A DNA stretch of 64,000 nucleotides from Lunularia cruciata. Taxonomy: Eukaryota > Streptophyta > Marchantiopsida > Lunulariales > Lunulariaceae. Position 1 is the first letter of the stretch, and each line of letters begins with the position of its first letter. The stretch covers positions 57,299,945 to 57,363,944 of the forward strand of contig OX419755.1 in NCBI GenBank assembly GCA_948567375.1, given 5' to 3'. A model generated the notes under the pieces. That model was not told where the DNA came from and ran no database searches. It was given only the letters and a program-made list of their open reading frames with translations. Made by a program: the position numbers and the translations under genes. Shown piece by piece: positions 1 to 64,000 of the stretch.

Positions 1-513
1 GATGATGAGTACCTCCTCACCCCTTGTTATATACTTGTGAAATAGTTACGTACCAAAGTTACTAATTACCAGAGTAACTCAAGTTACTAGACTAAAAGTC
101 AAGTCAAGTCAAAAAGTAGAAAGGAATATCCATTCACATGGGCATATTCCCCTAAGCATGTGGTCTTATCTTGACCCAACCACTAAGTCAAGGATTCCTT
201 CACATGGGCTATCCTTGGACTAAAGAAGAATTCAAAACAAAAAGGCTTGCGGGCCCAAGAGTTCTCAACTCTTTCCTCAAAGCCAAACACCTAGGAATAA
301 TACCAAGTCAACACACTAAAATCCAAAATAGTGGTGCTCATCTTTTCTACTTCCTCTAAAGTAAGGTCCCATCTATCTTAGCTATGACTAACTTTAGCTA
401 ACCATGACTAATATAGAACCATCCTTTATCTCTATATAAATAATATCTCTTAAGTACTTGTAATACCAAGCTAAATATCACAATACCACACACATGCACA
501 AATGGGTGTTACA
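1..513 (-). mobile_element. Partial LTR of the OTA Ty3 family, minus strand
   Basis: This is the reverse complement of the LTR seen at 2385-3063, 9517-10195 and elsewhere. Its outer end (TGTAACACCC on the minus strand) is at 513, and the window start cuts off the last ~175 bases. It carries the older-subfamily 13-base segment (gaccacatgctta on its own strand) that the two young copies lack. Because its U3 end faces right, into coiled-coil element sequence, it must be either the 5' LTR of an element lying left of the window or a solo LTR. The matching target duplication lies outside the window and cannot be checked. Confidence 0.9.
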
Positions 514-582
514 GGTCAGAGTTCTTGTTTGGGGTATTGACGTCATGGTGGGGTCCACCGTGATAGTGAGAAGGCAGGAGAG

Positions 583-2384
583 ATGGGAGGAGGAAAGAAG
601 AACTCCGAATTCGCAGTGAGAAATCATGTAATTTGGAGGTTAGATGTGATCACTAAGATCGAAGTCTTGAGCCAACTTCGGATCACTTTCTTGGCATGGA
701 ACTAGAACGTGAGCTTTCCAGGTTTCATGACAGAGATCATCAAGAGCAAGTGTCTTGATTGACCCAAGGAAGAAGGGAAGAGAGGAAATCCGGCTTGCTG
801 GACAGAGTCGGATTGGAGATTAGTCTTGGGGAAGGAAGCAGGTTTGGAGCAGGGAGCCATGTTCTTAGGGAAGGGAGAGATAGCCCAAGAAACCCAAGAG
901 GTGAGAGATGCATTCTCATCAAAGCGGACAAAGAATGGGTACAAGGTAGAGAGTTACAAGGACCCTATAAAGAGAGGAATTGTGAGTGCTTTGATGGCAA
1001 TCCTGAAGCCAGAGAGAACAACATATGTGATGAAACACCAAGCGGTGTTCTTTCACAAACTATTTGTAGGAGAACCAATTAATTGGGCGAGGTGTTTCCA
1101 TGGGAGAACGCAACAAATGGTGTGGAATCTGTGGGATAAATCACCTCCACACTACATTGTGCCATTTGTAGCGCATTTCTACCTCAGGTTGAATTTGCTA
1201 AACTTGGCGGAGCAAACTCAAATGGTGTTGTTTTTCCATCCCAATTTGGGAAAGGAGGTCGATGTAGAGGAGCAGCAGTACATTTTGCAAATCAGAAAGC
1301 ACCAACGAGTACTACAAGAAGACAGGGAAGACTATGGAGATCAAAGTGAGTACTCCGAACTCGAAGAAGAGAAGTCGGCAGGGCAAAGCCAAAGACATGA
1401 AGAAACCTTGGAAGACCAGGAGAGGAAACCCGAGGCAAGGTATGGTGGTGATCAAGTCGGAAGGTGACGCCGAGCTCAAGACCAAAGACTCGGAACACGA
1501 GGAGGAGCCCAAGCTAATGCTATAGAGTGGAGATACGAGTAGCGACAACAATGAGGGTGGAGAAATGACATCGGCACCAATTGCTGCAGAAGAAGAAGAA
1601 GAAGATGAAGTGTAGGCATAGATTGAGGCCAAGGACAACACGATGTTGGGAGACAAAGTACCCAAGGCAGAAGAGAAGATTGCAGCTCAAAGAGGAGTCC
1701 GTTGAAGACGTAAGGCAAAGTACGATGCAGGTCCGAGTAATGTGCAAGAAGAAGCGAATGCAAGCTCGGGAAGTGAGGCGTCCATTCCGATACGAAGACT
1801 GCAGAGAAGAAGGCAAGTATCGGATGAACAAGAAGTGCAAAGAGAAGTGGCTACGCAAGGAGAAGTAAACCCGAGCGATGGAGTCGAGTACCTGTGGGAG
1901 GTGGTGTCTCCTCTGTTGGTTAAATTAGAGAAGAGGAAGAAGGAGATGCAGTCAACTTGTCAAGAGGTAAAGACTGTCTTGCAGGTGTTGTCAAGATTAG
2001 AAGAAGAGAACTCGGAGTTGAAGAAGAGTATAACCCGAGGAGAGGAAGAAAGGGAAGTATTGCGAGCAGAGGCATTAGTGAGGACTCAAGTAATGGAAGA
2101 CCTGAAGAGAGAAGTGAGTTATCAAGACGATCTTGTGAAGAAGAGTGACATAGCAAGAGAAAGACAAGTAGCTGAATACGAGATTTTGAAGCAACAGTTT
2201 GTTGATTCAAGATTAGAAATTATCCATGCTATGGCGAGAGTAGCAGTGAAGGATCAAGAGCTCAATAGGGTGATGGAGAGTGTAGAGGAGAAGAAGCAAC
2301 TCTGGCAAAGAGAGATAGCAGCAAGATATAGGGAAGAAGAGAGATTACAAGAGTTACTTCGTAATCAGGAGGAGAAGGTTGTAC
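583..2384 (+). pseudogene. Coiled-coil protein ORF, copy 1, 5' part (disrupted)
   Basis: An ATG at 583 opens a frame that matches copy 2 from its ATG at 37063. In-frame stops occur in the first 80 codons (for example the TAG in the tggaactagaac stretch), and the frame is lost between about 1467 and 1742. The N-terminal ~240 residues form a globular, Trp- and aromatic-rich domain (motifs WARCFHGRT and WNLWDKSPPHYIVPF). A Glu/Lys-rich acidic linker follows, then a long heptad-like coiled coil (RLEEENSEL, REVLRAEA). I do not recognise a catalytic domain; it vaguely resembles plant transposon-associated or gag-like proteins. The coding sequence is cut at 2384 by OTA element 1 and resumes at 10200. 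Confidence 0.7.
2381..2384. repeat. Target-site duplication GTAC, left side of OTA element 1
   Basis: GTAC directly precedes TGTAACACCC at 2385 and recurs at 10196-10199 directly after the 3' LTR. Removing the element and one GTAC rejoins the coiled-coil reading frame (QEEKV to QKEKE), as in copy 2. Confidence 0.93.
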
Positions 2385-3063
2385 TGTAACACCCATTTGT
2401 GCATGTGTGTGGTATTGTGATATTTAGCTTGGTATTACAAGTACTTAAGAGATATTATTTATATAGAGATAAAGGATGGTTCTATATTAGTCATGGTTAG
2501 CTAAAGTTAGTCATAGCTAAGATAGATGGGACCTTACTTTAGAGGAAGTAGAAAAGATGAGCACCACTATTTTGGATTTTAGTGTGTTGACTTGGTATTA
2601 TTCCTAGGTGTTTGGCTTTGGGGAAAGAGTTGAGAACTCTTGGGCCCGCAAGCTTTTTTGTTTTGGATTCTTCTTTAGTCCAAGGATAGCCCATGTGAAG
2701 GAATCCTTGCTTTAGTGGTTGGGTCAAGATAAGGGGAATATGCCCATGTGAATGGATATTCCTTTCTACTTTTTGACTTTACTTGACTTTTAGTCTAGTA
2801 ACTTGAGTTACTACGGTAATTAGTAACTTTGGTACGTAACTATTTCACAAGAATATAAACAAGGAGTGAGGAGGTACTCATCATCCTTTCATTTGCAACT
2901 ATCTCTCTCTCATTGAGTTCTCTAGTGAGCAATGTCTTGAGTCTTGGAGTGTTAGCCTTGGAGGAGTATGATGGAGTTGGGGTTCCTTGCCTTCTTAGTC
3001 CATGGTGCGCTACCATAATAGCCATCAGAGGTTCATCCTGAGTGAGAGACAGGCCGGCTCACA
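2385..3063 (+). repeat. 5' LTR of OTA element 1
   Basis: 679 bp, from TGTAACACCC to GGCTCACA. Relative to the other young LTRs the TATA-like box reads GAATATAAAC at 2851-2860 instead of GTATATAAAC. It lacks the 13-base block present in older family members. Confidence 0.95.
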
Positions 3064-3067
3064 TTTT

Positions 3068-3085
3068 TGGTTCCGTTGCCGGGAC
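3068..3085 (+). promoter_or_regulatory. Primer-binding site, tRNA-Asp type
   Basis: TGGTTCCGTTGCCGGGAC begins four bases after the LTR. It resembles the plant tRNA-Asp complement (TGGCGCCGTTGCCGGGG) used by many Athila/Tat elements, with a few mismatches. The same site occurs in the other OTA copies (28558, 21336, 47888). Confidence 0.8.
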
Positions 3086-3923
3086 CTCTCTAGAAGGCAA
3101 GATAATGTTCCGCGTCCAATTCTACATTAGGCAGAAGGAGGCTATGAGAGCTCACTTGGAGAGAACATTAGGAGAGGAGAGGGCTGAACTTATGTTAGAG
3201 AACCAAGATCCATTTGTATACCCTGTAGTTCATTATGATGTCTTTGAGGTGATTTTGTACATCTTGTACACATGAGAGGAATTGGAGAGATTGTGTGAGG
3301 TGGATTGCAGATTTTGGGGATTAAGGTGATTTTGGGCAAAATCTCAAGTTTGAGATCTGGACTTGAGATTTCTACACATGATAGCTTGGGTTATCTTTCA
3401 GTTAGCACACTTGAAATTATTGAGAGAGCTTCTATGCGCACTACGCTAGAATTTTTGAAAGTTGATAGGGTAAAGTGCTCCCGCAACTGCATGCTCTCTG
3501 GAAAATTGTACAGAGTCTGCCATTTCTTCAATTTTTAGTGAATTGTGCTGAAAATTTCCAAGAAAATTCAGTGCATTGTATCCTACCTGGTGCCACAAAA
3601 ATTAGAGAGAGATCAGTTTTGCGCAGTGCGTTATGAGTTTTTGAAGTGAGGGGGGTGGTTTTCAGACCAAATCTGAAATATGGGTGCTGAATAGAAAGGT
3701 GTCTAGGCCAAATGGCTCGATGAAAAGATCTAAAATTTTGCAGGGAGGGACGCCCTAGAGTTGTGATCAAGTGTGGAAAATTTCAGAGGACTGTGACATA
3801 TTCGTTGGGAGATTTGAGTGACATTGTGAGGAAGGGTCAATTCTGCAGAGTGGAGATCTCATGCATGAGAAGTTTGAGATCAACAAAAAGCATGTTTGAG
3901 TGTTTAGATTCATCTTTGGGAAC

Positions 3924-4397
3924 ATGGAGGGTCATCAAGAGTGGAAATTGAGATTATGCAAGGTTCCCCAAGGGTTTGAGGTGATTGTAGGGGTGGATTT
4001 GAGGAAAAGAGAGTTTACAATAGAATTTGAAGAGAGTGTTGAGAGGATCCAAAAACCTACACCACTTGGAGGAAAGAGTGAGTCTAAGTGCTTTCTATGT
4101 GGAGAGAAGGGACATAAGGCAAGTTCATGTCCATTAACCTTTGAGAGCAAGAGATTGAGGGAAAGGAGAGGCTTACTTGACTTGGGTTTGCATGTTGGAC
4201 CTTCTTCACCAAGATTGGGAGGGAGAAGATCTAAGACCAAGGAGTTGTGTGAGGTTTGTGGAGTTGAAGGACTTCCAAAAGGACATGAGTGTAGTGGAGT
4301 AAAAGCACTTTTGGAAACTTTGGTGAAGGATCTTGGAGAGAGTCTTAGTACAGCTACAGAAATACTACCACCTTCATCAGCTAGTTCTCAAGATTAG
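3924..4397 (+). CDS. ORF1, small zinc-knuckle protein upstream of gag (element 1)
   Basis: The first ATG of this frame is at 3924 and gives about 157 residues. It holds a CCHC zinc knuckle (CFLCGEKGHKASSC) near the middle and a second Cys/His cluster (CEVCGVEGLPKGHEC) towards the C-terminus, ending in a Ser-rich tail. It is separate from the gag-pol frame, which starts ~245 bases downstream. An ORF ahead of gag is known in Ogre-type Tat elements; whether this one is related by descent cannot be judged here. It may be translated from a spliced or re-initiating message, since the ~840-base leader has several short frames. It is conserved in element 2 and, in decayed form, in the old copies. Confidence 0.65.
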   Translation: MEGHQEWKLRLCKVPQGFEVIVGVDLRKREFTIEFEESVERIQKPTPLGGKSESKCFLCGEKGHKASSCPLTFESKRLRERRGLLDLGLHVGPSSPRLGGRRSKTKELCEVCGVEGLPKGHECSGVKALLETLVKDLGESLSTATEILPPSSASSQD

Positions 4398-4641
4398 TGA
4401 TGGAGATAATCTTTCAACTTATGGATAAACTATCCATGAGAGTTAGATTAATATGCACTCTAGGATTTGATGTTGCTATAGAAATCTTGGAGCAACCTGA
4501 ACCTTTTGTGTTCCCTAGAGTGGATTATTCTCAGATGGTGTTAGTCATGTTTATACTCTATTAGTAATAGAGTGAGAGAAAAAAAAAAGAGGAAAAAATA
4601 AAATAAAATTTGAGAGAAAAGAAAGATAGTGAGGGGTTAAG

Positions 4642-5382
4642 ATGGGGAAACTTCCGGTTTTCTTTGGCAAGGATGGAGAAGATGTGGAGGCCTTTGTGAG
4701 AGACTTCAAGAGAGCTTGCATAGGAAACAATGAGAGGAGGAAGAATGAGTGGGCCTCATTATTACCAGATTTCTTTGAGGATGCAGCACTTACATGGTAT
4801 GAGTCAGAATACCAAAAGAGAGAGAGGAGAGAGGGGGAAGAGGAGTCTTGGGAGACTTTGACTTCAGCACTCATTGAGAACTTTCTTCCTGATGAGAGTT
4901 ATGAGAGATTGATGAGTGAGGTTACATTTCTCAAGCAAGGAGATGGAGAGAAAGTGAGAGTCTATGTGGAAAGAGTGGAAAAGTTGGAGTCCAGATTTCG
5001 CATAGTGTTGAGGAAGGGTGGGGATGATGTGGAGACTACAATGATTGGCATAGGGGCCATGCTCACCAAGAATTTTGTGGGAGGATTGAGACCACAAATT
5101 AGAAGCAAGGTGAGATATGAGAAACCTTCTTCCAAGGTTGAAGCTATCAAGATCGCAATTCGTATGGAGGAGAGTTTGGAAGGGGATGAAAGTGATTTGG
5201 TGGTGAAGGAGGTTGTGCATCCTCCTCAAGGCTACAAGTATGGTGGAACTTCTGATACTTTGGTGACAAGGGTTGCACCACAAGTAGTAGTTGCTCCAGT
5301 TCTTGCACCTCCACCAAAAGATCCACTCCAAACCATCACAGAACAACTTGCGGATCTCAAGATCAATGTGGTGCAATTATAG
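4642..5382 (+). CDS. gag: gag of OTA element 1
   Basis: The ATG at 4642 follows a purine-rich leader and opens MGKLPVFFGKDGEDVEAF, identical to the element 2 gag-pol start. The 246 residues cover the capsid-like retrotransposon gag domain (LTWYESEYQ, YVERVEKLESRF). The frame stops at TAG 5380-5382, where element 2 has TGG. The zinc knuckle CFGCGGRGHIQRNC lies beyond the stop, in the downstream frame. The stop is best explained as a single G-to-A mutation, although amber readthrough cannot be excluded. Confidence 0.85.
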   Translation: MGKLPVFFGKDGEDVEAFVRDFKRACIGNNERRKNEWASLLPDFFEDAALTWYESEYQKRERREGEEESWETLTSALIENFLPDESYERLMSEVTFLKQGDGEKVRVYVERVEKLESRFRIVLRKGGDDVETTMIGIGAMLTKNFVGGLRPQIRSKVRYEKPSSKVEAIKIAIRMEESLEGDESDLVVKEVVHPPQGYKYGGTSDTLVTRVAPQVVVAPVLAPPPKDPLQTITEQLADLKINVVQL

Positions 5383-5394
5383 GAGAAGAGAGAG

Positions 5395-8300
5395 GTGGAT
5401 CAGAATGTAGGGAGAGGGCCTAGGAGTTATGGAAACCATCCATATAGAGGAGGCCAACCAGCCAACAATTTCAATGATAGAAATTGTTTTGGTTGTGGGG
5501 GAAGAGGCCATATCCAAAGGAATTGCCCAAATTCCACTTACCATGGAGGAAGGGGTTATGAGGGAGCCAATAGAGGGAAAGAGGGAGGTAGTGAAACCCA
5601 AGTGGCTGCTAATCCCAACAAAGGTAAGGGGATAGCATCCATAGATGTGGTTGAGAGCAAGTATGAGAAGGGAGAGTGCTCAAACTCCAAGGGTCTTAAT
5701 TTGGAGCTTTTGGCACAAGAGAAGAAGAGAGCTCGTTTTGCAGAGGATGTTCACTCTTCTCAAGGATTTACTTCAAGCAAGGATACTCCTATGTCTACTA
5801 GGAGCACTTGCACCTCAACACCATCAACAACAAAGACTCCAAGGAAGAAGTTGGGGATGGAGGACTTCTTGATCTCAAAGCAACAATGGAACTACAATGT
5901 GTTGGAGGATGTTGGTAGTCACAAGGCTAACATCACAGTGGGCCTATTAATTGCTTTGAACCCTACCTTGAGAAAGGAGCTTAGAGGTGGTTTGAGTTCT
6001 ACAAGGAGCAAAAAGAAGAAGAAGGCAAAAGTTCCAGTATCAATGGGGGTGGTGGATGCCAAGCCAGCACCATGGGAGGCTTGTGAATATGCCTCCAAGA
6101 TTGATGTGAGAGTGAATGGTCACAACATCAAGGATGCATTGGTTGATGGAGGATCAGCAGTGAATGCCATGTCAGAAAGGTTGATGAAGAAGTTGGGTAT
6201 GATACCCTCAAGACCTTCAACATTTGTGGTGAGCATGGCAAACAAGCAACAAGTTCGACCAGTAGGGGTGATGGATAAGGTGGTAGTTTCAGTTATGGGA
6301 GTTCAAAATCTCATGACTTTCCAAGTCTTGAAGGATTCAAGCTATGACTTACTTCTTGGGAGGCCATGGTTGAGAGCAGCACGCACAACTGATCGATGGC
6401 ACAAAGGGTACTTGAGGATTGGGCCATCAAACCATAGAGTCACTGTTCCTGTGACTAACACCACCAACACTTCACATTCAGATACCCCATCTTCTAATTA
6501 TTGGGAATCAGATTCTGAAGAAGGAGCTTCAGGTGTGGACACAAGCATGGAAGAGGAGACTTCCACGGAGGAAGATGAATCTGAATCTGATTCAGATGTG
6601 TATCCCTTGTGTGCTATGGATTTTGCACCTAAGCCAGAGGTTTTGAAGGACCCAGATAAATCACCATTGACACTTGAGGAGGTAGAGAGAAGGTTATCTA
6701 CCCTCAAGTATGGCCCAAATGTTACCAAGGAGGAGAAGGTGAGATTTGAGGAGATTTTCCGCAAGTTCATCCATGTGTTTGCTTTTAGTTACAAGGATTT
6801 GAAGGAAGTCACCTTGGAGGAGCACAAGATAGAGGTGGAGTCACATGCAAGACCAATCCGCCAAAAGCAACGTCGCATTAGCCCACCAATATCTTTGGTT
6901 GTGAAGGAGGAGATTGATAAGCTCAAGGAGGCTGGATTTATCTTTGAGGTGGAGAATTCAGAATGGGTGTCTCCAATTGTCATTGTGAAGAAAAAGAATG
7001 GCAAGCTTCGGGTATGTGTGGATTACAAGAAGCTTAATGCTGTTACCAAGAAGGACTACTACCCATTGCCATTCATTGATGAGATCTTGGAGGAGGTTGC
7101 AGGTCATGAGAGGTACAGTTTTGGAGATGGTTATAGTGGATATAACCAAATAAAGATTGCACCAGAGCATCAACAACTCACCACATTCACCACACCTTGG
7201 GGAACTTACGCTTTCAAGGTCATGCCTTTTGGGCTTTGCAATGCTCCAGCCACATTCCAACGGTTCATGAGCAAGGTATTCGAACCTTTCATTGGGAAAT
7301 TTGTGAGAGATTTCATTGATGACTTTTGTGTCTATGGGAGCAAGGAGGAGCACTTTGAGCACCTAATCAAAGTCTTGCAACGCTTGGATGAGGCAAATGC
7401 ATCACTCAACCCAGAGAAGTGCATTTTTGGATGTGAAGAAGGTCTACTTTTGGGGCACATCATCTCCAAGGATGGAATAGCAGTTGATCCTGAGAAGGTG
7501 AGGAAAATCTCAGACCTTCCATTCCCTTCAAGCTTGACAAAGTTACGCCAATTCTTGGGAATGGTTGGGTACTATAGGAGGTTCATCTTCTCATTTTCCA
7601 ACAAGGCTTATGCATTGACCATCTACATGAAGAAGGGTGTAGATTACATGGTGATTTTGGAAGACAAGGAGGCTCTCAAAGCTTTTGAGGAGCTCAAGCA
7701 ATCCCTTGTTGTAGCTCCAATTCTTGCTAAACCTGATTGGAGTAAGCCTTTCATCCTCTACACGGATGCTTCTAATGTAGCTATAGGATGCACTCTTAGT
7801 CAATTAGACCAAGATGGGCATGATCATCCAATAGCTTATGCTAGTAGGCAGATGGTTTCAGCAGAGAAGAACTACTCTGTCACAGAGAGAGAAGGGTTGG
7901 CAGTGATCTTTGGTCTCAAGAAGTTTAGACACTACTTGATTGGAGGGAAAGCCACAATTGTCACGGATCACAAGGCTTTGAAGTACATCTTCAACAAGCC
8001 TAATGTTGAAGGGAGACTAGCAAGGTGGATGATACTCTTGTCTGAGTATGACTACACAATTGAGGATAGGCCAAGAAAGAAACATGCAAATGCTGATTTG
8101 TTATCTAGAGCCTATGATCATGATGGAGATGAGCCAGTAGATGATTCCTTCCCGGATGAGGAGCTCATGACAATCTCAGTCACTCAAGAGATTCCAATGG
8201 AGTACAAGGAGATTGTGGATTTTGTGACAAGAGGTAACTATCCAGAAGGGATGCATGCTAGGGAGAGGAAGGCCCTTGCAGCAAGATCTAGACCTTACAC

Positions 8301-9468
8301 AATGGTGGAGGATATTCTTTTTCACCAAGGAGCAGATGGTCTACTTCAAAGAGCAGTGGGTAAGGAAGAGTCTATCCTACTCATAAAGGAGTTTCATGAA
8401 GGTTTAGTATGTGGAGGACACTTTGCAGGAAAGGTGACTGCTTTCAAGATTCTAGATGCAGGTTACCATTGGAGAGGGATTTTCAAGGATTGTCTTGATT
8501 ATTGCAAAACTTGTCATGTTTGTCAAGCTTTTGCTAGAAAGTCTACATCCACTCCACCACTTAGATCAATTCCATTGCTAGGACCTTTTGAGAAGTGGGG
8601 AATTGATTTTGTAGGACCTCTCAATAGAACCCCAAGGAACAATTGGTACATTGTGGTAGTTACTGATTACCTTACCAAGTGGGTTGAGGCTAGACCATTG
8701 AGGGACAAGAATGAAGATGAAGTGGGTAGATTTCTTTATGAACGCATTATCACTAGGTTTGGATGCCCTTTGGAGTTGGTTTCTGATAGAGGAGGAGAGT
8801 TTACAGGAAGCATTACTACAGCCATGCTACGACATTTCTCTATCACACATAGAGTAACTACATCCTATAAGCCAAATTCCAATGGCTTGGCAGAGAGAAC
8901 CAATCAGACCTTGTGCATGATGTTGGCCAAAGATGCAGAAATGGAGGGGGCTAAACATCATTGGGACAAGAGGATTCATGCAGTTTTGTGGGAGTATAGG
9001 ACAACCATGAAGACTTCCACTGGATATTCTCCATTCCAATTGGTGTATGGTATTGAGTCTACCTTACCTATTCACTTTGATCTTCCTACCTTCCAAAGCA
9101 TTCATAGGAGATTGAAGAAAGCACAAGGAAGTGATGCAGGGAAGTCAAGGAAGGATCAACTCATGGAGTTGGAAGAGTCAAGAGTAGTTGCTATGGTTCG
9201 AGTGGAGCAAGCCCAAAGGAAACAAAAGGAGAGCTATGACAAGAGGCAAGGCAAGAAGAAGGTGGAGCCTTTCAAAGAAGGTGATTGGGTAATGTTGTTT
9301 GATTCCATTCGATTCAAGAGAGTGCAAAAGAAGTTTTTGCCTAAGTACTTTGGACCTTTCATAGTAGAGAAGGTGTGGGGCAATTACACCTATGATCTCA
9401 AGGAGTTGGGAGGAAGACACTTTGATAGGATTAACCATGATAAGTTGAAGATGTACCATAGAAGGTAG
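5395..9468 (+). CDS. pol: pol of OTA element 1 (nucleocapsid-PR-RT-RNaseH-INT)
   Basis: 1357 codons in the same frame as gag, open after the amber at 5380. The first in-frame codons are GAG AAG AGA; no ATG is evident near 5395, so expression would need readthrough or re-initiation. Domains in order: CCHC knuckle (CFGCGGRGHIQRNC), aspartic protease (ALVDGGSA), reverse transcriptase with FIDD active site, RNase H (YTDASN ... TDHKAL ... ADLLSR), and integrase with His/Cys zinc domain and DDE core (IDFVGP, SDRGGEF, LAERTN), ending with a GPF-type C-terminus. There is no chromodomain. All catalytic residues I can check are present, so apart from the amber the element looks functional. Confidence 0.9.
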   Translation: MDQNVGRGPRSYGNHPYRGGQPANNFNDRNCFGCGGRGHIQRNCPNSTYHGGRGYEGANRGKEGGSETQVAANPNKGKGIASIDVVESKYEKGECSNSKGLNLELLAQEKKRARFAEDVHSSQGFTSSKDTPMSTRSTCTSTPSTTKTPRKKLGMEDFLISKQQWNYNVLEDVGSHKANITVGLLIALNPTLRKELRGGLSSTRSKKKKKAKVPVSMGVVDAKPAPWEACEYASKIDVRVNGHNIKDALVDGGSAVNAMSERLMKKLGMIPSRPSTFVVSMANKQQVRPVGVMDKVVVSVMGVQNLMTFQVLKDSSYDLLLGRPWLRAARTTDRWHKGYLRIGPSNHRVTVPVTNTTNTSHSDTPSSNYWESDSEEGASGVDTSMEEETSTEEDESESDSDVYPLCAMDFAPKPEVLKDPDKSPLTLEEVERRLSTLKYGPNVTKEEKVRFEEIFRKFIHVFAFSYKDLKEVTLEEHKIEVESHARPIRQKQRRISPPISLVVKEEIDKLKEAGFIFEVENSEWVSPIVIVKKKNGKLRVCVDYKKLNAVTKKDYYPLPFIDEILEEVAGHERYSFGDGYSGYNQIKIAPEHQQLTTFTTPWGTYAFKVMPFGLCNAPATFQRFMSKVFEPFIGKFVRDFIDDFCVYGSKEEHFEHLIKVLQRLDEANASLNPEKCIFGCEEGLLLGHIISKDGIAVDPEKVRKISDLPFPSSLTKLRQFLGMVGYYRRFIFSFSNKAYALTIYMKKGVDYMVILEDKEALKAFEELKQSLVVAPILAKPDWSKPFILYTDASNVAIGCTLSQLDQDGHDHPIAYASRQMVSAEKNYSVTEREGLAVIFGLKKFRHYLIGGKATIVTDHKALKYIFNKPNVEGRLARWMILLSEYDYTIEDRPRKKHANADLLSRAYDHDGDEPVDDSFPDEELMTISVTQEIPMEYKEIVDFVTRGNYPEGMHARERKALAARSRPYTMVEDILFHQGADGLLQRAVGKEESILLIKEFHEGLVCGGHFAGKVTAFKILDAGYHWRGIFKDCLDYCKTCHVCQAFARKSTSTPPLRSIPLLGPFEKWGIDFVGPLNRTPRNNWYIVVVTDYLTKWVEARPLRDKNEDEVGRFLYERIITRFGCPLELVSDRGGEFTGSITTAMLRHFSITHRVTTSYKPNSNGLAERTNQTLCMMLAKDAEMEGAKHHWDKRIHAVLWEYRTTMKTSTGYSPFQLVYGIESTLPIHFDLPTFQSIHRRLKKAQGSDAGKSRKDQLMELEESRVVAMVRVEQAQRKQKESYDKRQGKKKVEPFKEGDWVMLFDSIRFKRVQKKFLPKYFGPFIVEKVWGNYTYDLKELGGRHFDRINHDKLKMYHRR

Positions 9469-9502
9469 AGAGACCTTCACTCTGAGGACAAAGTGAAAAC
9501 TT

Positions 9503-9516
9503 AGTCCGGGGGTAAA
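9503..9516 (+). promoter_or_regulatory. Polypurine tract of OTA element 1
   Basis: The stretch AGTCCGGGGGTAAA ends directly at the 3' LTR start (9517). It is present at the same place in element 2 and, with one change, in element 3, as expected for the plus-strand primer. Confidence 0.7.
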
Positions 9517-10195
9517 TGTAACACCCATTTGTGCATGTGTGTGGTATTGTGATATTTAGCTTGGTATTACAAGTACTTAAGAGATATTATTTATATAGAG
9601 ATAAAGGATGGTTCTATATTAGTCATGGTTAGCTAAAGTTAGTCATAGCTAAGATAGATGGGACCTTACTTTAGAGGAAGTAGGAAAGATGAGCACCACT
9701 ATTTTGGATTTTAGTGTGTTGACTTGGTATTATTCCTAGGTGTTTGGCTTTGGGGAAAGAGTTGAGAACTCTTGGGCCCGCAAGCCTTTTTGTTTTGGAT
9801 TCTTCTTTAGTCCAAGGATAGCCCATGTGAAGGAATCCTTGCTTTAGTGGTTGGGTCAAGATAAGGGGAATATGCCCATGTGAATGGATATTCCTTTCTA
9901 CTTTTTGACTTTACTTGACTTTTAGTCTAGTAACTTGAGTTACTACGGTAATTAGTAACTTTGGTACGTAACTATTTCACAAGTATATAAACAAGGAGTG
10001 AGGAGGTACTCATCATCCTTTCATTTGCAACTATCTCTCTCTCATTGAGTTCTCTAGTGAGCAATGTCTTGAGTCTTGGAGTGTTAGCCTTGGAGGAGTA
10101 TGATGGAGTTGGGGTTCCTTGCCTTCTTAGTCCATGGTGCGCTACCATAATAGCCATCAGAGGTTCATCCTGAGTGAGAGACAGGCCGGCTCACA
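9517..10195 (+). repeat. 3' LTR of OTA element 1
   Basis: 679 bp, TGTAACACCC to GGCTCACA, nearly identical to 2385-3063. It is followed by GTAC (10196-10199), the second copy of the target duplication. Confidence 0.95.
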
Positions 10196-10199
10196 GTAC

Positions 10200-10825
10200 A
10201 GAAGGAGAAGGAGAAGGAGACGGTGAAAGCCAAGTTCAAAGCGGAATTGGGAATGTATAGGGAGGATTGGCTCGCAGATCGAGAGCAAGAGAGGAAGATG
10301 AGATTGGAGCCATTGAAGGAGATAGTCCTCAGGATGAACGCAATATTGAGTACAGAGGCCAGTGTTCGGATTGAAGAGACGAGGCTGCACGAGTTGAAGC
10401 TATTGGTGTAGGAGACAAGGCAAAGACAAGCGAAAGACACTGATTTGAATGCCTTGTTGATCAGTCTCAAGACTTGTGTAGACAGGAAGATCTTAGAAGT
10501 AGAAGATAATATTGCAATTAGATTAGACTTGGTGAAAATAGAGATAGAAAAACTTTGGAAAGACGTTAGAGCCAAACCCGAAGTAGATAACATAGGAGTG
10601 CAGATGTCTTTTGAGTTAGAGATGGAGACATTCGAGAAGAGTGGGTCGAGAGATGAAGAGTTAGATAGATTACCCACTAGTGCAATTTCAGATCAGGAAA
10701 GAGAATTGTTGGATCTGGTAGAAGAAGTAGAAGATATGAAACCCGAGGAAAGAGTAGTAGGAAGTAAAGTTACTTCAGGTTTGGGTTTGAAAGCCAAGGA
10801 CAAAGTAGACATTGGATTGGAGTAG
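10200..10825 (+). pseudogene. Coiled-coil protein ORF, copy 1, 3' part
   Basis: Continuation of the frame cut at 2384. It matches the minus-strand copy 2 segment 26823-27450. The frame runs through a charged coiled coil, has a stop at about 10408 (TAG where copy 2 has CAG), continues (LEVEDNIAIRLDLVK) and ends at 10825. The C-terminus is acidic. The single stop and those upstream make this copy non-coding today. Confidence 0.7.
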
Positions 10826-11632
10826 TAACAGTTTTGAGATTTGAAGAGGCAGATATGAAGGGTTACATTGTCATATCAGATCTGCAGGTTAGAAGAGTTG
10901 TTGTAGAACGGTATAGTTGTTAGAATTGTCAATTGCTTCACTATTTAAGAGTGGCATTTGTAGAGAATTGTTGTTCAGTGCTCATTATTTTTGAGAATAG
11001 ATAAAGCGAAGTGCTGTGAAGCAGTGCTCGTTGCTTGAGCTTGATTCCAAGTATCAACTTTGTAATTGTGTTTGTGAGTGTGTGAAGAAATTCAAAGTGC
11101 AAGTCATTGTGCTTGTTGGATGTTGGATTCCACAACCTTGATCTTCATTCTATGTGTTTGATCCTGAGTGAAGTGCAATCAAAGCAATGCCTTGACAGAT
11201 CTGAGAGGAATTGTAGTGTTGGTAGTATTTTGCATTTGTGAGTGCAATGCAAAGTTGATGTGAAGCAATTTTGATTGAGGAAGTTGTGCCTTCAGTGGAG
11301 GAGTGGAACACAATTCTGAGGCAAAGTTGTTTTGTAGTGAAGTGCCGTTTTTGGGAGAGCCTAAATCATCACAATCAAGATTGTTTGGAAAGATTTGAAG
11401 GAGTTGTGATTAAGGAGTGTGAATTTGTGACAAGACTGCGAGTCAGTGCTTGTTACTCTCTTCTGGGTGTGGTTTCTACCTGAGAGACTAAAGAAGAACT
11501 CAAGAAGAACTACAGAAGAACTACATTGTTACTGTTTGACTTTGTATTTGGACATTTCTAACTTGTATCTTTGCAGGAACAAAATTTACTTACCCGATTA
11601 CCGCAAAAGTGATATTTGCCGGGTTGTCACAG

Positions 11633-12370
11633 TGCCCTAGCCGACTGGTCCACCCTCACTTGTTGTCTTGGTGACTGTGCCACTCTTATCTATACACTTG
11701 TAGCTTTGGCTAGGAGAGGCAATTTGATCCAATTCTTGGTGATCCTGGTAGCTTAGGACTTAGATACAAACTTCTCTTATGTCAAATGCCAAATGGTGGC
11801 AAAGTTAGTCCTGTGTTGTTTTATGAGATGGAGGGTTTTTGTTTAGATTTCTTGTGAGTGGACCCCTCCATTCTTTGCTTCTTATTTGTGCACCATGTTT
11901 GTGTGAGGTGCCTTGACTTTTGAGCATTGGTGCTCATGTGTGCTCTTGGTAGTGAGGCTAGAGTGATGACTAGTCAGACTACCTTTGTTTCTCTCCGGTG
12001 AGGCAGGAAGTGATGACTACAGACCGTGAGAGTGCGTGTTGTGATGGCAAGTTATAGGTTGCCCTTTCCCCTAGTGTAGTTATCTCGGTTAGAGTTACAT
12101 TAGTGGGTGGTGCTTAGTTGGTGTTGGCACTTGGTGGAGTACTTGCGGTTGCAGTTTGTGGTTCAAGTTTGTTGTTGCAGTTTGCGATTGTGGTTACTTT
12201 GTCACTATGAAGTTCTTTGGGGATTCCAAGGAGATAGCCCTACAATACGCAAAGGGTTCACTCGGAGTGGTACTCGGTATCAGCCTGTATCTCAGGTCCT
12301 AGTGAGAGAGGAGATTGACTTTGAGTTGGAGTTTGACACAAGAGTTGATTAAGTTGAGAGTGCACTTGGT
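11633..12370. other. Gene-free stretch upstream of the methyltransferase retroelement gag
   Basis: Starts directly after the coiled-coil element end. It has no convincing coding frame. It is probably the 5' leader and/or LTR of the decayed retroelement that follows, but I found no matching repeat after its 3' end, so LTRs could not be defined. Confidence 0.4.
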
Positions 12371-13545
12371 GTGTCTGCACCGTTGTTGTGGGACATGGAA
12401 AAGATTTATGGGGCCTCCAAAGGCCTTAAGCATTACTCTAGTACAGTGGGTACCATTGAGTTGGATGACTTCATCCAAGAGTTTGATAGTTGGTGTGATC
12501 TGCAGCAGATGTGGAACCTGACTTTGTTTACACCTTTCATGGCATGGAAGGGGTTGTTTCAGTATTTGGAGGGTCCACTGATGGATGACTACCATGAGTT
12601 CAAGAGAGCTCATTTGGAGGAGATAGAGTTATGGAGACAATATTGGTCTCCAAACTATGTCTCTATCACTTCATGTTTGGTGGCCAAGAGTAGATTGGTA
12701 GTACCTACAAGTTCTAGCTCAAGTAGTGTTGGTGGAGCTAGTGGAGGTGCACTAGCTAGATATAGTGTTACCACGAGTGGAGGTACCACTGCAGGAGGTG
12801 GTGTGGTACCAAGATTTAACCCCATGGTGAAGTTATTCCAGTGTTTGAGGTAGAACTACCAAGGAGTGCGACTGACAAGTTGAGGAGCTTACAGGAGTTC
12901 TAGCGGAAGGCTAGAGAGAGTCTACACAAGGCATACACTTGCATGAGGCGGCTGATCAGTTTCACTCAGGGAGTTAATGAGGCCCAGGCAGTCCAATTTT
13001 GGTATAAGATACTAGACAGGGAGTTGCAATGTAGAGTTTGTGATGCTATGTTGTTAAAGGCTACTTTGCCTACTTTGGTAGTGGTCTTTGGTTTGGCTGA
13101 GCATATTGAGCTCAACATGGTGGAGGAGAGGGTGATGACATCTGGATTTGGTAGGGAGACCTCATCCACGGTTGTGACTTCTTCTAGAGTGCAACAAAGT
13201 GCACCACGCCCAATTGGTTTTTGAGGACATGGTGGACAGCCTAGATCCTATGGAGTGAGTGGAGGGCCTCGTGGAGTTAGATCCTTACCTTCATTTTTGG
13301 GTCAATAGCAGCCAATGAGTGGTGGTGTTACTTGTTGGACTTATGGTGGACCTCACCATTGGAGAGAGTGTACTCAAGGTAGTGGACCTGATACCTCGGG
13401 TGCATCACAGCCAGCACAGAGGCAGTGTGAGCATTGCCACAAATTTGGTCACACTAATGACCGGTGTTTTGACCTACATCCGGAGTTACAAAGTGGTAGG
13501 GCTGATATGGCGAGTAGTAGAGGAGCTCCAATTCATGGAGAATGA
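12371..13545 (+). pseudogene. gag: gag remnant with two CCHC knuckles
   Basis: Three open segments (12371-12853, 12943-13224, 13315-13545) separated by stops and shifts. The first resembles a capsid-like domain (IELDDFIQEFDSWCDLQQMW). The last has a damaged knuckle at 13333 (C-W-T-Y..H....C; the second Cys has become Tyr) and an intact one at 13426 (CEHCHKFGHTNDRC). The order and spacing fit gag nucleocapsid just before protease. Confidence 0.65.
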
Positions 13546-13638
13546 GGTGGTAGAGGTGGTAGTAGAGGATCTACACCTAGTAGGAGTGTAGTACCTGCCC
13601 TTACTTCTGATATAGCTATAGCTACTCGGATTGAGCAA

Positions 13639-14640
13639 TTGGAGCAAAGTATGGTTATTGCTCAAAGGAGATCAGATTCAGGTGCTGAGGCTTCCACCTC
13701 ATATGCTGGTGATAGAGATGCTTTGGACTTCATGTGTGGAGCAACACAATTGGACGCATCTACAGCAATGACTAGGAGTGCAATACGTGCTCTAGAGCCT
13801 AGAGGAGCATCAGTGGAGTTGGACCCACAGAGAGGAGAGGTTGGGAGACTGGTCAGACTTCCCCAGTCTTTCACACTATCTAAGGCATTATAGACGACAT
13901 CCATGGTTCCTAGACATCCTATTGCAGGTGTGGTAGGTGGTGATGGAGTATATGATGGACTACCTGCTACTATGTAGACTGAGTCTAGCACAATGTTGGG
14001 AGCGGCTCAACTGATTATGCGGTGCCCTTTGTTTTCGACCAATGACATGTTTACATTGGGAGTTGATGTAGCTCCAATGTTCTGGTTGGCTGCCACACTG
14101 TGCAAGAGTAGGGATGATGCGGTTCCTACTACTAAAGTAGAGGTGGTTGGTAGTGGAGCTGACTTGGTTGAGGAGCATGGGATCCGTTCAGCAACCATTG
14201 GAATATGGCAAGCAGCAGCGACTAGACTGGAAGAGTTGCTAGCTAGACCAGCCTTTGAGAGAGTGCGGTTCACACCTGGTGTTGTCTTTTTGGATAACCA
14301 AAGGGGGATTTTCTGTTTGGTGGGACCTTCAGGGAAGGTTCATACACCACAAAAAGTCTTGTTAGACTTTGGTGCGCAACCCTTTATGTTGGAGAAGGCT
14401 CCAATTGTCGATATGGAGTTACAAAAGACCAATGTGAAGAGGTGTCCATTTCAGATCCAAACATCTCTAGGTAGTGGTTCAACACAATACATCACACGTG
14501 GGGAGCTTGTTGTCCAGGTTCAGCTTGGTCATCCGATTGATAGCTCAATAGTGAGAGCTCAGGCTATTGCAACAATAGCTTAGTCATATGATGTGCTAGT
14601 TGGGGGAGCAGTGTTATACCCCATGGGTTTCAACATTGAC
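13639..14640 (+). pseudogene. Protease region remnant
   Basis: The frame 13993-14583 ends with a retropepsin-like fold signature: LLDFGAQP around 14359-14382 in place of the usual D-S/T-G-A loop, and after one stop (14581) YDVLVGGAVLYPMGF, which looks like the second hydrophobic strand (the usual I-L-G motif). The upstream part (13639-13893) is of unknown role. Weaker than the other domain calls. Confidence 0.5.
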
Positions 14641-15060
14641 TATTGGGAGGAGAGAACCTCCTATAGACCAGGTTGGTAGCTTGGTGAGGGACAAGTATGT
14701 CGCCTACTTGTATGCTTTAGTAGTGGTAGTCTTGGCTCACTACAATCCGGGACCATGGCAACATCAATTTTAGCTTTCAGTGGTGCAATTACTTGGCTTG
14801 GTGACTTGTTGGAGGGGAACGCCCATGCAGAGGATACTCCAATACCAAAGGAGATCACTCAGATTTGGAGTATGAGTGGGATTGTTCCATCTACCTTGGA
14901 TGTTCCATTGTGGAGTTCAGAGGAGGCGTTGTAGTAGCATGCAGATCAATTGGTGCAATAGGCTTGGAGTGGAGCCTTTGTACTATCAAGAGATGAGTGT
15001 GAGGATGAGCCTCTAGAGTCAATTACTTTGACACCTCTGGATACCACACTCATTGCTTGG

Positions 15061-16050
15061 CAATATCCAGTAGAGAGGATATGTCTATTGGAGTTGTTCG
15101 GTGGGATTAGCACCAGACTAGCTGCGGTATTATAGATAAGTATACGAGCACAAAGGTGCTTGTATGTAGAGAGAGATGAGACTGCTAGGCGAGTCTCTCT
15201 ACATCATGTGGCACACTTGGCCTATTGATATCCGGAGTTATTACCGATGTCAATAGCCAGAGGTTACCAGAAGGCCCTACCAATAGACATTTCCTTACTG
15301 GGGGCACATGATCTGGAGAGACATGGGCCTATTCACTTGGTGATTTTTGGATGGCCATGTTAGGGACATACACATGCTAGTAGAGGTTTGGGTCTTCAAG
15401 ATCCTTGTTCTGGTGTTTTGGGAGATGTTACGGATACTACAACATCTCCAGGTTTATTAATCCGTTTCTCCAACTTACCTTTTGGAGAACGTTCCTTTGA
15501 TGGGTGATTCTTGCACCAGAGTGGTGGCGAGTACACATCAGGTCAATTCCTAGATGGGACCTGCTATATTGTTAGATGCATTTAGAGTAAGAAGACGGAC
15601 TCATTGTCTTTGTCTTTGGTGGACAAACCTCTTACCCAGAGAGGTTTTACAGCGTGCTAATGATAGGATTTAGCAACTTGACCACATCCTTGTTGATGAT
15701 ATCTTGGATGTTGGGCATCAGTCTCAGACAATGGTAGTGGCTGATTGGTCACCTATGGTAGTGGTGAACCTAGTTGGACATCCTAGAGCCGCATTTCCCA
15801 CACTCATGAGTTTCCAAGGCTCTCATGCTTTTCAAGAGGGAGGACTTAGACTTGTTTGGGACTCACAGTGACAACTATTGGTGGAGCCCAACATTGATGA
15901 GAGAGAGAGCGGGCAATGGGTTTTTGCACCGTATTATCACTATTCTAGCAATGTCAAAAGCATCCAAGCATCAGGTGTTAGGTCAGGCTATGGACCTGAA
16001 CTGTTTGACCTAGATTGTGAGCCTTGGCTTGGCAGAGCAGCGTAGTATGT
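15061..16050 (+). pseudogene. Cytosine-5 DNA methyltransferase domain inside the retroelement polyprotein
   Basis: Read across stops and one frameshift near 15420, this region shows C5-methyltransferase motifs in canonical order. Motif I is CLLELFGGISTRLAAVL at 15082-15132 (S-adenosylmethionine site). Motif IV is HLVIFGWPC at 15334-15360, with the catalytic Pro-Cys followed by TAG where Gln is usual, then GHTHASRGLGLQDP. Motif VI is ENVP at 15485-15496. A motif VIII-like stretch is RRRTHCLCLWWTNL at about 15586-15630. Motifs IX-X run from LMRERAGNGF to VLGQAMDLN at about 15890-16010. The order I-IV-VI-VIII-X excludes the circularly permuted DRM type; it is closer to DNMT3 or other canonical enzymes. 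It lies between protease and reverse transcriptase. The family methylates cytosine in DNA; this copy is inactive. Confidence 0.78.
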
Positions 16051-16570
16051 GCTTGATAGGCATCACCACTTGGACACTTGTGACCCCTATGCCTATCAAG
16101 ACAATTTAGGCGCATGCTAGGGGCAATGGACCAAGTGGGCATGGTATTCTTGGGACACAACCAGTAGCTACTAGGGAGAGTGGTCTACTTGGAGCCCATC
16201 CAAGTAAGCATGGGCTACTTGGATTACACCCTTGGTCCACATGGGATGCAGCTAGATGACTTGTGGAGCTTGGAGCCAGAGTGGAGAGAGTTTTTCACAC
16301 AGAGGTTGGGACCTCTAGTGGTTGGGAGCATGACACTATTGCTCCCAAGGGCCCAATGTAGTAGCCAATCAATACGTCTTCCACTCCTACTACAATAACA
16401 AGTTACAGAGGATACTTGGGAGCCAGATCTTGGACCCAATCTTACTAGTGAGGAAAGATGGAGGGTTTGGAGGTTCTTGAGGAGCCACACGAGTTGTTTT
16501 GCCTTCAATATGAAGGATTTTGGTGCTATGAAGGGACCTAGTATAAAGATTGAGCTGACTAGCAATACAC
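16051..16570 (+). other. Linker between methyltransferase and reverse transcriptase
   Basis: Short open pieces with stops. Toward the end a frame reads WEPDLGPNLTSEERWRVWRF and then leads into the reverse transcriptase (RPYQYSEMERTMI). No separate gene recognised. Confidence 0.45.
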
Positions 16571-17460
16571 TATTTTTCTGACGTCCTTATCAATATAGTG
16601 AGATGGAGAGGACAATGATTCAGAGCTAGAGTAGTGAGCTTTTTGAGGCTTGTTTGGTGGAGATTTCACATGGAGAGTATGCATCAGCGACAATGATGCC
16701 CGCCAAGAGAGATATGCATGGCAACTACACAGATAGGCGGATGTGTGGAGATTACCGTCCTATCAACCGATAGACCAGGGCTTATTGGTATGGCATGCCT
16801 ACATCGGAGGAGATTTTTGATGCAACTGGGCATGCAAAGGTTTTTAGTGCTTTGGATCTTTGAGCGGGATATCATCAGTTGCCGATCAAGGAGGAGGATA
16901 AGTCCAAGACAACATTTTGGGCTATTGATCCTCACGGCAAGGATGTGTTATATTAGTGGAGGTTCTTACCGTTCGGGTTAAAGAATGCTCCTGCTGAGTT
17001 CCAATGGATAGGATCCTAGCTGGATTGGATTTTGCTCAGTGCTATATTGATGAGATTTTGGTCTATATCACTATTGTGGAGGAGCATGAGAGACAGTTGT
17101 TGGAGGTGTTTGAGAGGTTGAGATCTCATGGACTCAAATTACATCTTGGGAAGTGTAGGTTCTTCCACAAGCAGGTTGAGTATTTGGGTCACACTATCTT
17201 CCCCGGAGGACTTGGTATTCAGCAAACCAAGGTAGAGGTTATTACATGTATTCCTCGGCCTACGGATGTGAGCAGAGTGCAAGCATTTCTTGGGTTGGTG
17301 AACTTCTATTGCTGCTATGTTAGAGGATTTAGTGCCATTGCCAAGGCCTTGACGAAGCTGACCAAGCTTACACAAGAGTGGTGTTGGGGAGATGAGCAAG
17401 AGAGAGCTTTTGTAGAGCTCAAGGAGAGGTTGACATCTGCTCCTATTTTAAGGAGACCGA
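16570..17460 (+). pseudogene. Reverse transcriptase remnant
   Basis: Typical Ty3 reverse transcriptase blocks across stops: GEYASATMMPAKRDMHGNY, MCGDYRPINR, VFSALDL-AGYHQLP, WRFLPFGLKNAPAEFQ. The open stretch 17004-17471 carries the catalytic loop as YIDE (normally YxDD) and ends LGLVNFYCCYVRGFS. The Asp-to-Glu change and several stops show inactivity. Confidence 0.85.
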
Positions 17461-17469
17461 TCAAAGGAT

Positions 17470-17860
17470 GACCATTTCAAGTTCATACTGATTGGAGTGT
17501 GTTGGGGCTTGGAGTGGTGCTCACCTAGCATGATGATGAGGGGAAGGAGTTTGTAGTGGCCTATGCTAGTCTCTCCAACAATTCAGCGGAGGCAAAGTAT
17601 AGTTCATATGAGGGAGAGTGCTTGGCAACAGTTTGGGCAGTAACACATTTTCGATGTTACCTATTTGGTAACCCCTTCACTCTCATCATTGATCATCAGC
17701 CACTGAAGTGGTTGATGGAGTCCGACAAGCTTTCAAGGAAACTTGCACAATGGGCTCTGATTTCATAGGAGTATGATTTCATAGTTATTCATAGACCTGG
17801 AGTGGTGAACCGTGATGCAGATGGGTTGAGTAGAAACCCATGTCCTAGCCAGCAGGATCA
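17470..17860 (+). pseudogene. RNase H remnant
   Basis: Reads FQVHTDWSVLGLGVVL, GECLATVWAVTHFRCYL, IIDHQPLKWLM and NRDADGLSRNP, the four acidic-residue blocks of Ty3 RNase H, with stops at about 17529 and 17767. Confidence 0.82.
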
Positions 17861-17999
17861 GACCGGAGCATGTTGGCATGGTGAGAAAGATGAGGAGATG
17901 GTGCCAGGTTGGCATGCATCTACCTTTCTATGTATATTTTCTAAGGCTTTGGTGGTATCTCTCTCAGCACATATAGGAGGGATTGAGGTCACAGATCCA

Positions 18000-19230
18000 G
18001 AGAGTGAAGATATTGGTACAATTCAGCAAGACATTCATGATGATGTCTTAGTGATAGACTATCTTTGCACTGGTGTTGTGGGTGGCACAGTTGGGGCCAA
18101 GGAAAGAGACCGTGTTCTTCAGCAAGCCCGATGGTTCAGATTGGAGGGCGGACACCTTTTGCATGTATGGGAGGATGGTGGAGTGTGAGTTGTACCACTT
18201 CCATCTCAGAGACCAGAGTTGGTCCGCTATGCTCATGAGGAGCTAGGACATTTTGGAGTCAAGCGTACATATAGCTTACTCCAGAGGAACTATTGGTGGC
18301 ACGGTATGCAGACCGAGATATAGTAGTTTGTTGCTAGATGTGTGGTTTGTGACCAAGTTAGAGCATCATTCAATGCTCCTATACCACAATTACACCCATT
18401 ACCTATCATGGCATTGGGTTACCGTTGGATTTTGGACTGCGCTAGACCTTTACCGCTGACTGTGAGACATCAAAGTGTTTTGGTGATGGTGGAGCACTTC
18501 TCCAAGTAGATTGAGTTGGTGGCACTTCTTGATAAGTCTAGTGAAGGGACAACTTACTCGTTCTTGGATTGAGTTCTTAGTCATTTTGGTACACCAGCTG
18601 ATGTTTTGACTTATCAAGGTATGGAGTTCTTGGGAGAGTTTCAAGTCTTGTGTGACAAGGCTTCGATTGATCACCGTACTACCTCCCAAGATCAGATGAG
18701 GCAAATGCTTAGCAGAGAGAGTGGTTCAGATGGTGAAGAGAGGATTGCAAAAGTATGGTTTGCAGAGAGGCCACTTGGGAGATTGGGATCTCAAGTTACC
18801 TTGGTTGGCCATGGGCTATCGGTTCAGCCGGCAAGGCTCCTTAGCATCCTTCTCTCCGTACTTTCTACTCTATGGACGAGATCCAGATTTACTTGTAGCC
18901 ATTCGTTGAGATGCTATTGTAGTTTTGGACTTGGATGACCCCAATGTATGGATGAGCGCATGTTCTTTGTGGGCAAAGATCTTTTGGAGAGTGATGCTGA
19001 TAGCCTTTGAGAACTTGGTGATTGCTCAGCATAGAGATACTTTACGCTATGCTACCATTTGAGGAGGAGGTTATAGACCCTTGATCCCTTGATTCATCCA
19101 AGAGACTATGTATATCTACAACAGACAACACCAACAACACTTGATGTTTTGATAGACCGCACTTTCTTGAGAGTGCATGAGGTTTTGCCATCTAGAGTCC
19201 TTGTGTTAGATGGACGTGATGGTGTTGTTT
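18000..19230 (+). pseudogene. Integrase remnant
   Basis: His/Cys zinc domain near 18235-18350 (HEELGHFGVKRTY ... CVVCDQV). A degraded catalytic core follows: first Asp in WILDCARPLP, second Asp mutated (LTYQGMEFLGEFQ), and the third acidic region shifted around 18690. Behind it is a C-terminal beta domain with the GDxVxL-like motif RDYVYLQQTTPTTLDV at about 19104 and VWKDHVPNCAPCHLPN. The protein then continues without a break into the PHD finger. Confidence 0.75.
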
Positions 19231-19325
19231 GGAAGGATCATGTGCCCAATTGTGCACCATGCCACCTCCCAAACATTGATGGTACTATGGACCCAAGCTT
19301 GGCACTTGTACTTGCATGCTTGAGG

Positions 19326-19460
19326 TGTATGTTATGTGGTTCTTCTGGTGGAGTTGCTACTATGTTAGTGTGTGATAGCTGTTCAAGAGGATGGCATATG
19401 GCATGTATTACTCCTCCCCTCATGGTGGTTCCTTAGGGACAGTGGTTATGTCCTAGATGT
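19326..19460 (+). pseudogene. PHD-finger domain at the C-terminus of Pol
   Basis: Cys/His pattern C4-H-C3 in the expected order: Cys codons at 19326 and 19335, 19371 and 19380, His at 19395, Cys at 19404, and after CITPPL and one TAG (19434) the W-L-C-P-R-C pair at 19449 and 19458. Spacing C-x2-C-x11-C-x2-C-x4-H-x2-C-x14-C-x2-C and the Trp before the last pair are classic PHD features. PHD fingers read histone H3 tails, so it may have served integration targeting, as chromodomains do in chromoviruses. Confidence 0.82.
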
Positions 19461-19730
19461 ACTTGACCTATAGCTAGTTCATTCTTTATATGGTATAGAT
19501 TGCAGACATGCAATTAATGATGGGGCTCCATAGCACCCGGCCTCCTAATCTTTGTCCATTATAGGGTATACCATATACTTAGAGTAGATGGCTATCTGGA
19601 GTTAGAGGGACCCAACCGCCAGCTAGGGAGGCAATTGTGGCACTTTAGAGTCTATGTATGACTTGTGTGTGAGTCATGCTTCTAGTGTATGATGTTGACA
19701 ATGATGTAATGTTGTGTAGAAATGTATATA

Positions 19731-20230
19731 CTCACTCTTGATCTTTGAAAGATCAAACCTTCCCTAAAACCCAAGATCCTAACTCCTTTGGGACAACTAT
19801 TGAGAGGCATGGGATATCATTGTGACATTTCAAAATGCCGTTGGTGAAATCTCAATCTTATAATTTTTTGCTGATTGGTCATTCTTCAATTGATCTTCAA
19901 TTGACATGCCAATTTTGGGTGTCTATGTTTTGTCACTCTAAATGTAATCTTGATACCGAGGTAGTCACTTTCTTTACATGTACTTTCTTGATTAGCTAGA
20001 CCAGAGGAAAAGTTGTCATAGGTTCTTTGGATTGGGTTGTGCATCCCAATATGAAGTCCTCTTACTTCAGGTCCATACTTCCATAAGTCTGACCCAAGTC
20101 TTTTTGACTCTAACCCGAGGTTGGCTTCTTTGGGTTTATGCCAAACACATAATTCTTCTCTTTTTCTTCTTCATTAAACATCAATGCGCTTCAAAAATAC
20201 ACTTCTTTGTTAAAACTTATCAAAACCAAA
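19731..20230. other. Gene-free stretch between retroelement remnants
   Basis: AT-rich sequence with no recognisable domain. It probably includes the 3' tail of the copy 1 element and the 5' part of the element whose gag knuckles follow. Confidence 0.4.
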
Positions 20231-20259
20231 AAATATGGGTACCACAAATTTATTTGCAA

Positions 20260-20643
20260 GACCAAATGTATGGTATATTGCATGTGGCAAGTCGGGTCAT
20301 GCCAACACTAAATGCTTGACAATTTGTTGAACCCAATCAATTTTTTGCATTTCCAATGCAACAAATTGACTGGGTTCCAAGTTGGGACCAAAATAAGGAA
20401 GAAGAGGTAGTGTACCAAACTCAAGAGGACAACCTCAAGCAAGTACCTCTTATCAAGATCCGAGGTTTTGACCACAAAAATACACCAACAATTATCCCCA
20501 ACAAAAAATCAATAGGGAATCAATATAGGCCTCAAAATGCATGTTACAATTGTGGCTTGATAGGCCATTGGTTCCCAAATTGTCCTAAGCCAAGGTGGCA
20601 GATTGAGTATGTTCCACTTTGTGGAAACTATAAGGGTTTGGCA
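20260..20643 (+). pseudogene. gag: gag nucleocapsid with multiple CCHC knuckles, split by OTA element 3
   Basis: One degraded knuckle (YIACGKSGHANTKC, first Cys now Tyr, near 20273), an intact one (CYNCGLIGHWFPNCP, near 20550), and the first half of a third (CGNYKGL, near 20620) that is completed at 44617 (GHVGNQCP). The frame 20356-20640 is open. The gag does not resemble that of copy 1. It may belong to the second methyltransferase retroelement copy, whose remnant follows at 45 kb, or to a different element abutting it. Confidence 0.65.
20640..20643. repeat. Probable target duplication GGCA (left) of OTA element 3
   Basis: GGCA precedes the LTR; GGCC (44617-44620) follows the 3' LTR, a 3-of-4 match. 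The gag knuckle reads through when the element is removed, which supports the boundary. Confidence 0.7.
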
Positions 20644-21331
20644 TGTAACACCCATTTGTGCATGTGTGTGGTCTTGTGATATTTAGCTTGGTATTACTAG
20701 TACTTGAGAGATATTATTTATATAGAGATAAAGGATGGTTCTATATTAGTCATGTTAGCTAAAGTTAGTCATAGCTAAGATAGAGGGTACCTTACTTTAG
20801 AGGAAGTAGAAAAGATGAGCACCACTATTTTGGATTTAAGTGTGTTGACTTGGTATTATTCCTAGGTGTTTGGCTTTGAGGAAAGAGTTGAGAACTCTTG
20901 GGCCCGCAAGCCTTTTTGTTTTGGATTCTTCTTTAGTCCAAGGATAGCCCATGTGAAGGAATCCTTGACTTAGTGGTTGGGTCAAGATAAGACCACATGC
21001 TTAGGGGAATATGCCCATGTGAATGGATATTCCTTTCTACTTTTTGACTTCACTTGACTTTTAGCCTAGTAACTTGAGTTATTCTAGTAATTAGTAACTT
21101 TGGTGCATAACTATTTCACAAGTATATAAACAAGGGACAAGGTAGTACTCATCATCCTTTCATTTGTAACTATCTCTCTCATTGAATTCTCTAATGAGCA
21201 ATGTCTTGAGTCTTGGAGTGTTAGCCTTGGAGGAGTATGATGGAGTTAGGATCCTTGCCTTCTAAGTCCATGGTGCGCTACCATAATAGCCATCAAAGGT
21301 TCATCTTGAGTGAGAGATAGGCTGGCTAACA
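20644..21331 (+). repeat. 5' LTR of OTA element 3
   Basis: About 688 bp, TGTAACACCC to GGCTAACA, with the older 13-base block (GACCACATGCTTA) at about 20990. Confidence 0.92.
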
Positions 21332-21911
21332 TTTTTGGTTCTATTGCCGAGACCTCTCTAGGAGGCAAGATAATGTTCTGTGTTCAATTCTACATTAGGA
21401 AAAAGGAGGCTATGAGAGCTCACTTGGAGAGAACATTGGGAGAGGAGAGTGTTGAACTTATGTTGGACCTTCTTCACCAAGATTGGGAGGGAGAAGATCT
21501 AAGACCAAGGAGTTGTGTGAGGTTTGTGGAGTTGAAGGACTTCCAAAAAGACATGAGTGTAGTGGAGTAAAAGCACTTTTGGAGACTTTGGTGAAGGATC
21601 TTGGAGAGAGTCTTAGTACAGCTACAGAAATACTACCACCTTCATCAACTAGTTCTCAAGATTACTGTGGAGATAATCTTTCAACTTATGGATAAACTAT
21701 CCACGAGAGTAAGATTAATATTCACTCTAGAATTTTATGTTGCTATAGAAATCTTGGAGCAACCTGAACCTTTTGTGTTCCCTAGAGTGGATTATTCTCA
21801 GATGATGTTAGTCATGTATATACTCTATTAGTTATAGAGTGAGAGAAAAAAAGAAGAAAAAAAAGAAGAAAAAAAATATTTGAGAGAAAAGAAAGATATT
21901 GAGGGGTTAAG

Positions 21912-24839
21912 ATGGGTAAACTTCCTCTTTTCTTTGGCAAGGATGGAGAAGATGTGGAGGCCTTTGTGAGAGACTTCAAGAGAGCTTGCATAGGAAACAA
22001 TGAGAGGAGGAAGAATGAGTGGGCCTCATTATTACCAGATTTCTTTGAAGATGCAACACTTACATGGTATGAGTTAGAATACCAAAAGAGAGAAGAGAGA
22101 TGGGCAAGAAGAGTCTTAGGAGACTTTGACTTTAGCACTCATTGAGAACTTTCCCCTAATGAGATTTATGAGAGATTGATGAGTGAGGTTACCTTTCTCA
22201 AGCAAGGAGATGGAGAGAAAGTGAGGGTCTATGTGGAAAGAGTGGAAAAGTTAGAGTTTAGATTTTGCATAGTGTTGAGGAAGTATGGAGATGATGTGGA
22301 GACTACTATAATTGGCATAGGGGCCATGTTCACCAAGATTTTTGTGGGAGGATTGAGACCACAAATAAGAAGCAAGGTGAGATATGAGAAACTTTCTTCC
22401 GAGGTTGAAGTTATCAAGATCGCAATTCATATGGAGGAGAGTTTGGAAGGAGTTGAGAGTGATTTGGTGGTGAGGGAGGTTGTGCATCCTCCTCAAGGCT
22501 ACAAGTATGGTGAAACTTCTGATACTTTGGTGGCAAGGGTTGCACCACAAGTAGTAGTTGCTCCAATTCTTGCACCTCCACCAAAGGATCCACTTCAAAC
22601 CATCACAGAACAACTTGCAGATCTCAAGATCAATGTGGTGCAACAATGGGAGAAGAGAGAGGTGGATCAGAATGTAGGGAGAGGGTCTAGGAGTTATGAA
22701 AACTATCCATATAGAGGAGGCCAACCAGCCAACAATTTCAATGATAGAAATTGTTTTGGTTGTGGAAGAAGAGGCCATATCCAAAGGAATTGCCCAAATT
22801 CCACTTACCATAGAGGAAGGGGTTATGAGGCAGCCAATAGAGGGAAAGAGGGAGGTAGTGAAACCCAAGTGGCTCCTAATCCAAAAAAAGGTAAGGGGAT
22901 AGCATCCATAGATATAGTTGAGAGTAAGTATGAGAAGGGAGAGTGCTCAAACTCCAAGGGTCTTAATTTGAAGCTTTTGGCACAAGAGAAGAAGAGAGCT
23001 CGTTTTGTAGAGGATGTTCACTCTTCTCAAGGATTTACTCCAAGCAAGGATACTCTTATGTCTACTAGGAGCACTCGCACCTCAACACCATCAACAACAA
23101 AGACTCCAAGGAAGAATATGGGGATGGAGGACATCTTGATCTCAAAGCAACAATGGAACTACAATGTGTTGGAGGATGTTGGTAGTCACAAGGCTAACAT
23201 CACAATGGGCCAATTGATTGCTATGAACCCTACCTTGAGAAAGGAGCTTAGAGGTGGTTTGAGTTCTACATGGAGCAAGAGGAAGAAGAAGGAAAAAGCT
23301 CCAGTATCAATGGGAGTGGTGAATGCCAAGCCAGCACCATGGGAGGCTTGTGAATATGCCTCCAAGATTGATGTGAGAGTGAATGGTCACAACATCAAGG
23401 ATGCATTGGTTGATAGAGGATCAGCAATAAATGCCATGTCAAAAAGGTTGATGAAGAAGTTGGGTATGATACCCTCAAGACCTTTAACATTTGTGGTGAG
23501 CATGGCAAACAAGAAACAAGTTTGACCAATAGGGGTGATGGATAAAGTGGTAGTTTTAGTTATGGGAGTTCAAAATCTCATGACTTTCCAAGCCTTGAAG
23601 GATTCAAGCTATGACTTACTTCTTGGGAGGCCATGGTTGAGAGCATCACACACAACTGATCAATGGCACAAAGGGTACTTGAGGATTGGGCCATCAAACC
23701 ATAGAGTCACAGTTCCTTTGACTAACACCACCAACACTTGACATTTAGATACACCATCTTCTGATTATTGGGAATCAGATTTTGAAGAAGGAGCTTCAAG
23801 TGTGGACACAAGCACGGAAAAGGAGACTTCCATGGAGGAGGATGAATCTGAATCTGATTCAGATGTGTATCCTTTGTGAGCTATGGATTTTGCACCTAAG
23901 CAAGATGTTTTGAAGGAACCAGATAAATCACCATTGACACTTGAGGAGGTAGAGAGAAGGTTATCTACCCTCAAGTATGGCCCAAATGTAACCAAGAAGG
24001 AGACGGTGAGATTTGAGTAGATTTTTTGCAAGTTCATCCATGTGTTTGCTTTTAGTTACAAGGATTTGAAGGAAGTGACCTTGGAGGAGCACAAGATAGA
24101 GGTGGAGTCACATGCAAGACCAATCTGCTAAAAGCAACGTCGCATTAGCCCACCAATATCTTTGGTTGTGAAGGAGGAGATTTATAAGCTCAAGGAGGCC
24201 GGATTTATCTTTGAGGTAGAGAATTCAGAATAGGTGTCTGCAATTGTCATTGTGAAGAAAAAGAATGGCAAGCTTTGGGTATGTGTGGATTATAAGAAGC
24301 TCAATGCTATTACCAAGAAGGACTACTACCCATTGTTATTCATTGATGAGATCTTGGAGGAGGTTGCAGGTCATGAGAGGTATAGTTTTGGAGATGGTTA
24401 TAATGGATATAACCAAATCAAGATTGCACCAGAGCATCAACAACTCACCACATTCACCACACCTTGGGGAACTTACGCTTTCAAGGTCATGCCTTTTGGG
24501 CTTTGCAATGCTCCAACCACATTCCAACAGTTCTTGAACAAGGTATTTGAACCTTTCATTGGGAAATTTGTGAGAGACTTCATTGATGACTTTTGTGTCT
24601 CTAGGAGCAAGGAGGAGCACTTTGAACACCTAATCAAGGTCTTGCAATGCTTGGATGAGGCAAATGCATCACTCAACCTCGAGAAGTGCATTTTTGGATG
24701 TGAAGAAGGTCTACTTTTGGAGCACATCATCTCCAAGGATGGAATAGCAGTTGATCCTAAGAAGGTGAGGAAAATCTCAGACTTTCCATTCCCTTCAAGC
24801 TTGACAAAGTTACGCCAATTCTTGGGGATGGTTGGATAT
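21912..24839 (+). pseudogene. gag-pol of OTA element 3, first part
   Basis: Starts with ATG at 21912 (MGKLPLFFGKDGEDVEAF) and follows the element 2 polyprotein through gag, CCHC knuckle (CFGCGRRGHIQRNC), protease and reverse transcriptase (FIDDFCVSRSKEE) to LGMVGY. A shift near 22100 and stops at 22143, 23523, 23738, 23878, 24018, 24128 and 24230 break it. It is cut by the chromovirus at 24839 and resumes at 41995. Confidence 0.88.
24835..24839. repeat. Target duplication GATAT of the chromovirus (left)
   Basis: GATAT at 24835-24839 and at 41990-41994 flank the chromovirus LTR pair. Removing the insert and one copy restores the sequence encoding GMVGYYRRF of OTA element 3. Confidence 0.9.
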
Positions 24840-25253
24840 TGTAAAAGACCAAAACCGAGGAGAGAAATAGGAGAATGGAAACTCACATTGGGACACTTGA
24901 ATGAGGGAAAAATTCAAATGTCTAGCATGAGCTTCAGCCTTGGTATTTATAGGTAGCATACAAGACCCTTGAAGCTTCTCAAGAAGCTTCCTTGAGCCGC
25001 TTTCTTGGAATGCAAGCCAAGTTAACTAGGAAGCTTCTCAAGAAGCTTCCTTCTAGAAGCCGCCTACTTGGCGTGCAAGCTAAGCTAGTTAAGAAGCTTC
25101 CTTCTAGAAGCTACCTACTTAGAGCGCAAGTTAACTAGTTGGGAAGCTTCCCAAGAAGCTTCTTAGATGCTTCTAGAATATTCTAGGCTATTTTGTCTTA
25201 TTCTCTACTTTGTAAGCCCGACTAACTTTGTTGCTAAACTCCATATTGTTACA
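24840..25253 (-). repeat. 3' LTR of the chromovirus
   Basis: 414 bp. On the plus strand it runs TGTAAAAGACC to ATTGTTACA. It is related to 41647-41989, which is shorter by internal repeat loss. It contains a TATA box on the minus strand (CCTATAAATACC, 24942-24953) and repeated GAAGCTTC palindromes. Confidence 0.92.
24963..25190. promoter_or_regulatory. Array of heat-shock-element-like repeats in the chromovirus U3
   Basis: Seven or eight GAAnnTTC palindromes (mostly GAAGCTTC) in ~230 bp, ending in a perfect TTCnnGAAnnTTC at 25171-25183. They lie upstream of the minus-strand TATA box at 24942-24953, the position expected for an enhancer. The other LTR has GAAnnTTCnnGAAnnTTC at 41902-41919. 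Heat-shock factor binds inverted nGAAn units; function here is inferred. Confidence 0.6.
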
Positions 25254-25268
25254 TATTCCTCCGCCGCT
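25254..25268 (-). promoter_or_regulatory. Polypurine tract of the chromovirus
   Basis: On the minus strand GCGGCGGAGGAATA abuts the 3' LTR start TGTAACAATATGG. Confidence 0.6.
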
Positions 25269-25288
25269 AGTTGGTGATGTCCTCATCG

Positions 25289-26024
25289 CTAGTGAAGCTT
25301 TGAATTCCTTGATGGCCGTTTGTGCATTTTGGAGGTGGGAAAGAGGTTCCTATGTGGCATCATGAAGCGGATACCCTTTCCAAAGGACCTTGTACTCCGT
25401 ATGTTGGCGATGGCCTTGTTGAATATGGCGACGCGCAAGGATACAATCAACTTTGTACTCCTCATGATCATTGATAGGGTCAGGAAGAGGGGGAGGTTGG
25501 ACTCGAGAGGAAAAGGAAGAGGAGTTAGGAACAAAGGTTTCAACTTGGAAACATGAAAGACATGATAGATACGCATGTGACAAGGCAAGGCAAGTTGATA
25601 AGCAACAGGAGAGACAATTTGGGTGATATCAAGGGGTCCTATCCAATTAGGGGTAAGTTTACAAACTTGGGAATCAAGTGGGAGAAGGAGGTTACTGGAG
25701 GATAGCATGACTTTATCACCAACTTCAAAGGTGAGATCACAACAATGGTGGTCCGCATATTGTTTTTGGCAATTCTAAGCAACAAGGAGGTGAGACTTGG
25801 CCTATTGGAGAGATTGGGATATAGTGGTCAAGAATGTGGAAGTATGAGGAACTTGAGATGGAGGGGGAGCAAGAAGAGAATTTGGAACAAGCGGATCTTG
25901 GCCAAAATTGAGAAAGAAAGGAGAGAATTTGGTGCTTGCCTGTTTGGAATTGTTGTGGGAAAATTTTGCAACGGCAAGACATTCATCCCAATTGATATGG
26001 TGGACATTGACAAAGGCACGCAAC
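25289..26024 (-). pseudogene. Chromovirus integrase C-terminal part and chromodomain
   Basis: Reading leftwards from 26024: rest of the integrase core (LRAFVNVHHINWDECL, FGQDPLVP), stops near 25803 and 25770, C-terminal domain (KLTPNWIGPLDITQIVSP, YHVFHVSKLKP), then after a shift near 25540 a chromodomain at about 25480-25310 with EYKVDCILARRHIQQG and YKVLWKGYPLHDATWE. It joins 37620 when coiled-coil copy 2 is removed. Confidence 0.85.
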
Positions 26025-26029
26025 ATATC
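26025..26029. repeat. Target duplication ATATC of coiled-coil copy 2 (left)
   Basis: ATATC at 26025-26029 and 37615-37619 flank the element. With one copy kept, the chromovirus integrase reads NRTLED-M-LRAFVN without a break. Confidence 0.92.
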
Positions 26030-26822
26030 TGTGACAACCCGGCAAATATCACTTTTGCGGTAATCGGGTAAGTAAAGTTTGTTCCCGCAAAGATACAAGT
26101 AAGAATTGGTCAAATACAAAGCAAAGTAACAATTTCAGTTCTTCTTGGTTGCGTCTTTAATCTCTCAAGTAGAAACCACACCCAGAAGAGAGTAACAAGC
26201 ACTGACTTGCAATCTTGTCACACATTAACACTCCTTAATCACAAATCCTTCATTTCTTTCCAAACAATCTTGATTGTGATGATTCAGGCTCTCCTGAAAA
26301 TGGCACTTCATTGCAAAACAACTTTGCCTTAGAATTGTGTTCCACCCCTCCACTGAAGGCACAACTTCCTCGATCAAAATTGCTTCACATCAACTTCGCA
26401 CTGCACTCACAAATGTAGAATACTACCAACACTACAATTCCTCTCAGATCTGTCAAGGCATTGCTTTGATTGCACTTCACTCAAGATCAAACACACAGAA
26501 TGAAGATCAAGGCTGTGGAATCCAACATCCAACAAACACTTTGACTTGCACTTCGAATTTCTTCACACACTCACAAACACAAGTACAACGTTGATACTCG
26601 GAATCAAGCTCAAGCGATGAGCACTGCTTCACAGTACTTCACTTTATCTATTCTCAAAAATAATGAGCATTGAACAACATTTGACTATGAATGCCACTCT
26701 TAAATAGTAAAGCAATCGACAGTTCTAACAACTATACCGTTCTACAAAAACTGTTCTAACTTGCAGATCCAAAATGACAATGCACCTCTTCATATCTACC
26801 CCTTCGAATCTCAAATTGGTTA
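26030..26822 (-). other. 3' non-coding part of coiled-coil copy 2
   Basis: About 790 bp conserved with 10826-11632 (opposite orientation). No gene recognised. In part it is rich in short repeats of the type GCACTTC/CACTTCG. Confidence 0.6.
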
Positions 26823-27870
26823 CTAATCCGATCCGATGTCTACTTCTTCCTCAACTTTCAAACCCGAACCCGAAGTAATCTTACTTCCTACTATCTTTTC
26901 CTCGTGTTTCAGATCTTCTACTTCTTCTACCAATTCCAACACTTCTCTTTCTTGATCTGAAATTTCACTAGTGGGTAATCTATCTAACTCCTTATCTCCT
27001 GACCCACTCTTCTCTAATGTCTTTGAGGGCAACTCCAAAGACATTTGGACTCCTATGTTATCTACTTCGGGTTTTGCTTTAACATCTTTCTGAAGTTTTT
27101 CTAGCTCTACTTTCACTAAGTCTAATCTAATTGAAATATTATCCTCTACTTCCAAAACCTTCCTATCTACACGAGTTCTTAATTATATTAACAAGGGATT
27201 CATCTCCGTGTCCTTCACTTGTCTTTGCCTTGTCTCCTGCACCAACAACTTCAACTCGTGCAGACGCGCTTCTTCAATTCGAACGCTGGCCTCTGTACTT
27301 AACATTGCATTCACTCTAAGGACTATTTCCTTCAATGGCTCCAATCTTGTCTTCCTTTCTCGTTCCCAATCTGCAAGCCATTCCTCTCTGTACATCGCCA
27401 ACTCTTCCTTGAACTCGGCTTTCATAGCTTCCTTCTCTTTCTCCTTCTGTTCAACCTTCTCTTCCTGATTACAAAGTAACTCTCGTAATCTCTCTTCTTC
27501 TCTATATCTCGCAGCCAACTCTCGTTGCCAGAGTTGCTTCTTCTCCTCCATACTCTCCCTCACTCTATTGAGCTCTTGATCCTTCGATGTTGTCTGCGCC
27601 ATAGCATGGATAAGCTCTACTCTTGAATCAGCAAACTGCTGCTTCAAGATTTTGTATTCAGCTACCTGCCTTTCTCTTGCGATATCACTCTTCCTCGCAA
27701 GATCCTCTCGATAGATCACTTCTCTCTTCAGGTCTTTGATTACCTGACTTCTCTCTACTGCCTCCACTCGTAGTACTTCTCTCTCCTCCTCACCTTGGGT
27801 TACACTCCTCTTCAACTCCGAGTTCTCTTCTTCTAATCTTACTACCACCTGCAACACAGTCTTTACCTCG
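26823..27870 (-). pseudogene. Coiled-coil protein ORF, copy 2, C-terminal part
   Basis: Open from 27870 leftwards except for a single TAA near 27181, where copy 1 encodes Ser; ends at 26823. Heptad-like charged sequence (RLEEENSELKRS, ERQVAEYKILKQQF, QEEKVEQKEKEKE) and an acidic C-terminal tail. It is the same frame as 35676-37063; removing OTA element 2 restores the sequence (STCPEVKTVLQ). Confidence 0.75.
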
Positions 27871-27874
27871 GGAC
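27871..27874. repeat. Target duplication GGAC of OTA element 2 (left)
   Basis: GGAC at 27871-27874 and 35676-35679. One copy retained restores the coiled-coil frame. Confidence 0.93.
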
Positions 27875-28553
27875 TGTAACACCCATTTGTGCATGTGTGT
27901 GGTATTGTGATATTTAGCTTGGTATTACAAGTACTTAAGAGATATTATTTATATAGAGATAAAGGATGGTTCTATATTAGTCATGGTTAGCTAAAGTTAG
28001 TCATAGCTAAGATAGATGGGACCTTACTTTAGAGGAAGTAGAAAAGATGAGCACCACTATTTTGGATTTTAGTGTGTTGACTTGGTATTATTCCTAGGTG
28101 TTTGGCTTTGGGGAAAGAGTTGAGAACTCTTGGGCCCGCAAGCCTTTTTGTTTTGGATTCTTCTTTAGTCCAAGGATAGCCCATGTGAAGGAATCCTTGC
28201 TTTAGTGGTTGGGTCAAGATAAGGGGAATATGCCCATGTGAATGGATATTCCTTTCTACTTTTTGACTTTACTTGACTTTTAGTCTAGTAACTTGAGTTA
28301 CTACGGTAATTAGTAACTTTGGTACGTAACTATTTCACAAGTATATAAACAAGGAGTGAGGAGGTACTCATCATCCTTTCATTTGCAACTATCTCTCTCT
28401 CATTGAGTTCTCTAGTGAGCAATGTCTTGAGTCTTGGAGTGTTAGCCTTGGAGGAGTATGATGGAGTTGGGGTTCCTTGCCTTCTTAGTCCATGGTGCGC
28501 TACCATAATAGCCATCAGAGGTTCATCCTGAGTGAGAGACAGGCCGGCTCACA
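27875..28553 (+). repeat. 5' LTR of OTA element 2
   Basis: TGTAACACCC to GGCTCACA. TATA-like box GTATATAAAC near 28341. The 13-base older-subfamily block is absent. Confidence 0.95.
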
Positions 28554-28557
28554 TTTT

Positions 28558-28575
28558 TGGTTCCGTTGCCGGGAC
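28558..28575 (+). promoter_or_regulatory. Primer-binding site, tRNA-Asp type (element 2)
   Basis: TGGTTCCGTTGCCGGGAC, four bases after the LTR; same as in element 1. Confidence 0.8.
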
Positions 28576-29413
28576 CTCTCTAGAAGGCAAGATAATGTTC
28601 CGCGTCCAATTCTACATTAGGCTGAAGGAGGCTATGAGAGCTCACTTGGAGAGAACATTAGGAGAGGAGAGGGCTGAACTTATGTTAGAGAACCAAGATC
28701 CATTTGTATACCCTGTAGTTCATTATGATGTCTTTGAGGTGATTTTGTACATCTTGTACACATGAGAGGAATTGGAGAGATTGTGTGAGGTGGATTGCAG
28801 ATTTTGGGGATTAAGGTGATTTTGGGCAAAATCTCAAGTTTGAGATCTGGACTTGAGATTTCTACACATGATAGCTTGGGTTATCTTTCAGTTAGCACAC
28901 TTGAAATTATTGAGAGAGCTTCTATGCGCACTGGGCTAGAATTTTTGAAAGTTGATAGGGTAAAGTGCTCCCGCAACTGCATGCTCTCTGGAAAATTGTA
29001 CAGAGTCTGCCATTTCTTCAATTTTCGGTGAATTTTCCTGCAAATTTCCAAGAAAATTCAGTGCATTGTATCCTACCTGGTGCCACAAAAATTAGAGAGA
29101 GATCATTTTTGCGCAGTGCGTTATGAGTTTTTGAAGTGAGAGGGGTGGTTTTCAGACCAAATCTGAAATATGGGTGCTGAATAGAAAGGTGTCTAGGCCA
29201 AATGGCTCAATGAAAAGATCTAAAATTTTGCAGAGAGGGACGTCCTAGAGTTGTGATCAAGTGTGGAAAATTTCAGAGGACTGTGACATATTGGTTGGGA
29301 GATCTGAGTGACATTGTGAGGAAGGGTCAATTCTGCAGAGTGGAGATCTCATGCATGAGAAGTTTGAGATCAACAAAAAGCATGTTTGAGTGTTTAGATT
29401 CATCTTGGGGAAC
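28576..29413 (+). other. Leader of OTA element 2
   Basis: About 840 bp between primer site and ORF1 with only short frames (for example 28795-29031), all conserved in element 1. It probably holds packaging and translation signals. No gene assigned. Confidence 0.5.
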
Positions 29414-29887
29414 ATGGAGGGTCATCAAGAGTGGAAATTGAGATTATGCAAGGTTCCCCAAGGGTTTGAGGTGATTGTAGGGGTGGATTTGAGGAAAAGA
29501 GAGTTTACAATAGAATTTGAAGAGAGTGTTGAGAGGATCCAAAAACCTACACCACTTGGAGGAAAGAGTGAGTCTAAGTGCTTTCTATGTGGAGAGAAGG
29601 GACATAAGGCAAGTTCATGTCCATTGACCTTTGAGAGCAAGAGATTTAGGGAAAGGAGAGGCTTACTTGACTTGGGTTTGCATGTTGGACCTTCTTCACC
29701 AAGATTGGGAGGGAGAAGATCTAAGACCAAGGAGTTGTGTGAGGTTTGCGGAGTTGAAGGCCTTCCAAAAGGACATGAGTGTAGTGGAGTAAAAGCACTT
29801 TTGGAAAATTTGGTGAAGGATCTTGGAGAGAGTCTTAGTAAAGCTACAGAAATACTACCACCTTCATCAGCTAGTTCTCAAGATTAG
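29414..29887 (+). CDS. ORF1, zinc-knuckle protein upstream of gag (element 2)
   Basis: 157 codons from the first ATG of the frame (MEGHQEWKLRL). CCHC knuckle CFLCGEKGHKASSC, a basic-acidic linker, and a second Cys/His group CEVCGVEGLPKGHEC. The frame differs from that of gag-pol, and 234 bases separate its stop from the gag ATG. It is nearly identical to element 1 (a few substitutions such as L/F and T/N), so the frame is under constraint or very recently copied. A nucleic-acid-binding accessory role is inferred from the knuckles. Confidence 0.68.
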   Translation: MEGHQEWKLRLCKVPQGFEVIVGVDLRKREFTIEFEESVERIQKPTPLGGKSESKCFLCGEKGHKASSCPLTFESKRFRERRGLLDLGLHVGPSSPRLGGRRSKTKELCEVCGVEGLPKGHECSGVKALLENLVKDLGESLSKATEILPPSSASSQD

Positions 29888-30121
29888 TGATGGAGATAAT
29901 CTTTCAACTTATGGATAAACTATCCATGAGAGTTAGATTAATATGCACTCTAGGATTTGATGTTGCTATAGAAACCTTGGAGCAACCTGAACCTTTTGTG
30001 TTCCCTAGAGTGGATTATTCTCAGATGGTGTTAGTCATGTATATACTCTATTAGTAATAGAGTGAGAGAAAAGAAAAGAGAAAAAAAAATTAAGAGAAAA
30101 GAAAGATAGTGAGGGGTTAAG

Positions 30122-33100
30122 ATGGGGAAACTTCCGGTTTTCTTTGGCAAGGATGGAGAAGATGTGGAGGCCTTTGTGAGAGACTTCAAGAGAGCTTGCA
30201 TAGGAAACAATGAGAGGAGGAAGAATGAGTGGGCCTCATTATTACCAGATTTCTTTGAGGATGCAACACTTACATGGTATGAGTCAGAATACCAAAAGAG
30301 AGAGAGGAGAGAGGGGGAAGAGGAGTCTTGGGAGACTTTGACTTCAGCACTCATTGAGAACTTTCTTCCTGATGAGAGTTATGAGAGATTGATGAGTGAG
30401 GTTACATTTCTCAAGCAAGGAGATGGAGAGAAAGTGAGGGTCTATGTGGAAAGAGTGGAAAAGTTGGAGTCCAGATTTCGCATAGTGTTGAGGAAGGGTG
30501 GGGATGATGTGGAGACTACAATGATTGGCATAGGGGCCATGCTCACCAAGAATTTTGTGGGAGGATTGAGACCACAAATTAGAAGCAAGGTGAGATATGA
30601 GAAACCTTCTTCCAAGGTTGAAGCTATCAAGATCGCAATTCGTATGGAGGAGAGTTTGGAAGGGGATGAGAGTGATTTGGTGGTGAAGGAGGTTGTGCAT
30701 CCTCCTCAAGGCTACAAGTATGGTGGAACTTCTGATACTTTGGTGACAAGGGTTGCACCACAAGTAGTAGTTGCTCCAATTCTTGCACCTCCACCAAAAG
30801 ATCCACTCCAAACCATCACAGAACAACTTGCGGATCTCAAGATCAATGTGGTGCAACTATGGGAGAAGAGAGAGGTGGATCAGAATGTAGGGAGAGGACC
30901 TAGGAGTTATGGAAACTATCCATATAGAGGAGGCCAACCAGCCAACAATTTCAATGATAGAAATTGTTTTGGTTGTGGAGGAAGAGGCCATATCCAAAGG
31001 AATTGCCCAAATTCCACTTACCATGGAGGAAGGGGTTATGAGGGAGCCAATAGAGGGAAAGAGGGAGGTAGTGAAACCCAAGTGGCTCCTAATCCCAACA
31101 AAGGTAAGGGGATAGCATCCATAGATGTGGTTGAGAGCAAGTATGAGAAGGGAGAGTGCTCAAACTCCAAGGGTCTTAATTTGGAGCTTTTGGCACAAGA
31201 GAAGAAGAGAGCTCGTTTTGCAGAGGATGTTCACTCTTCTCAAGGATTTACTTCAAGCAAGGATACTCCTATGTCTACTAGGAGCACTCGCACCTCAACA
31301 CCATCAACAACAAAGACTCCAAGGAAGAAGTTGGGGATGGAGGACTTCTTGATCTCAAAGCAACAATGGAACTACAATGTGTTGGAGGATGTTGGTAGTC
31401 ACAAGGCTAACATCACAGTGGGCCAATTAATTGCTTTGAACCCTACCTTGAGAAAGGAGCTTAGAGGTGGTTTGAGTTCTACAAGGAGCAAAAAGAAGAA
31501 GAAGGCAAAAGTTCCAGTATCAATGGGGGTGGTGGATGCCAAGCCAGCACCATGGGAGGCTTGTGAATATGCCTCCAAGATTGATGTGAGAGTGAATGGT
31601 CACAACATCAAGGATGCATTGGTTGATGGAGGATCAGCAGTGAATGCCATGTCAGAAAGGTTGATGAAGAAGTTGGGTATGATACCCTCAAGACCTTCAA
31701 CATTTGTGGTGAGCATGGCAAACAAGCAACAAGTTCGACCAGTAGGGGTGATGGATAAGGTGGTAGTTTCAGTTATGGGAGTTCAAAATCTCATGACTTT
31801 CCAAGTCTTGAAGGATTCAAGCTATGACTTACTTCTTGGGAGGCCATGGTTGAGAGCAGCACGCACAACTGATCGATGGCACAAAGGGTACTTGAGGATT
31901 GGGCCATCAAACCATAGAGTCACTGTTCCTGTGACTAACACCACCAACACTTCACATTCAGATACCCCATCTTCTAATTATTGGGAATCAGATTCTGAAG
32001 AAGGAGCTTCAGGTGTGGACACAAGCACGGAAGAGGAGACTTCCACGGAGGAAGATGAATCTGAATCTGATTCAGATGTGTATCCCTTGTGTGCTATGGA
32101 TTTTGCACCTAAGCCAGAGGTTTTGAAGGACCCAGATAAATCACCATTGACACTTGAGGAGGTAGAGAGAAGGTTATCTACCCTCAAGTATGGCCCAAAT
32201 GTTACCAAGGAGGAGAAGGTGAGATTTGAGGAGATTTTCCGCAAGTTCATCCATGTGTTTGCTTTTAGTTACAAGGATTTGAAGGAAGTCACCTTGGAGG
32301 AGCACAAGATAGAGGTGGAGTCACATGCAAGACCAATCCGCCAAAAGCAACGTCGCATTAGCCCACCAATATCTTTGGTTGTGAAGGAGGAGATTGATAA
32401 GCTCAAGGAGGCTGGATTTATCTTTGAGGTGGAGAATTCAGAATGGGTGTCTCCAATTGTCATTGTGAAGAAAAAGAATGGCAAGCTTCGGGTATGTGTG
32501 GATTACAAGAAGCTTAATGCTGTTACCAAGAAGGACTACTACCCATTGCCATTCATTGATGAGATCTTGGAGGAGGTTGCAGGTCATGAGAGGTACAGTT
32601 TTGGAGATGGTTATAGTGGATATAACCAAATAAAGATTGCACCAGAGCATCAACACCTCACCACATTCACCACACCTTGGGGAACTTACGCTTTCAAGGT
32701 CATGCCTTTTGGGCTTTGCAATGCTCCAGCCACATTCCAACGGTTCATGAACAAGGTATTTGAACCTTTCATTGGGAAATTTGTGAGAGATTTCATTGAT
32801 GACTTTTGTGTCTATGGGAGCAAGGAGGAGCACTTTGAGCACCTAATCAAAGTCTTGCAACGCTTGGATGAGGCAAATGCATCACTCAACCCAGAGAAGT
32901 GCATTTTTGGATGTGAAGAAGGTCTACTTTTGGGGCACATCATCTCCAAGGATGGAATAGCAGTTGATCCTGAGAAGGTGAGGAAAATCTCAGACCTTCC
33001 ATCCCCTTCAAGCTTGACAAAGTTACGCCAATTCTTGGGAATGGTTGGGTACTATAGGAGGTTCATCTTCTCATTTTCCAACAAGGCTTATGCATTGACC

Positions 33101-34948
33101 ATCTACATGAAGAAGGGTGTAGATTACATGGTGATTTTGGAAGACAAGGAGGTTCTCAAAGCTTTTGAGGAGCTCAAGCAATCCCTTGTTGTAGCTCCAA
33201 TTCTTGCTAAACCTGATTGGAGTAAGCCTTTCATCCTCTACACTGATGCTTCTAATGTAGCTATAGGATGCACTCTTAGTCAATTAGACCAAGATGGGCA
33301 TGATCATCCAATAGCTTATGCTAGTAGGCAGATGGTTTCAGCAGAGAAGAACTACTCTGTCACAGAGAGAGAAGGGTTGGCAGTGATCTTTGGTCTCAAG
33401 AAGTTTAGACACTACTTGATTGGAGGGAAAGCCACAATTGTCACGGATCACAAGGCTTTGAAGTACATCTTCAACAAGCCTAATGTTGAAGGGAGACTAG
33501 CAAGGTGGATGATACTCTTGTCTGAGTATGACTACACAATTGAGGATAGGCCAAGAAAGAAACATGCAAATGCTGATTTGTTATCTAGAGCCTATGATCA
33601 TGATGGAGATGAGCCAGTAGATGATTCCTTCCCGGATGAGGAGCTCATGACAATCTCAGTCACTCAAGAGATTCCAATGGAGTACAAGGAGATTGTGGAT
33701 TTTGTGACAAGAGGTAACTATCCAGAAGGGATGCATGCTAGGGAGAGGAAGGCCCTTGCAGCAAGATCTAGACCTTACACAATGGTGGAGGATATTCTTT
33801 TTCACCAAGGAGCAGATGGTCTACTTCGAAGAGCAGTGGGTAAGGAAGAGTCTATCCTACTCATAAAGGAGTTTCATGAAGGTTTAGTATGTGGAGGACA
33901 CTTTGCAGGAAAGGTGACTGCTTTCAAGATTCTAGATGCAGGTTACCATTGGAGAGGGATTTTCAAGGATTGTCTTGATTATTGCAAAACTTGTCATGTT
34001 TGTCAAGCTTTTGCTAGAAAGTCTACATCCACTCCACCACTTAGATCAATTCCATTGCTAGGACCTTTTGAGAAGTGGGGAATTGATTTTGTAGGACCTC
34101 TCAATAGAACCCCAAGGAACAATCGGTACATTGTGGTAGTTACTGATTACCTTACCAAGTGGGTTGAGGCTAGACCATTGAGGGACAAGAATGAAGATGA
34201 AGTGGGTAGATTTCTTTATGAACGCATTATCACTAGGTTTGGATGCCCTTTGGAGTTGGTTTCTGATAGAGGAGGAGAGTTTACAGGAAGCATTACTACA
34301 GCCATGCTACGACATTTCTCTATCACACATAGAGTAACTACATCCTATAAGCCAAATTCCAATGGCTTGGCAGAGAGAACCAATCAGACCTTGTGCATGA
34401 TGTTGGCCAAAGATGCAGAAATGGAGGGGGCTAAACATCATTGGGACAAGAGGATTCATGCAGTTTTGTGGGAGTATAGGACAACCATGAAGACTTCCAC
34501 TGGATATTCTCCATTCCAATTGGTGTATGGTATTGAGTCTACTTTACCTATTCACTTTGATCTTCCTACCTTCCAAAGCATTCATAGGAGATTGAAGAAA
34601 GCACAAGGAAGTGATGCAGGGAAGTCAAGGAAGGATCAACTCATGGAGTTGGAAGAGGCAAGAGCAGTTGCTATGGTTCGAGTGGAGCAAGCCCAAAGGA
34701 AACAAAAGGAGAGCTATGACAAGAGGCAAGGCAAGAAGAAGGTGGAGCCTTTCAAAGAAGGTGATTGGGTAATGTTGTTTGATTCCATTCGATTCAAGAG
34801 AGTGCAAAAGAAGTTTTTGCCTAAGTACTTTGGACCTTTCATAGTAGAGAAGGTGTGGGGCAATTACACCTATGATCTCAAGGAGTTGGGAGGAAGACAC
34901 TTTGATAGGATTAACCATGATAAGTTGAAGATGTACCATAGAAGGTAG
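30122..34948 (+). CDS. gag-pol: Gag-Pol polyprotein of OTA element 2 (1608 aa)
   Basis: The ATG at 30122 gives a single fused frame. Gag covers ~1-280, with nucleocapsid knuckle C282-C295 (CFGCGGRGHIQRNC). The protease loop is DGGSA with Asp502. Reverse transcriptase spans ~750-960 with catalytic FIDD at 891-894 (the usual YxDD as FIDD). RNase H has its first Asp at 1042, then EREGLAV, TDHKAL and ADLLSR. Integrase has an HHCC zinc domain (HEGLVCGGH ... CKTCHVC) and catalytic Asp1322, Asp1382 and Glu1418, exactly a D,D(35)E pattern. It ends in a GPF-type C-terminal domain without chromodomain. Gag and Pol in one frame without stop or shift means their ratio must be set by processing or splicing. 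Confidence 0.95.
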   Translation: MGKLPVFFGKDGEDVEAFVRDFKRACIGNNERRKNEWASLLPDFFEDATLTWYESEYQKRERREGEEESWETLTSALIENFLPDESYERLMSEVTFLKQGDGEKVRVYVERVEKLESRFRIVLRKGGDDVETTMIGIGAMLTKNFVGGLRPQIRSKVRYEKPSSKVEAIKIAIRMEESLEGDESDLVVKEVVHPPQGYKYGGTSDTLVTRVAPQVVVAPILAPPPKDPLQTITEQLADLKINVVQLWEKREVDQNVGRGPRSYGNYPYRGGQPANNFNDRNCFGCGGRGHIQRNCPNSTYHGGRGYEGANRGKEGGSETQVAPNPNKGKGIASIDVVESKYEKGECSNSKGLNLELLAQEKKRARFAEDVHSSQGFTSSKDTPMSTRSTRTSTPSTTKTPRKKLGMEDFLISKQQWNYNVLEDVGSHKANITVGQLIALNPTLRKELRGGLSSTRSKKKKKAKVPVSMGVVDAKPAPWEACEYASKIDVRVNGHNIKDALVDGGSAVNAMSERLMKKLGMIPSRPSTFVVSMANKQQVRPVGVMDKVVVSVMGVQNLMTFQVLKDSSYDLLLGRPWLRAARTTDRWHKGYLRIGPSNHRVTVPVTNTTNTSHSDTPSSNYWESDSEEGASGVDTSTEEETSTEEDESESDSDVYPLCAMDFAPKPEVLKDPDKSPLTLEEVERRLSTLKYGPNVTKEEKVRFEEIFRKFIHVFAFSYKDLKEVTLEEHKIEVESHARPIRQKQRRISPPISLVVKEEIDKLKEAGFIFEVENSEWVSPIVIVKKKNGKLRVCVDYKKLNAVTKKDYYPLPFIDEILEEVAGHERYSFGDGYSGYNQIKIAPEHQHLTTFTTPWGTYAFKVMPFGLCNAPATFQRFMNKVFEPFIGKFVRDFIDDFCVYGSKEEHFEHLIKVLQRLDEANASLNPEKCIFGCEEGLLLGHIISKDGIAVDPEKVRKISDLPSPSSLTKLRQFLGMVGYYRRFIFSFSNKAYALTIYMKKGVDYMVILEDKEVLKAFEELKQSLVVAPILAKPDWSKPFILYTDASNVAIGCTLSQLDQDGHDHPIAYASRQMVSAEKNYSVTEREGLAVIFGLKKFRHYLIGGKATIVTDHKALKYIFNKPNVEGRLARWMILLSEYDYTIEDRPRKKHANADLLSRAYDHDGDEPVDDSFPDEELMTISVTQEIPMEYKEIVDFVTRGNYPEGMHARERKALAARSRPYTMVEDILFHQGADGLLRRAVGKEESILLIKEFHEGLVCGGHFAGKVTAFKILDAGYHWRGIFKDCLDYCKTCHVCQAFARKSTSTPPLRSIPLLGPFEKWGIDFVGPLNRTPRNNRYIVVVTDYLTKWVEARPLRDKNEDEVGRFLYERIITRFGCPLELVSDRGGEFTGSITTAMLRHFSITHRVTTSYKPNSNGLAERTNQTLCMMLAKDAEMEGAKHHWDKRIHAVLWEYRTTMKTSTGYSPFQLVYGIESTLPIHFDLPTFQSIHRRLKKAQGSDAGKSRKDQLMELEEARAVAMVRVEQAQRKQKESYDKRQGKKKVEPFKEGDWVMLFDSIRFKRVQKKFLPKYFGPFIVEKVWGNYTYDLKELGGRHFDRINHDKLKMYHRR

Positions 34949-34983
34949 AGAGACCTTCACTTTGAGGACAAAGTGAAAACTTA

Positions 34984-34996
34984 GTCCGGGGGTAAA
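34984..34996 (+). promoter_or_regulatory. Polypurine tract of OTA element 2
   Basis: GTCCGGGGGTAAA directly before the 3' LTR. Confidence 0.7.
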
Positions 34997-35675
34997 TGTA
35001 ACACCCATTTGTGCATGTGTGTGGTATTGTGATATTTAGCTTGGTATTACAAGTACTTAAGAGATATTATTTATATAGAGATAAAGGATGGTTCTATATT
35101 AGTCATGGTTAGCTAAAGTTAGTCATAGCTAAGATAGATGGGACCTTACTTTAGAGGAAGTAGAAAAGATGAGCACCACTATTTTGGATTTTAGTGTGTT
35201 GACTTGGTATTATTCCTAGGTGTTTGGCTTTGGGGAAAGAGTTGAGAACTCTTGGGCCCGCAAGCTTTTTTGTTTTGGATTCTTCTTTAGTCCAAGGATA
35301 GCCCATGTGAAGGAATCCTTGCTTTAGTGGTTGGGTCAAGATAAGGGGAATATGCCCATGTGAATGGATATTCCTTTCTACTTTTTGACTTTACTTGACT
35401 TTTAGTCTAGTAACTTGAGTTACTACGGTAATTAGTAACTTTGGTACGTAACTATTTCACAAGTATATAAACAAGGAGTGAGGAGGTACTCATCATCCTT
35501 TCATTTGCAACTATCTCTCTCTCATTGAGTTCTCTAGTGAGCAATGTCTTGAGTCTTGGAGTGTTAGCCTTGGAGGAGTATGATGGAGTTGGGGTTCCTT
35601 GCCTTCTTAGTCCATGGTGCGCTACCATAATAGCCATCAGAGGTTCATCCTGAGTGAGAGACAGGCCGGCTCACA
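34997..35675 (+). repeat. 3' LTR of OTA element 2
   Basis: 679 bp. It differs from the 5' LTR at CAAGCTTTTTTG versus CAAGCCTTTTTG (about 35262), a variant it shares with the 5' LTR of element 1. Confidence 0.95.
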
Positions 35676-37063
35676 GGACAAGTCGACTGCATCTCCTTCT
35701 TCTTCTGCTCCAACTTCACCAACAACGGGCACACTACCTCTTGCAGGTACTCCACTCCATTACGGGCAACTTCTTCCTCCCACGGAGTGGTCTCTCTTCT
35801 CTCCTTGTGTTCTCCCAATACTCGCCTTCTTCTCTGGAGTCGTCGTATCAAGATTGATGCCTCGCTGCCCGAGCTTTCTTCTACCTCTGTCTTCACTCGA
35901 CTTAGTCCCGCCTCACACTTTGCCTTACGTTGCAAGTGAACTCCTCTCTGCACTGCGATCTTCTTCTCCTCTAGCACCGGTACTTTGTCTTCCAGCGCTG
36001 TATTGTCTTTGGCTTCTACCTCGGCTTGTACTTCTTCTTCGTATTCTTCAGCCATTGGCACCGAGGTCATCTCTCCACCGTCCTCACTATCACTGCTCAT
36101 ATCCCCGCTTTGCAGTGTCAGCTCAGGTTCCTCCTCATGCTCTGAGTCCTCCGTCTTGAGCTCGGCCTCGCCTTCTGAGTCTTCATCTTCTGACTCAATT
36201 ACCACCATTCCTCGCCTCGGGTTACTTTGCTGCATCTTCCGAGGTTTCTTGTTTTCTTTGGCTTCTGCTTGCCGAGTCCTCTTCTTTGTCGGGGTACTTA
36301 CTACGACCTCCACGTTTTTCCTTGTCTTTGTGTAGTAATCGTCCATGCTCCGGATTTGCAAAATGTATTGCTGCTCCTCGACATCGACCTCCTTTTGCAC
36401 ATCCGGATGGAAGTGCGACACCATCCGATTCCGCTCCGCCGAGTTCAGCAAATTGAGCCAAAGGTAGAAATGCGCTGCAAACGGCACAATGTAATGTGGA
36501 GGTGACTTATCCCACAGATTCCACACCATCTGCCTCGTTCTCCCGTGAAAACACCTCGCCCAATTAATTGGTTCTCCTGCAAACAATTTGTGAAAGAACA
36601 CCGCTTGGTGTTTCATCACATATGTTGTTCTCTCCGGCTTCAGGATTGCCATCAAAGCACTCACAATTCCTCTCTTGACAGGGTCTTTGTAACCTTCTAC
36701 CTTGTACCCATTCTTCGTTCTCTTCGACGAGAAGGCATCTCTCACCTCCTGAGTTTCTTGGGCTATCTCTCCTTTCCCCAAGAACGTGGCTCCCTGCTCC
36801 GAGCCTGCCTCCTTCCCAAGTACCAATCTCCAATCCGACTCTATCTAGCGAGCCGGATTTCCTCTCTTCCTTTCTTCCTCAGGTCCATCGAGACACTTAC
36901 TCTCAATGATTTCTGTCATGAATCCTGGAAAACTTACGTTCCAATTCCATGCCAGAAATGTGATCCAAAGTCAGCTCAAGACTTTGATCCTCGCTACTAC
37001 ATCTAATCTCCAAATTGCATGATTTCTCACTGTGAATTCGGAGTTCCTCTTCCCTCCTCCCAT
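35676..37063 (-). pseudogene. Coiled-coil protein ORF, copy 2, N-terminal part
   Basis: The ATG at 37063 (MGGGKRNSEFTV) opens the frame, which has two stops in the first ~80 codons (one in KVLS-stop-LW, one in NPAR-stop-IE) and is then open to 35676. Features: an aromatic-rich domain (INWARCFHGRTRQMVWNLW, PPHYIVPFAAHFYLWLNLL), a basic patch (TPTKKRTRQ), long acidic stretches, then heptads up to the insertion point. The full pre-insertion ORF would be about 811 codons. The role is unknown; it may be structural, gag-like. Confidence 0.72.
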
Positions 37064-37614
37064 CTCTTCTGCTTTCTCACTTTCTCTCGATTTCACTCTC
37101 ACAACTTCTCCCTTGTGCACTAACACGAGCCCAACTCTATTTCCCTTTCCTCAATCACCTGCAAGATGACTCCTCAACGGCAAAGGAAAATTGCTCGACA
37201 TTTTGTCGTTGCAGTTTCAATTTTTATAGAGTTGCACTTCTTTGTCTTCCATCACTTCGAGTTTCTACCAAGAAATCCCACCTCCGGCATGCACCTGTCA
37301 CTGTCAATCAACCTTTGCGCGTATGAGCCGCCAGTTTTGAAACAGCCCCTTCTTGAATTTCTGGCCCCAACGAAAGGTTGTTAGATTGTCTTCGCCTCGG
37401 GTTGAGCTCCCCCCGATCTAAAGACAATTTACTTCGTAATGTATGCTGATAGGGAATTTCCGAGTACTTTGCCTTATGACCCGAAGTCACTTTACTTTGG
37501 CTTTCAACCCGAAGACTCTTTTCTTTGCCTTCTTTGGCCATAGAGGCGCAATCTGACTTCTCTATACACTTCTTCTCCTTTATTCTGAAAAAAACAAAAA
37601 ATGTGGGCACCACA
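37064..37614 (-). other. 5' non-coding part of coiled-coil copy 2
   Basis: 550 bp between the element end and the ATG at 37063. It starts TGTGGTGCCC followed by a T-rich run. I recognise no primer-binding site or repeat of the opposite end. Confidence 0.55.
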
Positions 37615-37619
37615 ATATC

Positions 37620-40325
37620 CTCCAATGTACGATTTGCACGTTTGGTTTGTCCATCAGTTTGAGGATGAGAGGCCGTGGACAAAGCAAGCTTGGTGCCGAG
37701 TATCTGAAAGAGTGCTTGCCAAAACTTTCTGGTAAATTGAGGATCACAGTTAGAGATGAGTACACATGGCATCTCATGATGCTTAAAGACATTGTTAAAG
37801 TAGATTTGTGCTAAGGTTGGAGCATCCACGGTATCACAAGTAAGTGCTAAGTGGATTTGCTTACTAAGCTTATCCACAAATACCACAATGGCGGTGTGTC
37901 CTTGTTTTGTCTTTGGCAAGGATGTGATGAGATCCAAGCTCACATGCTCCCAGCGAGCAGATGGAATGGCAAGCGGTTGAAGGAGTCCACTCGGCTTCTG
38001 GTTACTGGCCTTGTTACGTTGGCAGCTCTCACACGATCTGACAAATTCTCTAACATCTCGTGTCATGTTGGGCTACCACCATTGACGTTGGAGTGTACCC
38101 AAGGTCTTGTCCACACCCATGTGACTAGTGATGGGTAAATCAAGGGCTTCTTGAAGGCGCACAAGTCGAAGATCACCTTTGGTTGGAACATAGATCCGGT
38201 CCGCATGGAATAGAAGGCCTTCCTTGAAGGAGAAGGTGTTGTACTCCTTGTCACTTGTTGTTATACAACCATGTACCATTTGGAAGAAGGGATCTTGTTG
38301 TAGAGCTAACCAAAACTTGTTATGGATCTTGGGGTCAATTGACACCGTCGTAATTGCTGCTACGATGAGAGGAAGAGACTTCAAATCAGGTCGTCGTGAC
38401 AGAGCATCAGGGATGATATGGAACCAACCTGGTTTGTACTCAAGTTTGATGTCAAACAATTGAAGTTGCTCTTCACATTGATGATGTCGACTCTTCATGT
38501 GCTCCAGGTGTAAGGTTTGCAACAATGGCTTGTGATCAGTTTGCATGATCACTTGTTTCCCCAAGAGATAATGCCTCCATACCTTGGTGGCATATACCAT
38601 TGCAAGTTGTTCCCGATCTTGAGCAGAGTAATTTCTTTCAATTATATTTAGTCGGCGAGACACAAAGGCAATGGGATGTAGTCCATCTGGAAATTCTTGT
38701 TGCAACACAACTCCAATTGCAAAGTTAGAAGCATCAAAATCAACCACACAAGGTAGTTGAGGATCATATGGTTGAAGAATGGGTCTTGAAGACACCATAT
38801 TTTTCAACTTTTGGAATACTTCTTCATGTTTGGTGTTCCACTGGAAGCTCGAGTTTTTTCCCAAGAGGTCAGTCAATGGTGCAGCCACATGAGCATAATA
38901 GTGGATGAACCGCCGGTAAAAACTAGCCAATCCATTGAATGCCCGTATTTCTGTAGCATCCTTTGGGGTAGGCCAATTAGTAATGGCCTTGATCTTCTCT
39001 TCTTCCATCTTGATCCTCTCTAATGAGATCTTATGACCCAAGAAGGTAACCTCCTTCTGCCAAAAAGCACACTTCAACTTTTTACAGTAAAATTTCCATT
39101 GTTGTAGTTGTCTTAGGACTTCCCGCACATGATTCACGTGTTTTGCTCCTATCTTGCTACAGATTAAGATATCATCCAAGAACAAGACCACTGACCAATC
39201 CAATAGTCCATCCAACACCCGATGCAGCTGATCCATGAAGACTATTGGGGCATTAGTGAGTCCAAAAGGTAGAACTCTCCACTCAAAATGCCCATACCTT
39301 GTGCGAAAAGTAGTCTTTTGCACATCCTCTCTATCAATCGGAATTTGCCAATAGCCGCTACAAAGATCCAACTTGGAAAAGTAACGTGCTCCACTTAGTT
39401 GATCAAGTAAGTCATCGATCCGAGGCAAGGGATATGCATTCTTCACGGTTTGCTTATTGAGCTCACAATAACCAATATAGAAACAAAGTCCTCCATCCTT
39501 CTTTGGAACAAATAGTATTGGTGCTCCCCAAGGAGAGATACTATGTTGTATGAAGTCCTTCTCCAACAACTTTGTAAGTGTTGTTCGCAACTCCTCCAAC
39601 TTCTTTGGTGAGAGCCGATAGATTGGTCTACTCACTGGAGTACTCCTTGGCAATAACTTGATCTTGAAGGGCATACCTCGATCAGAGGGTAATCCCTTTG
39701 GCAGATCATCCGGAAACACGTCCACAAACTCCTTAACTATCCGATCAACCATTACTTGATGAGGCTCTTGGTCCTCCATAGATTGGTCTTGTGTAATCGG
39801 CTTGATCCACACCACGAATACAGACTTATCTTCCTCTAAAGCTTGCTTTATGGCTGCTTTACTAACAAACTTCTCTTCTAGGGACTCATCTCTCTTCCAA
39901 GCTTGCTCCATGGTTGCCTTCTTGGAAAACTTCCCATCTTGGGACTCCACTTCCTTCAAGGTTTGCTCTATGGCTACCTTCTCATCAAACTTCCCATCTT
40001 GGGCCTGACTATTCTTAGGTGTCTTACTCAGAGGTGCCAGACAATCTAATCAGAAATTCCTACCTTGGTGTTGGACTTGAATTTGGCGTCGGGTCCAATT
40101 GAATTGAACCTTATGACATTCAAGCCAAGGTAGACCCAAAATGATATCATAGTGTAGAGGTGCCACTACAAACCTCATACACTCTAAATACTCCTTCCCA
40201 ATCTTGAAGGTAACAGGATGCGAGGTGCGGAATGCAGAATCCTTTCTACCATCTGCCATCATCAAACTACTTCCAATTACTGGCTTGATAGGAATACCCA
40301 ATTCCTTTGCTACTTGCATAGACAT
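37620..40325 (-). pseudogene. pol: Chromovirus pol (PR-RT-RNaseH-INT)
   Basis: In frame with gag on the minus strand. Protease end (YDIILGLPWL), stop near 40050, a linker with three 20-residue repeats, reverse transcriptase (VPKKDGG, YFSKLDLCSGYWQIP, VLPFGLTNAP, active site FLDDIL), RNase H (VDFDASN, TDHKPLLQ, IPDALSRRP), a stop at 38073 (WW-stop-PNM), then the integrase zinc domain (CESCQRNK) and core (LDLITSLP, SNCDPQF, DGQTKRANRTLED). The third catalytic acid of the integrase is Lys instead of Glu. Cut at 37619 by coiled-coil copy 2. Confidence 0.9.
39841..40020 (-). repeat. Three tandem 60-bp repeats in the chromovirus protease-RT linker
   Basis: Units begin at 39841, 39901 and 39961 (plus-strand GCTTGCT.. 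/ GTTTGCT..). Each encodes about 20 residues of the type SQDGKFxxKxxxEQ. The period is a multiple of three, so the frame is kept. Confidence 0.75.
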
Positions 40326-40340
40326 GCAATTCTCTGAACT

Positions 40341-41375
40341 TCAAGAATCAACCAAAATCCTACAACCCCGATTAGATATCATACCTTGCAAGTGAAGCAG
40401 ACTTGCATAGGTCGAGCCTTCAATCCCATTGGAACTAATCAAGCTCCCAATAGGTGGCTCAAAATCTCCTACTAGGATTCCTTTGTTTCCCTGATCATTC
40501 CACTCCACAACCTCCACTTGGGCAACTTGTTGAGGTCGTCCATTCTTGAGTGGACATTCAACAATGCGATGCCCCAATTGGCGACAATAAAAACAACCAC
40601 CATTTTGTCGCAATTTCTCTTTGTCCGCCATGCCCAATGGTCTTTGTTGAATTGCATCAATCTCCATTGGTGCTGGCTCCTCCACTTGTGTGTAGTGTAT
40701 TGGTAGGCTTTGTGGAGGTCAAGGTCAAGACCAAGTTGTTGCCACCAAGGAATCAAAATGTTCGGCCACCCGCATGGCTTCCTCCAAGTGTTGTGGCTCT
40801 CGCATGGTTACCTCTAATTTGGTTCTTGCCTTCAAGCCCCTCACAAATCGATCCAGAGCTTCACCTTCCAAAATATCTGGAATTTGCATGATGGTGTTTT
40901 GGAACTACGTGATGTAACTTCTTATAGAGCCAATCTGTTTCAACTCTGCCAACTTATCCCGTGCAGCTCGTGTGGCATTTATAGCTTAGAACTAACTGAT
41001 TATTGCGCTCTTGAATTCCGCCCATGTCAAGATCGGTGCAACCATTTGTCATTTGGCTTGCTCCACTCGGAATCTCCACCATAGCTATGCTACTCCATCC
41101 AATTTGCTAGAAGCCAAGAGAATCTGTTTTTGCTCATCTTGTAGATTGGTAGCTTCAAAATAACGTCCACAATCAAACACAAAATTCTCCACTGCACCCG
41201 GGAGATTCTTGCCTTCAAATACCTTGGGTTTAGGGAATCAAATGTGATCTTCTCCATCTTGAACTGGCGCTCTGTCTATCTGTTCTCGTTGTTGCTGGTC
41301 TCGTTCATCCAACAATCGAGTAAGATGCTTGATTTGTTGTTGCATTGCAAGGATAACATCCGGTATTGCCGCCAT
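40341..41375 (-). pseudogene. gag: Chromovirus gag with CCHC knuckle
   Basis: The ATG at 41375 (MAAIPDVILAMQQQ) is in the same frame as pol. Several in-frame stops, a gag capsid-like region, then the nucleocapsid knuckle CFYCRQLGHRIVEC and the protease start ILVDS, where the next codon is TGA in place of the active-site Gly (40341-40343). Confidence 0.8.
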
Positions 41376-41630
41376 CGCTACCGCTCTATTCCACCACCCT
41401 CAATTTATCTAGTTGATTAACACATAGATACAACACGTCCACCGTTCTCCATAAGTTACCATTGGAAGTATCAAGGGTTCCTCTAAGACGGTGATCATAT
41501 GTAGAAAATCCTGCCCAAAGCGCAAGGTGATAAATTGTGTGAAACGATGCTTTGGTAATATCTAGACATGAAAGTCCCAATGGTTTGGTGGAAGTGGATT
41601 TGGTGGTCCATAAATTCCATCCATCCTATT

Positions 41631-41645
41631 CCTGCTCTGATACCA
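41631..41645 (-). promoter_or_regulatory. Primer-binding site, initiator-Met tRNA
   Basis: On the minus strand TGGTATCAGAGCAGG follows the 5' LTR by one base; TGGTATCAGAGC is the standard complement of plant initiator-Met tRNA. Confidence 0.92.
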
Positions 41646-41646
41646 A

Positions 41647-41989
41647 TGTAAAAGACCAAAATTAAGGAGAGAAATAGGAGAATGAAAACTCACATTGGGA
41701 CACTTGAATGAAAGAAAACTCCAAATGTCTAGCATGAGCTTCGGCCTTGGTATTTATAGGTAGCATACAAGACCCTTGAAGCTTCTCAAGAAGCTTCCTT
41801 CTAGAAGCCGCCTACTTGGCGTGCAAGCTAAGCTAGTTAGAAGCTTCCTTCTAGAAGCTACCTACTTAGGGCACAAGTTAACTAGTTGGGAAGCTTCCCA
41901 AGAAGCTTCTAGAATATTCTAGGCTATTTTGTCTTATTCTCTACTTTGTAAGCCCGACTAACTTCATCGCTAAACTCCATATTGTTATA
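41647..41989 (-). repeat. 5' LTR of the chromovirus
   Basis: 343 bp, shorter than the 3' LTR by loss of some GAAGCTTC repeats; ends ATTGTTATA (one change from TTACA). It contains a perfect four-unit GAAnnTTCnnGAAnnTTC at 41902-41919 and the minus-strand TATA box near 41749-41760. Confidence 0.9.
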
Positions 41990-41994
41990 GATAT

Positions 41995-43877
41995 TATAGG
42001 AGGTTCATCTTCTCATTTTCCAACAAAGCTTATGCATTGACCATCTACATGAAGAAGGGTGTAGATTACATGGTGATTTTGGAGGACAAGGAGGCTCTCA
42101 AAGCTTTTGAGGAGCTCAAGCAATCCCTTGTTGTAGCTCCAATTCTTGCTAAACTTGATTCGAGTAAGTCTTTCATCCTCTACGCTGATGCTTCTAATGT
42201 AGCTATAGGATGCACTCTTAGTCAATTAGACCAAGATGGGCATGATCATCCAATAGCTTATGCTAGTAGGCAGATGGTTTCAACAGAGAAGAATTACTCT
42301 GGCACGGAGAGGGAAGGGTTGGCAGTGATCTTTGGTCTCAAGAAGTTTAGACACTACTTGATTGGAGTGAAAGCCACCATTGTCACAGATCACAAGGCTT
42401 TGAAGTACATCTTCAACAAGCCTAATGTTGAAGGGAGACTAGCAAGGTGGATGTTACTCTTGTCTGAGTATGACTACACCATTGAGGATAGGCCAGGAAA
42501 GAAACATGCAAATGTTGATTTGTTATCTAGGGCCTATGGTCATGATGGAGATGAGCCTATGGATGATTCCTTTCCGTATGAGGAGCTCATGACAATCTCA
42601 ATCACTCAAGAGGTTCCAATGGAGTACAAGGAGATTATGGATTTTGTGACAAGAGGTAACTATCCAAAAGGGATGTATGCTAGGGAGAGGAAGGCCCTTG
42701 CAGCAAGATCTAAACCTTACACAATGGTGGAGGATATTATTTTTCACCAAGGAGCAGATGGTCTACTTCAAAGAGGAGTGGGTAAGGAAGAGTCTATCCT
42801 ACTCATAAAGGAGTTTCATGAAGGTTTAGTGTGTGGAAGACACTTTGCAGGAAAGGTGACTACTTTCAAGATTCTAGATGCAGGTTACCATTGGAGAGGG
42901 ATTTTCAAAGATTGTCTTGATTATTGCAAAACTTGTCATGTTTATCAAGCTTTTGCTAGAAATTCTACATCCACTCCACCACTTAGATCAATTCCATTGC
43001 TAGGACCTTGTGAGAAGTGGGGAATTGATTTTGTAGGTCCTCTCAGTAGACCCTAAGGAACAATTGGTATATTGTGGTAGTTATTGATTACCTTACCAAG
43101 TGGGTTGAGACTAAACCATTGAGGGACAAGAATGAAGATGAAGTTGGTAGATTTCTTTATGAACGCATTATCACTAGGTTTGGATGCCCTTTGGAGTTGG
43201 TTTCTGATAGAGGAGAGTTTATAGGAAGCATTACTATAGCCATGCTACGACATTTCTCTATCACACACATAGAGTAAGTACATCTTATAAGCCAAATTCC
43301 AATGGCTTGGCAGAGAGAACCAATTAGACTTTGTGCATGATGTTGGCCAAAGATGCAAAAATGGAGGAAGCTAAACATCATTGGACAAGAGGATTCATGC
43401 AGTTTTGTGAGAGTATAGGACAACCATGAAGACTTCCACTTGATATTCTCCATTTCAGTTGGTATATGGTATTGAGTCTACCTTACCTATTCACTTTGAT
43501 CTTCCTACCTTCCAAAGAGATTGAAGAAAGCACAAGGAGGTGATGCAAAGAAGTCAAGGAAGGAACAACTCATGGAGTTGGAAGAGGCAAGAGCAGTTGC
43601 TATGGTTCGAGTGGAGCAAGCCCAAAGGAAACAAAAGGAGAGCTATGACAAGAGGCAAGGCAAGAAGAAGGTGGAGCCTTTCAAAGAAGGTGATTGGGTA
43701 ATGTTGTTTGATTTCCTTCAATTCAAGAGAGTGCAAAAGAAGTTTTTGCCTAAGTACTTTGGACCTTTCATAGTGGAGAAGGTGTAGAGCAATTACACCT
43801 ATGATCTCAAGGAGTTGGGAGGAAGACACTTTGATAGGATTAACCATGATAAGTTGAAGATATACCATAGAAGGTAA
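41995..43877 (+). pseudogene. pol of OTA element 3, second part (RNase H, integrase)
   Basis: Continues the frame broken at 24839: YRRFIFSFSNKAYALTIY, RNase H (YADASNVAIGC, TDHKALKYIF), integrase zinc domain (CKTCHVYQ, last Cys now Tyr), core (IDFVGPL, then stop near 43055, SDRGEF with one Gly lost). Stops and shifts after 43270. Ends at TAA 43875. Confidence 0.88.
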
Positions 43878-43925
43878 AGAGACCTTCACTTTGAGGACAA
43901 AGTGAAAACTTAGTCCGGGAGTAAA

Positions 43926-44616
43926 TGTAACACCCATTTGTGCATGTGTGTGGTATTGTGATATTTAGCTTGGTATTACAAGTACTTGAGAGATATTATT
44001 TATTTAGAGATAAAGGATGGTTCTATATTAGTCATGATTAGCTAAAGTTAGTCATAGTTAAGATAGAGGGGACCTTGCTTTAGAGGAAGTAGAAAAGATG
44101 AGCACCACTATTTTGGATTTTAGTGTGTTGACTTGGTATTATTCCTAGGTGTTTGGCTTTGAGGAAAGAGTTGAGAACTCTTCGGCCCGCAAGCCTTTTT
44201 GTTTTGGATTCTTCTTTAGTCCAAGGATAGCCCATGTGAAGGAATCCTTGACTTAGTGATAGGTCAAGATAAGACCACATGCTTAGGGGAATATGCCCAT
44301 GTGAATGGATATTCCTTTCTACTTTTTGACTTTACTTGACTTTTAGCCTGGTAACTTGAGTTACTCTTGTAATTAGCAACTTTGGTACGTAACTATTTCA
44401 CAAGTATATAAAGAAGGGATGAGGAGGTACTCATCATCCTTTCATTTTTAACTATCTCTCTCTCATTGAGTTCTCTAGTGAGCAATGTCTTGAGTCTTGG
44501 AGTGTTAGCCTTGGAGGAGTATGATGGAGTTGGGGTTCCTTCCCTTCTTAGTCCATGGTGCACTACCATAATAGCCATCAAAGGTTCATCCTGAGTGAGA
44601 GACTGGCCGGCTCATA
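43926..44616 (+). repeat. 3' LTR of OTA element 3
   Basis: About 691 bp, TGTAACACCC to GGCTCATA. It carries the older 13-base block and follows the tract GTCCGGGAGTAAA. Confidence 0.92.
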
Positions 44617-46600
44617 GGCCATGTTGGTAATCAATGTCCTCAACCACCCAACCCAAAGCTTCCTTTGAAGTATGTGCAGGCTATGGCTAAGCAAACTACA
44701 CTACAGCCAAAAGGCAACACCATAGTGATTGTATTACCCTTGATGAAGAAATTCCTCACGGACCAAGTCTGACCTCAAAGTGGAATGGTTGGACCTTGAT
44801 GTGTTAAGAATTGAGACACTCTGTAGGAAGACAAAGCGTGATCCCAAAGAAGTAAGCACTACTTCTTTGTCTTCAAGAAAGGCAAAGATACTTTGCCCTA
44901 AGTCTATCTTATCTGCAAAAGAGTAGAAATTTTGGCTCAAGCCAAGGCAAAGGCATTGCAAAAAGAAACCCAAGAGGTAGTGCAGAGAACTCAAGAAATG
45001 AGTTTCATAGATAGGTTGGTACATCAGACTTGGAGTAGAGCCTTTGTACCACCAATGGACCAATTTGATAATGATCTTCTAGATTTTATTACATTATTTC
45101 TTTTTGATTCCACACTCATTACTTGGCAATACCTAACAATGGAACTATGCTTATTGGAGCTATTTGGTAGGATTAGCACTAGTCTAGCTCTAGTATTGCA
45201 AACAAGCAAGCATATAAGTTCATAAGTACTTGTATGTGAAGAAAGATGTGATTGCTAAATGAGTCTCTTTGCATCATATAACATACTTAGCATATCAACA
45301 CCCTAATCTATTACCAATGTTAGTAGTCAAGGTTTACTAGAAGACATTACTATTAGACATTTCCTTACTAGGATTGCAAGGCTTGAGAAACATGGCACCA
45401 TCCATATAGTGATTTCCAAATGGCTATGTAAGAAATATACATATATTAGCCAAGGTTAAGGTTTGTAAGATCTTTATTTTGGCATGTTTTGGGATATGCT
45501 ATGTATATTTGCCACCTCCAAGTTCATCAAGTAGTTTCTCCAACATATGTTTTGGAGACCATCCCTTTGATAGGTGACTTGCACATGGGTGATGGCATTA
45601 AGAAATATCAATCCTTGTACAATCATGGAGGGCTCTGTTGGCAGATCCTCTCCATAAGGAGACTCTCATTTCCAACCTCCATGTTGCCCTTTTTTAGTGA
45701 AAGCCAATGAAGGGAGGGTTGGTGCCGCTTTTCACCTATCAAGTTGAAAGCGTTTAAAAATTGATTGTTTGATGTGGCTAGAAGTGGATATTGTGCCATT
45801 TTTTACATCTTTGGTGGACAAATGTCTTAGCTAAAGTGGTATTATAACTTGCTTTTGATTGTATTCAACAATCAACACATCTTACTGTGGAGAGTATTAT
45901 GGATGTTGGGTACTAGTCTTAGATGGTGAGAGTGGTTGAAGGAGTTGTATATTGAAGGATTTGGGTGCTTTGAAGGGACATTGGCTTCAAATTGAGTTGA
46001 CTAGTAGTAAACCAATGATATAAAGAGTGTCTTGATTTGAAGTGGGAGTTAAGATTTATTTGAGGTTGATTTAGTAGAGGCTTCCCATAGAGAATATGCT
46101 TTTACTAAATTGATGCCAAACAAGAGAAATACGCATAGCAACTACATTGATATGTGGATGTATGAAGATAACTATCACATCAACCAACAAACCAAGGGTA
46201 ATTGGTATGTTATACCTAAACCAAAGTTGATATTTTATGTGAAATGGCATACAAAGGTCTTTGTAACTTTGAATCTTCAAGGAGGTTAATATGATTGCCA
46301 ATAAAGGAGTAAGACAAAGCCAACATAACATTCTATGCAATTGATCCTCATAGTAAGATGTACCATATCATTGGTAGTTCTAACCTTTTGGGTTAAAGAA
46401 TGCTCCTATTGAGTTCCAAAGAGTCATGACAAAATTCTAACACATTTGGAATTTTCTTAATGTTATATTGATTATAGTTTTGTCTACAATGATATCATAG
46501 AAGAACATAAGAGAAATTTGTTGGAAGGTGAGATATTTAGATCTCATATACTCAAATTACATCCTAAGAAGTGCAAGTCTTTAAACAACAAGTTTAGTAC
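44617..46600 (+). pseudogene. Second, highly decayed methyltransferase-type retroelement (5' portion)
   Basis: 44617-44650 completes the split gag knuckle (GHVGNQCP). From about 45020 the sequence follows copy 1 from 14947 onward: SRAFVPPMD, motif I as CLLELFGRISTSLALVL near 45147, motif IV reduced to VISKWLC near 45405-45440, motif VI as ETIPLIGD near 45555. Reverse transcriptase remnants run from about 46090 (GEYAFTKLMPNKRN, CYIDY). The protease region between knuckle and methyltransferase is much shorter than in copy 1. Cut at 46600 by coiled-coil copy 3. Confidence 0.65.
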
Positions 46601-47190
46601 TATGACAACTCAACAAATATCACTTTTGCGGTAATCAGGTAAGTAAAGTTTGTTCCCGTAGAGATACTAGTCAAAAATGTCCAAATACAAAGTCAAATTG
46701 TAACAAGTAGTTCTTCTTCTTCACTTTCATTGCCAACTTTCTCCACTGCTTCTAAAACTTCTCTTGCAAATTCTTGTTAATCTTCTTTTGCAACATTGCA
46801 TCTACTCGTAGTATTTCTCTTTCTTTTTCTCCTTTGATCAAACTCTCTTGCAACTTCCAATTCTCATATTCCAATCTCTCCAGCACTTGCAACACAATCT
46901 GCACATCGGGATGTCTGCTTTGCATCTTCTTCTTGTTCTTCTCCATTTGCAACAAAAATGGACATACCACATCTCAAAGGTATTCTACTCCCTCACACCC
47001 TGCTTCTTCTTCTTCTTCTACCTTCTCTTCAGGGACTTCATCAATTTTGTTCTTCCCTTCCCAGTTTGATGCTGTACTACAAAGTTGGGATCTTTGTACT
47101 ATCAGTGATACATCATCCTCCAAACTTTCTTTATCATTAAGATTGATGATTTATTGGGCCGCCTTTGGACATTCTCCTTCTTGTGTTTAC
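46601..47190 (-). mobile_element. Coiled-coil element copy 3 (fragment)
   Basis: Plus-strand start TATGACAACTCAACAAATATCAC, a mutated form of the 26030 end, and a minus-strand coiled-coil piece (46752-46970, KMQSRHPDVQIVLQVLERLEYENWKL) matching copies 1 and 2. Internally deleted. The rest was lost together with the 3' half of the OTA element that inserted at 47191. Confidence 0.75.
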
Positions 47191-47883
47191 TATAACACCC
47201 ATTTGTGCATGTGTGTGGTATTATGATATTTAGCTTGGTATTACTAGTACTTGAGAGATATTATTTACATAGAGATAAAGGATGGTTCTACATTATTCAT
47301 GATTAACTAAAGCTAGTCATAGCTAAGATAGAGGGGACCTTACTTTAGAGGAAGTGGAAAAGATGAGCACCACCATTTTGGATTCTAGTGTGTTGACTTG
47401 GTATTATTCCTAAGTGTTTGGCTTTGAGGAAAGAGTTGAAAACTCTTGGGCCCACGAGCCTTTTTGTTTTGGATTCTTCTTTAGTCCAAGGATAGCCCAT
47501 ATGAAGGAATCCTTGACTTAGTGGTTGGGTCAAGATAAGATCACATGCTTAATGGAATATGCCCATGTGGATGGATATTCCTTTCTACTTTTTGACTTTA
47601 CTTGACTTTTAGCCTAGTAACTTGATTTACTGAAGTAATTAGAAACTTTGGTGCATAACTATTTCACAAGTATATAAACAAGGGGTGAGGAGGTACTCAT
47701 CATCCTTTCATTTGTAATTATCTCTCTCTCATTGAGTTCTCTTATGAGCAATGTCTTGAGTCTTGGAGTGTTAGCCTTGGAGGAGTATATGATGGAGTTG
47801 GGTTCTTTGCCGTCTTAGTCCATGGTGCATTACCATAATAGCCATTAGAGGTTCATCTTGAGTGAGAGATAGGCTGGCTCACA
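47191..47883 (+). repeat. 5' LTR of OTA element 5
   Basis: About 693 bp, TATAACACCC (G to A in the second base) to GGCTCACA. Preceded by TTAC; the matching right duplication is deleted. Confidence 0.9.
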
Positions 47884-48764
47884 TTTTTGGTTTTGTTGTC
47901 GGGACCTCTCTAGAAGGCAAGATAATGTTCTGTGTACGATTATATATTAGACACAAGGAGGCTATGAGAGCTCACTTGGAGAGAACTTTAGGGGAGGAGA
48001 GGGCTGAACTTATGTTAAAGAACATGGACCCATTTTTATACCCTATATTTCATTATGATATCTTTGAGGTGATTTTGTACATCTTGTACACTTGAGAGGA
48101 TTTGGGGAGATTGTGTGAGGTGGATTGCAGATTTTGCAGATTAAAGTGATTTTGGGCAAAATCTCAAGTTTAAGATCTGGACTTGAAATTTCTACACATG
48201 ATATCTTGGTATATTTTTCAATTATCACACTTGAAATTATTGTGAGAGCTACTATGCGCATTGAGCTAGAATATTTGAAAGTTGAAAGGGTAAACTACTC
48301 CCGCAATTGCATGCTCTCTCAAAAATTGTACAAAGTCAACCATTTCTTCAATTTTTAGTGGATTTTCCTGAAAATTTACAAGAAAGTAAAGTGCATTGTA
48401 TCCTACCCATTGACACAAAAATTAGAGAGAGATCATTCTTGCATAGAGAGTTATGAGTTTTTAAAGTGAGGGGTGGTTTTTAAACCAAATCTGAAATATA
48501 TGTGTTGAATAGAAAGGTGTCTAGGCCAAATGGCTTAATGAAAAGATCTGAAATTTTTCAAAGAGAAATGCCCTAGAGTTGTGATCAAGTGTGCAAAATT
48601 TTAGAGGACTATGACATACCAATTGAGATATTTGATTGACATTGTGAGGAAGGGTCAATTTTGCAGAGTTGAGATCTCATGCATGAGGAGTTTGAGAGCT
48701 ACAAAAAGTATGTTTGAGTGTTTAGATTCTTCTTGGGAACATGGAAGGTCATCAAGAGTAGAAA

Positions 48765-49118
48765 TTGAGACTATGCAAGGTTCTCCAAGGGTTTGAGGTG
48801 ATTGGAGGGGTGGATTTGAGGAAAAGAGGGTTTCAAATAGAATTTGAAGAGAGTGTTGAGAGGATTCAAAAACCTGCACCACTTGGAGGAAAGAGTGAGT
48901 CTAAATGCTTTCTATGTGGAGAGAAGGGACATAAAGCAATTTCATGTCCATTGACCTTTGATAGCAAGAGATTGAGAGGAAGGAGAGGATTGTTTGACTT
49001 GGGTTTGCATGTTGGACCTTCTTCACCAAGATTGGGAGGTAGAAGATCTAAGACCAAGGAGTTGTGTGAGGTTGTGGAGTTGATGGACTTCCAAAAGGAC
49101 ATGATTATAGTGGAGTAA
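48765..49118 (+). pseudogene. ORF1 remnant of OTA element 5
   Basis: Matches ORF1 of elements 1 and 2 with knuckle CFLCGEKGHKAISC. A one-base loss near 49070 shifts the second Cys/His group out of frame. Confidence 0.7.
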
Positions 49119-49402
49119 AAACACTTTTGGAGACTTTAGTGAAGGATCTTGGAGAGAGTCTTAGTACAACTACAGAAATATTACTCCCTCCATTAGCTAG
49201 TTCTCAAGATTAGTGATGGAGATAATCTTTCAACTTATGGATAACTATCCATGAGGGTTCTATTAATATGCACTCTAGGATTTATAGAAATCTTGGAGAA
49301 ACTTTTGTGTTCCCTAGGGTGTATTACTCTCAAATGGTGTTAGTTATGTATATACTCTATTAGTTATAGATTGAGAGAAAAGAAAGATAGTGAGGGGTTC
49401 AA

Positions 49403-52400
49403 ATGGGGAAACTTTTGGTTTTCTTCAGCAAGGATGGAGAAGATGTAGAGGCCTTTGTGAGAGACTTCAAGAGAGCTTGCATAGGAAACAATGAGAGGAG
49501 GATGAATGAGTGGGCCTCATTATTACCAGATTTCTTTGAGGATGCAGCACTTACATGGTATGAGTCAGAATACGAAAAGAGAGAAGAGAGATGGGGAAGA
49601 AGAGTCTTGGGAGAGTTTGGCTTCAGCACTCATCAAGGACTTCCTTCCAGATGAGAGTTATAGGAGATTGATGAATGAAGTTACCTTTCTCAAGCAAGGA
49701 GATGGAGAGAAAGTGAGAGTCTATATGGAAAGAGTGAAAAAGTTAAAGTCCAGATTTTGCATAGTGTTGAGGAAGGGTGGAGATGATGTGGAGACTACTA
49801 TAATTGGCATAAGAGCTATGCTCATCAAGAATTTTGTGGGAGGGTTGAGACCACAAATTAGAACCAAGGTGATATATGAAAAACCTTCTTCCAAGGTTGA
49901 AGCTATCAAGATTGCAATTTGTATGGAGGAGAGTTTGAAAGGAGATGAGAGTGATTTTGTGGTGAAGGAGGTTGTTCATCCTCTTCAAGGCTACAAGTAT
50001 GGAGGAAGTTATAATAGTTTGGTGGCAAGGGTTGCACCACAAGTAGTAGTTGCTCCAATTCTTGCACCTCCACCAAAGGATCCACTTCAAACCATCATAG
50101 AACAACTTGCGGATCTCAATATCAATGTGGTGCAACTATGGGAGAAAAGAGAGGTGGATCAAAATGTAGGGAGAGGGCCTAGGAGTTATGGAAACTATCC
50201 ATATAGAGGAGGCCAATCAGCCAACAATTTTAATGATAGAAATTTTTTTGGTTGTGGAAGAAGAGGCCATATCCAAAGGAATTGCCCAAATTCCACTTAC
50301 CATGGAGGAAGGGGTTATGAGGCAGCCAATAGAAGGAAAGAGGGAGGTAGTGAAACCCAAGTGGCTCCTAATCCAAACAAAGGTAAGGGGATAGCATCCA
50401 TAGATGTGGTTGAGAGCAAGTATGAGAAGGGAGAGTGCTCAAACTCCAAGGGTCTTAATTTGGAGCTTTTGGCACAAGAGAAGGAGACAACTTATTTTCC
50501 AGAGGACGTTCAGTCTTCTCAAGGATTTACTCCAAGCAAGGATACTCCTATGTCTACTATGTGTTGAGGAGCACTTGCACCTCAACACCATCAACAACAA
50601 AGACTCCAAGGAAGAATTTGGGGATGGAGGATTTCTTGATTTCAAAGCAACAATGGAACTACAATGTGTTGGAGGATGTTGGTAGTCACAAGGCTAACAT
50701 CACAATGCACCAATTGATTGCTTTGAACCCTACCTTGAGAAAGGAGCTTAGAGGTGATTTGATTTCTACATGGAGCAAGAGGAAGAAGAAGGCAAAAACT
50801 CTAGTATCAATGGGGGTGGTGGATGCCAAGCCAGCACCATGGGAGGCTTGTGAATATGCCTCCAAGATTGATGTAAGAGTGAATGGTCACAACATCAAGG
50901 ATGCATTGGTTAATGGAAAATCAGGAGTGAATGCCATGTCAAAAAGGTTGATGAAGAAGTTGGGTATGATACCCACTAGACCTTCAACATTTGTGGTGAG
51001 CATGGCAAACAAACAACAAGTTTGACCAGTAGGGGTGATGGATAAAGTGGTAGTTTTAGTTATGGGAGTTCAAAATTGCATAATCTCAAGTCTTGAAGGA
51101 TTCAAGCTATGACTTACTTCTTGGGTGGCCATAGTTGAGAGCATCATGCACAACTGATCAATAGCACAAAGGGTACTTGAGGATTGGGCCATCAAACCAT
51201 AGAGTCACGGTTCTTGTGACTAACATCACCAACACTTCACATTCAGATACACCATCTTCTGATTATTGGGAATCAGATTCTGAAGAAGGAGCTTCAGGTG
51301 TGGACACAAGCACGGAAGAGGAGACTTCCATGGAGGAGGATGAATCTGAATCTGATTCAAATGTGTATCCCTTGTGTGCTATGGAATTTTCACCTAAGCC
51401 AGAGGTTCTTGAAGGACCCAAATAAATCACCATTAACACTTGAGGAGATAGAGAGGAGGTTAACTACCCTCAAGTATGGCCCAACTATTACCAAGGAGGA
51501 GAAGGTGAGATTTGAGGAGATTTTCTGCAAGTTCATCCATTTGTTTGCTTTTAGTTACAAGGATTTGAAGGAAGTGACCTTAGAGGAGCACAAGATGGAG
51601 GTGGAGTCACATGCAAGACCAATCCACCAAAAGCAACATTGCATTAGCCCACCAATATCTTTGGTTGTGAACGAGGAGATTGATAAGCTCAAGGAGGTTG
51701 GATTTATCTTTGAGGTGGAGAATTCAGAATGGGTGTCTCCAATTGTCATTGTGAAAAAAAAGAATGGTAAGTTTGGGTATGTGTAGATTATAAGAAGCTC
51801 AATGTTGTTACCAAGAAGGACTACTACCTATATCCATTCATTGATGAGATCTTGGAGGAGGTTGTAGGTCATGAGAGGTACAGTTTTGGAGATGGTTATA
51901 ATGGATATAACCAATTCAAGATTGCACCAGAGCATCAACAACTCACCACATTCATCACACCTTGGAGAACTTACGCTTTCAAGGTCATGCCTTTTGGGCT
52001 TTGCAATGCTCCAACCACATTCCAATGGTTCATGAACAAGGTATTTGAACCTTTCATTGGGAAATTTGTGAGAGACTTCATTGATGACTTTTGTGTCTAT
52101 GGGAACAAGGAAGAGCTCTTTGAGCACCTAATCAAGGTCTTGCAATGCTTGGATGAGGCAAATGCATCACTCAAGCCGGAGAAGTGTATTTTTGGATGTG
52201 AAGAAGATCTACTTTTGAGGCACATCATCTCCAAGGATGGAATAGCAATTGATCTTGAGAAGGTGAGGAAAATCTCAGACCTTCCATTCCCTTCAAGCTT
52301 GACAAAGTTACACCAATTCTTGGGGATGGTTGGGTACTATAGGAGGTCATCTTCTCATTTTCCAACAAGGCTTATGCATTGACCATCTACATGAAGAAGG

Positions 52401-52449
52401 GTGTAGATTACATGGTGATTTTGGAGGACAAGGAGGCTCTCAAAGCTTT
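49403..52449 (+). pseudogene. gag-pol remnant of OTA element 5
   Basis: ATG 49403 (MGKLLVFFSKDGEDVEAF), a shift near 49590, then open 49506-50567 (knuckle damaged: FFGCGRRGHIQRNC, first Cys now Phe), a short extra sequence and shift near 50565, protease loop VNGKSGVNA in place of VDGGSAVNA, stops and shifts at 51023, 51090, 51423 and 51785, and reverse transcriptase (FIDDFCVYGNKEE) to 52382. Inactive. Confidence 0.87.
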
Positions 52450-53520
52450 AGGTCTTGTGTGCCAAGACATTCATTGATCACCAAACTATATCTCAAGATC
52501 ATCTTAAGGTAGATGGTTTAGCAAATAATTTTGTAAAGATGGTGAAGAGAGCATTAAGTAAGTATGGTTTGCAAAGACCTACTTTGGAGATTGTGAACTC
52601 CAATTACTTTGGTTAGCTATGGGATGTCAATTTAGCCAAGAAGCATCCTTGCATCCTTCTCTCCCATTTTACTTCTACATGAGTGAGATCCGTATTTGCA
52701 TGTACCCATCCATTATGACTATATTGCAACTCTGGACTTAGATGACATGGATATATGGATGAGCGCATGTTCTCTACAAGAAGATATTTTTCAAAGAGTG
52801 ATACCAATGGGTTTTGAGAACTCAACAATTGCTTAACACAACAATACCTTATGTTATGATATTATTTGAGGGGGGACTGTAGACCCTCAACCCACCAGTT
52901 TCATCTTGGTAATTTTGTGTATTTCCAATAGATTGCACCGATGACTCTTAATGGGGCAATAGGCCACAATATGGTTTTTCCTTTTGGAGTCTTTATATTG
53001 AAATAACATGATGGTGTCATTTGGAAGGATAGTGTGTGCAATTGTGCACCATACCAACTCCCAAACATTGATGGCATGATAGACCTAAGTTTGTCAATTG
53101 TACACACAAGCTTGCAGTACATGTTACGTGGCTCTATTAATATCTTATTACGTTCATGTGTGATAGCTGTTCAAGAGTATTGCATTGGCATGTTTGACAT
53201 CTTCCTTCACAGTGGTTCCTTAAGGATAATGGCTATGTTCTTGGTGTACTTGACATTTTAGCTAGTCATTCTTTATACCATATAGATTGTAGAATGGCAA
53301 TTAATGTTAGGGCACCATAGGACAAAATTTCATGATCTTTGCGCCACCATATGTTATACCACATATTTAGAATAGATGGCTATTTGGAACTAGAGGGGTA
53401 ATTGTGACACTTGAGAGTTTGTGTACTACCTCTTATATGAGTTGTGCTTTTATAGTATATGATGATGAAAACAATATATGTTTGTGTAGTGATGTATATA
53501 TGTATGAGAGATGAGTGGAT
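52450..53520 (+). pseudogene. Second methyltransferase-type retroelement (3' portion: integrase and PHD remnant)
   Basis: Follows copy 1 from about 18646 to 19730: integrase core end (near 52550, KRALSKYGLQRPTL), C-terminal part (CNCAPYQLPNIDGMIDLSL near 53037-53090) and a degraded PHD finger (53100-53250, with VCDSCSR recoverable after a shift). The ~1.45 kb of reverse transcriptase, RNase H and integrase between 46600 and 52450 is missing. Confidence 0.65.
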
Positions 53521-55400
53521 CTTAAAATAAATGTAATGTACCCATAAATAGTTTATAAGAATCCTTATGGGATAATATATATATCCTAAAAATAATATAT
53601 AATACCCATAAATAATTTACAAAAAAATTTGTGGGATATTTATTATGGAGCTTTTGGAGTGGCAACTTTGAAGCTGCCCCGAAGAAAAAAGAATTGAACT
53701 GAGTACGTTTAAACTTCATTATATTTTTGTGATATTTCCAGGAGCTACGGTATGTCACCTAATCCATGAGGGTCCTGCCAAAAAAACCCTGTATCTATCC
53801 ACGAAGATTTAAGCCCGCTTTCCAAGTGTTCTGTATTGTAACTTACAAGACGGGCAGCCGAAATATCGCCAATTTCTTTGTCCTTACGAACATGTCCGAG
53901 TGGAGTTATTGGATGTCCAGAAGTTACCTGTTGAGGAAATTCCAGCAAAATACCAATGCTCACCCCATCCAAGGACTTCATCACACAAGAAATAAAATGC
54001 ATGGTCGATACCGAAACGCGCCACCAGAGGTCCTACCTTTTATTCGCTTCCGCAAGCTGTAATAAGTGCCAAATTATTGAAGATCACCGACGCTGCATTG
54101 CATGTACATTCATGGGTCTTGTGAATATCACGACCTTCAAAATGATTTAAATCTGCGGCAGCTATGGACCCCTTGCAAGATAGATGGGGAGTCATGGACA
54201 TCTCGTTCAACAAAAAACTTTCTAGAGATCAAAGTTTCATCGTTGCAGGATTTATGATGGCGGACTCCGAGACAATCACGAACTTTGAATTCCGATATTT
54301 CGGTGGTCATATGTTATAAAGCTGTTATAGACATCCAGTACAGTTCGTGGCAGCATGATGTTAACACGATTTCTATTCCATTCCGTAGCAACTGGAGAGA
54401 ACAGTCATGATTAAAGTCCAATATATGCCATTCAGTTTTTTAATTGGGGGTTTTACCAACCATGTCCTGGCTTTTATTTGTTCGGTATGTTTATTGAACG
54501 TGAACTCTTCTTATCAATGTAGTTAAGCCCGTAACCAATACCGTAGCATAAATAGAAGAAGTCTAACTACTTGGACGAAGTACGAAAAAGTGATCACTCT
54601 ATTGATCAGAAATAAACCTAACATTTTGTTCTTATGTGCATTTTCTTCGATCGAACAAGTTGACGGGAGGGAGCACAAGAAAGCTGTAGTAATAATATGA
54701 ATGAGATTGATCAAGGTCAAAACAGGGTATGGAGTCCTGTTTAAAAGACTACCTTCAGGTTCTGTCGAAGACATAGTCAGAGTGAAAAGTATCTCGAGAT
54801 AAACATGGTGCCAGTTGAAAGATTATCATGTTGGAATGAAGAAGAATGTCTAAGAAGTTTGACTTTTTGCACATGCCTGAATGATATACGCTTCTGAGTC
54901 ATAGGAGTGTGAGAGAGAGAAGCAAGAAGGCCGATGTAAACGACAGTACTAGTTTTTAAGGAAGAGTCTGATGTATTGGTAAAAGCGTGTCTGATAACTC
55001 TGGAGTACATCCTTACACCAGTTTTTCGAGATTCATGGGCTTGTGATAAATGAAGAAATTTTTGTTATACAACTTTCTACAAGACGATGAATGACACTTT
55101 CTTGTGAACACTTTTGGAGCAGAGGGAGAAACCACTTTGCAATGATTGGCAGGACACACTCAAGTCGCCGCCGACGACGAAGAAGGAATAGAAGAAGTTG
55201 TTGCATGAAGCCTCCTCGTTCTGTAGACTTTTGAACCGGTAGGTCGAGTGTAAGATTGAAAATTTCAAGAGGAGAATATACAGTGATTGCTTGCTACCGA
55301 CCCACGGGTCATGCACCCCCTTTCTACCCTGAGTGAAGGAATAACACTAATGCCTCTGTGCATCTTGGAGTAACCAAACACCCGTCCACGAAACACTCTC
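53521..55400. other. Intergenic, no recognised gene
   Basis: Texture changes here from repeat-derived to host-like. Small open frames exist (53766-54062 plus; 53745-54002 minus), but I recognise no family, splice pattern or repeat match for them. Confidence 0.5.
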
Positions 55401-55523
55401 GCTCACTCATCGGGAAGAAAGAAAGAGAAAGGGAGAACTGCAGACGACGCAGAACTACTGGCTCTGGCTTCAATTACGTTCGAGATCCCGGAGGATCGCC
55501 AGATACCCCCAAGGAGGTAGCGC

Positions 55524-55529
55524 CACGTG
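55524..55529. promoter_or_regulatory. G-box/ABRE-like motif
   Basis: CACGTG followed by TC, the core bound by plant bZIP/bHLH factors, ~1.17 kb upstream of the UGE ATG. Single occurrence, so weak evidence. Confidence 0.3.
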
Positions 55530-56228
55530 TCGAGGGGGATGCATGGAGTGCACAAATTCCCCGTCCCGTCAAAGAGGTTGGCAGGAAAGTGAAGGGCGAC
55601 TAGACGCGTGGTTAGCCGGAACGGAACCGGAACAGAACGGAAGTTGACGTAGGGCCCGTGTTGTGGGGATGGTGCGGGGGCCATTCGTTTAGTGTTCGGG
55701 CAGCCAGCCAGTCATATGTGAGGAAGGAAGCGGGCAAGTGGGGCAGCCGGGAAGAAGAAGAAGAAAAGTCCAGGTAGCTGCGATTGTGGAAGAGGCGGAA
55801 TCGGGAAAGAGAAACAAAATACATGAAGAAGGAATTTACAAATTGGAGGTGACAGAGGGGATTGAGAGGGATGAGCGCACAGTGATTGTCCTGTTGTTGT
55901 TGGGGAATTGACGGACGGGACAGCAAATATGCAGGAGTAGGAGCGATGATTGTTGTTGTTGCGTGAGGAGGAGCAACTTTTCACGGAGCATAGACCGCAA
56001 GAGGAGAGGAAAGACGCCTTTATGCGGATTTGATGCAGTCTTGTTGTTGTAGGGAAGCTGTTCGTTCGTTCGTTGATGTGTAGCTTCTCCTCGCCCTCGC
56101 AGAAAGCAAGCAGCGACAACCAGCCTGCTGCATGCTGTGCTTGTGAGGTGCGAGGAGGGGTGGGGGGAGGGGGAGAAGAGAGATTGCTGCTTGATTGACT
56201 ACAGTACTACGTCCTCTGTCGCTGCTTT

Positions 56229-56230
<2 letters not shown>

Positions 56231-56306
<76 letters not shown>
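56231..56306. repeat. (GA)38 microsatellite
   Basis: Uninterrupted GA dinucleotides over 76 bases, ~385 bp before the UGE start codon. GA tracts in plant leaders and promoters can bind BPC-type GAGA factors; this is inference only. Confidence 0.97.
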
Positions 56307-56308
<2 letters not shown>

Positions 56309-56690
56309 TGGAAATCAAACATAGTTGTAGAGGTCGAGATCTGAGACAGCGGAAGGTGTAGTATTAGAAGAAGAAGAAGACGGGAGTAAGAAATTTGATC
56401 TCTCTCTATCTCCCTGCGTGGAAAATCTGTCTCCCTGCGTGGAAAAAAGACACTACCACGTCGTCAGGCTCTGGTCTTCGGTTCGCTTGGGATTACTATT
56501 TCGTCGTCGTTCGCGAGAGTCCCGAGGCGATGCGCGGAAGGAGAACTAGTGCTGTTGCAGCAGTCAGAGGTTGGTAGGCCAGATTAGTGTGGCGTTTGGT
56601 TGGCTGTTGTCGTCAGTGCAGAGAGGGAAGAAAGGAAGAGCGAAGGGAGGCAGGGGAAGGAAGGAAGGATAGGACGACATTGTGTGAACC

Positions 56691-60032
<3,342 letters not shown>

Positions 60033-63000
60033 TTTTGACTTGCCGGTTCAGTTTTCTTAGTGTACTCTAATTTCTCTTTTCATGGTTCTTGCTTGGCCAC
60101 ATTGGGTCAAGTGAGGGAGGTAGTCATCATTTGGTTCCTTCTGCCTAGCAGTGAGACAGGTCGCAGAAGAACCCCGTATAGCAAAGCTTATGGCGCAATT
60201 GCCCATTTAGATGTGGTGCTAATAATCACGACACCCATTCTCGTCTGATGTGCATCACCAGTGATCACAACCTTAGAGAAATATTATGCCTATGCCCATT
60301 TGTAGATGGTACGAGAACTTTGACACTCAATTGTGTTTTCGAGCAGCTCATTTAGTCCACCATCGAGCGTTATTTGCCCGGGAGAACGTGGTAGATAGAA
60401 AGAGAGGTAGGTAAGGAGGTAAGGTAGAGCAAACAGAACTGCTGCACACGTGTTCTCTGTCACAAGGTGCACTGTGATCCATTCACTGTACAGCATAAGA
60501 CCCTCTTTTTCCTCGCGGGGCGTAGAGGGAAATGCATAGAGCTTCACACGGCAGAGTCTGGAAATGGAAACTTGCTTGGATTGGAGCGGAAATTAAATAA
60601 GTTAAATCATCCCATGAACCACTGCTTCCTATTCCCGGGACTGATGAGTTCTTTAGGGAGTTTAGATATGTTAGATCTGACCATCTGTTGAAAGCAGTTA
60701 CTGATGGTCAATGCTTGCACAGTCTTGCGTAGTTGTCATAGGTTCTCTTCTGTCGAGAGTTTATTTCATATCTTGCCCATGGGCGCTGGCGCTGGCCTTA
60801 GCATGGGCAAAGGTAATCTGGGGTGGTCAACCAGCTATAGGATCTACTACTCACGCAGACTCAATGTGTAAGCAATATTTTGGGACCTTCAATGTTCTTG
60901 CAAGGACCAGAGGCTGATAACCTTGGAGATGTCCATTCGATGGAGTGTACATTTCTCAATGCGGCCAGTATGCACTATCCTCTGTAGAGTTCTTCGAACG
61001 GCTTCTGCTCTCATGTCCTCATATCCTCTGTAGAGTAGGATAATTAGCGAGGTCAAGTGCCGTTTGCTACCTTTAAATTATTTTTGTTGGTCAATCTTGT
61101 TTCTCGTCTAATTCTTGGTGGGAAATATCAAAGGTTCCATCGTTTGTTGAAGGTCGCTTGGCTTTTGACGAGTATTGAACCTGTCCCGTGTACAGCATTC
61201 GATCTATGAATGGAATTATTGATGCAATGTTCTCTTTGTTGCGGAAGCCAGTGCACATTTTCATCTCGTCTGGTGTTTAAAGAATAGCTTTGAGATTACG
61301 CGTGGAATAGAGTAAATTGACGGAGCTTGTGTAGATTAATTGGAGATCTTTCGACGTAGTTTCTGCAAGTACGTGCGAGCTGTGCCGTGAACTGTTCTGT
61401 TCTGTGTACCAAACTTTTTCGCACAACTTCTAGAAGCACAGTAGTTCGATTTGCATTTACTTCTTGAATGCAGGACAGTTTCACCAAAAAGAATAACAGT
61501 TCAGTAGTTTTTTATACTAAAGACGGTTGTAGGCTCTGAAGATAAGTTTCACACCGTTCTGCATTCCATCATCTACCGCGAGTCACTTTCCATTTTAGCC
61601 CTGGCACGGGAAGACGTTGGATTCGCGAACTTGTGAATACGGCACCGGGGCCTCTTTCCAAGTTACGGGAGTAGAGACAGCAATTGTGTGCTATGCTTTA
61701 CGGCAGACTCACTGAGTCAGTGAACTGTAGCTGTCCGAGCGTGGTCCCTTGATGTAAAGTAGGTTCATTCCCGTCTCGATTTTCCATGATTGATTTGTCT
61801 TGCACAGTTGACCTGTTTCCGGTATTGCTTTGCGGCCACCCTTTGTAGCTGGAGCTGGCATTCTTCGTCTAAAGATCAGAGACAGACTTGTGGTGAAGGA
61901 TGGTTGGTACCGTCACATGGGCCTGGTGAAGGAATAGTGCAGCCTTTGGCACTCTGCATCGTAGCTCCAATTGTACGAACACCGCGCACTTAGACGGCTG
62001 CAAAAGGAAGAGTAAAACAAAGTTTGACTTAATTAACACCAACACCGTTCTGTGAGCGGTTGACGAGCAGTTCTCAAGCTGGAGCAGTTCTCATGCTTGG
62101 ATTCTCAGTGATGTAACCTCTCCTTGATAAGTTGAGAGAGGATCCCATTTGCAGAGGCTAAGTCCGTTTCACCGCTGCATATGACCTGAATCCTGCAGTT
62201 CTGCCAACTTAACAAGCGTAAGATATTACCAGAACGGTGTTCGCAGTTCTTTCCGCTCTGGTCACCATGTTTCGTACTATCAATCGTTCTTCAAGGTTAA
62301 AATCCCACGCCTGAAGCAAATGGGGATCCGGGAAGCGACCTCTGAGACTTTACGGTATAATAAACTGGTTGATAAAGGAGTCAGGTTGGCGACCGGAGTT
62401 TTACGACAAAGGATGTTCATGGTTCGCTAGATTGGTAGCCTCGTGTTCTAAAGAATGGATATGGGCGGAGGCCGCTCAGTGAGAATCCACTTGTGTTTTA
62501 CGTCGAGAACACTATTGCTGACTACGTAGTAGCAAGTGCAATCAGGAAAATGAACTGGATCATCGCTCTGCAGAACATCTTCTGTAAGCCGTTCCACTCA
62601 CGATATTCCTCCAACGCATCTGATCTCGTAGCAGAAGGTTGCATCACTGCCAACGGTGCAATGAAACTGTCGACAACGTGACACGATGCGGACGGATGCA
62701 GAAACGTGGTAAGACTGATATACTGTGATATACAGTAATCCTGAATTTCTTATCGTGTCAGATGAATGATTGAAGCAGCCGTTCGTGCCGAGCTACCGCT
62801 GAATTCACATGCATCTATCTGAGAAACTTTGATGAGGAATGAAACCCCAGCTCACATCCAAGGCCATAGCATTCTACCAGTACAATGTTTAATTTACGTA
62901 GATCTCAGCAGCGCCTCGAGGGACAGTAGAGTAGTGAATTGACCGTCGGTGAAAATAAACAAATCCTAGAAAATGTCATGCGGGTTTCAAATGAATAGAT

Positions 63001-64000
63001 TGAGTTCATAGATAAAGTTGCGAAAGAAACTATTGAGGATGGGGTCTTCCCATCCTTCTTGTTATCCTACGCGATCGCCTTTTCTCTAGAGGAACTATCG
63101 AGGATGCAAAGTAGCAACTAATTTCAGTGCATCTTTTCGTGCCTGCGGTACAGATTCCGGGATCCCTGAGGAAAGCAAAACACCTGTATAGTAGGAGTCA
63201 CATGTAGGGTTCAATGGTAACGCATACTGACATCCGTTGGAAGTTGAACGAAATGTTCTGTTTCCAAGCCCATAGGCCCGCTCCTATAAGCCTTCTCTTT
63301 CTGCACTGTAGCGCTAAGCGAAAGACAACGGTTTTGACAATATGTCATTTTCCGCCATCTTTTATTTGGTCAACTGGGTCAACCGATGTTGCTCTTGACA
63401 AACAAATCCGAGAATTCTTGTGCTCCCCAAGTCTGACTGATCTTTTAATATGCTGAATGAGAATCATGTGACTACTCTAAAGAACATGGAGAACATGAGA
63501 AGAAGGACGCTGTCCACTATTAGCTTATTTTTCTTATTATGTAATGTTAAGTAGAATCTGTAATGAAAAAACTCCTCCCACTTGTTTGTTTTAAGAGAAT
63601 ACATACCAAAGAGTCAAAAAGTATACTCTAGAGTAGGGTACATTGATTTTCGATTGGAAACATATTAATACAACAAGCCAATACTTTATTCTATACATGA
63701 AAGTGATAAATAAAATATGATAATTTTTTAATGTCATGTAGAGAACTTGAATGAGAGGGACTCAATTCTACAATATTTCAGAGAAAAATAGGTCGACAAT
63801 CCTTTAAGATGTATACTTGATGTTTATAGAAATGTAAGAATTTTTAATGTTACCTAAAAAGTACAATCCAAAAACATGTCAGAGAAAAATAAATTGAATA
63901 TTAAAATATGTTCTTTACTTTGCTAAAGTCAAAAGAAACACACAGTTAAAATCTTCTAAAGTAGATTCATCTATGTGTGGATTATATAAAGCTTTACTGA
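60033..64000. other. 3' region of UGE and intergenic sequence, no recognised gene
   Basis: No coding family, tRNA or repeat recognised in about 4 kb. Only short frames under 85 codons occur. From about 63500 the sequence becomes markedly AT-rich, a possible sign of another repeat or scaffold-type region beyond the window. Confidence 0.5.

Follow-up and report, generated by a model that had tools for sequence, protein, structure and literature searches.

The window, a stretch of 64,000 nucleotides from contig OX419755.1 of the liverwort Lunularia cruciata, contains a decayed copy of a Ty3/gypsy-type element in which the remnant of a Dnmt3-type cytosine-5 (C5) DNA methyltransferase lies between a protease-like region and a reverse transcriptase (RT), together with two parts of a second, older relic. 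The features are as follows, all on the forward strand:

11632..19735, +, decayed element copy, from the 5′ leader to the end of B1 (~90% identity to loci L009-L018 over 8.1 kb)
12353..13500, +, gag remnant (tblastn with P0001; two CCHC-like knuckles seen by eye)
14250..14650, +, protease-like region (homology; LLDFGA in the window versus LLDSGA in L009)
15061..16050, +, remnant of the Dnmt3-type C5-methyltransferase (tblastn with P0001 and translations; motifs I-X in canonical order)
16359..16367, +, junction stop TAG TAG CCA (42 of 45 rows have TAG CAG CCA, the TMV-type UAG CAR YYA context)
16582..17840, +, remnant of Ty3-type RT and RNase H (tblastn with P0001)
18190..18760, +, integrase remnant (rve in the intact relative; tblastn)
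19326..19463, +, PHD finger at the C-terminus of the integrase protein (PF00628, E 1.5e-6 in window 19077-19436)
19634..19735, +, B1 repeat, the last element part present in the window (88% to B1 and B2 of L052)
45009..46599, +, second, older relic, first part: end of protease-methyltransferase and start of RT (~70% DNA identity)
52428..53513, +, second relic, remainder: integrase, PHD remnant and B repeat

With an intact relative as guide, the domain order of the window copy was gag, protease-like region, C5-methyltransferase, RT, RNase H, integrase and PHD finger. Comparison of boundaries with other copies revealed that the window copy lacks repeat A1, the start of the leader, and repeats A2 and B2. 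Pfam matched RVT_1 in the window itself (16998-17471, E 6e-12). Retrotrans_gag reached only E 0.2 in the intact relative, under the family cut-off, and the protease generated no Pfam match in the liverwort element family; an aspartyl protease match was obtained in the relative P0022.

The identity of this stretch as a methyltransferase element is near certain. The sequence-only reading had proposed a C5-methyltransferase with a protease upstream and a Ty3 RT downstream on the same strand. The enzyme was borne out by homology to intact relatives carrying a DNA_methylase domain, its neighbours were found as described (the protease by homology), and motifs I (LLELFGG), IV (GWPC), VI (ENVP), IX (ERER) and X (VLGQAMDLN) were confirmed in canonical order in the translations. 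The Pfam search proposed along with it gave no methyltransferase match for any of six stop-free pieces of 15061-15868 (a seventh, of 19 residues, was too short), because the copy is broken into fragments of 24-65 residues. By the letter, this is one of the outcomes that the sequence-only reading had said would refute it; the domain was identified from intact relatives instead. P0001 (1428 aa), from the same genome, matched Pfam DNA_methylase with E 3.4e-7, passing the curated cut-off, and aligned to the window in tblastn with 83% identity over 12871-15420, 68% over 15413-16030 and 78% over 15900-16358. The enzyme in the window has a stop directly after GWPC, frame shifts near 15413 and near 15900, and an altered motif VIII (THCLCLWWTN versus AHRLRLWWTN in L010) in which the arginines are lost, and therefore cannot be active. 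Its place inside a Ty3/gypsy element, between protease and RT, also stood, the enzyme being in the same frame as gag and the protease region and upstream of RT; the earlier architecture did not show that the element has a PHD finger and split terminal repeats, or that the UAG is conserved.

The two parts of the second relic (45009-53513) are separated by other repeats, and their CpG observed/expected ratio was 0.11. A 7.8-kb gypsy-bearing stretch without a methyltransferase occurs twice in the window (2383-10200 and 27873-35680, 25.5 kb apart, 99.2% identity), each time bounded by 679-base repeats that are 99.6-99.9% identical, and pieces of it appear again at 20643-24835, 41992-44618 and 47185-52449. 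The segments 9516-10195 and 20643-21331 were considered as LTRs of the methyltransferase element and rejected, since they recur elsewhere in the window with the different gypsy and are neither A nor B repeats.

The layout of the family is A1 - gag - protease - Dnmt3-type methyltransferase - UAG - RT - RNase H - integrase - PHD finger - B1 - A2 - B2. The enzyme had been described as something that the family once carried; its carriage is not merely past, as some copies keep a single 1428-codon frame that joins gag, the protease region and the enzyme, and a 38-base motif IV pattern (up to 3 mismatches) matched 1524 + 1572 = 3096 places in 566 Mb, the reversed pattern used as control matching nowhere in the same 566 Mb. 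With a full copy of ~9.9 kb by arithmetic, the family total is ~30 Mb at most, as an upper bound, and the enzyme region of many copies is interrupted by stops. Among the copies compared, L009-L018 were chosen for long open frames out of 123 rows, and L019-L048 were the best 30 of 120 rows, those being the best of 13637 candidates; L010 and L019 are the same copy, as are L018 and L037, so that 44 loci represent 42 copies.

Repeat structure was inspected at both sides in four copies, and all four had the order A-coding-B-A-B, with A1 shortened in one. Three carried A1 (~450 bp) at the 5′ side and B1 (107 bp), A2 (~450 bp) and B2 (107 bp) at the 3′ side, while the fourth, L010, retained 77 bp of A1 adjoining an internal deletion. 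The repeats are thus split, and the two equal terminal LTRs of classical LTR retrotransposons are absent. Identity between A1 and A2 was 97.3, 99.1 and 88.2% in the three complete copies, and the copies therefore differ in age. The termini are TGTCACG...CGACA, i.e. TG...CA, and 4-bp target duplications (AACC, GAGG and TAGC) were seen by eye in three of the four copies, the oldest having none. The B1-A2 join reads CGACA-GC-TGTCACG in 3 of 4 copies (L049-L056); it resembles joined element ends and may hint at how split-repeat integrase elements replicate. No standard tRNA primer-binding site was seen beside A1 by eye. No tyrosine recombinase was present among the Pfam matches of P0001 and P0002 (E up to 1), the integrase being of the rve type, and no chromodomain among those of P0002 (E up to 1), where PHD was present. 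Both PHD and chromodomain were listed for P0117, a distant relative.

The gag-side and RT-side frames are the same reading frame with one stop between them. This stop is UAG in all 44 loci and in the window, and the three rows that deviate from the common context read TAG CAG CCT, TAG CAG CTA and, in the window, TAG TAG CCA. Across the genome, TAG was found at 708 of 724 places with the exact flanking bases; the exceptions include TAA and TTG among the first ones listed. For tobacco mosaic virus (TMV) RNA, a UAG with CAR YYA after it is reported to be indispensable for readthrough, and plants do read through that stop (PMC2754532). From this context we infer readthrough of the element UAG. In relatives with the same layout from Marchantia and ENA contigs (P0003, P0004, P0015-P0017 and P0019-P0022), the protein ends ~60-115 residues past the enzyme, as would be expected if the split is old. 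The gene models of six relatives (P0006, P0008, P0011, P0013, P0014 and P0025) continue into RT or integrase, reflecting either splicing by the model or a missing stop. The UAG context and the split repeats were established within this liverwort genome, Marchantia and environmental relatives being compared as proteins.

As to the class of the enzyme, Pfam, PDB-sequence and fold searches agreed on DNMT3, and the DNMT3 catalytic fold with PC, ENV and RxR is present in the element enzyme; PADLOC and NCBIfam returned general cytosine-methylase models. These comparisons of sequence and predicted fold support a Dnmt3-type DNA methyltransferase for which catalysis is predicted. Two protein searches (52 + 113) yielded 143 relatives, the search that gave 52 having scored 7990 candidates only. 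The relatives came from Marchantia polymorpha, Sphagnum fallax, Monoraphidium neglectum, Cymbomonas tetramitiformis and many environmental sequences. The order RT-RNaseH-enzyme-integrase-PHD was found in 75 of the 143 and a partial version of it, with the enzyme between RNase H and integrase, in 16; seven had the liverwort-type layout, with the enzyme before RT or RNase H. In the others the enzyme stood alone (24), before integrase with no RT seen (13), or after RT/RNase H with no integrase seen (8). P0026, P0048 and 73 others thus carry the enzyme between RNase H and integrase, versus the protease-RT site in the liverwort. Either the domain moved within the element, or it was taken twice from related sources.

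Phylogenetic trees of the enzyme (61 rows) and of RT (31 rows) were built from rows hand-picked from the proteins of the protein searches for relatives and for host DNMT3; for the RT tree, P0120 was left out as too partial. All 37 element rows formed one clade in the enzyme tree (100/100), with each layout on one side of a branch, weakly (75/35 and 86/83). The second layout was a clade in the RT tree (100/99), where two outgroup rows only, both from the window, were available. AU tests rejected a tree in which the liverwort-type elements join plant DNMT3 (p 1.5e-6), but not one in which plant DNMT3 is joined by every element enzyme and DRM stands apart (p 0.51). From these tests, the enzyme is therefore Dnmt3-like and was acquired long ago. 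Recent capture from a liverwort DNMT3 was rejected on the former result. Capture of a DRM gene, which the earlier reading had ruled out from motif order, was dismissed on the same ground: the order in the element is canonical, and the host's own DRM gene (L002) has its halves swapped (VI-X before I-IV).

In the 61-row tree the host DNMT3 gene fell together with Marchantia MpDNMT3b and a relative from Riccia, which points to a complex thalloid liverwort as host; the protein search behind this comparison listed 120 of 1015 matches. Beside this gene (L001) there is another DNMT3-like gene of the host, whose frame looks broken (L004, G000:C1:51667193-51670357). The RT and integrase pieces of P0025 (Sphagnum fallax) share 79-81% identity with the liverwort element, which equals the closeness of Marchantia, and in the tree the P0025 enzyme falls with those of the liverworts. 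Contamination would account for this, as would horizontal transfer between the moss and a liverwort.

The catalytic Cys was conserved in 130 of 133 domains (the other three being gaps), the Glu of ENV in 133/133, and the two Arg of motif VIII in 131/133 and 133/133. The Pro of motif IV before the catalytic Cys is kept in 69 of the 133 domains and replaced by Glu in 56, with Cys retained. Identities to Marchantia relatives were 64-74% for the enzyme, 68-79% for RT, 46-59% for gag and 47-54% for the protease region. Among the 42 copies, singleton variants comprised 87 amino-acid or stop changes versus 50 silent changes, and variants found in at least six copies comprised 5 amino-acid-changing versus 10 silent (p 0.028); when all shared variants were pooled, the counts were 36 versus 35 (p 0.10). 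Taken at the sequence level, purifying selection on the enzyme is likely, not proven.

Traces of methylation were sought in base composition. With the partial copy L017 excluded from the comparison, C had been replaced by T in the window copy at 87 of 313 CG sites (27.8%), 133 of 628 CHG sites (21.2%) and 98 of 2570 CHH sites (3.8%), a decay at CG and CHG that is as expected after CG/CHG methylation in a plant. CpG observed/expected was 0.44-0.47 in the six long-frame loci, 0.35 in the whole window and 0.11-0.13 in the other gypsy, which is one family represented by two near-identical copies. The young copies (the six long-frame loci) thus had no CpG depletion as a trace of self-methylation; source copies either bear no sign of heavy self-methylation or the marks do not last there.

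We consider it reasonably probable that a packaged Dnmt3-type enzyme, a leaky UAG, methylation of cDNA and PHD-steered insertion together explain the element. In this explanation, most ribosomes would halt at the UAG and release a gag-protease-methyltransferase product; from its being the main product we infer that the enzyme would be present in gag-like amounts and packaged, while occasional decoding of the UAG would supply a small amount of RT-integrase. The RNA would begin within A1 and finish within B2, and the internal B1-A2 junction would restore both lost tips. New double-stranded cDNA would be methylated by the enzyme in or near the particle and would arrive at the chromosome with a host-like mark already on it, where the PHD finger of the integrase may bind a histone tail and direct insertion. 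In chromoviruses, chromodomains steer insertion. The copy in the window is dead, and its later losses at CG and CHG sites are those that methylation by the host would bring about.

Several mechanisms compete for the role of the enzyme, and the packaged enzyme with methylation of cDNA is the likeliest of them at a chance little better than even. In a published yeast test, no methylation by the KnitGypsy enzyme could be detected, a result that the authors themselves regard as inconclusive (PMC5890265). An active enzyme with another target (host chromatin, RNA, or competition with host DNMT3-type complexes), disturbing silencing rather than marking cDNA, is rather unlikely: it would fit the conserved catalytic residues, the young copies free of CpG depletion and the gag-like dosage predicted from the UAG, and RNA methylation has been proposed for dinoflagellate LINE enzymes (PMC5890265, in part), but the enzyme has the fold of a DNA methyltransferase. 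That the enzyme is a passenger, now irrelevant to transposition and persisting through the youth of the family, is improbable; stops in the enzyme of many copies and the marginal within-genome signal of selection speak for it, and against it the catalytic residues are kept in nearly all 133 domains across many lineages and the enzyme is conserved about as well as RT relative to Marchantia. We give practically no credence to a host DRM or DNMT3 fragment inserted by chance into one gypsy copy, the separate insertion that the sequence-only reading had named as a finding that would refute it. The host genome does have DNMT3 and DRM genes, but the window is colinear here with all ten long loci compared, relatives have one open frame, Marchantia relatives have the enzyme at the same place, the host DRM is permuted, and the AU test rejects the plant DNMT3 grouping; the insertion is refuted on these grounds.

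Hosts use DNA methylation as a weapon against retrotransposons. How a parasite could benefit from a silencing mark is the question posed by an element that encodes a methyltransferase itself. The gypsy case had so far rested on one charophyte in the literature examined (PMC5890265, in part). We tentatively propose, as a possibility, an ancient chlorophyte and bryophyte clade of split-repeat integrase gypsy elements that would both write (Dnmt3-type) and read (PHD) chromatin, in which the bryophyte enzyme stands before a leaky UAG, reaches a gag-like dose in the particle and causes copies to arrive methylated. If true, the oddity of one charophyte becomes a long-lived retroelement strategy, present even in Marchantia. 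In most distant relatives, the enzyme and RT share one frame, and gag-like dosage is therefore not general. The question can be tested: Marchantia, which harbours relatives of the element, is a tractable model, and in this genome the family occupies thousands of places. Integrase-type ends together with DIRS-type split repeats also pose a replication puzzle. The L. cruciata genome is 581 Mb, a size said to be explained by Ty3/gypsy bursts, to which the methyltransferase family may belong (PMC9985172, in the part available).

Elements of this kind are already known; the liverwort family represents a large land-plant variant, and a model plant harbours relatives of it. KnitGypsy-Dnmt3 of Klebsormidium nitens (de Mendoza et al. 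2018), for which purifying selection was reported, shares with the liverwort family the gypsy domains, a canonical Dnmt3-type enzyme and DIRS-like repeats, compared here by description only from the available text (PMC5890265); A-coding region-B-A-B is the DIRS repeat order and is given for KnitGypsy-Dnmt3 too in the figure legends. Ty3/gypsy RT, RNase H and rve integrase are present in the liverwort family as in KnitGypsy-Dnmt3-type elements, and no K. nitens element sequence was among the relatives from the two protein searches. A possible difference is the place of the enzyme, which in KnitGypsy-Dnmt3 is described as part of the Pol polyprotein, and which in the liverwort family is in the Pol frame but before the UAG, on the gag-protease side. 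The liverwort family also has a PHD finger, PHD being a word absent from the main text of the KnitGypsy-Dnmt3 paper, and it occupies a far larger number of places (PMC5890265, in part). SymbioDIRS-Dnmt3 of dinoflagellates likewise has a Dnmt3-type enzyme in an A-coding-B-A-B retroelement, but carries a tyrosine recombinase where the liverwort family has an rve integrase and target duplications (PMC5890265, in part). A 2025 paper (PMC12344493) cites the 2018 paper, and elements of bryophytes or chlorophytes, a PHD finger and a leaky stop go unreported in the available portions of PMC5890265, PMC12344493, PMC6453930, PMC10952607 and PMC6338049, most subscription papers and all preprints lying outside this scope. 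Compared with animal DNMT3A and DNMT3B, the liverwort enzyme is embedded in a polyprotein, and the sole PHD reader is on the integrase, not beside the enzyme. Chromoviruses are Ty3/gypsy elements with a chromodomain, a histone reader, at the C-terminus of the integrase. The liverwort family resembles them in having a histone-reader-like domain at this position, which here is a PHD finger, not a chromodomain.
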